Shown here: piece after piece, positions 1 to 64,000 of the stretch
How positions within the stretch are numbered: position 1 is the first letter of the stretch
Layout: the number at the start of each line of letters is the position of its first letter
Assembly (NCBI RefSeq): GCF_020520425.1
Contig: NC_079487.1
Location: 113,804,141 to 113,868,140 of the forward strand
Direction: 5' to 3'
Source of the DNA: Spinacia oleracea
Taxonomy: Eukaryota > Streptophyta > Magnoliopsida > Caryophyllales > Amaranthaceae
Length of the DNA: 64,000 nt
The notes under the pieces: model-generated
Databases searched by the model: none
What the model saw: only the letters and a program-made list of their open reading frames with translations
What the model was told of the DNA's origin: nothing
Program-made: the position numbers and the translations under genes

Positions 1-210
1 CTTCAACATGTAAACAAGAGCAAAGTGGTCATTACGCCTCAGAGAAAACATATCACTGAGCCAAATTTTCCGCCCTAACACGACAGGTAATCCTTTAACA
101 GTAGATTGGTACATTAAACAAACAAAGCAATCTTTTGCAGCGGCGACATGCAATTTATAAAGAAGCAGGTAAACTGAACGAGTAATTTGAAAGTGAAGTT
201 CTAATCTTTT
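1..210 (-). CDS. Partial coding exon of an unidentified gene leaving the left edge
   Basis: Read on the minus strand, 210 down to 1 is open for 70 codons after a good acceptor (TTTATACAG at 219-211). The translation includes VKGLPVVLGRKIWLSD and SLRRNDHFALVYMLK, which reads like real protein rather than intron. A first methionine in frame lies at 114-112, so translation may start in this exon. The gene continues off the window to the left. A GC-richer exon-like block at 591-720 ending in a GTACG donor would be its 5' untranslated exon. I do not recognise the family. It could also be a chance open stretch. Confidence 0.35.
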
Positions 211-720
211 CTGTATAAATCAAAGGCATCAGCAATTTGATATATAACTAGAAAGTAAGGAATATCTTAAACCACCTCTAACATTTGACAGTAATGAAAT
301 CATTCCATTTATGTATAGCAAGCTATCAACCCTAATTTCTAGCAGATGAAATTCTTCAAAAATTAACAAAATCAACAAAGAAATATTTTTTCTCGAGTAA
401 AGATTTTCACCTAGGGCAAAGAAAAACATACATTTTCACAACAATTGAATTAATGAAATTATAACAATAACAAACAAAAATTGCAAATTAGGGTTTTGTC
501 GGCGACGAATCAAATCGAAATTAAAGAACGAATTATGTCATATAATTGAAAATTTTTAAGAAAAAAAACAATTGAGGATTCGAAACGTACCAGAAACCCG
601 ATTCAACAGTGAAACCTGATGTGAGGAAGGAGAGAGAAAATCGAAACACGAGCTGCCGAAGGAGAGAGAGAACACAGCGAACCCCAAAGCCTGGAACTTT
701 CTTTTAAATGACGACTCGGA
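211..720 (-). other. Probable first intron and 5' UTR exon of the left-edge gene
   Basis: The block at about 591-720 is purine-rich on the plus strand (GAGAGAGA runs), typical of a CT-rich plant 5' leader on the minus strand. It ends in a donor-like GTACG at 590-586. The AT-rich span 211-590 would be intron 1. A telo-box-like TTAGGGTTT occurs near 488-497. No in-frame coding sequence is seen here. The assignment rests on splice-like signals and composition only. Confidence 0.35.
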
Positions 721-878
721 AACTTATTTGCGCCTTTGCGGTAAACCAGGGTGAACCGACGAGGGCCGGTTCGGTTTCTGTCCTTTTTTATGAGGACCGG
801 ACCGCCCAAACTCCCTTCACTCTTTTTTGTAAGAAAACTAGTCTAATGAGAAGAGCGATAGAAATTCATGTACTCAGT

Positions 879-1192
879 AGATGGCCGTTGGGCCGGGCTG
901 GCCAAAGGCCCGACCCAACATGAAAAAATTCAGTCCGGCACGGGCACCAAAAAAGCACGATATGACATAAGCACGAAGCCGTAGGCCGTAAAAAAACACG
1001 ACAAGGCACAGCTAAGCACGCTAAATTTAGTAAAAATATGCTTAGGCACGACGGCCCGGCACCGCACGACAGCTCGTGGGCCTGGTCCCTATTTTGAACT
1101 TTTAGTCCAGTCTGGCACGATTGAAAAGTGGGTCTGGCGTGGGCCCATCCCGTTTAGGCCCTCGTCCCGACCCGACCCGACCCACGACCATC
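879..1192. mobile_element. Small hAT-like element with GGGCCGGGC/CCCGACCC ends
   Basis: The left end reads AGATGGCCGTTGGGCCGGGC and the right end GACCCGACCCACGACCATCT, forming an imperfect terminal inverted repeat. The interior is full of GCACGA and GCCCG words. There is no coding potential. The subterminal CCCGACCC repeats resemble those of the better-delimited hAT elements elsewhere in this window (16398-16928, 36745-37143). I could not find a clean 8-bp target duplication, so the edges are approximate. Confidence 0.45.
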
Positions 1193-1339
1193 TTTACAAG
1201 CAATGGTGTAATCTAAAAGAGATAAATGATCCGAATAACAACATGTTGTGCTAGAGAGTTCTTTTGTGTCCATTAAAGCAGATAATGATCCCATTAACAA
1301 TATGGTGTACCCGAGAGTTCTTTTGTGTCAATTACACCA

Positions 1340-2360
1340 TGGACAATTGTTATGAATTAAGGACCCTTTTGGGTTTGAATGTTGATTTGTATGACAAATT
1401 TAATGTTGGAATAATGAGAAGAAATAAATGAACAAATTAAAAACACACAAAAATTTAAGGTGGTTCACTCTTCAATGAGCTACATCCACCATGAGAGAGG
1501 GTTTGGAGCTTGTATTAAACTTCAATGGAGAAAGGATTACAAAGAGGAATTCTCAAAGGTGAAGAAGAGAGAATTCTATGTATGCTTGGATCTAGGGTTT
1601 CAACCTCACTTGTGTTTCTCTCTCTTCATTCTGAAAATTTCATTACATTTGGTATTTATAGTGTTAGACATCAAACCAATCTAAGGGATAAGAAAAGACC
1701 ACGTCGATTGAACCTAGCTTGCGGAGAAGAAAACAGTTTACCCGCAGGGTTCGGCCGGACCAAGGTCAGGTTCGGCCGAACTTACCCAAAGTCCGGCCGA
1801 ACCTCCAAAATCTCAAAGTTCTTGATTCTCTTCATGTTCGGTCGAACCATCTGAGAGTTCGGCCGAACATCCAGAAGGTTCGGCCGAACTTACCCAAAGT
1901 TCGGGCGAACCTCCAAAACCCCAAAGTTCCTGACTCTCTTCAGGTTCGGTCGAACCATCTAAGAGTTAGGCTGAACTTCCAACAGGTTCGGCCGAACCTC
2001 CAGCAGGTTCGGCCGAACCTCCAGCAGGTTCGGCCGAACTTCTCTGCTTCATGGCAGCTTCTCGTAAAACAGTCATAACTCCCTCATTTCTCATCCAAAA
2101 TGAGCTTATGACCAGGCGTTGGAAAGCTATTGAGCCAAGCTTTCATCTCCAACTTGAATCAACTCAGTCTAATGAGTAGATCATGAGATATGTCCATTTG
2201 AAGCCAAACCTTCCACTATAAAACCCTAACATCCTTCAAGGAAGATTCGAGGCACACATAACAACAATAATCTTAGTCGCAGTCAAATTCTCTGTGAAAA
2301 TTAAGGGTTGAAACTATTAGGAAAATGTTTGGATGTTTACCTAACAATTAATCGTTAACT
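1340..2360. mobile_element. TE-derived block, possibly an LTR, carrying a palindromic minisatellite
   Basis: The segment has LTR-like parts: an AAACACACAAAAATTTAAGGTGG word as in copia LTRs read from one end, a TATAAAACCCTAACATCC promoter-like stretch near 2218, and then a leader-like sequence. No protease, RT or integrase is present, and no paired LTR is found in the window, so it would be a solo or degraded LTR. Its U3-like part holds the repeat array listed separately. Boundaries are uncertain. Confidence 0.35.
1747..2041. repeat. Minisatellite built on the palindrome GTTCGGCCGAAC
   Basis: About a dozen copies of the 12-bp palindrome GTTCGGCCGAAC, or one-base variants such as GTTCGGTCGAAC, are spaced by 12-35 bp spacers. 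The last three full copies (about 1983-2041) are spaced by nearly identical CTCCAGCAG spacers. A larger unit containing CCAAAGTTC and GACTCTCTTCA words is also duplicated (about 1780-1860 and 1880-1960). Reading frames stay open across it only because of the repeat. I do not call it coding. Confidence 0.75.
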
Positions 2361-3824
2361 TAATAGGTTTATCTATTGTGCGTTCGACTACTTTCTTCTT
2401 TCTTGTCATTTTTATTAGAATCTTAGGTTGCCTTGCAGAGGGGTTAGTTGGAATCGAACTTTGATGTTGGGTTAGATGTGGAAGAGCACTTTATCTAAGT
2501 TTCCACCTCAACCCAAGCTCTAATGTCTTTTGTTTTTGTTCATTTAAAAAGAGTGGTTATAATGTCTCATCTGCAAAATATATCTTGTTTTTTTTCCTTA
2601 TCGTATCAATTTTGCTCCAAATGAGCAAAAAAAGCCTTCTAATACATCTATCTCTAGTAAAAAAAAAATTGTGTGCCCCCGATCTACAGTATTTTATTGT
2701 ACATCCAACTTAGCGCATAAAAAATGAAAAATATAACTCGTTCAAGGTAAAAAGTGACCTAGACCAAACATAAAAGTGATCCCGATCGAAAATATAAGTG
2801 ACCTTATTCAAGGACTAAAGTTACCTTACTCAATGATAAATGTGACCCTAACCAATTAAAAGTGACCCTAACAATAAATAATGAAGTAACCATAATCAAG
2901 AGTGATATGCTTGTTACAAGTTATAGCTATGACCAATACAACACCAACAATGGTAATACACCAATACACAAGTGTAATATAGGTAGTAGGCTTGTGGGGC
3001 TTGAATCACATCTGTACAATATTGTATGTTGCTCTACCATTTGAGCTAAGGGAACTTATAACTACAATAAAGGAAACTAATAAAATCAATAAGGGTAACT
3101 TTACGAACGGAATAAATGTGGATAACCTTTCTCTTATAGCCGCCACACAATAAATTATCGTAGATCGGCCTTTCTGAAAAGTTTGTGTCTCTAGTGTATC
3201 GGGAATAAGATGGAAGTGATCCTTGGTGTAATATCGCTCTACCAAGAACTTTGTTGATGTTTTTGCTCAGGAGCCTCATCTTCTCGCATATGAGTACATT
3301 TATTTATTTATTTATTTATTTATTTTTCTTGAAATAGCTACTCACCTTAAGTAAGCGACTAAGCGGGTAGTATAGGTGTACATTTTGTATCATACAGCAA
3401 ATCACAGCAAACTTTTTAGACAAATTATACTACTCCGTATGAAATTTCAGTATGCTATGTGATTAAAAAAAAAAAAAAAACATAGGTTTATCAAAATCAT
3501 CTACCATTGTAAATGTAACAAGGTTCCTTTTATGCTAAAGAAGTATAATTTTGGTTGATATTACACAACTGTACACATGTTCAAAAATCTCATCTTTGTC
3601 GAGCATCAGAGCCATATCCATAAGCAGTAGGCAGTAGGCAGTAGGCAGTTGTAACTTGTAACCAGGCAGCGACGAGGAATAGTTTCTTCTTGTCAATATC
3701 AGTTACAGATCCTTGCCTCAGCCCCATTCTCATTTCACCAGCATTAGCTTATGCAAGTTTCCTCCATATCCTAATTAGCAAAAGTGAAATATCAAATATG
3801 GAATCCAGTGGTGCCATCAATAAT
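2361..3824. other. Intergenic DNA downstream of the RlmN-like gene
   Basis: No gene is seen here. The stretch holds an imperfect ~22-bp repeat (2749-2870), an (ATTT)n microsatellite at about 3299-3324, an A-run at 3464-3480, and a short GCAGTAG triplication near 3625-3650. The last few hundred bases before 3824 should contain the 3' UTR of the minus-strand methyltransferase gene. No convincing poly(A) site was fixed. Confidence 0.5.
2749..2870. repeat. Degenerate ~22-bp tandem repeat (AAGTGACC core)
   Basis: Six successive segments start with AAAAGTGACCTAGACC, AAAAGTGATCCCGATC, ATAAGTGACCTTATTC, AAAGTTACCTTACTC, AAATGTGACCCTAACC and AAAAGTGACCCTAAC. The spacing is about 19-23 bp and the copies have diverged. 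It is an old local tandem repeat with no coding value. Confidence 0.6.
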
Positions 3825-6800
3825 TCAACAAGCAAGAGCAACATCTTGAGATTGTTGAATTTCAGTGTCAGCATCTTTTTTAATCTCAGAGGCACCATCT
3901 ATAATCTCAGTATCAGCATCCATAATCTCAGGCTCAGCGTCTTTAATCTTAGTCTCAGCGTCTTTAATCTCAGACACGGCATCTTTAACCAACGGTGTCT
4001 TCTGGAACTCATTTCGCAGTTGTCCGCAAGCTGCACTTGCATCGAGACCCCTTGTCTGGCGTACACTTGTCGTTATCTTGCGGGACTCTAGAACAGAAGC
4101 AAAGGCAATCACCTGTACTAATACATTCTAGTCAATATCGGTATTTGAATGAGCTAATAATCAGCTCTGAATTCCAGACTTGGTGCTTTGTTGAACTTTT
4201 TAAGAGGAAGAAAAGAAAGGTGTGGAGAACCTAGCATTTCAAATTTACTAGAGAAAGTAAAAATATACCGCCTTCCTGTAGGGCCGTCGATACTCAGAGC
4301 CCTCGATTGGATTGAACGGTATCAGGTTCACATGATGACCTCGTCCCCATTGCTGTAGTAGCTCAGCAAGTTCTTTTGCATGCTCTACTGAATCATTTAC
4401 TCCAGCTGAAAGATAGACAATGGCTAGTTAAAATTTTGCCCTCTACCCAAACGCTAATGGAAAATTCAGTTGAACCGTAGTACCTAAAAGAGTGTACTCA
4501 AAAGACACTCGTCGGTTAGTTTCAAGTAAGTAATCCCTGCAATCTTTCATCAGTGCTTCCAGGGGGTAAGCTTTTGCACTTGGGACGATCTGTTCTCTAA
4601 GCTTCTGATTTGGTGCATGTAAGCTGAAGCACGAGAATCAAAGCAGATGAATTTAGTTAACCGTTAAACACCATCACCAGTGGATACTTCTTCTACTGAT
4701 GGATGTTAGGATATCTAAATATGTCAAACCTTACTCCTAAATCCTAATCAATCAGAACTACCCGAAAAAACCCATAACAAACACATTCTAGGATTCTGGG
4801 ATAGAGTCAAGAAGTACAACATACAAGTAAGAGCAGTAATAGAACTACTTCCAAAGCAGTGACAAAAAACTACAAATAATAATGGTGGGAGGAAAAGATT
4901 GAGATTTTTTTTACTCCCGCTTTCTAAAAAAGTAGTCACTAGTCATGTCGCCCCATATCTTTTACAAAACAGAATAGGTTTTTCTGTATGTCTCCAAGCA
5001 TTAAATGGAACTATTATACAGTGATGCATATAAAAAAGACGAGGTACTCAATTACATATCCAGGATTTGCTTCAGATGCTGGTGACATTTTTCAGGCTCC
5101 AAAAAAGCTTCTCAAGATGAATAGGAGTCTAAATTAGCCATATGAAGCAAATATGACATCTACTCCGTATATAAAAATGACCTAGCAAATCCGACATAAA
5201 GGGCCTAATGCTATAAATCACAATTGCGAGACCTTCCTAAGGCACGGCAGAAAATGTCAACAACAACTTTCATGAAGTCTCACGGAACGCACAATTGCAT
5301 AATTGACAGATTGACGTTAGAATATATCACCATACATCATAAAATGAAGCAGAGTGGAGTCTTTGGGCCTCCTAAGGAGTCTCTCGAGGCTGGTTGGGGT
5401 CCATATCAATAGCACCTTGAAAGATCTCCACGTTCTAACAAAAATTGAACAAGCACCCAAGACAGGAAGAAAGCCCAAATTGAGGTCACCACACGTACTA
5501 CTCCCTCCGCTCCTAAATGATCTTCCTGTTTCCATAAATAACGTTCTTATTTGATCTTCTTGTTTTTATTTTTGGACATAATTTTTTACCCAAATACCCT
5601 TCTTTATCATTATAGTTACCAAAAGTACCTAAGAATCTTTACATATTCTACCATAAATTTCCCCACCATCTCTTATTTAATTCATTCACATTTCCCCATT
5701 CACCCACCCAACCCCACTTTTATGATTTTTTATTACTTTAATAAAAATATCTTCTCTTTACTTCATTTCTTTATTACTTTCTCTTACACCCAGTCATTAC
5801 TCTTACACTCGATCATTACAAGATTCCAATTTCTTCAATCCGTGGACTATGGACCATGGTGCACATAGAGCATGGTGCACCATGTGTACCAAAAGAACAC
5901 ATGTGCATAAACAAAAGAACATGACACTACGACAAAAGAACATGCAATATAATGTTTTCCTTTTTTGTTATAAAAAATCACAAATTATTAAAAATATAAA
6001 AAAATATATGTCCATGTTCCTTTTACGTAACCAGATGTTCTTTTAATTATATCCTAATGTTTTTAAGGTGCACCATGTTCTATGTGCACCATAGTCCACC
6101 TTCTAAATTGCGCAATTTCTTAATTTCCACCCAAAACCCCAAATTGGGAGTACATCAAACTATATATACCTGTGAATATACTTAGTTAGCATCATGAATC
6201 ACCATAACGAGATCTATAATAAGTGGTTATTGTTGTTGATGACTTGATATTAGCATCATAAAACAGCTCTGTCAGGAAAAGGGCAATGCATGAAGAAAAT
6301 GGGACTGCTTCGACTTCTAGTACACATTAAAAAAAGGGGGGGGGGGGGGGGGGGGGGTTACACAGTCATGTAAGCCATGAGATTTGTGCCACTTAATATC
6401 ACACAAAAATAATGATTCACAGAGATAATTTCTACAGAGTAGTAGACATTGTCAGGGTGATGCACCTGACAGCTAATGTGGATTGAAGCTTGTAGGAAGC
6501 CAGTTTCTTGATTGTGTTAGGAACCCCCACAGTTGATATCGTGATCATTCTTTGCCCAATTTGTATGTCCTGAAAATTCAAGACATGGCCACTTTAAATG
6601 AGTGTAAAATCCAAAACTAGCATACTGAGACAACCAAGTCATACAGGACATAATAACATGACAAAAAAAAGGCATGCAAGGGGGAAAAACACATTTCTAT
6701 GATCTGTTCCTAAAGAAGGCAACTTCTCCCATTGAACTTGCATCTTAAGAGGACCATGGTGTAAAGAACTGATATTAATGGCAGAAATATAATAATTTGA

Positions 6801-9800
6801 TTGATAGATGAAAACACAAAATGGGATACAAGGGTAGTGACTTGAGGCTACCAATCTCCAAGGGTTAGTGACTTGAGGTCGTCCAAAGCCTAAGAGCAAC
6901 AATAAGGGAGGGACTCTTATTTTGGTGTCTCTTAGTCTCTCTCCTATGCCACATAAGCTCCAACTTCAAATAAGAGTCCCCTCCTAAAATTTGTGGAAAT
7001 GGACTAACTCTTAATACCAACTCTTATTCTCTCTTACCCTCTTTTTTTATTATATTTTTATACAAAAACAATGACATGGCACTAGCTCTTATATGTAAGA
7101 GCTAGCTCTTATTTCAGAAATTTCTCTTACAATCTCCAAATAAGAGACTCCCATTACACACTTAAGAGCTAGCTCTTATTTTTTCTCTCTCCTTAAGAGT
7201 CACCTAAGAGCTCCCCCTTATTGTTGCTCTAAGCTTACTAATTTCTCAACATCCCTCTCATAACCTAATGTGCCTACCTCTAATTTGTCTTCTCCCTAAT
7301 GTTACTTACTACCTATTATGCCCTTCCCTTACACTCGGTTCATTGCACATGGCAACAGCCAACAGACTAAAAACTTGGGATGTTTCATCACCAATTCCTC
7401 CTGTCCAAGATTAATGCGCAGAGATATCAGAATGTCAATTGAGAATTTGAGACTGAAATCTTGATGCTCTTGGCTTCTCAAAGCTTAAAAAGCAACTAGT
7501 TGAAGTAAATTGATTAGCCTCACCAGTGATGTCACACAAAAACAAAACACTAACCACGATCAGTAAGACATAGCTGGCTAAATGCAGCTGTGCAGGTCAT
7601 CTACTGACCCCAGGTTCAGTCCCTGGAGATACAAAAACTGTTTTGTAGTTCTATAACCTACAGAGCTGGCTAGTTGAGGCCCCTTGCTAATGTAAATAAA
7701 GGCTGTACCTATTATTTAGCGCAGGGTCTGGGGAAGGTCCGTTGCTAATGTAAATAGAAAGGAAAAAGGTGCTTACAGACTTTTAATGGAGAAATGGCGT
7801 GCATTACCTTGTTTAGACATCGGTGCGCTCCAACAACTGATTTCAAGTTCATCATTGGCTCCCCCATTCCCATGAAAACAACGTTCGTGACGCGATGCTT
7901 AAACACGTCTTCTATAGCCAAGACCTGAAAGATATTTATAAAAAAAATTGTCATAAAATTTGAAAAGAAAGGTAAGCTCATTGCATCTTCAAATATTTAA
8001 ATTCATCTTCAGATTTTCCTGTTTTCAGGTAATACTCTGTGCAAAGAGGAATAAACGACTAGGAAGAAAAAAGAAAAAATAACATGATAAAGAGGATTTT
8101 ACGCGAAGCACTTGCCTCTTGCTGCCTTTATTTCATAAGCATAACCTCGTGACTAAAATCCTCTACATGCATTATGTAATTACTTCGTGATATAGATTCA
8201 CTCACTCATACCTGAACTTAGCTCAATCAGTTGAAATTTGAATCTACATAATACACTCCATGCTTTTACACTACTGACAAGTAAGGCCTTTCAATAGACA
8301 GGATAGAGAATAAACAAACCTGTTCAACAATTTCATGCTTCTGAAGGTTTCTCGAGAAACCTCCCTTTCCAGTAGCACAAAACGTGCAGCGTAGTGGGCA
8401 ACCAACCTACTCCACCATCAAGAAAGGTGCAAAACCTTAGTTTGATAGTATCAATAATCAGAAAGATAAGATGGACAAACAAAACATAATTTTAACATTG
8501 AACAAAATACGAAAAAGAGATTTGAAGTAAAGCAGAGGATCCTTCCGTAATAAAAGGCCTGTCTCAGAAACTGACCTGTGATGAAACACACGCAGTAAGC
8601 CTTACTGAACCACTCTCGTCTGTCACTGGTATTCCAACTGTTTCAACCAATCTGCCATCCTCCAGCTTTAACAATAACTGCAGGAATAATATAAAGATGC
8701 TTTCAGGCCAAATCAGACCAAATAAAAGAATAATTATGCATAGCCATGTATTTTACAAAAGCATAGGCCAGCAGTAGGCAATTAGAAACACATCACAACA
8801 AGTGCCCTGGCAATTGAAGATGACCACAAAAGATGTAAGTTTGTTTATTAATGATTTGCTCATCAGTCTCATTGCAACTTGTTGAAGAACTGCATTACTC
8901 ACACTCATGGATCAAAACCAACAAACAGAACAGGACATCAATATATCGCAACATCTAAAACAATTTTCATTTTTCTGCACTTAATCAGGTTTTCCCAATA
9001 TCTATAGCAACATTGAGTTTACAATGAAAAAGCAATGTCTTACAGAATATACCCTCTCGATGATAATTACCATCCTCATCAACCTAGAAACTGTAATGAC
9101 GTCTCAAATCCTATCAAACCTAGCCTTTTGTAGTAAAATTCGCAATACACCACAACAAATCAAATCATAATTAATCCAACAACATAGAGCAATCCAAGAG
9201 GGTTCAGCACAGCACTCTTACAAAACAATATAACACCAATAGACCAACAATTTCAGCAAATATCCCAAATGGGTATTATATATAAAGGGGGTTAAACCTT
9301 AATTGTCCCATCAGTAGAAGTAACCATATGATGAATCGGTGAACGGCCCATTTTCCATCCTGCTTCTTGCAGCTGATTCCTGAATGCCTGTGGTACTATC
9401 CCCACAAATAATCACACCCCCAAATCAGTAACTAATAAATACAACTAATTTACCCAAAACAAAAATGCAATATGTTAATCCTGTATCCTCAATCCTTTTA
9501 CTTTATCAGATAACTTTCTAACATTTTAAAAAACCCATTCAAATAATTTTAACATTCAAATAAATGAAAGCAAAATTAAGGGGGCATACATTGAATGAGT
9601 TCATCAATTTCCTTGACCTTCCTCTTGTAAATTAGATGATAAAGCTGCTTCCCTCTATAACTTTGCTAATTCCCACAAATTTCCAGAACAAATACGATTA
9701 ATACATACAAAATTTCAGAAATATAAATGGAAAAAAAATTATGGGTTTAAACAAGATTTTATAAAAAAAATCTTTACCTGGCCAAAATCAATAACGAGTT

Positions 9801-10056
9801 GTTGAAGCTCTGGCTCAGACATGCCGAGAAGAACAAGGGGGTCAGAAAGTGGTGCACGAGCTGGCCGTGGTTGTGAGAGTTTAGACGGCGACGTTTTGAC
9901 ACCAGTAGTCGTAGTACGAGTAGGAGTAGCAGTAGCAGTAGCAGTAGCAGTAGCAGCAACCGTAAATGAACGAGAGGAAATTGTGAGGGCTAAAGCGCGT
10001 GTGCGGATTGAGGCGCGGGCAAGTGGGAAAAAGCACACTTGATGTAGTAGCGCCAT
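3825..10056 (-). CDS. Chloroplast RlmN/Cfr-family radical-SAM RNA methyltransferase (10 exons, 475 aa)
   Basis: Exons (minus strand): 10056-9778, 9665-9590, 9395-9298, 8677-8576, 8406-8320, 7924-7808, 6569-6466, 4623-4484, 4405-4269, 4112-3825. Phases join cleanly to 475 codons plus TGA. RlmN enzymes methylate C2 of an adenosine in 23S rRNA and certain tRNAs through a protein-methyl intermediate. Seen here: a Ser/Thr/Ala/Arg-rich N-terminus (about residues 1-70) like a plastid transit peptide; the [4Fe-4S] cluster motif CPLRCTFC (Cys188, 192, 195); GMGEP (233-237) for SAM; and the two catalytic cysteines, Cys181 in TACVSSQ and Cys409 in DASAACGQL. The start is the ATG opening [10 protein letters not shown]. 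The in-frame ATG further upstream gives a non-transit-like leader. After Cys409 comes an acidic repeat tail to residue 475, absent from bacterial RlmN. Introns hold several miniature transposons. Plastid location is inferred. Confidence 0.92.
5501..6150. mobile_element. Stowaway-like MITE with an internal insertion, in an RlmN intron
   Basis: It starts CTCCCTCCGCTCCTAAATGA just after a TA at 5499-5500, and ends GGGAG before TA at 6151-6152. The left half (about 5560-5760) is clearly homologous to 63770-63953 at the other end of the window: both share ATTCTACCAT, TTCCCCACCAT, TTATTTAATTCATTCACATT and a TATGATTTTTTATTAC stretch. A second element (5842-6100) interrupts it. It lies in the intron between methyltransferase exons 7 and 8. 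Confidence 0.6.
5842..6100. mobile_element. MITE with ~35-bp GTGGACTATGG inverted repeats, nested in the Stowaway element
   Basis: The left end (GTGGACTATGGACCATGGTG, continuing CACATAGAGCATGGTGCACC) and the inverted right end (GGTGCACCATGTTCTATGTG then CACCATAGTCCACC) match over about 35 bp. The left end has one extra GGACCAT. The AT-rich core has no coding capacity. Superfamily is unassigned because no clear target duplication was found. Confidence 0.65.
6336..6357. repeat. Poly(G) tract of about 22 G
   Basis: An uninterrupted run of G follows a short A-run in an intron of the methyltransferase gene. It is a simple-sequence tract with G-quadruplex potential if transcribed from the plus strand. 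In the pre-mRNA (minus strand) it is poly(C). Exact length is uncertain, as always for homopolymers. Confidence 0.8.
6894..7229. mobile_element. Tourist-like (PIF/Harbinger) MITE in an RlmN intron
   Basis: Ends GAGCAACAATAAGGG and CCCTTATTGTTGCTC are perfect inverted repeats, flanked by TAA on both sides (6891-6893 and 7230-7232), the classical trinucleotide duplication of this superfamily. The interior is rich in CTCTTA/TAAGAG words and can fold. It sits in the intron between methyltransferase exons 6 and 7, well away from splice sites. Confidence 0.8.
7560..7760 (+). repeat. Possible degraded tRNA-derived SINE fragment
   Basis: GGTTCAGTCCC at about 7613-7623 matches a Pol III B-box, preceded by a weak A-box-like stretch. 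A short TTGCTAATGTAAATA segment occurs twice downstream (about 7685 and 7742). There is no tail or clear target duplication. It is reported only as a weak candidate within the intron. Confidence 0.25.
9918..9960 (-). repeat. Coding hexanucleotide repeat in the methyltransferase transit peptide
   Basis: On the plus strand GTAGCA/GCAGTA repeats about six times. Read as coding (minus strand) it gives alternating Ala-Thr residues followed by a Thr run (PTRTTTTG). It is in frame, so length changes add or remove Ala-Thr pairs without breaking the gene. The repeat lies in the predicted transit peptide, where length is tolerated. Confidence 0.85.
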
Positions 10057-11155
10057 TGTTGGGAAGATGGAGAAGAGAAGAAGATTCAGCAAAAGAAAAC
10101 CCCAAAACCTCAGAAGAAGTATTTCCCCACTGTATGTTTGTGACTTGTGAGAGATGATAACGATTTCTTTCTCTTTTCTGTTTAATCCAAGACCCCTTCC
10201 CAACTAGGGGTAGTCGTAGTCGTAGTCGAGACTCCAGAGGGGTGTTCAATAGTGCAAGACAGGATCGGATAGGTTATAGCTTGGGAGAAATGTAGTGAAA
10301 CTTTTTTTTTTTTCTAAGGATGACTTTTAAAGGGTCGAAATGCGTGTTAATCAGTCTAAATTGGATCGGATTTGTTCGTATCATAAAATGACTTTTCCTT
10401 GCTAAAAACAGAAGTCGGGGAGACCAAACAAAACTAAAACATAATGGTACTCATAGTTTCTTTTTTTACTTACTCCGTATATTGTTGCCATTGTTTTGCA
10501 CATTCAATTTCCTACTTAAATTTTATTGGAAATACATAAATACTAAAGTAATTGACAAATTAGAGTGCAAAATTCGAATTGGACTCTAGTCAATTATGAT
10601 AAAGATACTAGTTACATTCTACGTTAGGTTAAGGTTTCAAAAGATATTAGTTAACTTTATCACGATATTCATGACAAATGGTTAAGGTTTCAAATATAAG
10701 AAGCTAAGTTGGTGAAATTTTGGTAAAGGATGGTACACTAGTACATATAAGTGTGACATAACCCCGGATCAAACCTCGTTAGCATCACCGCTCTTTGATG
10801 CTTTGGGACATCCCCTTAAAACTGAGGGATATCATACAGAATACAGAATACTGAGCTTAGAGGGGCAGGCTACTCTGATACTACAATACCTCTGGAAAAT
10901 ATTATAAACCAAACAAAGGCAAAGTTCGAAAGCTAGGTAAAATAATTACTTGAAAGTAATTAGTTACAACAATAAAAACAAACTGTACAATCATCACCCA
11001 AAGCAAGGGCTTCATTACACACCCATTTCCTTATTTCTTCAATTTACATTGAAACAAATAAACCATATGCTAATACAACCTACCTACCTATATATCTCCT
11101 CCCATTACATAACAGATGCCCCGAAATCATACTATTTAACCGAAAGATGATCTTG
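10057..11155. other. Methyltransferase 5' flank and kinase 3' flank
   Basis: From 10057 to about 10250 is the likely 5' UTR and proximal promoter of the minus-strand methyltransferase. It has CT-rich leader composition on that strand. From about 10950 to 11155 is the probable 3' UTR of the minus-strand kinase. Between them (10260-10940) the DNA is AT-rich, with a TTTACTTACTCCGTATATTG fragment of MITE-like sequence near 10465. I see no gene in it. Confidence 0.45.
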
Positions 11156-13793
11156 TCAGCTAGAAACAGGTGTAATAGATGATGTAGTATCAGGTGAAAT
11201 AGTAATACCACCATTGCAAATTTCGTTAGCAATGGTGCTTCTCCTCCGGGTTTTAGGTCCTTGGTTTTGACGATTAGAATTCTGTTTCACTTCGGCTTTG
11301 ATGGGGTATAAATCACGGTTGACAGGGTATAAATCACCACCAGTTGGTTTACAATCTTGGAGGTCCTCTAGTGTTGAGACGACCTCATCCATATTCGGCC
11401 TAAACCTTGGGTCTATTGACAGGCACTGGATCACAAGGTTGCCTATGATCTTTGCTGACCTTGAAGAGTACTGCCCTTGAATTTTAGTGTCCATGATTCT
11501 GCTAACTTTTTCTTTCCTAAGATAAGGCATCGCCCATTTAACTAAGTCCCTTTCCTTGACACTTTCATTCTCATCTAACACTCGTCTTCCTGTCAATACT
11601 TCTAGCAGAACGACCCCAAAACTGTAGATGTCGTTCTTTGGAGTCAGGTGACCTACAGAAATTCCAAAGAAACACAATGTCAGTATATAGATTACACATC
11701 CAACCTCTACATATACATTTGCTATCGAGACATTTAACTATTATGCACTTTGAAACTGTCAAAGAACCAACCCAACCAAAAGCTTAAGCTGATGGCTGAA
11801 ACCCAAAGATTTGTTTTATACTCTATCACGCCCCCTCACATGAAAGTCCTGCCTAAAAGTGTGGTTGCAGCATGGGTCTACCCATACCCAGCGCTAAATA
11901 TTCCACTTTAAAATGAGGGGTGGATGAGATTTTAATCCGCGACCTTTGTGTCACGCGGACTCTAATACCGTGTCAGAAGACCAACTCAACCAAAAGCTTA
12001 AGCTGATGGTTAAAATCCCAAGATTACTTTTATACTCAACCAGAAAGTCAGAAACCACAAGTAATCAACAAGAGAAACTAGTGAGAGGAGCTGAGGAAGT
12101 CTTCTCTTACCAGTAGCAACATATTCAGGAGCTGCATACCCCTGAGTACCCATGACTCTTGTGGATACATAACCTTGATCATCACATGGTCCATCTTTAG
12201 CCAAACCGAAATCAGAAAGCTTTGCATCAAAATCCTGTATTACATATATATTAAGACTGTTAAGCAATGCAAGAAAGGATTTAAAAGTGTTTAATTTGCT
12301 AAAGTAATGCACAGGGGATTGACATACTGAATCAAGGAGTATGTTGGAAGGCTTATAATCTCGATAAATGACTTTAATCTTCGGGCTGTGGAGGAAAGCA
12401 AGCCCTTTTGCTGCGCCTAGAACAATCTTCATTCGGAGTTTCCATGATAGAGGTTCAACATAAGATGATGATCCTATTCAAAAAACAACAACAGATTTCC
12501 ACATTTTAGAACACAGAAGCAAACAAACTATTAGATCTTCACTTCACAGAAGATGAAAGATTATAGAACTCACTCCTAAACAAATGATTCTCCAAGCTAC
12601 CACGCGGCATGAACTCATACACCAAGAGGCGGTGTTCATCCTCTAAGCAGTATCCAATCAGGTTTACAAGATTAGGATGTCGTAATTGCCCCAAGTAATT
12701 GATTTCAGTCTGTAATTAGTGCAGAAAAGAGCACAGGAATCAAAACTAGCCTAAAGTATGTTACTGCAAATTAGTATGATGAATGAAAATGAAGCAATAT
12801 GATTAAAATGTGTAAACAGAAAATGCTTACCACCCATTCTTTGTGACCCTGAAATCCTTCATGATTAAGCCTTTTTACGGCAATGACCATTCCAGAACGC
12901 GGTTTAGCAGGTGCAAAGGTGTGTTCATCAATCCACCCCTTATACACACAACCAAATCCACCTTCTCCAAGGACACTATCAGGCCGGAAATTCCGAGTTG
13001 CTGTACTAAGATCATTGTACGAAAAGTTCTTCAAATTAGATGATTGTAATATCTCCCCATCTGATCTTAGGTTCAGTCTTTCAGATTTAACAAGGTCACT
13101 GTCACTACCTTCAAAACAACACAACAATAACTTAGAAATACAAATACAAATAGAAATAGACACAGTACATAATATGTTCTACACTTAACTAGTCAAACTT
13201 AGTTAGCACATCATGGATGATCAGAAGTTCAACAAAATCCATCCTAGATTCCTAATTACATTGTTTCTTAACCAAATTCTGGAATACAATAGATATGTAA
13301 TAAAAATCCAAAGTTGAATGTTCCAAGTTCCAATCTTTTTTCCTCTGTATATCTACCCTTTTAAAGATAAACAAAATCAATTCCTGCTAGTCTGCTACCA
13401 TGTAGATTATGCAACATCATGATTCATTCAAGTGAAGAACAATCATAGAAATCAATAACCCACCAAAACAACAAAACAAAGGAAAAGTTTCATTTGGGTA
13501 TTTCTAATTTTAGCTAATTACCCATTTCCCATATCAATAAGTCAATTATCCTTGTTTACACTTCTACTACACATCTAGTATCACATAAATTCTATCACAT
13601 ATTCTATCCTCAATATATCTAACATGAAATTCAGTGACCAACCAACATAATCCAAGTATCCAACAACATCAATTACTATGATAACATTAATAATAATCAT
13701 AAATCAAACACTAAATTGGTGAAAGTACTTACTACTAGCATGATGAAGAGGACTCTCGTCAGCCTTAATCTTAATACTAAAACAACACCCCAT
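11156..13793 (-). CDS. Receptor-like cytoplasmic kinase, PBL/APK1 (RLCK-VII) type (6 exons, 413 aa)
   Basis: Exons (minus strand): 13793-13733, 13108-12831, 12709-12574, 12473-12328, 12234-12111, 11652-11156. Phases join to 413 codons plus TGA. It is a Ser/Thr protein kinase likely anchored on the inner plasma membrane, phosphorylating partners downstream of surface receptor kinases. The protein opens [10 protein letters not shown]: Gly2 suits N-myristoylation and Cys3/Cys4 palmitoylation. Kinase motifs: glycine loop [11 protein letters not shown] (68-78), ATP lysine AVK (Lys99), catalytic loop [12 protein letters not shown] (Asp197, an RD kinase), DFG (215-217), and GYAAPEY in the activation segment. 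The C-terminal ~80 residues are low-complexity, basic and Ser/Thr-rich. Length and exon pattern fit RLCK-VII. The family is large, so I give no individual symbol. It could equally be called APK1-like or PBL-like. Confidence 0.92.
11766..12040. repeat. Small retroelement-like insert with ~58-bp direct repeats in a kinase intron
   Basis: The stretch 11766-11823 (ACCAACCCAACCAAAAGCTTA, ending TTTTATACTC) is repeated in direct orientation at about 11980-12037. Between the copies are about 155 bp with words such as TCACGCCCCCTCACATGAA and GGTGGATGAGATTTTAATCC. Direct terminal repeats around a short non-coding core suggest a TRIM-like element or a partial SINE duplication. It lies wholly inside the last kinase intron. 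Confidence 0.5.
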
Positions 13794-15300
13794 CAAAACT
13801 AAACCTCAAAAACTCTAGAAACTTCCCCTTTTAGTTTGAGTTTGAGCTTGAGCTTGAAGCTCCTTTTTGAGGGGTGTGGTGGAATCACTGCAAAAATGAA
13901 CAGAATTCTGGTAAAATGGGATGAATAATATTTATTTGAATGAAAAAAATAGGAACTGAAGAAGGAAAATACCAAGAAATTGAAGCAATAATTTGTAAAA
14001 GTAGTAGAGATTTTAATAGTATAATTGAAATGACAGGGGAAGGTGGGAAGTGGGAGCACAATTTGGATATGAAAACAAAAGAATTTTCAACGTTTTGTGT
14101 CAGCAGCCTGGCACGCAGTAGAAAAAAAGGAGATTTATAAATCTAAAATAAAAGCAGAAGTAGACTTTTTGAGTTGACTGAATAGTTTATTGTTACATGT
14201 TGTGCTAATTTAACTCATAATTATGGCCAAATTGGAGTTATGGGAGGTAGATTTGGTTTTAATTTTAATTATACTCCTGGAAATGGAATTTGTGTTTTAT
14301 TATTCACATTGACAAAGACTTGCAAATTGTGTCATTGTCCATCATTACATAAGGAGTGTTTTCCGCTAACCATAGTAATTTGGAAAGAATTACTCCGTAC
14401 TTTATATGGTAATGTGGTATGTTTAGTGTTGTCTATGTTGAATGTCAATACCAAGTACTTCAGGTAGGATTAAACGTATGAATTTGGGTTCATATTCGTC
14501 ATTTGTTCATACATGTCCTTGTAACTCGTAAGTAATATTATCCATTTTAATTGCTAGGTTGGTGATCAGTTGTTTCATTTTGAGCAGGCCCGGATTTAAT
14601 TTATCAGGTCTAAGCGGAGCTGGAGAACATGGCCTTCAAATGTTAGGGGCCCATTCTGTGTTTAAAGTTAGAATATTCGTTGTTTGACCATTGAAATAAG
14701 CAGACTCACTTTTAAGGTTCAGGGTTCGACTCCTAGAATAAACAAAATTCATACATAAACTTTTGGCTTCCCCCTTTCCACTTTTATATTATTTTTTGTT
14801 TGTTGTTTATGGGACCAGATTAAAATTTTGAACAGGGTCTCTATATTGATTGAGACGACCATGATTTTGAGGTTGGTTATATTGATGAGGAATTGATGAG
14901 AGGTGGACTTGCAAGCTAAGTAATGCATCATATAAACCATATATACACAACCATGATGGCATGATTCAGCCCTTTAATTTGGAAATTAATAACTTGTTGA
15001 ATATCAACTTCTTATTTCTATATTGATCGAGAATGTGTTATGAACATTCATAATATATTTAGTTATCTCGACCAATAACCTACCCAAAAAGATAGATTCA
15101 TCCCAACAAACATTTTCATTGAAAAATCTTCGTTTATGAGTAGTATGTTTCAAGTATACTATCAAAAAGGGATATATACACGTTGAATAAACACCTTAGC
15201 TTATTGATTCAAGATTGAGAAACTACGAATTGAAGAAAATATTGTTTAATCTAAAAGTAATTGATTATCCAAATTCATAGTACTACGTATCTAGCAATTA
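13794..15300. other. Upstream region of the kinase gene and intergenic DNA
   Basis: The first ~300 bp should hold the kinase 5' UTR and promoter (minus strand). 14150-15300 is AT-rich with no supported gene. A segment near 14587-14660 (GCAGGCCCGGATTTAATTTA) resembles TE termini seen in plants, but I could not delimit it. Confidence 0.4.
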
Positions 15301-15607
15301 CTACATCCGTTTCAAAAATGATTTTACACTTTTTGTTTTAGTCCGTTTCATAATGTTCTTTACATTTTGTGTTATTCTATTTTTGGACATGAGATTTTAC
15401 CATCTTAACCAACAACATTTACAACTTTCCACTCACTTTCTCTTACTTTATTCATTTTTTTCTTACACTCGTCCACCTTTTTACCGATCTACCATACTTT
15501 ATCCGCATTTTATTATAACCACTCACTTTTTTACATATTTTTCCTACTTTGTCTTAATATTTGTACAATCGTACGTAACCGTAAAGATTATGTTGAAACG
15601 GAGGTAG
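15301..15607. mobile_element. Stowaway MITE, TA target site
   Basis: Ends CTACATCCGTTTCAAAAATG and its inverse TGTTGAAACGGAGGTAG are flanked by TA (15299-15300 and 15608-15609), the Tc1/mariner-type duplication. The 307-bp core is T-rich and non-coding. A plus-strand open stretch in it is a by-product of low complexity. Confidence 0.75.
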
Positions 15608-16397
15608 TAAGAGGCAAAGACAAAGACCAATGAAGGTCAATATATTTCTTTCTTTAAAAACATCAAAGCATGGCCTCACGTCTAGTAATAACTATTAGGG
15701 TTTTTCTTTCCACAATTTGGGAAACACATTTCCAGACCGAGTATGGCATCAAGTCAAAGCAACTCCAATAATGATTTCCAATATAAATAATAAAGTCAGC
15801 AATTAATCAAACATGATGGCCTTCATTATTTTTGTTTTTACCCCCACTAAATTAAGAGCATGATGAATAAGTAAGCATTCTAAAAAGGAAAAAGGACTGC
15901 ATGGCAAGTTGGCAACAATCAATAACGTAACCAAGTCCAGGAGTACGTACTTGCATTTGGATAACTTAGATCAGTTCATGCAACCCCCGTTGCCGCGAAT
16001 ATATATATAGAGACATAGAGTAATTATTGATAATTTGATATGCACATGTAATTAAGTGGTAAGGGGATAATGTAAAAGGGTGCACCTTAAATGTATGTAT
16101 TAGGTGTAAAGGGGGGTAAAGTTGATGTATAGGTTATGGATACGTTTAACGGATTTTATACGGAGTATGTATTACGGCTCTGTTCTGTTCGCCTTGTTTT
16201 GACTTATTTCAGACAAAATAAATTCAGATAAGTTCAAATAATATAAGTTTAGAAAAAATAACGTTTTTTTTCAGACATATTCACGCACAAATACGGAGTA
16301 AGTTTATTTCACACAAAATAAGTTTATTTTAGATCAAATAAGTTTAGATAAACTCGGATAATTTAAGTTCAGTCAAAATAAGTCGAATGGATGCGTA
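15608..16397. other. Intergenic DNA with a probable MITE fragment
   Basis: No gene is seen. About 16170-16395 contains AAATAAGTTTA/TAAACTTATTT words and a TTTGACTTATTTC / GTCAAAATAAGTCGA pair near its ends, suggesting a short inverted-repeat element. Related AAATAAGTT sequence occurs at about 31190-31310. Edges could not be fixed. Confidence 0.35.
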
Positions 16398-16928
16398 TAG
16401 GGGTGTTCATCGGTCCAAACCCGGATCGGACCGAAAACCGAAATTTTGATAATTCAAGACCCGAAGACCGGCCATTTTGCTTGGACCGGGCCCGGACCGG
16501 ATCGGAAAAATCGGTCCAAACCAGGACCGGACCTGTATGGACCTGTATGAAAATCGGTTGTATGCCTATTTCTATATATATTTTTTTTCTAAAAAATTAT
16601 GGTAAAAAGGAAAATATATATATATATATATATACTCCGAATAAAACCCAATTGTTTGTGGCCTTTTTTGAAAATTAAAATAAATCATATCACAATATGG
16701 TAATATTTACAACATACGGAGTACTAAAGAAGAGAATAAATTTTTAAATAGTTACATTTTATTAAGGAAAAATCGGTCCAGTCCAAAACCGGATTTTGGA
16801 ATGGACCGGACCAGACCAAACCGGACCAAAGACAGAAATTTGATATTTCTCGACCCAGAGACCGGACCGATTGCGTGCCTTCGGTCCGGTCCATTTTTTC
16901 GATCCGGATCAATTCTTGCACACCCTTA
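16398..16928. mobile_element. Non-autonomous hAT element rich in CCGGACCG repeats
   Basis: Ends TAGGGGTGTTCA and its inverse TGCACACCCTTA are flanked by 8-bp near-duplications GATGCGTA (16390-16397) and GATCCATA (16929-16936), the hAT signature. About 130 bp next to each terminus are packed with CGGTCC/GGACCG words in opposing orientation, and a (TA)n tract lies in the core. Open frames over the subterminal repeats are low-complexity by-products. Confidence 0.75.
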
Positions 16929-17075
16929 GATCCATATGTATATCGATCATTTTTTTAACCAAACATGTAAATTTAAGTATAGTCACATGCAGCTCTCGTC
17001 ATTTTAAAATGCATGCATGTTAAAAACATGACGACTTAAGATACAAATACGTACTAAACTACTACGTATATGATA

Positions 17076-17334
17076 CTTCCTCCGTCTTTTAATACTCGCA
17101 ACGTTTGCTAGTTTCACGCATGCCGATGCACAACTTTGATCATTTATATCTTAAATTCTCTTTATGCAAAAATTATAAAAAGTTGATATTTTGAAAATAC
17201 ACATTGAGACGAATCTAACAAGATCCCACATGACTATGTTTTATCTTATATAAAAAACACTACGAATAGTCAAAGTAGATTATATGAATAGTGGCAAAAG
17301 TCCAAACGTTGCGAGTATTAAAAGACGGAGGAAG
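17076..17334. mobile_element. Stowaway MITE, family A (259 bp)
   Basis: Terminal inverted repeats CTTCCTCCGTCTTTTAATAC and its inverse are near perfect over ~33 bp, flanked by TA. The interior includes AATTATAAAAAGTTGATATT and AACAAGATC words shared with the copies at 58788-59045 (opposite orientation) and 63496-63761. The whole element can fold into one long hairpin. Confidence 0.85.
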
Positions 17335-17836
17335 TACTATATATACGAAGTAACTTTCATACGACGTAATAATTTATGTGATTGTTCGTTCCTAAATCCT
17401 AATATCTTGAAGAAAAAGTAAGCTAGTGAACAATAATATTCAAACTTAAAAAGTTAAAAGAATCATTTAGAAAGATGAGTAAGTTCATAGTATTAGGAAA
17501 TTCAAAGTGGTGGACGAGGTCTATTAGTGAATATTATTGTTTATGATAGAAACCTAGAAGGCCTGACAAATTAATACTCATAGAATGATTTTAGTCAAAT
17601 TCCAATTCCTAACCTCCCCCCCTAAAATATTACTGAATAATTCTATTCTTAACCAACTAATTTTTATGTTTGAATGAAGATTAATCAAAAGCTAGATGAA
17701 ATGTAGTGATGTCATGGGCTCATGGGTAACGGTTAATTTAAGCAAATTAACAAACTTTTTTTTATTACTTCGAGATAGACTCATAAAACTACTTTAAGTA
17801 CACCCTTATTATAAGATAAAATGCCAAAGTGATATA

Positions 17837-18196
17837 CTCCCTCCGAATCTAAATGTTATTCCCGTTTCTTTTTTTAGTGTCCCAAAATAATCTTTTCATT
17901 TCTTTTATTTCCTTTTTAATCTCTTCCTTGTAATTTTAACTTTGTAATTCTATTGGTTTATCAATAAAAAACCTTGTAATCTCATTGGTTGGTTTAAGTT
18001 TGGATGGATTAATGAGTTAGCATTTTTATTCCTTAAATTCTATTTGTTCAACTATTTTGTTTTCTTGTGAAAATGGAATAAAAAAGCAACAATTCCCCAT
18101 AAAACTACATTAATAATAGCTAATCTTATAATGTTTTTTTTTCCTTAATAACCGCGTAAAATTACAAACGGGAATAACATTTAGGTTCGGAGGGAG
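17837..18196. mobile_element. Stowaway MITE, family B (360 bp)
   Basis: Ends CTCCCTCCGAATCTAAATGT and ACATTTAGGTTCGGAGGGAG (near-perfect inverted repeats, one gap) are flanked by TA (17835-17836, 18197-18198). Repeats extend over ~30 bp, through ATTCCCGTTT. It is non-coding and AT-rich. Confidence 0.85.
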
Positions 18197-18198
18197 TA

Positions 18199-19346
18199 TT
18201 TAAAAAAAGAAAAACGTAGGGATCAGATTTCTAGCAAGACATTTTTCTTTCAACTTCAACAAGTTCAATAAGAGGAACAAGAAAACCTCACTTATCACTC
18301 TACAAGTAACCATGAAAATAGACTAAAACCCATGTAATGTAAATATGTAATTGCTCCATTATGTAGATTTTCTTCTTTTTTTTTTCTAAAAGGGAAAAAG
18401 TTAGGCAAACGTATTCTTGCGAATCAAATACTAGTGTTATACAAGGATGATTTTTTATTTACATTTTGACATACGTACAAATTACAAACTAAAGGTACAA
18501 GATCCTACTAACATAATATAAACTACGACATGCACTTACAAGTTACAACCCTTACATGGCCGTAGTCACTAAAACGAGCTACACTAGATATTACAAAACA
18601 ATTAAAATAGAAGACTTTGCTTGTTGATCCTTTATTACCGGAATCACCTTGCCAATGTGGAATCACCTTACCAGGATCATTATTTATCTTTTAGAGCTCT
18701 TTTGTAAACAATTTTTTTTATTCTTAAGTTTTATTATTATTCTTAATTTAATTAAAAATTAAGAGATATCTTGAAGTTTTTACGTAAGCTTAATTTCATA
18801 CGGAAAAATTCTTGATCGAGGACAGGACAAAAATCAAATCTCTCTTATCCATGATGATCTTAGTTACTAATAATACCAATTTCGAATTGACATTTTCGTA
18901 TGAAATGGTCTAAAAGGAAACGTTGACATCTAACATCAGACCATAAATCCAAAGAGACTTTATTTTGTTTTTCTTATACAACTTGCATGAATTATTGAAC
19001 CTGAATAATTCTCAGTTAAATAGAACAATACAAGATGGATAACCCAAATGAAATTATTGATGTTGATCACCACCACCACACAGACGCACATCCCATTATT
19101 ATCGATCTTTTTCTTGACTTTTACTCATTCAACACATATTGTGACTTTTAATATCTCAAATTATATATAAGTAAAAATCTCAAAATTTTGATAGTTAGAA
19201 AATATATATCGATACAAATCTAAATGATCTCACATTACTACAATTTTTCTTACATATGAATCAAAAAAATGGTCAAACTCATAGTGAGAATAGTTTAAAA
19301 TCCAAATGGTATTATTTACAGAACAGAGAAAGCATATATATTGGAC
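18199..19346. other. Intergenic DNA, no gene seen
   Basis: The stretch is AT-rich. A segment at about 18450-18620 (repeated ACAAATTACAAACTAAAG-like words) resembles the stretch at 26090-26165, suggesting two copies of one worn TE family. No protein-coding, RNA gene or regulatory signal could be supported. Confidence 0.35.
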
Positions 19347-19523
19347 CAATGGCGGATCTTTGTTGTGGCTGGGGTGGGTCTGGCCCCCCGGCCGCAAAAT
19401 TTTGTAGTGTATTTTTAGTTACGGCCCCCCCTAAAATTTGTGTATAATTGCATAATTACATAGTATATTGCTTAATTTTTTTCTACCGGTCCCCCTCGTA
19501 AAACCGTTCAAGGTCCGCCACTG
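19347..19523. mobile_element. 177-bp hAT MITE with perfect 8-bp target duplication
   Basis: Ends CAATGGCGGATCT and AGGTCCGCCACTG form an imperfect inverted repeat, flanked on both sides by TATTGGAC (19339-19346 and 19524-19531). The interior has GGCCCCCC runs and an AT-rich centre. It is too short to encode anything. Confidence 0.85.
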
Positions 19524-19585
19524 TATTGGACGAGATATTTTCCTGGACTTCAATTAGGATAGAGAAAAGTAGCACGATCTGAAAC

Positions 19586-20209
19586 TAGGGGTGTGCAAAT
19601 GCAGGTTCTGTTACCCGTTATGAATTTAGTTCGGGTAACCGTTAGTTTCGTCGGGTAATAGTTCAAAATATCTGACTTACGTGGCATACAATAACTAATT
19701 CAATCACATAAGAAAATTCAACGTTAAACATCATCATTAGCTTAGCAAATCATTTGCATACAACTTGCCATACATCAGCTTAGCAAATCTTAGCAGAGTA
19801 GCAATTTCTATTTTCACAAATTCAATAACATAAGAATACCCAACAGTTTTTGAAAGAACAAGAATACCCAACATTTAACATCATCACCAGGTTAGCAAGA
19901 CTGCAAGAGTCAGCAGAATGCATACATCAGTTTGAGTAACTTATTTTTTTCAATACAGTAAACAAAAACTGGTTGGAAAAAATGGATAAAAGAAATTTTA
20001 TTTACTTTTTTTAAATAAAATTTTATAATTTCGGTCGGTACGGTTACCCGCTTTTCGGGTCAGTTATCCGCATGTTCGGTTAGGGTATTTTTTAAAAGCA
20101 AAAAATCCGACCCTAAGCCTATTATTGGGTTCGGTTACCCGCTTTTTCGGTTCAGTTTTTTCGATTTTCGGATTCGGTTTCGATTTTCCAGATTTTTTGC
20201 ACAGCCCTA
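19586..20209. mobile_element. 624-bp hAT element with perfect 8-bp target duplication
   Basis: Ends TAGGGGTGTGCAAATGCAGG and TTTTTTGCACAGCCCTA are inverted repeats, and TCTGAAAC flanks both (19578-19585, 20210-20217). Subterminal zones are full of CGGTTACCCG/GGGTAACCG words, the same architecture as the element at 16398-16928 with a different subterminal word. It is non-autonomous. Confidence 0.88.
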
Positions 20210-20218
20210 TCTGAAACA

Positions 20219-20464
20219 TTACAAGTAGGTTTCAATTCTAATTGACCCCACATGTTTGACAAAAATGTAAGCATCTTCACCTGTGCTGTGCAATGCGCGT
20301 TTATTTAACAGGTCCTCGTTTAACACCATTGAACCATAAGAGAAACCAGGCTCCATGACCATTTCTGTGCCTAGGCCATGACAATTGACAAAGACTACTC
20401 TCTTCTTTAAATTCGCTGCAACTACCTTCAACCAGGTTTTGTTATCACATACAGAGTACCTCAC
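20219..20464 (-). CDS. Unidentified open frame next to the TPI 3' end
   Basis: An 81-codon minus-strand frame runs from 20464 to 20219 and is open for about five more codons upstream. Its sequence (for example KRVVFVNCHGLGTEMVMEPG) is not low-complexity and looks protein-like, but I do not recognise it. It begins immediately next to the hAT target duplication, so it may be a gene fragment cut by that insertion or an exon of an undetected gene. No splice partner was found. Confidence 0.25.
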   Translation of the reverse strand: MRYSVCDNKTWLKVVAANLKKRVVFVNCHGLGTEMVMEPGFSYGSMVLNEDLLNKRALHSTGEDAYIFVKHVGSIRIETYL

Positions 20465-20851
20465 ATTACTGGATTCAAATTACGCTTGCACAATTATTTC
20501 CAGACACATTGAATACCTGTTATTTATGTAAGTAATCCAGATCGAACTTCTCTAACTGATTCTAACATCAATGATTCTGCAGCATGTAAGAAGCTAAGTC
20601 AACTCTTCAAAGTGACGGAAATCATATTTTCAAATAATGAAACTGGGTAAATCTCATCCAGTGAAATAGTTCAACAACAAATCATTATTTCCACTACATG
20701 ATAAGCTGAAAGCTGAAAGCCAAAAGCTACTGGCAAGCCAAAATACAGAGATTTCAGATTCTAATTTATTTTCTCTAAAGCAGCTTCAAAAAAAACATTC
20801 GCGGTTGTATGTAGCTCCTGGCAGCAGCTTTTTCATACACCACTTCCAGAT

Positions 20852-25640
<4,789 letters not shown>

Positions 25641-26600
25641 TTTCGAAGAAGATCGACGGAAAAGTTCTGAGATTTGGATTTTCTTTCTGTGGTTAGGTTT
25701 TGAGATTTTTGTGAGTGCGAACAAGATGTAAATAAGTGTGAGTGGATAGTTAGTTTATTTATGTGTGGCTTTAGGCGGGGGCGAATATTTGGATACTCCG
25801 TATTCTAGTACCTTCTTAAACGCGGAATTACGTTTACATCCTTGATGCTTTTGAACAGGGGAGTCGCTGTTCTTGCGTTTTGTCGGGGGTAAGTTCGATT
25901 TTTCACAAGCGAGGTGTGTGGATGACTGTGAATTTTGAGTTTGGCCTGACTAATGACGAGTGATTAGCGAAACGGTGTGCGCCTTGTCGCAAGCACATGG
26001 TTGACTTACTATGCCTCGGTGGTAACGATACCATTTTGATGATCTAAAACAAAATCGGCTAGAATTTATTTTTTTTTATTTTTTTTGACATAAGCTTAAT
26101 TTTGCATAAAAGAAACAAGTTTACAAATTACAATAACTAACTTACATAACAAATTACAAATAAACTACTTAACATAAAAAAGTAGTAAATTCTTCTCCAT
26201 TGGCATCCCGGTTGTTGACTTGACTTTGTTTACAGCGCCGTAGCATGCCAAAGCCAAACTTATTGGTTTCCTCATAAACGGCTTGATGTTGCTTAAGTAA
26301 GGTTACAGGTTCTAGTTTCACCGTCCTCAAAAATTTTAGTTGGGAGATCCACACATTATAAGCAAGGTGTGTAATTCGGGTTGAATTCAGATATAGTTAG
26401 AGCTATGCTCCAATGAACTGGGTGTACTATCAATACAAATAAATATAGTGAAGTCGATAACTCTTCAATGTATCATCGAGACTATGTTCTTTTGGACTGA
26501 AACAAGTTGGCATTTACAATTTTTTATTTTTTTATAAGGGAAAGGTACACGTAATCTATGGTTTTACTTTCTCATGGGTTAACCGATAGATAAGGGAACG
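25641..26600. other. TPI 5' flank and intergenic DNA
   Basis: About 25641-25745 is the likely TPI 5' leader (minus strand). The rest holds GC-richer sequence near 25760-26000 with a TACTCCGTA MITE-like word. At 26060-26360 lies a worn TE-like stretch with AACAAGTTTACAAATTACAA. A 61-codon open frame in it (26354-26169, minus) is not recognised and not called. Confidence 0.4.
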
Positions 26601-26603
26601 TAT

Positions 26604-26643
<40 letters not shown>

Positions 26644-27280
26644 AGCCTTAGTCCCAAAATGATTTGGGGTCGGCTAACATGAATCGTCATAGGAGATCGT
26701 CATTGTCACCGATCAAACCAGAAAGGAGCAGGAAGTAAAAAGAAAAAAAACAAGGAATAGAAAGTGAAATTAATGAAAGTAGGATAAGAGAAAAAACGTA
26801 TATATATATATATTATAGAAGAAATATTGTAAGAGATAATAAAAAATAAGTAAATTTAAAATAAATGAATAAGTAAAATAAGTACATTTCAAAATAGCAT
26901 GTGAAATTATAAAAAAAAAAAAAAATTTGAAAGAATTTTAAAAATAAAATAAAAGTAAAAATAAAAATAAATAGAATCAGAAACATTGAAGTTGTATAAG
27001 TCAAATGAAGTCATCAATGTACATTCTCTCCCTCCACTCTGTCCTATCCAACGCCATATTTCCCTCAATCCCAAGAAAGCTCATATCGTGCTCAATCACC
27101 TTCCTCCAAGTTTTCTTAGGTCTTCCCTTACCCCTTGCAATTCTATCCCTTTGCCACCATTCTATCCTTTTAACCGGGGCATCATTTGATTTTCTGCTTA
27201 CATGTCCAAACCATCTTAAAAAAATTACACGCTTCTCAAGGAAACCAAAAGCTTCTAAAAGAAGCCAACTCACAGTCGAT
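26600..27280 (-). mobile_element. 5'-truncated RTE-clade LINE (3' end of ORF plus 3' UTR)
   Basis: On the minus strand, 27232-27001 encodes the conserved C-terminus of RTE-type reverse-transcriptase proteins (FLRWFGHVSRKSNDAPVKR ... GRPKKTWRKVIEHDM ... MALDRTEWRERM), ending at a stop near 27001. Downstream is the typical RTE tail: GGACTAAGGCTTTG followed by a (TTG)n simple repeat (26606-26642 on the plus strand as CAA). The rest of ORF2 is missing, as expected of 5' truncation at insertion. The interval between tail and ORF contains extra AT-rich sequence. It is a non-functional copy. Confidence 0.8.
26606..26642. repeat. (CAA)n microsatellite, tail of the LINE
   Basis: About 12 CAA units in a row. 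RTE LINEs end in short simple repeats, so this is the element's 3' tail (TTG on the element's own strand). Confidence 0.9.
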
Positions 27281-27714
27281 GTCGGCAAACAAAACCGACA
27301 CCAATGCAAACCACCAACCAAGCGAAAAAAAGAGGAGAACACTAAGGACAAGAACACATGCAGCGGCATTGGAGACGGCGACAATGGACCATCGACTTGG
27401 GTCCAGATCTACACTTCACACCGATAAGGGGTCAATAACACCAATGAAGAGAAGATCGTTAAAACAAGAGGACCGGGTGAGACAACGGACCCACCAACGG
27501 CAAGGAGTCTTTACCACGAACAACCATGACCGCAAACCTAAGAGAGGTGGCAAATACCCTAACAAAGGACTTTCTTAATATAATTCATGTAAAAAAGCCA
27601 AAGATGAACTAACCATGATTGTTGATTAACGATGAAAGATGACAAGAAATTTGCTTGATTGATTTTTATAGAAAGGAGGGGGAATACCAATTGTTTAAAT
27701 TTTGTAAAGGGGTA
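27281..27714. other. Intergenic, TE-like remnant without a clear family
   Basis: Compositionally different from its surroundings (A/C-rich, with AAACCGACACC and CACCAACGGCA words), with long open frames on the plus strand that have no recognisable motif. It is probably worn TE DNA next to the LINE. No gene is called. Confidence 0.3.
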
Positions 27715-27999
27715 CTCTCTTCGTTTTTTTATTTGCATCACTTGGGACTTTCGCACTATTCATATACTAAACTTTGGTAAACATATGATGGTGGAGTAAC
27801 AAATGGGAAAATGTGTGGCTATAAATTGTCCAACAACGTGAATGAATATACTAAAGTATTACAAACTACATGCGGTAGTGGGTCAAATGAGGGTATAAAT
27901 GTAAAATTGTTACAAATAGAATAAAGTAGAGTATAAAGAACTTTCAGGAATGGACTAAAACGGAAAGCGTAAAGAACGTACTTTCAGGAACGGAGGTAG
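27715..27999. mobile_element. Stowaway-like MITE
   Basis: Starts CTCTCTTCGTTTTTTTATTT after TA and ends with GGAACGGAGGTAG before TA (27713-27714, 28000-28001). The last ~40 bp carry a partial internal duplication (ACTTTCAGGAATGGA / ACTTTCAGGAACGGA). The inverted repeats are imperfect. Confidence 0.6.
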
Positions 28000-28590
28000 T
28001 ACTTTGTATTAAATTTGACTTTAACTTTTTTTACCAATATATAATAATCAAATATTATTATGTAAAATGTTGTTGGATTAGTCATAATACATATTTTCAT
28101 AACTTCTTATAATGTTTACGAATATAAAATTAAAGATACTTAATGGTCAAATGATACATTAGCAAGTGTGTTAGTTCAAGTAATACAAGTAAAAAAACGG
28201 AGAGAGTATGCATCATTTCCACTTTAGGTTAATATCTAGGACACTTTTTTTTTTGACGGTGATATCTAGGATACTTGTACACTAACAAAGTGATTATATT
28301 AATCTTCGACTTAAATTAATGTATTTAAAGGCGGCAACCACGGGCTGGTTGGTTGGTTGGGTTAGACAAGGTGGTGTATTAGGTAAACTGGGAAAGGGAA
28401 TACAAAACCCTTGGGGGGGATGGGAAATCAATGTAGAGGACTTTGGGGGAATGAAGAGGGTAAAAGACTAAAAGGAATGATTGAAATGGTGTTACAAACA
28501 ACAACAAAGGGAATGAATCCTGTTCATTCCCTTTCCCTTTCTTGAAAACCCCCAACCAAACGGCCCCTTGGTTTCTTCACATAAAATTAT

Positions 28591-29910
28591 CGGATTTTTC
28601 ATGAAATGCCCCTGAGGTTTGTCTTAATGCACCAAATACCCTTAAACTTTCCAGAATGCACCAAATACCCCTGAGGTTTAGTATAAATACACAAAATGTC
28701 CAAAATGACTATTTTCCGTTAACTCCGTTAAGTTCCCCGTTAACATTAATTATTTTTTTCCCTCTTTTTATTCCTTTTATCTTTTATCTTTTATCTTTTC
28801 TCTGTCTCTTTCTCTTTCCTTTTTCATGAACTTCACCAACAACCACCACCAAACCCCATTATTTCACCTGAACAGACAAGTTTTCTGCTATCCCCCCTTC
28901 AAAGATTCAACTCAAACTCAAACAAACAAATTCCATTTTCCTCTCTCCTAAAATTCAGATCTACAACACAAACCCTTACAAAAAAATTGATCCCCAAATC
29001 AGCAATGGTGGATTCAAATAATCAGCAATCCTCGTTGCAATAATCGAGGGGAAACGCCGCAAATCGAGGAAAACGTCGCAAAATTGATCCTCATATCAGC
29101 AATGAGGGAAACCCCGACGATGAGGAAGGTGGAGCGGGGTTTGTGGCGGCGGCGGTGGGGTGAGTAACGTGGGGGAAGTGCGGGGGAAGGTGGGGGTTTG
29201 GTGGTGGGGGTTTGGGGGTTTGGTGGTGGCGGCAGTGGAGAGAACTGAGGAATTCGGTGGGGGAAGTGCGGGGGGGGGGTGGTGGTTTGGTGGTGGTGGC
29301 ACTGAAAACACAGATTAATGAAGTGTTGTTGCTGATGTTGCTGTTATTCGGCAATAAAATGGGTTGTAAATTCACCATTGTTGTAGCTTGAGGAGAGAGA
29401 AAATGGTGGATCTTTTTAGGAGGGATGAAGGAAAGTGATGGTGAGGAGAGAGAAAAGACCGACCAAGGGCAAGTTAATGAGATAGGGTTTTAGTTAGGGA
29501 TGATGATGGTGGAATAAGAAGAAAAAGAAGAAGATGATGACAATGATGATTGATGGCGTGAAGGAAGAAGAATGCCCAGAAATTGCGTGAAGAAGAAGAG
29601 CCCAGAAAAAAAATTGGGTTTTTTTTTTTTTTTTGATAACATTTTTTTTTTAAATAACAGTAGTTAATTAAATTTTTGGGTTTAATTAATATAATTAAGT
29701 GTTAATATTAGAATTAGTAGAGAAATTAGTTGAGTAAGGGCAAAAAAGTAATTTTATGCTAACGGAGACTTAACAGAATGGACGGAAAATGCTCATTAAG
29801 GGCATTTTGTGTTATTGTTTTAAACCTCGGGGGTATTTGGTGCATTCTGGAAAGTTTAGGGGTATTTGGTGCATTAAGGCAAACCTCGGGGGCATTTCAT
29901 GAAAAATCCG
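28591..29910. mobile_element. Non-autonomous MULE with ~165-bp inverted repeats and 9-bp target duplication
   Basis: The left terminus (CGGATTTTTCATGAAATGCC onward to about 28745) and the inverted right terminus (29910 back to about 29755) match almost throughout. The 9-bp flank TAAAATTAT is present on both sides (28582-28590, 29911-29919). Long repeats plus a 9-bp duplication define Mutator-like elements. The 1-kb core contains CCACCACC/GGTGGTGG low-complexity sequence giving Pro/His-rich frames on the minus strand. No transposase domain is visible. Confidence 0.88.
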
Positions 29911-30589
29911 TAAAATTATTGGCGTAGAGTTGATCACGTACTTTTGATTCGACCAGCATGTGAAGTCTGCCATATTATCCACGTAAAACTTTGTCCCCCT
30001 CGCAATGAAGCTAGCTAATACGAAGTAATAGTGATAGAGTTGCATGTCCCAAAAGTCTTTTGGCCCAAGCCCTTAAGTCTATAGTCTAAATGACTTGATT
30101 ATGGCCAAAAGTTTAATTCAACCCATGGACAATTGTATCATATTTGCCAATGTCATTTTCGATGTTAATGATGCGAGGAATGTCAGACAAAAGTAACTAG
30201 TCTCTATTTAAAAATTCACACATCACTTGTTAAGTAACAACTAAACTTTGATTTTTATCCCTTTTTGTTTATTATGACAATTTCAATACCTAATTTACAA
30301 TGTGAAAATTATTAGGAGGCCATTCGCATGAGAGTTTCTCCAAAAAAATCACCGTCAAGAATAAAAATTAACTATGGACTATTATTTGTATCCCTTTCAC
30401 ATATTAGAATTGATTAAATGTCCTATGTTCACGGTCCAATCAGTTGTTCTATTTGCCTCTCCGTAAATATGCTTGATATCCATCATCAAAAGGTTGAAGA
30501 AGACATTTGTTGTCATTGACTTTGTTGTGAAGCTTCCACGGTCTAGCCCACCTTCCTGTAATAGTGTTGATGATGAGCAAATTAATTGT

Positions 30590-31005
30590 CTCCTTCACTC
30601 AGAAGCTTTTAATGTTGAGCTTGTGGGTCGGGCTTCATGGAGACCTTTAAAGAGAGCATAAACTTCTGCCATGAATGCTTGAGTAGTACCAAAGTTACAA
30701 GTGTAGACTGAAATTACTTTTCCATTGTCGTCACGGGTGATATATAATTCATGTTGTTGCCGAGGAGATCTTGCAAGAGCCATCAAAATTGAGCTTATTA
30801 AAACACGTCGGAGGTCGGTACCACCGTACCAGTGCACCCATGACCGACGAAGAAGGAGGGTGTGGAGTGGTTGGGGTGTATGAAGTGATAGAGGAGCCTT
30901 AATATATTAAGCTGATGAGAGTCAATACGAAGACGACACAGCCATTCATAGAAAGTTGAATTAGCTTTGAAGAAGACTAACTCTATGGGTTTTGAAAGAA
31001 GCATT
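30590..31005 (-). pseudogene. Degraded RNase H-like fragment of a LINE
   Basis: The minus-strand frame around 30837-30595 contains YITRDDNGKVISVY ... FGTTQAFMAEVYALFKGLHEA. This matches the plant RNase H pattern (exposed Asn/Asp-Gly, then Ala-Glu-x-x-Ala-Leu) found at the 3' end of L1-type LINEs. Upstream sequence to 31005 is broken by stops. No reverse transcriptase is present. It is a dead fragment. Confidence 0.5.
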
Positions 31006-31545
31006 ATTAAAAATAATATTCCGTATTATTTATTTCTTTCCATAGTATCCACAGAGAGAAGATAAACTTTTGAAGAGTGGATGAGTAATTCTTTGAAAAA
31101 AATATTGTTTAAAGGAAATCATGGGTGAATACAGAAAAACCCACCCATTTTTCGCTAGATAATACTTTGCATAAGTTAAACTAAAATAATTAAATTGCAC
31201 GGTGCCTTATTTTATCTGAAATAAACTTATTTATGTGTGAAAATATATAAAAAAAACCTATTTTTCTGAACATATCTTGTTTGAAATAAGTTAAACATAA
31301 TTGAGCCTTATATTCCTTTGTTCATAGATTCAATTTCCATCTTAGAGTATACTTTGTAAGTTGTGAGCTTATGACTCATTCACACCAAAAAAAAAAATAA
31401 AAAAAAAAAAAATCCCTCCTTGCATTTATTCGTAGTGATACTCCGTACGGACACCTTGGCTCTTTTGCAACCAAAAAAGGAAAAGACAATGGTCTTAAGA
31501 TAAAGAATTCAAAAGGTTGATTTCTCACTGACACTAGTTAGCTCA
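31006..31545. other. Intergenic DNA between the LINE fragment and PSF2
   Basis: No gene is seen. About 31190-31310 holds an AAATAAGTT/AACTTATTT stretch related to 16170-16395. A-rich runs lie at 31386-31413, and a TACTCCGTACGG word at about 31440. The PSF2 promoter follows. Confidence 0.35.
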
Positions 31546-31549
31546 GCCA

Positions 31550-31575
31550 TTTCCCGCCATCATGGATTAGGGTTT
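31550..31575 (+). promoter_or_regulatory. E2F-like site and telo-box upstream of PSF2
   Basis: TTTCCCGCC at 31550-31558 is an exact match to the plant E2F consensus TTTSSCGC. TTAGGGTTT at 31567-31575 is the reverse complement of the telo-box AAACCCTAA. They lie 8 bp apart and 110-135 bp upstream of the PSF2 ATG. This pairing is known from promoters of S-phase genes such as PCNA and fits a GINS subunit. Use in vivo is inferred. Confidence 0.65.
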
Positions 31576-31685
31576 GCAATTTGACTGAACCAAATTATCC
31601 CCAATATCAGCCTAAATACGCAAATTTCAGCCGGCGAACTTTAAATTCAAGCAGTGAAACTAATAATTCTTTCAAATTATAGAAA

Positions 31686-34600
31686 ATGGCGGGTCAATCA
31701 GATCCTCAGTCGTCAGTTTTCTCAGCAGCCGAGGTAACCCTCATATCATCTTCATCGATTTATGTTATATTCTGCAATATTTGCCATTTTTTTGGGGATT
31801 TTGTAGATGGAATTCTTGGCTGAAGATGAAATAATTGAAGTTGTACCCAATATGAGAATGGAGCCTCTCAATTTGATTTCGGTAATTTAAGCTGTTGGTT
31901 TTTATTTTATTTTATTTTTGTCAAAAATCTAATTTAACTGCAAATTCGTTTTATTAGAAGGTTGAATTTGGTGTTTTGTCTTTTTTGTTAGGGTGATTAT
32001 GGCCCCTTTCGCCCTCAAATAGCAGCACAAGTACCCTTGTGGCTTGCTGTGGCATTGAAGAAAAGAGGGAAGTGCACGATTCGACCACCGGAGTGGATGT
32101 CCATTGGTGAGTTCTTTTTCTTTGAGTTTTGTTGTGTATTGAACATCAGCCCGTGTAGCGTACAATGGGTTTATGGTATGTGGCGGACTTGGATACCTCA
32201 AATCACATAAAAGTCACCATTCGCGAAGTTGACTTGTTTTAGACAATGCACCAGTATAAGTTTTTGCCGTTGATCTTACTTTCCAAATGGAGTAAAGATT
32301 AAGTTATAATGGATTAAGAATTTGAAGTTATGGGAAATAGCCAATATCTATTTGTGTTTTTTAATTTTAGTGCATTGATGTCTTGACATGATTTCAATGG
32401 GTGTGAAATTGAGTTGACAATCTTATGCTTTTGTGAGTACCAGAAAGTTTAACACAAGTTTTGGAATCTGAGCGAGATTCTCCAAAGGAATTTCAGCCAT
32501 TACCTTTCCATTATGTGGAAATTTCCCGGCTTCTTTTTGACCAGTAAGTTCTTATCAACAGAGTTCTACTTGTGCTGGCTTTCTAGCGGTTAAACTGAAA
32601 ATCATATTTGTTTTATGCCAGTGCCAGGGATGACATACCAGATATATACATGGTCAGTTCTGAAGTTTTTCAAGACCATATTTTTTTGATGAATATAAAG
32701 ATTGAACACTTGCTGAGACTTTAGTCCACTCGTGTTGTGTAGGTGAGGTCTCTCATTGAAGACATTAGGGATGTGAGATTCCATAAAGTCGAGTCTGGCT
32801 TAGAAACCATATCGGCACGAACACATGCGGTGAAGGTATTGTTTATTCCTTCCGACTAAGCTTTTTTTTATAACAAATACTCTGTACCTCATGAGTGCTT
32901 TTCTTATCTGTGCCGTCCATGAATATTTGAATCTGTTGGTTGTTTTCCCTCCCTTAGAGCATCTCCAATAGTAAGCTAATTTGATAATTAGCTTGTTATG
33001 CCACATAAGATTTCAAGCTATTTTATTGTTTAGCTAATTTGTGCTCCAATGGCTAGCAACTAGCTTGTTAATTAAATTTGTCCCACTTGTCCATTTGTCA
33101 ATTAATTATTTGACAATTTTGAGAGCTAGTTGTCAAGCAAATTAGCTTGTTTAAGCTAACAAGCTAATTTGCTTGGCCAAGCTAATTTATTAGTTTCACT
33201 CCAATGGTCTAGCTATTAGCTTGAAACTTTTATAAATTTCAAGCTAGTCCCTAGCTACAACCATTGGAGATGCTCTTAGTTTGCTTTAATTTTAGACCAA
33301 GCAGATGCCTAATATTTTCCCCTTATTGCTTAAATTTCAGACCAAGCAAATGCCTTATTTCTTTAGTTTCTTAGCTGTGTCCTAGCATGTTAGTGATAGT
33401 GATTAGCTGAAAAGAATTCTTCCCAATTTGGACTAGGTGTGTGCGGGGAAGGGGGTGAAATGGCGTGAGGCAGTTCTGAGGATTAGATGTTTGTTATAGC
33501 TAGGGACTTTAAAACACCATTATGATAATTTCAGAGATCATTCTATGTGAATAACGTTGAAACCTTTTATGACTTGACTTCACTTCACTTGACAGAAGTA
33601 GGCACCTATGAGCTTGAAACATTTATTTATTTACCAGAAAGTGGGAGTAAAGAAGGGATAATCTATCTTGCCGGAAAGGGAAAATGACATGGTTGTGGTG
33701 TATGCCAATATAGTTGTCTCCAGAACAAGGAACAAAGTCATTTTCACATAGTACTTCGTGTATATTTGTGCTTGGCAACAGAACATGATGATATAGAGAT
33801 CATTATGTTCTGCTGTTCTTGTTAAGTATTTTCTGTAGCTTAATTAGATTACTTCCATATAGTTAAAACACAAAAATGTAATATCAAAATTTGAGGCACA
33901 TTGTTGCATGACTATTGAGTAATTAGTTTAATGACATCTTCCAGTTACATATGGTTTGATTGCTTTAAGTTACTTTCAGATCCTTAGCAAATAAGTATGC
34001 TCTTTATTTTCAACCTACGAAAGCTTATTTGATGGACTTTGAATTTTTTGGTAGAATCTTAATAAATGGCTTATCGTTTTAACTGATGGGCAAACATGTT
34101 GGATATTTGTACTTTGGATCTGAGTGGTAACTATAAGATCAAATCGCACGTAAATCTGCTCCTCCACAATTATGTAGCATTTTTTGTTTACTTTGACTGT
34201 GTTAGTAAAAAATACTATCTCTTTTAGTTATATTCTAAGATGTTGCTAGTCAAACAATATGAGTTATTGTGTTTAAACTTTAAAGGTGTGTTTTCAGTAT
34301 TTCTCTGGGTATACTTAGATCTATAAAAAAGTTTAGGATTTTATCGATATTGGTGGTGATTTTAGGTCCAAATGTTGGTGTCCGCTTGTCGGTGTAAAAT
34401 TCTTTTGAACTCCTTGCTTTACTACTCGACTAACAGGAAATATGGTTGTGTAATCTTGTTACTTCTCAATCTTCTGGTTGCTGTTATATATTGAGAAGTA
34501 CTTGGTAACAAAATCAGGCAACACCAATGTTTGTTTGTTATGCTGCCCTTTTCTCAGGATATACCCGGGATGCTACTTTTAAGTAGGGACTCTTATGATA

Positions 34601-35623
34601 TCATGTTTGATAGATTGGTTATGAAATTTCATTGTGCCCTCATGGATTTGTGGATCTGCTTGATAGAATTGTAATCTTTGATGAATTGAAAGCACAAGGG
34701 ATATCTATTTCTTATTCTAATCTAATTTATGTATTTTGCCTGTGATCCCTGGTGCCAGCTCAAAAATCTTTCTGCAATGGAGGTGAATATAGTGCGCCCA
34801 TTTGTTGTGAGAACACTCCAGTCATTCTATAAGCACGACAGTCCAGAGATGATTCAACAACCAGTTCAGATGTCCACTAGCCGACCACAAGCCACTGATC
34901 GTGGGCCGAGAGTAAGTATCACGCTACAAGTGTAGAATAGTTATTGCCAAATGAGTCGGAGGCTCTTGAGAATATGCTTTCAAGCTCGTCCTGGAATTTG
35001 TTTTAGGCTTCAGCATCTAATATAAAAGTGACTGTTGATGAATAGCTGTTAATCTGTCATCGGGTTTTATTGATTTCCTTGCTGAAAATTTTGCCTATTC
35101 CTTCCTCCCCGTGGTGATGTGTGAAACCAGTTTTATTAATGTCTTGCCTGCATATCTGCCTTTTCTAGCATTGGATTTTACCTGAGAGGCTAAGATTTAA
35201 CAATATGTCGAGTAGTTGGAATACTCCGCAGCATGCAGGTGTTTAAACTGTTGAGCTTAGACTCTTTCGGATGTTCTAAACACATCCACCACTCACTAGA
35301 CATGTTCTAGAAATATGACATTTCATAATCTTGCACTTCGTTCTTCTACTTGTGAATTATTACCACCATTGTTGGGTGGCATTTCTACATGTACTCATTG
35401 TATCTAAGTTATATCATACATCGATTAATAAATGAAAATGTCTATGCCTCTATGGACACAGTCTACTTATGAATTACTATGTAATAGTAGGCTTGTTTCC
35501 TAAGTGCTGATGTTTTTAAAGTTAGATTGGAATGGAACTTGGTATTCTCCTTGAGTGAAAAACTGTAGTTTTCTAATGTTCTGTACTTTTCTACCTTTAC
35601 AGAGGGATTTGCGTCGGCGGTAG
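31686..35623 (+). CDS. PSF2: DNA replication complex GINS subunit PSF2 (8 coding exons, 211 aa)
   Basis: Exons: 31686-31733, 31807-31881, 31992-32106, 32444-32543, 32622-32652, 32743-32835, 34759-34911, 35603-35623, joining to 211 codons plus TAG. GINS (SLD5-PSF1-PSF2-PSF3) binds MCM2-7 and CDC45 to form the replicative helicase in the nucleus. Family features seen: N-terminal [20 protein letters not shown], then [20 protein letters not shown], the basic [14 protein letters not shown] block, a helical middle part ([15 protein letters not shown]), the [14 protein letters not shown] segment, and the [20 protein letters not shown] helix, with a loose basic C-terminus ending DLRRR. Length is normal for plants. 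The start is the first ATG of the exon (MAGQSDPQ). Intron 6 is long (1.9 kb) and carries a Tourist MITE. A 3'-UTR intron is likely (35667-36467). Confidence 0.95.
32957..33275. mobile_element. Tourist-like MITE in PSF2 intron 6
   Basis: Ends GAGCATCTCCAATAG and CAACCATTGGAGATGCTC are inverted repeats, flanked by TTA on both sides (32954-32956, 33276-33278), as for PIF/Harbinger MITEs. The core is packed with TAGCTTG/CAAGCTA words and is strongly self-complementary. Confidence 0.85.
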
Positions 35624-36744
35624 GAAAATAAAGCCCCGTGAAGAGATTAGTTGATCCTTTTTGCTGGTAAGCTTCCAATTGATCAAATGTATGAAAATTT
35701 GATACAATTCTAGTTTATAGCTAATACTAATAAGTCTGAAGTTTAACATGCCTTTGCTTGTGATCATCTTAGCAGGATATCATGATATTAAATTATAGCG
35801 GTAGTCTAATTTTAAGCTTAAACTTGTGAGAAGGTGCTTCTGTCATACAAGTCGTTAGATAATTAGGCATCTAGAGTAATGTGTGAGTAATGTTTTTTAT
35901 TTTTTGACATCGCTGGTGTAATTTGTTGGACGGTCTTGGAATATAGGACACCAGCTATGTCAATAATGGAGTTTCAATAATTATACTTCCTATTATTTTA
36001 ACATTAGCATTGACTTTCAGATCAGTGGCCATTGAATAAACCAGGAAACGTTTGTCAAAGTCGGTAGAAATTGAAGATCAGCTAAGATACAGGACTTCAA
36101 ATTATTTTTGATTGTTGTGTGTTGCACACCAACTTTTATGGTGGTTTATCTTTTGGAGAGATGATCATGGACTAACTGGCTGTTAGCGGCTTTATCCACC
36201 TGATATGAGTTGCCACTTTGTGCTTTTACTTAGTATGGTAGTATTCCTCGTATGGTATTGTTATTTAAAACAAAGTTGCGGTGTGCTGGTTCTCTTAATT
36301 GAATTGTATAAAACAACTTGATTTTTGTATTCGATGAATGTCATCTACATGTTTGTAATACTTCCTTGAGAGCAGATGTATGCGTTTAGTTTGTCATTTT
36401 AAAATGTATTTTTGAGGTTATATGATCCTGAAAGGTTGAAAACTGAAAATTCTTTTGTTCCTGGCAGGTTGTTACCTTTGTGGTTCCTGCTCAACAAGCA
36501 CATGGATTTAAACAAATTTATTTAGGCTAACTGATGTTGTAACTTGCACATAAACTATGTAAGTCATTGAACAAACCTCCTTTCTTTAGTCCCCTTTTAA
36601 CGTTGTTTGTTATTTGATCATGGGTTGTCGTGAAAGGATGATCATTATCATGAACAATTGTTTTCTCGGTTGTTAGTTTTTATTTATTAACATGCAAATC
36701 ATAGACAATCTCCGTGTCTAGTGCCCAGATAGTTGGGTCCTATA
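35624..36744 (+). other. PSF2 3' UTR with a probable intron
   Basis: After the stop, a GCTG|GTAAGC donor at 35666/35667 and a CTGGCAG|GTTG acceptor at 36467/36468 delimit an ~800-bp intron. The following segment (36468-36580) looks exonic and probably ends the transcript. The donor lies 43 nt after the stop codon. The rest to 36744 is intergenic. Confidence 0.45.
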
Positions 36745-37143
36745 TAGACCTGGTTATTGGACAGGGTAGTCCAATGGATATAGGATTAGGGTCAAGTTAA
36801 TAGGGCTTTTATTGGGTAGGGCTCTTATTGGACAAGACCTTTATTGGACAGGGTCATTATAGGGTCAAACTTATACTACAATTATTTTGAAAATTAAAAT
36901 CGTAATTATACAAAAAATTACGTGTATAGCTTCGTATTTACTTGTACTTGCACATGGCTCTTTTGTTTTTCATTTTTCATTTTTCATTGCTCGTTTATTG
37001 ACCCGCCTACTAATGACTCGCTATTGACCCGCGACCCGCTTTAGACCCACCCATTACCGACCCGCTAAAAATGACCCTTTCAATACCCGACCCTCTTTTG
37101 ACCCGCACCGACCCTGACCCGCCCCGCCCAATAACCAGGTCTA
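36745..37143. mobile_element. 399-bp hAT MITE with perfect 8-bp target duplication
   Basis: Ends TAGACCTGGTTATTGG and CCAATAACCAGGTCTA are perfect 16-bp inverted repeats, flanked by GTCCTATA on both sides (36737-36744, 37144-37151). Its right half is rich in GACCCG words, its left in ATTGGGTAGGG words. It sits just downstream of PSF2. Confidence 0.9.
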
Positions 37144-37151
37144 GTCCTATA

Positions 37152-39462
37152 TCAGAAAATGTTGAACGAGTTACAAATGCTTATCCTTCTTCATATATTA
37201 TTATATCATCTGATGTTTTGGCATTCTGAATTGAAGTTTTCTACAGGAACAAAACCATTTCCTTTTTTTTTTTTTTTTGATTTTTCACCATACAACGGAA
37301 TTACTCCGATTATTCTAGTAGTGAATTGTTGTAGAACATTTGGAAGTTGTGGTATAGATTATGTGTAAAACGCGGTTGGCGGGGCTGGCAAAGTGCCAAT
37401 TGAACCAAATAATGCCCTAAGTTTATGGCAAATTTAGCTTTCCCATCTAAACTAAGTTGGCCATTTGATGTTTATATTTATCAGCTGGGTACATTGGCCA
37501 AACATAATCATACATTGAACGTGGGAGAAACATTTTTTAGGAAAAAAGGAAAGAACTTTGTGATTGAAATATGACCACGAAGGTTATAAATGAAGATATT
37601 GATTGGAGTTATTGGTTTATCCCTGACATGGCTCAAGATAATACTTGCCTTTTTGCAGCAATAATATACCAATAGGCCCCAATTGCCGATTATTTGCTTT
37701 CTTTCCTGTGAAACTTTTCTGCAGTTCCCAAAATTATGCTGTCAAAAACTCAAATTATGAAAAGCAACCCAAGGACGGATATTCGAAATGCGCGAAACAC
37801 TAAGACTCTGTTTGTTTGGGTGTAAAATGATTTTCATGGAAAACACAATTTCAATTAGTTTTTCCGTTGTTTGGTTCCATGTAAGAAAAATGAAAAAACA
37901 AAAGGAAAATAAAATGGAAAGTAAGCAAGTAGTGGAAAGAGTGTGCAATGGTTTTCCATCATTGGGAGAATAATTTTACTCCTAGGAGAAATGATTTTAC
38001 ACTCCTTCGCAAACCAAACAATGTAAATTTGAAAATAGAGGAAAATTATTTTCTCAAAAAATATTTTGTGTCCTACCAAATGGAGCCTAAAAAACATTGT
38101 AGGACGGAAAGAGCAGGAGTATATTCTAATCTCGATTACTAGTGAATTTGTTGATATGCTTGTCCTTGTCTTCCTTTAGATCTTATGTCAGGTTAACAGA
38201 GAGCTGAATTAGGATTTAGGAGCGCTTTCCAAATTCCACACCCTAGTACTACGTATTAGGAACTTAGGATTATATCTATTTCTTTTCACCCATGTCAATT
38301 TCGTATGATACATGATGAAACCTAGGCTAGTTAAAAAAAAAAAAAAAAAAAAAACCAAACCTCTTCCTATTTCCCCACCTTGGTAGATTCACAAGTATCA
38401 CAATCATTTATCTAAGAAATAGGATTCCGAATCCTTTAGAGTTTTAATAAAACTTTACAGGGTAGAGTTATATCTAAACCACACATTTTAAAATCAATGA
38501 CTCATATTAGTGTGAAGGGGAAATCTGAAGGTGAATATTGATGAGGAAAATATGAAGGATTTTGGAAAGATAATATATGAGCCATTGATTTTTCATTAAA
38601 TGGTAAATATTGCTCCAACTCTACCATGTAGAGTTATTTTAGAACTCTATATGATCCAAAATCAGAAGTGGCACATCCATTTTATTTAGAAAACGGAAAG
38701 GATCCGAATTCCCGACTCCCTTATAAAGTAGCTCATGGTTTTTTTTTTTAATCTTTCCGTGAGCAAGGTATATAAATTAGTGTATAAAATATACCCTTTT
38801 CCAGAAAATTCAACTTTGTTGATGATTTCCATGAATAATGGACCAGCTTTTATAGTTTGGTTTTAGTTAAGAAAATGAAGTTGAGTTTTGTGGTTGCAGG
38901 CTTCTCCTTTATTGCACTATCCTTTCAGAAACATTTGCCAGTAGAGTAAGTAACGCTGACATTTTCCTAACTTCAATTGACAACCACTTTCACAAGATTA
39001 GGATGAACTCCATAAAAACATGACTTAAATTACATACAATTTTGAATAAAATGATTAAATACTCCTACTTGTATTTATTTATCTTTATTAATAGATTGGT
39101 GAAGATATCCTAAATCATTATATATTAGTAAAAATATGAATTTTTATCCAAGGAATTACAGATATTTCTTGCATTCAACGGATGCCAAGTGTGTGTCTAG
39201 TTTTCATATAATATTATTTATCGACTTGTATAGAAGTCCATCTTGCTTTGAAGGCACAATGCATCGTATATTTTATCTCTTTTATTTATTGCATGATAAC
39301 TACTTTTCTGAATTTAAACTTTTTAGTTTGTGAAATATATACTATGTAGACATTTACAAATTCTTGTAAAAGATTGTGTCAATTTTCTTACCACACTTTC
39401 TTCCAAAAAAAAAAAAAAACCTCTTTTACCACACTGACATAATGTGAGGAGTATTTCTTGTA
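37152..39462. other. Intergenic DNA with a probable MITE, no gene seen
   Basis: About 37800-38095 looks like an inverted-repeat element: the left end has CTCTGTTTGTTTGGGTGTAA, and the right end GTGTCCTACCAAATGGAGCC. No clean target duplication was found. Poly(T)/poly(A) runs occur at 37261-37279, 38333-38354 and 39406-39419. The remainder is AT-rich without coding signals. Confidence 0.4.
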
Positions 39463-39553
39463 TACAAACTTTTATATAAGGCGGTCTTACCTAAAAGACC
39501 ACCTTGGTGTCATATAAGTTAGGCAATGAAATCAATTAGTTAAGCATTGAATC
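39463..39553. mobile_element. Left half of a MULE-type MITE split by the retrotransposon
   Basis: The terminus TACAAACTTTTATATAAGGC then GGTCTTACC is the imperfect inverse of the sequence ending at 51213. A perfect 9-bp duplication TTTCTTGTA flanks the pair (39454-39462 and 51214-51222). The last 5 bp (GAATC) are the target site of the Tat element. Confidence 0.8.
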
Positions 39554-39978
39554 TGTTTGGGCTCCCAATTAATTCTCAATTGGGCCACTAAGTCCAAAGC
39601 CCAATGGCTCTAAACAACAACATCAAACCTACCAATGGCTATTCAGCCATCCATTAAGGCCCAAGGCCCAATAACAATAAGTGACCTATGGGCATTTATT
39701 ATGCAAACACTATAAATAGGCCGCCAAGGCTCACACCTCAAGGTACGTCCAATTTATCGCCTTAAGACTACTCTTCTAGAGAACTTCTCTCTAGAATCCG
39801 AGCATCATTCTTACTTAGGCATCGGAGGGGCTTTCCTCGGAAACACCCCCGAGGCCAGTGACTTTGCTCTTGTGCAGGTGAATTCGGACTCCACTCATTC
39901 AAACAAGCAAGATCTTCAACACATACAAAAGGGCCTTCATTCGAAGCCCATTGTTTCCATCTTTACAACACCGGAACA
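39554..39978 (+). repeat. 5' LTR of the Tat element (425 bp)
   Basis: Begins TGTTTGGGCTCC and ends ACACCGGAACA. It contains a TATA box (TATAAATAGG at 39711-39720) followed by a CT-rich initiator region. A long plus-strand frame reads through part of it from 39872, but transcription starts in the LTR and the likely gag start lies after it. Confidence 0.95.
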
Positions 39979-39981
39979 ATT

Positions 39982-39999
39982 TGGCGCCGTCTGTGGGGA
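39982..39999 (+). other. Primer-binding site
   Basis: TGGCGCCGTCTGTGGGGA starts 4 bases after the LTR. TGGCGCC with a following G-rich stretch is the usual tRNA-3'-end complement in plant gypsy elements. I did not determine which tRNA it matches. Confidence 0.75.
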
Positions 40000-40048
40000 A
40001 GAACACTTCAAAGCCTTTGGAAGACATCAACCACCTCTTTCCGCGAAA

Positions 40049-43000
40049 ATGGTGAATGATGTTGTTAACAATGACGACGATATGATGGTGCGGTCAGATT
40101 CAGAATCTGACCAAGAGGGGCACCCTCAATCGATGGCGAGGTCACAGCCAAGCAGAGCTACGACCGCCACAAATGCAGGACCTCCGATTCCAACTAGGGA
40201 AGAGCTCACTGCGGCCATGACCATCATGCAAAACTTCCTCTTCAATGAGAAGCAGCAAGGACTGGCAAACGACCGCAGAGAAGAGAGGAGGACCAGGCGA
40301 AGGCTGAACGAGCCACCCAGTGCGGAAGTGTCCAGACCCGAACGAGAACTCCTTCCCTTGACAGGAACACACTTGACGTCGAGGTGGACGGAAAGCACGT
40401 GGGACACCCAAAAAAGGGCACAACAGCAACCAGATTGGTTTGCGAGACCATCGCCTACTCCAACAGCTCTCCAAAGCGAATCAACTACTCGTAACACTCG
40501 GATCCGAAGCTCGGTGCTCAGCAGGTTGAGGCCCTCGGTCCACTCAAGGTTAAGACCTTCGATCCACACGAGACTCGGGGTAGGTGAGTCGAGCAGATCT
40601 GGCGAACGTCCCGAGGTCAGTAGCCGAGAAAGAAGAAGAGACAGGAGGCATGATCGAACCCCTAGCCCCCATCGTACGCCCGAACGTTCTAATCATAGAA
40701 CCTCGGCAAACGAAGGCATCAGGGCTAGACTCGGGAAAAGAATCATGACTCCTACGTCATCCCCTTTCTCGGACGAGCTGATTATGGAAGAAATATCGAA
40801 GGTAAGACTGCCAGCTCACCTAACCTACAGCGGAATCACAGATCCGAGGGATCATGTCATCTCCTACGAGCAGCAAATGTTCTTGAGTCCCTACTCCGAA
40901 GCATGCTGGTGTAAATACTTCCCAACCACGCTAACCGGAGTGGCGGGAGAGTGGTTTAGATCGCTGCCGAAAGGATCGATCAAGAGCTGGAAAAAGCTGA
41001 AAAAGAGATTCTGCACACAGTTCGTGAGCAACAATCGCCCCGAGCGAACCACAGCAGAACTGACCTCAATCCAACAAGAAAGAGACGAAAGTCTGAGAGA
41101 ATTCATGGCCAGATTCATGAAGGAATCAACAAACATACCAAACTTGCAGCCAGACGTGGCCATCTTCGCCTTGAAGCACGCGCTCCAGGAAGGGAAGTTC
41201 CGTGACGAACTCTCAATGAAGAACCCCTCCAGAATAGCTGACGTGCTCCAAATGGCTGACGCGTTCATCAGAACCGAGGAGTTCAACAAGGCCGCTGCAA
41301 GACTGAAAGGATCGTCGGATCCGAGAGACACAAAGAATACCCAGAGCAAGCCCGAGGGTAGCTCAAGGAAGGGGAAAGAGAAAGTAGGAGCTAGAGAGAT
41401 GAGCCCGAAGAAAGACGGGAGAAGGGGTGAACTTCAACCCAAGTACACCAACTACACTCCACTAGCTCTGCCCCGAAAGGAGATATTCAGCCTCAACAGA
41501 AATGACGAAAAGTGGAAACTACCTGGGAAGCTCAAGTCCAACCCAGCTCGGAGAAACAAGAACAAATGGTGCGAGTTCCATGATGACTTCGGTCACCATA
41601 CCGAAGAATGCAACTCGCTGAAAGACAACATTGAGGACCTCGTTCGCCGAGGCTACCTGAAACAGTACTTGTTAGACCGAAGGGAGGAAAAAGAAAAGGC
41701 CGCAAGCGGCAAACAACACGAGCAACCCCAGAAAAGGGTCTACGAAGCAACAGGGCACAAGAAAAATGACATCCTAGTGGTGTTCGGGGGACAGAAGTCT
41801 GGCCAGGCCAGCAAAAAACACCTAAGAGCCCTCTCCCATCGGGTCAACTTCAGCGCGGTGGGAGACAACCAGCCACACCCCCCGAACATGACCTTCACTG
41901 CTGATGATTGCTTCGGAGTCCAGTACAAGCATGATGATCCTCTGGTCATCTCCATGGACCTCAATAACCACAACGTACATCGAGTATTAGTCGACGGAGG
42001 AAGTGCCGTCAATATCATCTTCAGAAACTGCTTCGAGCAGCTGATCCTCGAAGAGCCAGAGGAAGCACTGACGAAAGTCAGTTATCCTCTGATCGGATTC
42101 AACGGATCCGCAGCTATCCCTCGAGGAAAGATCACCCTGCCAGTCACAGTGGGCGAAGGCCAGGCAGCAAAAACCCTTCGGGACGAATTTTTGGTGATGG
42201 ACTGCGACTCCGTATACAACGTAATCATGGGGAGAACCATGATTCACAAGATGCAAGCAGTCCCCTCCACATACCACCAGCTGATGATATACGTCTCGGA
42301 TGCAGGATTCGCCGAACGAATCAGGGGTGATCAAGAAGTGGCGAGAAGAACCTGCCACACTGCTGTCCGAAAGCCCAAACTAGAGGACGGCCCCGAGGAA
42401 GAAAAAGGAGCTAAGGGAGAAGAAAGCGAGGCAAAAAGAAGAAGAGCAAGCACGAGCAGCTTGTCTCCCGCAGAAGTTGATGCTCGCCCCGAAACCCTAT
42501 CTCCCGAACCAGATCAAGAAATGGAGGATATCTTCCTCGAAGATAATTCAGACAGGAGCGTCCGAATAGGCAAGGGCCTAAGCTCGGGGCTCCGAATCGA
42601 TTTGATCCGACTACTCAGGGATCACAAAGACATCTTCGCATGGTCAGCAGCAGATATGCCAGGGATAAATCCGAAGCTGATTTGTCACAAGCTGGATGTC
42701 AACGCTGAAGCTCGGCCAATCAAGCAAAAAAAGAGAAATTACTCCTCGGAGAAAAACAAAGCCATCGCCGAGGAGGTTAAAAAGTTGCAAGAGGCCGGAT
42801 TCATCGAACCATGCATGTATCCGAAGTGGCTGGCCAACGTGGTGATGGTCAAGAAAGCGAACGGCTCATGGCGAATGTGCGTAGATTTCACAGATCTGAA
42901 CCGAGCCTGCCCCAAAGACTGCTATCCCCTGCCAAGGATAGATCAACTGGTTGACTCCACCAGCGGCCATGCACTGCTCAGCTTCATGGATGCCTTTTCA

Positions 43001-43348
43001 GGCTACCACCAAGTATTCATGCACCCCGATGACAGGGCAAAGACAGCGTTCATCACAAGCGCAGGAGTGTTCAACTACAAAATGATGCCTTTCGGCTTAA
43101 AAAATGCCGGAGCCACCTACCAGAGGTTAGTTGACCACGTCTTCGCCGACCAGAAAGGGAGGAACGTGGAGGTCTACGTGGATGACTCCATCGTAAAAAG
43201 CATCAAGGAGGAAGACCATGTCAAAGACTTGGCAGAGACCTTCGGAAATCTGAGGAAATACAGCATGAAGCTGAACCCAAAAAAAATGCGTCTTCGGGGT
43301 GAAGTCAGGGAAATTCCTCGGATTCATGGTGAGCGAAAGAGGAATTGA
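40049..43348 (+). CDS. Gag-protease-reverse transcriptase ORF of the Tat element (1099 aa, ends at a frame break)
   Basis: It encodes capsid, protease and the reverse transcriptase of the retrotransposon. Seen in order: a charged N-terminal region; the retrotransposon Gag domain from about residue 253 (LPAHLTYSGITDPRDHVISY, with WF..LP..SI.SW); a zinc-knuckle-like CEFHDDFGHHTEEC at about 507; an aspartic-protease motif VLVDGGSAVN at about 645; then RT with FIEPCMYPKW (about 917), RMCVDFTDLN, FMDAFSGYHQ, MPFGLKNAGATYQR and the catalytic YVDDS (about 1040). After NPKK the frame leaves pol and ends within about 20 residues, at 43348. The next frame (from 43299) continues the protein. The start is taken as the first ATG after the PBS (MVNDVV). 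An in-frame ATG inside the LTR was rejected. Confidence 0.9.
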   Translation: MVNDVVNNDDDMMVRSDSESDQEGHPQSMARSQPSRATTATNAGPPIPTREELTAAMTIMQNFLFNEKQQGLANDRREERRTRRRLNEPPSAEVSRPERELLPLTGTHLTSRWTESTWDTQKRAQQQPDWFARPSPTPTALQSESTTRNTRIRSSVLSRLRPSVHSRLRPSIHTRLGVGESSRSGERPEVSSRERRRDRRHDRTPSPHRTPERSNHRTSANEGIRARLGKRIMTPTSSPFSDELIMEEISKVRLPAHLTYSGITDPRDHVISYEQQMFLSPYSEACWCKYFPTTLTGVAGEWFRSLPKGSIKSWKKLKKRFCTQFVSNNRPERTTAELTSIQQERDESLREFMARFMKESTNIPNLQPDVAIFALKHALQEGKFRDELSMKNPSRIADVLQMADAFIRTEEFNKAAARLKGSSDPRDTKNTQSKPEGSSRKGKEKVGAREMSPKKDGRRGELQPKYTNYTPLALPRKEIFSLNRNDEKWKLPGKLKSNPARRNKNKWCEFHDDFGHHTEECNSLKDNIEDLVRRGYLKQYLLDRREEKEKAASGKQHEQPQKRVYEATGHKKNDILVVFGGQKSGQASKKHLRALSHRVNFSAVGDNQPHPPNMTFTADDCFGVQYKHDDPLVISMDLNNHNVHRVLVDGGSAVNIIFRNCFEQLILEEPEEALTKVSYPLIGFNGSAAIPRGKITLPVTVGEGQAAKTLRDEFLVMDCDSVYNVIMGRTMIHKMQAVPSTYHQLMIYVSDAGFAERIRGDQEVARRTCHTAVRKPKLEDGPEEEKGAKGEESEAKRRRASTSSLSPAEVDARPETLSPEPDQEMEDIFLEDNSDRSVRIGKGLSSGLRIDLIRLLRDHKDIFAWSAADMPGINPKLICHKLDVNAEARPIKQKKRNYSSEKNKAIAEEVKKLQEAGFIEPCMYPKWLANVVMVKKANGSWRMCVDFTDLNRACPKDCYPLPRIDQLVDSTSGHALLSFMDAFSGYHQVFMHPDDRAKTAFITSAGVFNYKMMPFGLKNAGATYQRLVDHVFADQKGRNVEVYVDDSIVKSIKEEDHVKDLAETFGNLRKYSMKLNPKKMRLRGEVREIPRIHGERKRN
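43270..43300 (+). other. One-base frame break at an A-run between the two pol frames
   Basis: An uninterrupted run of eight A lies at 43279-43286. Upstream, RT reads in one frame; just downstream, the conserved continuation reads in another, offset by one base. A one-base length change in the run accounts for it. It could be a real mutation, an assembly or sequencing length error, or slippage. The homopolymer makes the second plausible. Confidence 0.75.
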
Positions 43349-45800
43349 TGCGAACCCAGACAAAGTCCAAGCGGCATTGGATTTACCCGAGCCGAAGACC
43401 AAGAGAGATGTGCAGAGGCTAACCGGCAGGTTAGCCGCACTAACAAGGTTCATATCAAAAGCCTCGGACAAGGGAGCCCCCTTCTTCAAGGCACTGAAAC
43501 CAAAGAACCTCCCCGGAGGAGAAGCAGAACCAGTCAAGAAAAAGGGGGTCCCGAGGAAAGTGGATCCCGAACTGATATGGGAACAGGAGCAAAAAGAAGC
43601 TTTTCAGCAACTCAGAGCCCACCTAGCTCAACTGCCGACACTGGCCAGACCAAAGGAGGGGGAAACCCTGTACCTATATGTCGCAGTTAGCCCTGGAACC
43701 GTCAGCGCAGTGCTTCTTCGGGAAGAAGAAAAGAAGCAACAGCCAATCTACTTCACCAGCCGAACACTTACAGGAGCCGAAACCCGGTACCCACTCATCG
43801 AGAAAGTCGCATATGCAGTAGTGGTAGCTGCACGAAAACTGAGGCCATACTTCGACTCCCACCAGATCACAGTGCTAACTGACCAACCGCTCGAAAAAGT
43901 ACTCGACAAAATAGAGAGGTCAGGAAGATTGGCTGCCTGGGCCTTCGAACTATCAGAGTTCGGCATCAAATATCAGCCGAGGACAGCAATCAAAGCACAA
44001 GCATTGGCAGACTTCTTGGCCGAGTGCTCATACCAGGAAATGTTGGATGATACGAAAAGCACTTGGGAGGTCTTCACTGACGGATCTTCCACAGTAAACG
44101 GCTCAGGGGCAGGAGTTGTACTAATCCCCCCGACGGGGAAAAGCATAGAGTATGCATTGAAGTTCGGCTTCAAAGCAACCAACAACGAGGCCGAATACGA
44201 GGCCGCAATCGCAGGGATAGAGCTTTGTTTATCCCTGGAGGCCGAACATGTTCGCCTCAAAACTGATTCCCAGCTTGTAGCCAACCAGATCCGAGGAGAG
44301 TATGAGGCCAAATGGCCCAGCATGACAGCCTATTTAGCAAAGATTAAATCCTTAACGTCAAAGTTAAGATCCTTTGAAGTCATCCTCATTCCCCGAGGAC
44401 AGAACGCGCAAGCAGACGCACTGTCAAAACTCGCAAGCTCGACACTCATCGACCTAAACAGGTCGGTCCACGTGGAAGTTCACCAGGAGAGAAGCATCGA
44501 CTTGCTACCCACCACAGTATGCAGCTTACGCACCGAACCGAGCTGGATGGACGCAGTAGTTGCATACAAAGAAAGGGGAGAACTTCCTGAAGATAAGCTG
44601 CAAGCGAGAAAACTGAAAAGATTCAACAGATGGTTCATCATCAGCGCCGAAGGAGAGCTCATGAGGAAATCATTCTCTGCTCCGCTGCTAAAATGTGTGG
44701 GTCCAACAGACGCTGACTACATCCTAAGGGAAATCCACCTCGGGATATGCGGAAACCACATTGGAGGTAGGACATTAGCACATAAAGCCCTTCGGGCTGG
44801 GTACTGGTGGCCCACTATGGTTTCCGAGGCAAAGCAGATGGCAAGGAAATGCGAGAAATGCCAAAAGTTCGCACCAGCCATCCATCAACCAGCTCAAGCC
44901 CTACAATCAACACTGTATCCCTTACCATTCGCACAGTGGGGGTTAGACATCATTGGTCCCTTCCCCTCAGCGACGAACCAGAAGAAGTGGTTGATTGTAG
45001 GAGTCGACTATTTTAGCAAATGGATCGAAGCCGAAGCTGTCTCCTCCATCACCGAACCTCAGGTCCGCAAGTTCATATGGCAGAACATCATCACAAGGTT
45101 CGGCATACCAAGACTGATGGTCTTCGACCACGGGAAACAGTTCGACAACACCCCGTTGCAAAAGTGGTGCAAACAGTTCGGCATACACCTAGCATACTCG
45201 GCAGTCTGTCACCCACAAAGCAACGGGCAAGCCGAAGCCGCTAACAAACTCATCCTCAACGCACTCAAGAAAAGAGTCGAGGATGACAAAAACAAATGGT
45301 TAGAAGAGCTACCCGGAACGCTATGGTCCCTTCGGACCACTGAAAAAGAAGCTACCGGACAAACACCGTTCCACCTTGTATACGGATCCGAAGCTGTAAT
45401 TCCTGTGGAAATCGGAACAGAAAGCCTGAGGATCCAGGCATACAACAGGTATGATGGGCTCCAAGGAGAAAGCAACAACCAGCTTCTATCCGAAGCTCTC
45501 GATCTACTGGATGAAGCTCGGAACGATGCAAGGACACTCAACGCAGCCTATTTGCAGAGAGTCAACAAGCATTACAACCGAAGAGTCAACGCCAGACCCC
45601 TAAAAGTCGGTGATCTAGTACTCAGAAACGCCGCCTCGGTTCAGAAAGGACGGATCCATGGCAAACTCTCAGCCACTTGGGAAGGACCATACATCATCCA
45701 TTCCGAAAAAAGGCCAGGCACGTATATGCTGAAACAGTTAGATGGAACAATTCTGAAGAACCATTGGAATACCGATGTTCTCAAGAAATATTTTGTATGA
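43299..45800 (+). CDS. RT C-terminus, dual RNase H and integrase frame of the Tat element (833 codons open)
   Basis: It continues the pol polyprotein. In order: the RT connection (GFMVSERGIDANPDKVQA); the gypsy-type RNase H (LYVAVSPGTVSAVLL, ETRYPLIEKVAYAVV, about residues 125-240); a second, archaeal-type RNase H from about 255 (WEVFTDGSS, NNEAEYEAAI, DSQLVANQ, ADALSKLAS); then integrase with an HHCC zinc motif (about 480-525) and a DD35E core: Asp in LDIIGPF (about 550), Asp in FDHGKQF (about 610) and Glu in GQAEAANK (about 645). A C-terminal chromodomain-free tail ends VLKKYFV. Two RNase H domains in tandem are the Tat-clade hallmark. The nominal start at 43299 is only the first ATG of the open frame. 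Natural expression would be as a fusion with the preceding ORF. Confidence 0.9.
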   Translation: MKSGKFLGFMVSERGIDANPDKVQAALDLPEPKTKRDVQRLTGRLAALTRFISKASDKGAPFFKALKPKNLPGGEAEPVKKKGVPRKVDPELIWEQEQKEAFQQLRAHLAQLPTLARPKEGETLYLYVAVSPGTVSAVLLREEEKKQQPIYFTSRTLTGAETRYPLIEKVAYAVVVAARKLRPYFDSHQITVLTDQPLEKVLDKIERSGRLAAWAFELSEFGIKYQPRTAIKAQALADFLAECSYQEMLDDTKSTWEVFTDGSSTVNGSGAGVVLIPPTGKSIEYALKFGFKATNNEAEYEAAIAGIELCLSLEAEHVRLKTDSQLVANQIRGEYEAKWPSMTAYLAKIKSLTSKLRSFEVILIPRGQNAQADALSKLASSTLIDLNRSVHVEVHQERSIDLLPTTVCSLRTEPSWMDAVVAYKERGELPEDKLQARKLKRFNRWFIISAEGELMRKSFSAPLLKCVGPTDADYILREIHLGICGNHIGGRTLAHKALRAGYWWPTMVSEAKQMARKCEKCQKFAPAIHQPAQALQSTLYPLPFAQWGLDIIGPFPSATNQKKWLIVGVDYFSKWIEAEAVSSITEPQVRKFIWQNIITRFGIPRLMVFDHGKQFDNTPLQKWCKQFGIHLAYSAVCHPQSNGQAEAANKLILNALKKRVEDDKNKWLEELPGTLWSLRTTEKEATGQTPFHLVYGSEAVIPVEIGTESLRIQAYNRYDGLQGESNNQLLSEALDLLDEARNDARTLNAAYLQRVNKHYNRRVNARPLKVGDLVLRNAASVQKGRIHGKLSATWEGPYIIHSEKRPGTYMLKQLDGTILKNHWNTDVLKKYFV

Positions 45801-46809
45801 TCTCTGTCTGTAAACCAAGTAAGTTGTTTAATGAGAAGAGGAAAGCCATTGGCACCATGTGTTTCATTAAACTTATCTCTACATTTATTGTCCCTTTATA
45901 TATATATGCAGCCTCGGATCTGATCAATCCGAGACCAAAAACAGGTTGACTTTGCCCATTCCTTGATAAAATGCAAGAAATGACCAAATCATACACTTCA
46001 GGGAACCGTCCAGAATCCTCGGATTCGCGGTACCCTAATAAAATTTGTTCGCAACAAACAGTCGCTCGAATCAAGTTATAAAACTCCGGCTCAGATCCAC
46101 GGATCGCCGAAGGCATAACTAAAGAGGCAGACTAGCGATCTCTTGCCCAGGTTTCCGAACCACAAGAGATCGGAAGAACAATCCAAACCTCTGAGCAGAT
46201 CGACGGATTTGAAGAGTCTGGAAACTAAAGAGTCTCTTAGCAGATCTACGGATTTGAAGAACTCGCAAAACTAAAGAGTCTCTTAGCAGATCTACGGATT
46301 TGAAGAACTCGCAAAACTAAAGAGTCTCTTAGCAGATCTACGGATTTGAAGAACTCACAAAGTCAAAGAGTCTCTTAGCAGATCTACGGATTTGAAGAAC
46401 TCGCAAAACTAAAGAGTCTCTTAGCAGATCTACGGATTTAAAGAGCTCGCAAGATCAAAAGGTTTTTAGCAAGTCTACAGAAAGAGGAGCTCGAGAAATC
46501 TACGGATTTAAAGACCTAAAAATTGCGAAAGAACAAGTTGAAAAGAAGCAGCCAAGTAACAAACATTCATTTTTTATTCAATATTTGGGGGAAGTACAAA
46601 CACATCGAAAACCTCAAAAATTGAAAACAAAATGAAACAAGTTAAAATCGGCAGCCATCAACAGACAATACCGGCCTACCGAAGTACTAAAGAAAGCAAA
46701 AAGAAATGAGTACAACGCAGCGCCGAGGCAAAAGGGGGAAAAGCAAGCACATATTCGGAAGTCCTCAACTGGAACCGACCGACTCTGAAGAAGACGACTG
46801 CCCGAATCC
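45801..46809. other. Spacer between integrase and the antisense gene of the Tat element
   Basis: It contains the 46-bp tandem array (listed separately) and the likely 3' UTR of both the pol transcript and the antisense gene. A TATATATATG tract lies at 45897-45910. No coding potential on either strand. Confidence 0.6.
46195..46460. repeat. 46-bp tandem array inside the Tat element (about 5 copies)
   Basis: AGTCTCTTAGCAGATCTACG followed by GATTTGAAGAACTCGCAAAA recurs at 46231, 46277, 46323, 46369 and 46415, an exact 46-bp period. Copies differ by only a few bases. Degraded copies flank the array (to about 46510). Tat elements often carry tandem repeats in this 3' untranslated region. Confidence 0.9.
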
Positions 46810-49800
46810 CTAACTCTTGGGAGTCTCAGAAGCGGCCCCTAGGGGAGCATCCTTCGAAGAACCCCCAGCAGTGGTATCACCTTCGGAAGTTGCCTTCTGG
46901 GCCCGAGCCTCTGCAAGAGCAGCTTGGCGTTCAGCTTCAGCTTCATCTCGATCAGCTTGGCATTCCACCAAGTGGTCCTCGGCCTGCATCCATAGAGGAA
47001 CTTTCTCGTTCCAAGGGAAGTGAGGCATGTGCTTCGCAAACATGCGCCGAGCACCCAGGATGCCGTTCCAGTACTGCTCTCTACACTGATCAGCAGTGTA
47101 GAGGTTGACTCGCTCCTGCTCCAGCTTCCGAATATAGTCATCTTTTTCCCGAAGCTTCAGCCGAAGGACAGGCACCTTATCAGCTTGCTGCTGGATCAGC
47201 TCCCGATGCTGGACAAAATGGTGGAGCCTTAACTCCGCCTCTTTACGCTCCTTGTCGGCCGCTTCAAATTTAGACTTCATCTCCTGGAAGAGTCTATCTT
47301 TTTCCTCAAGTTCGCTAGCGAACTTAGCGGCCATATCCTTCTTCTCCTCAGCAAAGGAAGCGATCTTCTCAGCATCCTCTTCAACTCGGAAGATGAGCTG
47401 GCCAACCTCGGTCCCGATCTTCTCAGCAGACTCTCTAGCCTCGCGACTATAGTGAAGGTACAGCTGCTTGAGTTCCGTAAGCTCGGAGAGGAGTTGCCCA
47501 GCCTTCTGGTCCAAAATGGGAATATCACGAGCATAAGCCTCACGATATTTCCTCAGTTGTTTCTCCTCAACCGAGCTACACTCGGAAGCGAACGAAGACC
47601 AGAAAACAGCCTGGGAACGAGAGAAAGATGAGCAAAATAGGAAAAACATAAAACAAAAACACAACTCAAAGAGAAAAATCTAGCAAATTACCTCGTTCAG
47701 ATAGTACTGGGCCATCATTGCCGGATTCCTCTCTTCGGCCCCAGGAACCCTCCACTGCGGGTTAGCACGAAGCAGATTCTCCCGAGCAGCCTCGGGGCCC
47801 ACCAAGGATCCCACGTGAGCCAAAGGGTCCTCTCCCAAAATCGGAGCCCTGGCATATCGAGCCATCGCCTCCCTTACTTCTTCGGGGATCCGTTTTAGCG
47901 GAACATCCGAACAGGGATCAGCATGGATCAGCCTATCCAGGGCCGAGGTAGAAGTAGAACCCAAAGTTGAGTGGCGCCTCTTCCTCGTCAAACCTTGCTC
48001 GGGCTGCTCCTCCTCTCCAGCAGAGGGAACCTCCTTCTGAACCTCGGGGACCGCAGCTTCGGGGCCCGAGAGATCTATCATCTCCTTGTCTGGACTCTTC
48101 TCCCTCTCGAAGGGAAGATCAGCAGACTCCTTCTTCTCCCCAGCTACCTCAGGGACATCCGAACCAGGAACAAAATCGGCTTCAATCGCCTCCATCACCT
48201 CGGTGATATCCTGGATTTCGATCCCCAAAGCAGCAGATGGTTTAAGGGGAGAAGGGATGATATCTTCCTCGATCAGCGGCTGATCCACGGCCGGCGGTTC
48301 AGCAACCACCACACTCTTTAACTTCTGCCCTGGCAAGGGCATGAAGTGAAGAAGATTCTTAGGAGGAGGCATGACTTCCGAAACTGCTTCCTGCATAGCA
48401 AGCATTCAAAGATTAGTTTCCGAAAAGGGGAGAAACGAACTACAAAAACTCCAAGTCAGAACAAATACCTTCTCCGAGGGCTGAGAAGCCTTCGCTTTCT
48501 TCGGATGCGTGGAAGGCCTCAAAAGAGTGCTACCCTTCCTTTTGCGTTGATCCTAAAAAGGGGAGACCAAGGGTCAACGAATGTAAAAGAAGAAAAAGGA
48601 AGAAATAGAGAAAAAAGCGGGAAATACCCGGTTCCTAGATAAAGAGATATCTATCCGAGCCGGAGATGAAACCGAAGGAACGGCACGCGGCACAGCGTCA
48701 GTCCCAGGACCCTAAAAAGATGGTCCAGGACCAAGACGTTAGCCGACGGCCAACCGAAAAGAAAAAGATAAACAGAAAATCGAGCCTATAAATGAACACT
48801 CACCGGATCCGAAGTCGTCTTCAACTCAGGAAGCACAACCTTCACAGGAACAGCTTCAACAGAAGAGGCGGAATCCCACGGATCAGCTCGAACTTCGGAT
48901 ATCCGAGCAACCCCCAAAGGAGACAACACGTAATCCTTCAGACGAGGATTACGAGGGTTATCTTTTCCGAACTTGTACTCGGGAGCCGGGTCGTGAATAG
49001 TCTTCAAATCCAAAGAAATGCCCAACTTCTTAGGATCAATGCAGCTAAAGCCGTACTCTGCAAAAACAAAGCACAAAACATGTCAGCAAAACGAAACAGG
49101 AAAGAGGACAAACTCACTGAAAAAACGGTCTCAGCCGAAAGACACCTACCCCTGTCAAAAATCCTGCTGAGACCGGCAACAGCAAGAATGTCCTCCCTCA
49201 GAATGTAATTGAGATTCGGGAGCCAGCTAGACGGCAGTCGGTGGTTATCCTCTTGAGCCAAGAACCACTGGAGGAGGTCCACATAGTGGCGATGGTTCCG
49301 ATCTGGAGCCGCCACACCCCTCATATCAGGATCAGGAGCCACGAACCACTTCGGAGGACGATAAAAGTTGGGATGCTTCGGATCCGTCGGCACACGGACG
49401 AGCAACCACTCCGTCTTCCAATTGTGGTCAGAGCTAAGGTAGGGGTACGCCGTGATGTAGTTCGGATCCCCCCTCTTTCGGGACTTCTTGTTGACAATGG
49501 TCCACCAACCATACCCATCACCCTTGGAAGCATGGTTGAGAACCAGATCGTGAAGATCCCGAAAAATAGCGACAGAGCAAGGGAAATTGACGAAGTCACA
49601 CACCCATCTAAATCCGATTATGTGCCTCATAGATTTGGGTGTGAGCTGGGCCAAACTAATGTTGTACGACACCAAAACCTCGGATACGAACGGATCCAAA
49701 GGAAAGCGGAGACCATTCTCCAAATGGTGAGTATACACGGAAATGAACCCCCTCGGTGGATGAGTCACCTGAGGACGCTCTTGTTCAGGAAGCTCGCACC

Positions 49801-50197
49801 AGTACCCCAAGGCATGCTGAATTCCGTATAGCTCCTCGGCCTTCCGATGATAATTCCCTAACTTCGCTTCCACCAACCAGTCACCGCTGACCGATTTCTC
49901 CAACGGACCGTCGATCTGCGTGGTCTCATGCAAAATTGAGGCATACTTGCCCTTCGGATCAGCTTCCGACCAATGAACTGGAAACTCGGAGTAACGACGA
50001 CGAACACCCGAAAAACCAGCTCTCTCACCAGAGGTTGCACGTTCATCTTCGGAAGCATCCCAACCAATCGAACTCTTCTCCAACGGCCTCTCCGAAGGTC
50101 GACCCCTCGAAGATTTCGGTAACCTCCCCGAAGGCACGTTCTCTCTCTCACTAGAGGAGCCAACAACGAACTTGTTTTTGCCCCTATTCTTTGCCAT
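46810..50197 (-). CDS. Antisense spliced gene of the Tat element (6 exons, 989 aa)
   Basis: Exons (minus strand): 50197-49150, 49057-48804, 48711-48628, 48552-48469, 48390-47692, 47610-46810. GT-AG borders and phases join to 989 codons plus stop. Residues about 150-205 (THHLENGLRFPLDPFVSEVL, then SLAQLTPKSMRHIIGF) fit the plant 'putative gypsy-type transposon' domain (Pfam Transposase_28, PF04195). A basic, Ser-rich N-terminus may be a nuclear signal. The middle (about 490-720) is acidic and Pro-rich. Residues about 724-960 are a long charged coiled coil, ending in an Ala/Ser/Gly-rich tail. Antisense additional ORFs are known in Tat elements; their function is not established. The promoter would be the TATA box at 50451-50460. 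Confidence 0.82.
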
Positions 50198-50450
50198 GGT
50201 CGCGAAATCTCGATCTAGGGTTTAGATTGAGGGGTAGAAGGAAGAACGAAGAAAAAAGGAGAACTCAGAAACAAATTACCTTTTTCCGAAGCGGAATTCG
50301 CCGATAAAGCGAACAACACAAGTTCCCGAAGTCTAAAGTTGGCCGAATTTCGTAGATCTGAAGAAGCAAATTGCACTGCGATCGCCGGAATCTAGAGAGA
50401 GAATGGGTTTGAAATAAGGAGTAAAAAGTTTAAAAGGAGCAAGGCACCCA

Positions 50451-50460
50451 GTATTTATAG
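50451..50460 (-). promoter_or_regulatory. TATA box for the antisense gene
   Basis: CTATAAATAC on the minus strand, about 255 bp upstream of the antisense ATG and inside the element, before the 3' LTR. Pyrimidine-rich sequence follows. It gives the antisense gene a promoter independent of the LTR. This is inferred from sequence only. Confidence 0.6.
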
Positions 50461-50621
50461 AAAAGAGAAAGGGCGCATCAACTTCCTCAAACCCACGATC
50501 TCCATGACACAGTACAATTCCCAACACTTGTCATCAATGCAAATCATCCCTTTTCAAAAAAGAGAGGGAACTTTCGGACTTCTGACAGCTGGAAACCCAC
50601 CCATTTAATTCTAAATGGACC

Positions 50622-50634
50622 GGGTCTGGGGGGG
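50622..50634 (+). other. Polypurine-tract-like sequence before the 3' LTR
   Basis: GGGTCTGGGGGGG, then CATGT, then the LTR start TGTTTGGG. A G-rich tract at this place would prime plus-strand DNA synthesis. The 5 bp between tract and LTR is slightly unusual. Confidence 0.6.
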
Positions 50635-50639
50635 CATGT

Positions 50640-51064
50640 TGTTTGGGCTCCCAATTAATTCTCAATTGGGCCACTAAGTCCAAAGCCCAATGGCTCTAAA
50701 CAACAACATCAAACCTACCAATGGCTATTCAGCCATCCATTAAGGCCCAAGGCCCAATAACAATAAGTGACCTATGGGCATTTATTATGCAAACACTATA
50801 AATAGGCCGCCAAGGCTCACACCTCAAGGTACGTCCAATTTATCGCCTTAAGACTACTCTTCTAGAGAACTTCTCTCTAGAATCCGAGCATCATTCTTAC
50901 TTAGGCATCGGAGGGGCTTTCCTCGGAAACACCCCCGAGGCCAGTGACTTTGCTCTTGTGCAGGTGAATTCGGACTCCACTCATTCAAACAAGCAAGATC
51001 TTCAACACATACAAAAGGGCCTTCATTCGAAGCCCATTGTTTCCATCTTTACAACACCGGAACA
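50640..51064 (+). repeat. 3' LTR of the Tat element (425 bp)
   Basis: Same length as the 5' LTR and, comparing line by line, I see no substitution. It ends ACACCGGAACA and is followed by the target duplication GAATC. Confidence 0.95.
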
Positions 51065-51069
51065 GAATC

Positions 51070-51213
51070 TAATTAGTTAAGCATTGAAACTAACTAGTTA
51101 TGCAATGAAACCAATTAGTTATGCAATGAAACTAATTAGTTATGCAATAGAACCAATTAGTTAAGCCATTAAAGTGGTCTTTTCGGTAAGACAGTCTTAC
51201 ACAAAAGTAGTCG
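51070..51213. mobile_element. Right half of the split MULE-type MITE, with ~24-bp tandem repeats
   Basis: Four to five copies of an AATTAGTTATGCAATGAAAC-type unit (period about 24 bp) are followed by the terminus GGTCTTTTCGGTAAGACAGT ending AAAAGTAGTCG, and the 9-bp duplication TTTCTTGTA. Partial copies of the same unit lie in the left half (39518-39548). It is non-coding. Confidence 0.8.
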
Positions 51214-51222
51214 TTTCTTGTA

Positions 51223-52025
51223 AAAGATTGTCGAATATTGCATTTGCATTTAGATTTCAGCAATAATACATACTCCCTAGTGTAATACTGTAATGTCATT
51301 ATTTTTCTACAAAGTTATAGTGCATAAACTATTATAATTTCTCAGTTTTCTTTTAAAGGCGGGGTTAGGTTCGCGATTTTTAGTATGATTTATGAGTTTG
51401 GAATGGACAAAAGTAAAACCCATACCTTGTGTTTGGTTTAGAAAATGAATTTTCTAAAGTCGTACCTCAAACCCACAATATATGGGGTTTAGAGACTCAT
51501 TGGGCGAGGTATGTATGATTCATACCAAACATTTAGGTATCAAATTTAAATAAAAGAAAAATATCCATTCCCGGATATAACCAAACATATTGTATTGAGA
51601 GTGAAGTTTCAACATCATATCATCTGGTTTCATTCCTAATTTCAAACCCATAACACTACACAAACCAATTTCATGAGATGACGAGAGATACGGAGTACGA
51701 GATATAAAATGTTAATAAAGTGGTTAGATATCGTGAAACGAAGGGAGTATCTATCTAACAACAAAGATAAAGACCACACCATTTTAAAATAAGCAGTAAA
51801 ACAAAAGTAGGGAAGGAGATGGTAGCATATACGAATATACCTCTATGGATGAATGAATTGGGTAGGCATGAAAGTGAAATACGAGTACCTAATTAAAACT
51901 ACACCACTTTCACTTTGTGTAATTGTGTTCCCTTAATTGTCCCCACTCTATAATATGTCTATCTACCCTACCCTATAATATGTGGGATAGTCTTTTAAGA
52001 AAAAGACTTAATTAATCTCAAAGTT

Positions 52026-52064
<39 letters not shown>

Positions 52065-52440
52065 ATCCAAGAACATGTGAGGATTCCCATTCTTCATTTA
52101 TTATCTTTTTGTCGTATGGAGTTATGGTTTGGGTTTGATCCACAAATATTTGAAAGAAAGGTGCATGAATCAATTTCCTTAGGTGTGTATGTATGTCAGA
52201 CAGTTTATTTTTTTCTTTTCTTTTTACATGGATGACTTGCAAATATGGATGGCTTGTAAACGCGGTACAAAGTACACGTGGAAAAATAAGATCTGAATAT
52301 GAAACTTGTACATTAGGTGTACATGTAGTATTTTCCCGAGTAATATAAACTTTTATTTGTTTATACGGATTACGAGACAAAAACCTCATCGGTAAACTCG
52401 TTCATAACCAATTTTAAGGGAAGTTTCAATGCTTGCAATT
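51223..52440. other. Intergenic DNA, no gene seen
   Basis: AT-rich. It holds a MITE-like stretch at about 51395-51670 (ATTTTCTAAAGTCGTACCTC), a (AGT)n microsatellite at 52029-52062, and nothing else I can support. A minus-strand Leu run through the microsatellite is a by-product. Confidence 0.4.
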
Positions 52441-52445
52441 AATAC

Positions 52446-52870
52446 TGTTAAAAACTGACCCGACCCGAAAACCCGACCTAAACCGTAACCGACCATGATC
52501 CGAAATTTTGATAAAACAGGTAACCCGAAACCCGGTCTGTACCCGACCCGAAAAAACCGAAAACCAATTTTAACCCGACATTGTATGACCCGAACTCGAA
52601 CCCGACACCCGACCGAAAAATAACCGATAACCGAACTGACCTGACTGAATAATGATCCGAACCGGATTCGAAACTCGACAATGACCTTAACCCGATTAAT
52701 TATTACCACATAACATGTTATGACTTGACCTGTGAAGTAAATATTTTACGCTTGAATATTTTAAGATGACTAAATCAGATATTGGCTCGATCTTAACCCG
52801 TGTCCGAGAGTGAATCCGGCTTGAATTTTAACCGACCCAAAAATTATCCGATCCGAACTTGACCCCAAAC
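52446..52870. repeat. Degenerate CCCGACCC/ACCCGAA-rich TE remnant
   Basis: Dense ACCCGA, CCGAACC and GACCCG words over ~400 bp resemble the subterminal zones of the hAT elements in this window, but no matching terminus or target duplication was found. It is probably one worn end of such an element. Confidence 0.4.
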
Positions 52871-53859
52871 CCGAGATTAACTGCTACAAACTCGATTCAA
52901 ACCATGTCAAGTGTGGAGGGTACGTTGTCAAATGTTTGTTCAGGTGATAAAATTCGTTTAAGCAAAGTGGAAGATGTGGGAGGAGATCAGGATATGGAGG
53001 GGTTATGTGTTGTTCCACTAAGGAGTATTCTGTTGTTTCAAACATCAAAATGAACATGGAGGATTGTTCTTGCATAGGGGAAGATAGTTCTTTGAGTAAT
53101 AGTGTAGATTGTTGATGAAGTAATGGAGGATGATGTTTGTTCCTCTAATTTGCAAAAGCCTAATCTAGCGGAGTCCAAATATTGATTTATTAACCGACAA
53201 ATGGCGGACTCTTTCCTTTCAATTTCAAACAAGGATTACCGAAAGCTTGTTGCAGGGAAGTCTGTCTCCTATGTAAATTCAAGATTTGGTTCCCCTATGG
53301 TTATTCGTATTGTGCCTAAACCAAGGAATTTTCCACCTAAAGATGTTAAAGTTGATGATGAAGGATGGGATGAGACCCCATTCCTTTTATGAAAGAGTGT
53401 AATCAAGATGATGTTAATTGTTCATTAATGGGAGGAGTTGAAGGTTATAGGGAAGATATAGTTGGCTGTGCTTCTTTAAGCTGCCTGGAAGATAATAATA
53501 CGGAGTACATGTCATGTCTTGCCAAGCTCTACAAAATATGATAACAATTCTCCATATCTCTCGTATTTCAACAAGGTCGAAGATATGCTCCAGCAGTTAT
53601 TGGCAAAGAAAAGAAGTCTCGATTCCAAGAGAAGAGTGCTACTGCGAATAGGAGACTGAAGGCTTGGAAACTGTTCAGGAATGAAGAGGAAGGCTTCTAC
53701 GCTTACGTTGGAGGTTTCAAATCGACCAGACAAGAGGATTATGTCTCACAGTTGTGTGAAGTCATGCCCTATATTGTGGTCTTTTAGTGTGGAGTCTAGT
53801 AGTAGTTCTAGTTCAGTTAATAGTGTGTCTTATGCTCCCCACGAATGGCTACAAGTTAT
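52871..53859 (+). other. Coding-like but broken stretch of unknown origin
   Basis: Several consecutive plus-strand frames have protein-like composition but stop after 60-90 codons: 52859-53053, 53201-53392 (KDYRKLVAGKSVSYVNSRFG), 53681-53956. No motif is recognised, and no splice chain restores one frame. It may be a decayed gene or a transposon-captured fragment. The left end of the inverted-repeat pair A interrupts it at 53860. Confidence 0.3.
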
Positions 53860-55736
53860 GGCCCTGCTTGGCAATTGGTTGTTGGCTGGTTTACTTGGCT
53901 TGTTTGACTGGTTGTTTGTGTTGGCTTTTTATGTTGGATGTTTGACCGTAGATTGACTAAAAATGTGTTTGGTAAAGTTGACTGTTAACTACAAGATGTT
54001 TCATAAAGGCCTTGTTTGGCAAATGGCTTTTTGCTGGCTTTTTGGTTGGCTTTTGGCTGTTGGCTTTTTAATCTGGTCAAACATCCAAAAAATGTGTTTG
54101 GTAACTGGCTTTTTAGCGTACTGAAAAGCCAGCTTTTTCGCCAAAAATGAAAAGCTAGTAACACTAGCTTTTTGGAGTTGGCTTTTGGCTTTTCACTATC
54201 TAAATTACTTTTTTGTCCTTGTTTTTTACTAATTAACTAATAATTAATAATTAATAATTAATAATTAATAATTAATAATTAATAATTAATAATTAATAAT
54301 TAATAATTAATAATTAATAATTAATAATTAATAATTAATAATTAATAATTAATAATTAATAATTAATAATTAATAATTAATAATTAATAATTAATAATTA
54401 ATAATTAGTGATTAGTGATTATTGATTAGTGATTAGTGATTAGTGATTAGTGATTAGTGATTATTGATTAGTGATTAGTGATTAGTGATTAGTGATTAGT
54501 GATTATTGATTAGTGATTAGTGATTATTGATTATTGATTAGTAATTAGTAATTAGTAATTAATAATTAATAATTAATAATTAATAATTAGTAATTAGTAA
54601 TTAATAATTAATAATTAGTAATTAATAATTAATAATTAGTAATTACTAATTAGTAATTAATAATTAGTAATTAATAATTATTAATTATTAATTATTAATT
54701 ATTAATTATTAATTATTAATTATTAATTATTAATTATTAATTATTAATTAATAAATTTTTATTTTAATTAATAATTACGGAGTAATAATTAATAACTAAT
54801 AATAAATAATCAATAATTAATAATTAATAATTAATAATTAATAATTAATAATTAATAATTAATAATTAATAATTAATAATTAATAATTAATAATTAATAA
54901 TTAATAATTAATAATTAATAATTAATAATTAATAATTAATAATTAATAATTAATAATTAATAATTAATAATTAATAATTAATAATTAATAATTAATAATT
55001 AATAATTAATAATTAATAATTAATAATTAATAATTAATAATTAATAATTAATAATTAATAATTAATAATTTCGGAGTATTAATTAATGACTAATAACTAA
55101 AAGTGAATAATTAATTAATAATTAATCATTAATTATTAATTATTAATTATTAATTATTAATTATTAATTATTAATTATTAATCATTGATTATTTATTATT
55201 AGTTATTAATTATTACTCCGTAATTATTAATTAAAATAAAAATTTATTAATACTATTGCATAAAGTAATTTATTTTTAATTTATATTTATTTATTTGTAA
55301 TTACGTTTTACTTCGTACACAATACACAGTATGTATTGAAAAATGAATAAAAGACATTAAATGTCCTTAAATGTCATTTTACATAGCTACAGCCAACAGC
55401 CAACAACTGATTTTACCAAACATATTTTTAACCAATCCATAGTCAAACAGCCAACTTGAACAGCCAGTCAAACCAGCCAAGTAAAACAGCCGACAGCCAA
55501 CAGCCAACGGCCAATTGCCAAACAGGGCCAAAATGTACTTAGTAAAATGAAAAGCCAACAACCAGTGTAAAAAAGTTGTTCTTACTAGCTTTTAGATTTT
55601 GGTGGAAAAGACGACTTTTTATCCAAGAAAAACGTCAATTTACCAAACATCTATATTAGTTGTTTGACCACATGAAAAAGCCAATAGCCATAAGTCAGTG
55701 AAAAAGCCAATAAAAAGCCAATTACCAAACAAGCGC
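53860..55736. mobile_element. Two interleaved TIR elements enclosing an AT satellite
   Basis: Left end A (53860-54000, GGCCCTGCTTGGCAATTGG) pairs in inverse with 55380-55529 (CCAATTGCCAAACAGGGCC). Left end B (54008-54200, GGCCTTGTTTGGCAAATGGC) pairs with about 55540-55736. The order A-B-A'-B' is crossed, not nested. Both are related GCTTTTTGGC-rich hAT-like MITE ends. Sequence between is the heptamer satellite. Confidence 0.65.
54231..55250. repeat. AATTAAT heptamer satellite with internal inverted repeat
   Basis: A 7-bp period runs for about a kilobase: AATTAAT units, a GATTAGT variant block (about 54408-54540), then blocks in opposite orientation (about 54675-54750, 55125-55190). A ~75-bp unique arm, with an AAATTTTTATTTTAATTAAT stretch and TTACGGAGTAAT, at about 54740-54816 recurs inverted at about 55178-55252, with a smaller GGAGTATTAATTAATGACTA piece between. 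Confidence 0.9.
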
Positions 55737-57676
55737 TATGTGTTCTGGACTTCTGGATAGTAGTTTTTTTCTTCTTATATTTTGCCTGTTTGTAATTCTT
55801 GTAAAAAATATAAAAAAAAAAGGTCGAGATTTGATCTCGAAAAATCAAATTGATATTTAATCTATAGGTGTGGATAGAGATGTTAATATTAGTTCATCCA
55901 ACAAGTTAGCTCAACAAAATTCTACTAATAATGATATATTGTATAGAGATTCCTGAATGTGGATTGGTTGTGAACTCGGGATATTTGTTTGACTATATTT
56001 CACCATTTTTAAATTAATATAGCAGCCTAATTAATTTATTCATACTCTTTGTTTAATAATACAATTGGCATTTAGGTGTATACTTGCCATTAATCTAATT
56101 AGCTTAAAATGTTTTTTCTAATTTGTAGTTCAGAGCATATGCAATTAATTAAGTAATCTCTTTCCAGGTGCTAACCTATGCCAGCTACATCCATTTGGCA
56201 ATCTTAAAACTCTGATTATTCCCTTCTGCATTCTCTATTTTATATCTAGAGATGCGACCTAATCCTTTGACTTTACTTTTCGTGATATCATTTGATGGCA
56301 AATTCTTTTGCATTCTTTTGTATTTTTCCTCACTAATTTTTTTTTATTTTTTTAAAGTTGATAGAAAATATGGTTTGATAGATTATAATTCATAAAAAAT
56401 TAAAAATAAAAGAGAAAGGTGGTTTTGCTACTTTGTCTGGCCATATTTTGATCGGCTAATTTGTCTGGTCAATTATATATTTATATGATCAGATTGTCTG
56501 ACAGAAAACCTAATTTACGAGACTTTTATTTTCTTATATCTAAAGTGGTGGAAGCTTTTGTTAGTTGAAAGTAAGATACAAAGTACCATTAATGTTTTCA
56601 TTTCAAAGACATATTTTGTGGTAATGTTGGGTTATAGTTTTGCACAAATTAATACTTTAAACAAAACTAGGACATATTTTGTGGTAATGTTGGGTTATAG
56701 TTTTGCACTAATTAATACTTTAAACAAAACTAAATAATTCGTAGTAGAATAATGTTGCATTAATATTTTAAATGATTCATATAATACGGAATTAGAAAAC
56801 CTAGCTAGTTATTTAGTGTTCAACTTGAACCTAACGTTTGGACTCGTTCACATTCAACTTAGCCCAAACATTATTTAAATTACAAAATTTATAACAAAGC
56901 TAAAATTCGTTAAGTTGCATCATTTTTATGCACGCGATGCGTGCGAATATAAGAAATAGAGTTGTGTTATTACATTTAAATCTGACATAACATGTAAAAA
57001 ATATATTATAAATACGATGCGTGCAATTGTGCGAATATAAGAAACATATAAGTTAGATAGAGTCGAACGCATATAAACAAATTGATTAAAATGGTAAAAA
57101 TTTATTTAAGGGGCTAAATATGATTGATCAAAATGCTTTTTTGGGCTTTTCTTATTGGGTAGGTTCAAGTTGTCATTATATTCTCTTTCAATGACCGTGG
57201 AGGGTATTTTATTAATCCAATGGGGACACCAAAAGTGAATTTACTAAAATAACCTCACATATTCGCTTATATAACAGAGATTAATGTTTTGCTTAAGTTT
57301 TGAGATCCTCAAATATTCATAATAATGTAAACATCAAGTATAGTATAGTAAAATTATTCCAAACATGTTCACGAGTTGAGTCTTTTAAGTCGAACTTAGT
57401 TATGTTTGGCTCATACGGAGTGAAAAATGTCGAGTAGAAATCGTGTTTGATGGACTTGAATTCACAGGCGGTTCTTGAGGTGTGCGGGGTGAACGACAAC
57501 ACATGCCCCAAATTTCAGATACAATATAATTAGTTTTGTAAGTGTTAACAAAATTGAAGTAGTGATTAAGGTGTTGTTCGGTAATACCCAAGATGTTGGG
57601 TTTAATTCTTAACAATTCCTTTTTTATTCTTTCCTCCTCTTTTTTTTTTTCCTTTTAGTTGATTAAGGGTCTTCTT
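55737..57676. other. Intergenic DNA, no gene seen
   Basis: AT-rich. It contains a 63-bp tandem duplication (56608-56733, listed separately) and otherwise no coding frame above background and no delimited TE. Confidence 0.4.
56608..56733. repeat. 63-bp tandem duplication
   Basis: GACATATTTTGTGGTAATGT and the 43 bases after it occur twice head-to-tail, with a single visible difference (CACAAATT versus CACTAATT). It is a recent local duplication. Confidence 0.9.
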
Positions 57677-57856
57677 TTGAATTTTTTTTTTTTTTTTGGT
57701 GTTAGCACCCGGTTCACCCTTAGGGCTAATCCGGATTCGGGACGAGTTCTGGGTGGTTAGGTTCCAGTCCCCTCCCAATTGTTGTTACGGGGGATCGAAC
57801 ACGGTTTCTCCTTACCAAGTTCAGCCTCAATCACCACTGAACCAACAACCAATTAG
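57677..57856 (-). mobile_element. tRNA-derived SINE with poly(A) tail
   Basis: On the minus strand: GGTTGTTGGTTCAGTGGTGA (A-box-like TGGTTCAGTGG) near 57850, then GTGTTCGATCCCC (B-box GTTCGATCCC) at about 57790-57802. After a GGTGCTAACACC 3' end comes a 16-nt A tail (T-run at 57682-57697 on the plus strand). About 160 bp, non-coding. Target duplication not resolved. Confidence 0.7.
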
Positions 57857-58539
57857 TTATTTTGAGAAATTATTTAGGGACACATAATCACGATATCATC
57901 GTAGCACCGGGCCTCGATACTGCTCGAATCCCGAGTAAGATAGCATTGTCGTCATCCCTAATTTACAATGGAGTGACTAATCTCTGGAAGACGACTTCAG
58001 CGTTGACTTACATCCGATCCCTATGTTGGAAATTTTGATACAGAATTGTCAAACCATTCTCCCAAGACTCCGCTAGTTGGCTCAAGGCAAATCATACTTT
58101 ATCTAGAAACATATAATAAACAATAATTAAACATGTGATCAAAGCAATTATTCAATTGATTTACCATAAGAAATGAATTAAAACACCAACTAATCAACCA
58201 TGGCTTATTTTGATTTTCAATGGCTAAATGCGAAGAATACGGGAAATAATTAGTAGATCCAATTAATTAGGCTAAACATGTTTGTTTTAGACGTTAACTT
58301 TGCTTAAGACGTGAGGAGTGGGTATTGGATAAGATATGGGCTGGCATTTGGATGATTTCATGTATGATTAATTTGTTATCATATCAAAACCTTTTTTGTG
58401 ACAAGGAATATTATAGTTTTACCATAGATTAAGATAACTTTTCAGATAAGATTTTCTACAAGGATAGACTTGTTGTAAATCTTGTAATAAAACATCAATA
58501 AGTTTATCATATAGGCTAGAAATATATAACAATGTGTTG
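57857..58539. other. Intergenic DNA, no gene seen
   Basis: About 57890-58100 is GC-richer than its surroundings (ACCGGGCCTCGATACTGCTC) and may be a TE piece. No family was recognised. The remainder is AT-rich without features. Confidence 0.35.
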
Positions 58540-58769
58540 CTTCCATATCTTTTTGTTTTTTACATTTTTCTCTTTAGGTGTCCTAAAATATCCTTTATAC
58601 TTCCTTTTATATTATCACGACTTAATATTCTATCAAATTTTTTGTCTAATAATTATTTTAACTAATTAAATTCATTGAGGTCTACTTCTACATTAATCTC
58701 AATTCACATTAATTAATCGTTAAAATACGTGTAAATAACAAATATAAAAAACAAAAAAGACGGAGGGAG
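58540..58769. mobile_element. Stowaway-like MITE
   Basis: The left end CTTCCATATCTTTTTGTTTT and the inverse of the right end (AAACAAAAAAGACGGAGGGAG) match imperfectly. TA follows the right end. The left flank has lost its TA. It directly abuts the family A element at 58788. Confidence 0.55.
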
Positions 58770-58787
58770 TACCATACATACGAAGTA

Positions 58788-59045
58788 CTTCATTCGTCTT
58801 TTAATACTCGCAACGTTTGGACTTTTGCCACTATTCATATAATCTACCTTGACTATTTTTAGTGTTTTTTATATAAGATAAAACATTGTCATGTGGATCT
58901 TGTTAGATTCGTCTCAATGTTTATTTTCAAAATATCAACTTTTTATAATTTTTGCATAAAGAGAATTTAAGATATAAATGATCAAAATTGTGCATTGGCA
59001 TGCGTGAAACTAACAAAAGTTGCGAGTATTATAAGACGGAGGAAG
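58788..59045. mobile_element. Stowaway MITE, family A, second copy (258 bp)
   Basis: CTTCATTCGTCTTTTAATAC ... TATAAGACGGAGGAAG with TA on both sides. It is the reverse-oriented relative of 17076-17334: shared ACTCGCAACGTTTG ends and an AATATCAACTTTTTATAATT core. Confidence 0.85.
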
Positions 59046-59047
59046 TA

Positions 59048-60029
59048 TCATATATTATCATACTAATATTATTGTATACTAAGTCCACCGAGAAAAATTC
59101 ATCTTCTTAAAACCTAGTAAAAACTTGAAGGACGATGATATAGGTCGCAAGTTGCGACAACAAAATGTTGTCGCAATCTTACGTGTCGGCGTTTCGTTAG
59201 TACATGTAGGCACCACATAGGCTACGCATCATCAATTTTTTTTTTACTATCAATTCAATATTTTTACTATGAAAATATATAAATAAGGTAGTCGATACAA
59301 ATAAGGAAACAAATATTTATTATATTTATAGTAAATATATATTTCTTTTTATCTTATAAATTACAAATTAAAAAAATAAAAATTATTATCTAATAATATA
59401 TATTTGTGTAATTAAAAAAAATTCGAATTAATTTAAAAAATACACTAAATGATAATCTAATAATATATTTTATGTAAATAAAAATTCGTAATTATACATT
59501 ACTTTAAAATATTATTTTAATTTTAATGATTAGGTTAGTTTTAGGGTTTTTTCATATTAAAAATGTCGTTCGTCTCTCCAGCCACACTACACAAAGTCAC
59601 GAGCCAGTAGTTCTCAAGTTCATATAGAAAGGAAGAACGGCACTTTAGCAATACGTCCATTGAAGAACACTTTTAAAAATTGAAATTCACTCTTTCTATA
59701 GCTTTTTTGTGAATTTATGACTCTTAATTTCATCTTGGTGCTTTGTATTTCTGTATTTCTTGTTGTTTTTCGCTTGATTTTGAAAGTGGATTTAAAAATT
59801 AGTGTTTTTTTTGTGTGAAATTATGTCTATAAATTCCATGTGGGTCTATTAAAGTTGATGAATTTCTGCGAATTTTTGCAGTTCTTAATGTATTTTAGCT
59901 TGAATTTGAAATTGGTTTGCCTGATTATAATTTGGGTGAATGGGAAAGATGAAGGTGGATGAACAAAAGTTACAAAACCAATAATGACGAAATACTTTTC
60001 ATAATATTTTATCTCCAATGCATTTGTAA
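59048..60029. other. Intergenic DNA, no gene seen
   Basis: Very AT-rich. A GTCGCAAGTTGCGACAAC palindrome-like stretch near 59140-59175 recurs as GGTCGCATGTTGCGACC at 63246-63262, suggesting a shared TE family whose ends I could not fix. No coding frame is supported. Confidence 0.35.
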
Positions 60030-60034
60030 ATTAT

Positions 60035-62836
60035 TGTAACACTCCGACAATTCTTTCTTTTCTAAAATAACCTTTTAATATAAAACGTAGAGAATTATCA
60101 AGGCATTATCGCCCGTGTGAAAACGTAACGGCTTATTCAGAATTTTGTAGCGGAAAACATAAAACTGACTTTAGGTTTATAAATAATCGATTACAGGTTT
60201 AGTCCCAAAAATCAACCAACGAAAATAAGGAAATATAAATAGTACGACAAGTTTAAAGTCCAATTAAACAAACCCAAGTCAACTTAGCAAATCAAAACTA
60301 AATACAAGCTCTCTATTCCCGATCCCAATGATGCAACATCTTCAAACCTGCAGATGGACAATGCTTATTGATCCTTAGAGACTGCTCACCAAAGATTGGG
60401 TCAACACAGGATCAATAAGGCATAGCCATGATCAACATGCACAAGCAAAAGCACGTAATCAGCAAAGCTGAGTACTACATACTAAATCAATAATAATCCT
60501 AACATGATTCTATTAAACGAACAACCCTAACATGATACTAATGAACACAAATAAAGGCAGACAAAACATGATAGTTTGACGACCATACTTGACCAGACTA
60601 GACTAGGCTAGACTTTTAGCAATAATATTATTTTAGTTGAAATAGACAATGGACCGAGTTGACCGTCCGACAGCCTTCACTAAGGAAGACGAGGTACGGG
60701 CGCGACTCCGTAACCTCAGAGACCTGCGATATCGAGGAACATTTGAATAAAAATAGGACACGGTGATCAATCTGGTCCGAGATAAAGGCCATGGGCTACC
60801 ACCATGAACCCCAACTCCTGTTTGTCCGTCACTTTAGACGTGCACAGTCTAAAGCTATTGCTACTCAGTTTCACTTTACATGATTTACAAATTGAGACTC
60901 TGTTATGACTCAACAATCACATAAGGCATATAATCCACATTCGTTCACAACTGTTTTTATCTTAGAATTAAGTACGTGATCATAAAGGCATCAATCAAGA
61001 CTCATTCCAATTTACCCAACATTTCCTTTAACCATGATCAACCCTGTATATGGGTATAAAGTTTCAACTTACTAAACAAGGTCCTCGGCCCTCATAAAGT
61101 AGTGAAAAGCTAAAAAGGGAACAACAATCAACTGATCTGAATCAACATATACAAAGTAATCTAGTGTTCCCAATCAAACATGTTTGCATCAATCATCCAT
61201 ACTAACATGTTATAATTCTCTTAATGCAATATAGGTTCAATACGTCCATCCAACATTATTAAACATGCAATTTCAACCTGACTAGGTTCGTCGATAATAT
61301 CAACATCACCAAGTTCAACAATAATATCAACATAGCCAAGTTCAACAACAAATTCAACATGGTTTCAACAATTAGCACACATTCCAAGCACACAGGTATG
61401 TACGTACCTTGTGTAAACAAACTTCAAGACCACTTTAATAATTCAAAAGTCGCCTACAGAGAATTCTCCGCCTAAAAACAACCAACAAGGATTCCAAATC
61501 AACTTCTAATCGTTCACAGCTATAATAACACATTCTAACTACATCCTAAACATATTTAGAACTTTTCTCCAATAACAAAACTTGAATATTTGCTTTCCTA
61601 GCATAACAATTATTGAATTAGAGATTGAAATTTGTTGAAAACTCTTTGCAAACATCGTACTTTCAATTTCAGCAATGTAAACTTATTTAAAAACTTCACC
61701 AAGGCCAATCTACGTTCTTAGAACATCGAAACAATAAATTTAATAATCCACAATCATCCTACCATGATTTAAAACTTAAAATTCATGCTTTAAATAATTA
61801 AAAATCATTATTTCAATGCATTTATATAATCTGAAAATTAAATATATTATTTAAACATAATATAAAATTCTGAAAAATTCTAATTAAATCATAAATTCAT
61901 AAATTCAATTTAATTAAATTATAACTTATATTAATAACATTTAAATTAAAATACTTAATTCAATTGCTTAGAGTTCAAGAAATAACCAAGAAAGAGGGAG
62001 AGAAAAGGGTTGGCCGGCGGACAGATCACGGCGGCGGCAAGGCGGCAGCTTGCGGAGGTTGGTTGCGCGGCTCGACGGCTGTGGAGAACGACATGTTTAA
62101 TAAGGGTCGAAGAATCAAGAACGAAGAGCAAGAAAATTAAAAACGAAAAAGAAGGAAATAAAGAGGACTACCGTGCGGCGGTGGTCGAGGTTCGTGGGTG
62201 ACTGCGCTAGGTGGTGGACGGCGGCACGAAGCTCGTGGTGCTGCTGTGCAAAGTCGAACACAAGGAGGGGGTTAATGGTGAGAACAAACGAAAGGAAAAG
62301 GGAACGCAAGCAAATTAGAAGGACGAAGAACGGAGAAGTAGGAGATCGAAGAAGAAGAAAGGGGTTACCGGCGTTAGGGTCGCCGGTGGCTGTGGCGGCT
62401 GGCAGAAGCGGCGGACGTGAAGGGAGGAGAGAAAACTGCAGTGTGATGGATGAGGGTTTGAGTTACGTGAAACAGAAAAGGGAGAGGAGGGCTTGAGTTG
62501 TTTTACGTGAAACAGTTTGGGTGAGGTTATGAGGTTTGGGTTTTCATGTTGGGCTTTCCCAAGTGGGCTAGAATTAGGATTTAGCTTTTCTGATTCGAAT
62601 CCAAAACTGAATAGGATCGTTTTCTAAATTCAATCAATTTTCGTAATTCAAATTCTTTTCAACTTAAAATTCTAAAATTATTTTCGATTTCGTAAATCGT
62701 TGAAAATATTAAAATGTAATAAATAAATATACGTTAATTATATATTTATTTTCAAAATTCATAAATTCTTATTTAAATATATTAAATATACGTTAAAATA
62801 TATAAATAAAACATAATAAAATTACGGGGGATTACA
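60035..62836. mobile_element. Solo LTR of a large retrotransposon (2.8 kb)
   Basis: It begins TGTAACACTCCGACAATTC and ends ACGGGGGATTACA, with TG...CA ends, a short TGTAA/TTACA inverted repeat, and the 5-bp duplication ATTAT on both sides (60030-60034, 62837-62841). No gag or pol inside, and no second LTR. It is best read as a solo LTR left by recombination. Length and end sequence suggest a gypsy element, which is an inference. A GC-rich block (about 62010-62480) with GGCGGCGG words gives spurious frames. Confidence 0.75.
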
Positions 62837-62863
62837 ATTATATTCCTCAATTGGTAAATTATA

Positions 62864-63118
62864 CTACCTCCATTTCAGAAAGTTCTTTACGCTTTGGAAA
62901 ATGTGTCCAAAGTATGAAAAATTTGACCGTAAATTCCCACTATTATATACATCAAAATGTTACATGTAAGATCATGTTAGATTGGTCTCGTTATTCATTT
63001 TGAGAATATTAACTTTTTATAATTTTTTTCCATACAAAATTGGATATATTAACGGTCAAACATTGCACCGGAGTCCGTGCAAATAGTAAGTGTAAAGATC
63101 TTTTTGAAACGGAGGAAG
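62864..63118. mobile_element. Stowaway MITE, TA target site (255 bp)
   Basis: CTACCTCCATTTCAGAAAGT and the inverse of TTTTTGAAACGGAGGAAG form the ends, with TA on each side (62862-62863, 63119-63120). The core shares a TTAACTTTTTATAATTTTTT stretch with family A. Confidence 0.75.
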
Positions 63119-63495
63119 TATATAATTAAGATTTTCCTACCTTATTTGTAACAAGTATAATAGGTTATAAAATCTAAATATTTTAGTTTCCAAATACATT
63201 TATGACACATAGGTGTGCCATATCACCATTGTGACACGGCTTAAAGGTCGCATGTTGCGACCTTTATCATTTCCGAAACTTGAATAACTACTTCGTTTTT
63301 TCTTTCTTCGGAGACACGGAGTATATACGGAGACACAGAGTAAGTAATAAGATTATACGGAGTACGAAGTATCAAGGTTTGGAAATTTCTTTCTTCCACG
63401 TGTTATGCTTTATCCAAACTTTGAAAACATATGCTCCATTTTTCATGGAGCATGCAAAGTTCTATTTCGTTTGTTTTTGTTTGTCCTATTTCTTA
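63119..63495. other. Intergenic DNA, no gene seen
   Basis: AT-rich. It includes the GGTCGCATGTTGCGACC palindrome (63246-63262) and a small cluster of ACGGAGTA words at 63314-63365, probably worn MITE ends. Confidence 0.35.
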
Positions 63496-63761
63496 CTTTC
63501 TCCATTCATAAATACTCGCAATGTTTGTCAATTTCACACATGTCAAATTGTCAATACACAATTTAGATCGTGAATATCTTAAATTCTTTTCAAACAAAAA
63601 TTATAAAAAGTTGATATTTTGAAAATACGTATTAAGACGAATCTAACAAGATCTCACATAACTATGTTTTATTTGACATATAAATCACCAACAACAGTCA
63701 AAGTAGAATATGTGAATAGTGTAAAAATACCAAAGTTGCGAGTATTTATGAACAGAGGAAG
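63496..63761. mobile_element. Stowaway MITE, family A, third copy (266 bp)
   Basis: CTTTCTCCATTCATAAATAC ... TATTTATGAACAGAGGAAG with TA on both sides. Its core (AAAATTATAAAAAGTTGATA then AAGACGAATCTAACAAGATC) matches the copy at 17076-17334 in the same orientation. Confidence 0.85.
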
Positions 63762-63769
63762 TATTTTTA

Positions 63770-64000
63770 CTCTCCATTCCTAAAAGTTTTTCCTTTTTTT
63801 GTTGTTCTTAAAAGTTATTCTTGTTTCTTTCCGCACAATACCTAAAAATCTTTTCATATTCTACCATCAATTTCCCCACCATTCCTTATTTAATTCATTC
63901 ACATTTCTCCATCCATCCAACCAACTCCACTTTAATTTTATGATTTTTTATTACTCCCTCCGTCCCGGAATACTCGCAACGGTTTGACTTTTTGCACTAT
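63770..64000. mobile_element. Stowaway-like MITE related to 5501-6150, interrupted by another copy at the edge
   Basis: It starts CTCTCCATTCCTAAAAG after TA (63768-63769) and matches the left half of 5501-6150 to about 63953. There TA|CTCCCTCCGTCCCGGAATAC begins, continuing ACTCGCAACGGTTTGAC: the end of a family A-like element that runs off the window. So one MITE sits inside another. Confidence 0.6.

What the first reader, a model, noticed from the sequence alone, without database searches (positions are those of the whole stretch)
46810..50460. Antisense, six-exon gene with its own TATA box inside a young Tat retrotransposon
Six minus-strand exons join through GT-AG borders and matching phases into 989 codons, running against gag-pol. 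A TATA box (50451-50460, minus) lies inside the element. The protein combines a PF04195-like domain near residues 150-205, an acidic middle and a ~240-residue coiled coil. Antisense additional ORFs are known in Tat elements but their role is not. Intact splicing in a copy this young suggests the gene is maintained. It could bind Gag, act in the nucleus, or produce sense/antisense RNA against the 3' end.
Basis: partly seen in the sequence, partly recalled or inferred. Interest (0 to 1): 0.75.

Follow-up and report, generated by a model that had tools for sequence, protein, structure and literature searches.

The report
Spliced antisense gene inside plant retrotransposon
A young plant jumping gene carries, on its opposite strand, what looks like a real multi-exon gene whose introns and protein sequence have been kept by natural selection; the gene family was known, but its exon layout gives a clue to where it came from.

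Summary
Six minus-strand exons (50197-46810) join through five GT-AG introns in matching phases into 989 codons, near a TATA box. The element is a young Ty3/gypsy copy: 425-bp LTRs identical, GAATC target duplication. It very probably belongs to the cluster printed as 'Spinacia oleracea 1' (PMC11963269, Table 1), so an antisense TRP28 (PF04195) ORF here is already known. What I add: (1) 38 of 40 copies examined keep the spliced frame and all five GT-AG pairs; (2) the protein is under purifying selection as strong as pol in the same copies (0.34 against 0.33), and dN/dS is 0.11-0.31 in 8 pairs from three divergent TRP28 families of the same genome; (3) representatives of these families, 20-26% identical in exon 1, have intron 1 at the same alignment column and phase. 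So TRP28 and coiled-coil 'ORFs' look like exons of one old gene. Antisense introns should survive reverse transcription because the genomic RNA cannot splice them, which favours a DNA-level origin (inference). Best mechanism: a separately transcribed, spliced accessory gene for an oligomeric, probably nuclear, regulatory protein. Transcription, splicing and function were not observed here.

The parts
39554..39978 (+). 5' LTR (TG...CA, 425 bp), preceded by TSD GAATC
39872..43348 (+). sense ORF: gag, protease and part of RT (mechanical GTG start, inside the 5' LTR)
   Evidence: domain content read by eye, not searched
43299..45800 (+). sense ORF: rest of pol, in another frame
   Evidence: domain content read by eye; under purifying selection
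46189..46452 (.). 46-bp tandem array, 5.8 copies, between pol and the antisense gene
46573..46578 (-). AATAAA, probable poly(A) signal of the antisense gene (kept in 38 of 40 copies)
46810..47610 (-). exon 6: coiled-coil region and stop
47611..47691 (-). intron 5, 81 nt, phase 0
47692..48390 (-). exon 5: acidic linker
48391..48468 (-). intron 4, 78 nt, phase 0
48469..48552 (-). exon 4: basic, NLS-like clusters RKRK / KKAK
48553..48627 (-). intron 3, 75 nt, phase 0
48628..48711 (-). exon 3
48712..48803 (-). intron 2, 92 nt, phase 0
48804..49057 (-). exon 2
49058..49149 (-). intron 1, 92 nt, phase 1; same alignment column and phase in representatives of three divergent families
49150..50197 (-). 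exon 1: ATG and TRP28 (PF04195) domain, residues 154-216
50215..50279 (-). probable 5'UTR intron, 65 nt, GT and AG kept in 40 of 40 copies
50451..50460 (-). TATA box CTATAAATAC, identical in 40 of 40 copies
50640..51064 (+). 3' LTR, identical to the 5' LTR, followed by TSD GAATC

Best explanation
It is the antisense accessory gene (TRP28 aORF) of a Retand-type Ty3/gypsy element, and it is one multi-exon gene, not a set of separate ORFs. A Pol II promoter of its own, beside the 3' LTR, drives it towards pol. The transcript is spliced (five coding introns and probably one 5'UTR intron) and polyadenylated before pol, giving a 989-aa protein: TRP28 domain in the N-terminal exon, basic NLS-like and acidic linker, C-terminal coiled coil. 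On the genomic RNA the introns read CT..AC and should not be spliced, so reverse transcription copies them unchanged. The gene can therefore keep its introns through round after round of transposition, and this suggests that it entered the element as DNA, not as a processed RNA. Most likely the protein works in the nucleus as an oligomer that acts on the element's own DNA, RNA or chromatin, as a transcription regulator or silencing antagonist; introns may also help the mRNA avoid RNA silencing. SHOWN here: anatomy, splice-frame integrity in most copies examined, selection on the protein, intron 1 position shared between families. INFERRED: transcription, splicing in vivo, nuclear location, regulatory role, DNA-level origin. 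My confidence in a selected spliced gene is about 0.93; in a nuclear regulatory role about 0.45.
For: Spliced frame intact and all five GT-AG kept in 38 of 40 copies; among these the exon indels are -3 (three copies, exon 5) while intron-5 indels are +1, +8 and -1. 120 coding variants in 38 copies: 62 synonymous against 33.7 expected, 0 stop changes against 4.7; z 5.98 in the gene frame. Same constraint as pol in the same 12 copies + window. dN/dS 0.11-0.31 in 8 within-family pairs. Within families A and C, codon position 3 changes most in 22 of 22 exon comparisons, and frame-breaking indels are 8 in 11,805 exon bases against 21 in 1,572 intron bases. Intron 1 at alignment column 407, phase 1, in five of five modelled proteins of four families; the last intron at column 704, phase 0, in the four from the three divergent families. 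No intronless copy seen among 40 scored of 531 and 40 scored of 466 candidates. NLS-like basic clusters in a linker exon of five of five modelled proteins, coil-like stretches in or at the start of the last exon of five of five (home-made rules without a background control). Print: Grande gene23 protein nuclear, own promoter; weak transcription of Retand aORFs (PMC7264820). Intron-bearing plant transcripts are less prone to become RDR6 templates (PMC7488869 passages).
Against: No RNA data were on hand. No TATA[AT]A in the first 700 bases of 12 of 12 divergent loci. Of these 12, four (L050, L057, L060, L056) were fully modelled, and L056 carries one internal stop. In families A and C four of the five compared copies carry 1-3 frame-breaking exon indels, and six of the eight compared copies hold 1-2 stop codons, so many older copies are decayed. 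One of 17 introns compared reads GT..AA. The window's last intron does not fall in the column of the others (867 against 704); the long linker aligns poorly. Exon counts differ: 6, 4, 5, 5. Two sunflower clusters lack TRP28 (PMC11963269), so it is not universal. TRP28 has no significant sequence match in the PDB and its model was useless (pLDDT 35.6).
Confidence: 0.75

Rival explanations
1. The antisense transcript is a regulatory RNA (dsRNA/siRNA against the 3' part of the genomic RNA) and the protein is incidental.
For: The sense genomic RNA would overlap the whole antisense gene; PMC7264820 raises this possibility.
Against: Selection is on amino acids; no stop change among 120 variants; exon indels in the 38 intact copies are multiples of three.
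Confidence: 0.05
2. Several independent antisense ORFs without splicing, as ORF-finder surveys list them.
For: Exons 1, 5 and 6 each lie in an ORF above 200 aa; the survey used ORF Finder (PMC11963269).
Against: Intron 1 has the same column and phase in representatives of four families; frame-breaking indels are about 20 times denser in introns than in exons; GT..AG kept in 16 of 17 introns compared and in 38 of 40 young copies.
Confidence: 0.03
3. A spliced accessory protein that acts in the particle or cytoplasm (Gag partner, RNA packaging or transport factor), not as a nuclear regulator.
For: The long helical C-terminus fits an oligomeric structural partner; constraint equals that of pol.
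Against: NLS-like basic clusters; the Grande protein is reported nuclear. No direct test here.
Confidence: 0.25
4. A host gene recently captured by this one family.
For: It looks like an ordinary host gene: introns, TATA box, poly(A) signal.
Against: The same gene, antisense to pol in families A and C, occurs in three other families at 20-26% identity in exon 1; print reports TRP28 in all but two of 63 Retand clusters.
Confidence: 0.04

Closest known systems
Antisense TRP28 (PF04195) aORF of Retand-lineage elements; cluster 'Spinacia oleracea 1' (Vicient 2025, PMC11963269; parts 1-3 of 5 read, plus a term search)
   Same: Position between pol and the 3' LTR, antisense, TRP28 domain, LTR 425 bp, POL-3'LTR 4,850 bp (here 4,839), one tandem array
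   Different: The paper counts ORFs of 600 bp or more one by one; 'intron' and 'splicing' do not occur in its main text. Here the ORFs are exons of one gene
gene23 of maize Grande (Gomez-Orte 2013; known to me only through PMC7264820, parts 1-2 of 3 read; the paper itself is not held)
   Same: Antisense between pol and 3' LTR, own promoter, nuclear protein, possibly regulatory
   Different: Exon structure unknown to me; no sequence was compared here
HBZ and other antisense genes of HTLV-type retroviruses (as told in PMC11963269 and PMC7264820)
   Same: Works like: an antisense accessory gene of a retroelement with a nuclear regulatory protein
   Different: Not tested as a relative; there the antisense promoter lies in the 3' LTR, here the TATA box lies inside the element beside the LTR
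Intron-marked retrotransposition reporters (passage in PMC12786077)
   Same: A gene antisense to the element, carried through reverse transcription
   Different: In the reporter the intron is sense to the element and is lost on transposition; here the introns are antisense and are kept

Membership tests
Retand-lineage Ty3/gypsy element | RT phylogeny places it in Retand | not tested
   No RT tree was built; the filing rests on the features below and the size match to a published cluster
Retand-lineage Ty3/gypsy element | Long POL-3'LTR region (2.9-6.6 kb in print) | tested here: met
   45801-50639 = 4,839 bp
Retand-lineage Ty3/gypsy element | Antisense ORF with TRP28 (PF04195) in that region | tested here: met
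   43 bits against a 26.2-bit cutoff
Retand-lineage Ty3/gypsy element | Tandem repeats in the element, most often between pol and 3' LTR (about half of clusters) | tested here: met
   46189-46452, 46 bp x 5.8
Retand-lineage Ty3/gypsy element | aRH (additional RNase H) domain between RH and INT | not tested
   Feature from PMC6317226 passages; the domain was not searched
Cluster 'Spinacia oleracea 1' | LTR 425 bp, internal region about 10,719 bp, one tandem array | tested here: met
   425 bp; internal 10,661 bp (39979-50639, 0.5% off); one array. No sequence comparison; species inferred from 894 Mb with 6 large contigs (fit to spinach recalled)
One spliced antisense gene (my claim) | Conserved intron position and phase between divergent members | tested here: met
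   Intron 1 in five of five proteins of four families
One spliced antisense gene (my claim) | Spliced transcript in RNA | not testable with these tools
   No RNA collection on hand
Nuclear regulator like HBZ / gene23 | Nuclear localisation and effect on transcription | not testable with these tools
   Only NLS-like motifs

The most novel reading that the evidence does not exclude
Retand elements carry an intron-rich cellular-type gene, captured as DNA and locked in antisense, whose introns are maintained because splicing shields its mRNA from RNA silencing while its TRP28-coiled-coil protein counteracts silencing of the element in the nucleus: an antisense, spliced anti-silencing gene shared by Retand elements of flowering plants.
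Probability: 0.15. Interest if true: 0.85.

Novelty: new variant of a known kind. Interest (0 to 1): 0.58.

Why it matters
Print leaves open both the origin and the function of Retand antisense ORFs (PMC11963269, PMC7264820). One multi-exon gene with old introns changes both questions. An RNA-mediated capture would be expected to lack introns, so conserved antisense introns favour DNA-level capture. The full-length protein (TRP28 + linker + coiled coil) becomes the right object for structure prediction, localisation and binding tests, in place of ORF fragments. Constraint equal to pol says that the protein matters to the element, not only the antisense RNA. The prediction can be tested in any plant with RNA-seq and a Retand family.

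Tried and rejected
Single-sequence AlphaFold2 of exon 1 gave pLDDT 35.6, so no fold search was made. PDB sequence searches with exon 1 alone (two weak matches, E 0.67 and 0.8) and with a six-member exon 1 profile (none up to E 1) gave nothing usable. IMG/VR viral contigs: 8 pattern hits, none a relative. RNA-only and separate-ORF readings were rejected on selection and intron evidence. The sense-strand frame that shares wobble positions also scored high (z 4.58) but has 32 stops; it mirrors the gene frame. In one search the simple splice model invented extra introns in several loci; final models of four loci were set by reading the borders. A sunflower paper on aORFs (PMC11728184, passages) deals with Tekay and Athila elements and did not bear on this gene.

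Selection of data: the 40 copies are the 40 scored of 748 candidates by similarity to part of exon 1, so old and broken copies are under-represented and '38 of 40' is not a genome-wide rate. L015 (other or missing sequence in exon 6) and L038 (2-base insertion in exon 1) were dropped from the 38-copy variant tests; L015 and L034 were left out of the per-region rates. The pol comparison used 12 of the 39 other copies: the six most divergent and six others; several do not cover the whole stretch, and L071 and L072 have large gaps. The 12 divergent loci were picked by hand from the 150 scored of 2698 PF04195 candidates, mostly for long frames; 4 of 12 entered the cross-family alignment. Within-family introns were compared for families A and C only, five pairs; pairwise dN/dS used eight pairs and skipped gapped and stop codons.

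Full report
WHAT IS THERE. The window holds one complete LTR retrotransposon at 39554-51064: two identical 425-bp LTRs, a GAATC target duplication on both sides, sense ORFs at 39872-43348 and 43299-45800 that read as gag-pol by eye, a 46-bp tandem array, and the antisense gene. The introns are short, T-rich and GT-AG. The other donor-like GT at 49117 is in the wrong phase for exon 2; the one at 49149 fits. A TATA box lies at 50460-50451. I add a probable 5'UTR intron (50279-50215) and a probable poly(A) signal AATAAA at 46578-46573. Pfam finds only PF04195 (TRP28) above its cutoff, in exon 1, among the four exons scanned (1, 2, 5, 6).

MAINTENANCE IN THIS FAMILY. The whole-genome search scored 40 of 748 candidate copies. 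I read the antisense region of the other 39. With the window, 38 of 40 keep the complete spliced frame, all five GT-AG pairs and start and stop; L015 and L038 do not. Among the 38, exon indels are -3 in exon 5 of three copies, whereas intron-5 indels are +1, +8 and -1. Among 38 copies there are 120 coding variants: 62 synonymous against 33.7 expected from the same base changes at random sites, and no stop change against 4.7 expected. The excess is in the gene frame (z 5.98); the two shifted frames and two of the three sense-strand frames show a deficit, and the third, which shares wobble positions, shows an excess (z 4.58) but contains 32 stops. In 12 copies plus the window, part of pol gives 0.33 (72 variants, 39 synonymous, 3 stop changes) and the antisense gene 0.34 (68 variants, 37 synonymous, 0 stop changes). 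By part: exon 1 0.21, exons 2-5 0.49, exon 6 0.45.

THE SAME GENE IN DISTANT FAMILIES OF THE GENOME. A PF04195 search scored 150 of 2698 candidates, all at 51 bits or more, so above the 43 bits of the window's own gene. Twelve loci (L050-L061) fall into three families: A (L050-L052, L057), B (L053, L054, L058, L060, L061) and C (L055, L056, L059). Five of their exon 1 proteins are 20-26% identical to the window's over the alignment, and these and the window's, six of six, match PF04195. Gene models of L050 and L057 (A, 4 exons), L060 (B, 5) and L056 (C, 5; one internal stop) place intron 1 at the same alignment column as the window's, phase 1 in five of five; the intron before the coiled-coil exon is phase 0 in five of five, and in the same column in A, B and C but not in the window, whose linker is longer. 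In five pairs of families A and C, codon position 3 changes most in 22 of 22 exon comparisons, frame-breaking indels are 8 in 11,805 exon bases against 21 in 1,572 intron bases, and 16 of 17 introns keep GT..AG (repeating). Against intactness: four of these five copies carry 1-3 frame-breaking exon indels, and in the eight pairs six of the compared copies hold 1-2 stop codons; older copies decay. Pairwise dN/dS in those eight pairs is nevertheless 0.11-0.31, so the selection acted in the lineages that gave rise to them. Pol lies on the opposite strand downstream of the gene in L051 and L057 (2 of 12 loci reach it; family A) and beside L056 (family C, L074). Family B was not seen to reach pol.

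INTRONS AND REVERSE TRANSCRIPTION. Searches with joined exons showed no copy without introns: every listed match stops at an exon border (40 scored of 531 candidates, 160 matches, list cut; 40 scored of 466, 80 matches). Unscored candidates were not seen, and the exon 1/2 junction was not searched. This is what an antisense gene predicts: the genomic RNA is sense, its copies of these introns read CT..AC, and they should be carried unchanged. In intron-marked reporters (passage in PMC12786077) the intron is sense to the element and is lost; here the order is reversed. Because intron 1 is shared by families now 20-26% identical, their common ancestor probably had it. Capture through a processed RNA would be expected to leave no introns, so capture at the DNA level is favoured (inference; later intron gain before the split is not excluded). 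PMC7488869 (passages) reports that intron-bearing plant transcripts are poorer templates for RDR6, which suggests a reason to keep introns (inference).

PROTEIN AND MECHANISM. Exon 6 is predicted as long helices. By home-made rules, an NLS-like basic cluster lies in a linker exon of five of five modelled proteins and a coil-like stretch in or at the start of the last exon of five of five (motif rules recalled, no background control). The single-sequence model of exon 1 was unusable. Print reports that the Grande gene23 protein is nuclear and has its own promoter, and that TRP28 is predicted to bind DNA (PMC7264820, parts 1-2 of 3 read; PMC11963269, parts 1-3 of 5). The best reading is an oligomeric nuclear accessory protein that regulates the element. 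A cytoplasmic Gag partner remains possible. An RNA-only role is disfavoured.

WHAT IS KNOWN AND WHAT IS NEW. Print has antisense TRP28 ORFs in all but two of 63 Retand clusters, among them 'Spinacia oleracea 1' (LTR 425 bp, POL-3'LTR 4,850 bp), very probably this family. Neither PMC11963269 nor PMC7264820 contains the word 'intron' in its main text; the latter calls for a look at spliced transcripts. In the listings of the searches made no title or abstract shown described introns in such genes, but two key papers (Steinbauerova and colleagues on extra ORFs; Gomez-Orte 2013) are not held and could report them. So the gene family is known, and the conserved multi-exon structure is, as far as I could see, an addition.

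LIMITS. No RNA was examined. The copy sample is biased to young copies. The TATA box is shown only for this family. Species and cluster identity rest on sizes, not on a sequence comparison with the published element. No RT tree was built.

Noticed in passing
window 43299-43348: In this copy gag-pol reads in two overlapping sense frames, with the change of frame in what looks like the RT region, while the antisense gene is intact. Whether other copies share this was not examined.
   Followed up: no
window 51065-51173: The element sits beside a 21/42-bp tandem repeat, probably its insertion site; the TSD is GAATC.
   Followed up: partly
window, from 54121; GC 19% at 54001-56000: Long AT-rich array with mostly 14-bp spacing.
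   Followed up: no
L050, L052, L057 at about 3273-4051 in gene orientation (L057 to 3911): 101-bp tandem arrays just after the antisense gene in family A, at the same place as the 46-bp array of the window element.
   Followed up: no
whole genome G000: PF04195 gave 2698 first-look candidates in this genome, 150 scored, and rang in 0 of 14 control genomes.
   Followed up: no
window 46189-46452: The number of 46-bp repeats could account for the 58-bp difference between this internal region and the printed cluster mean.
   Followed up: no
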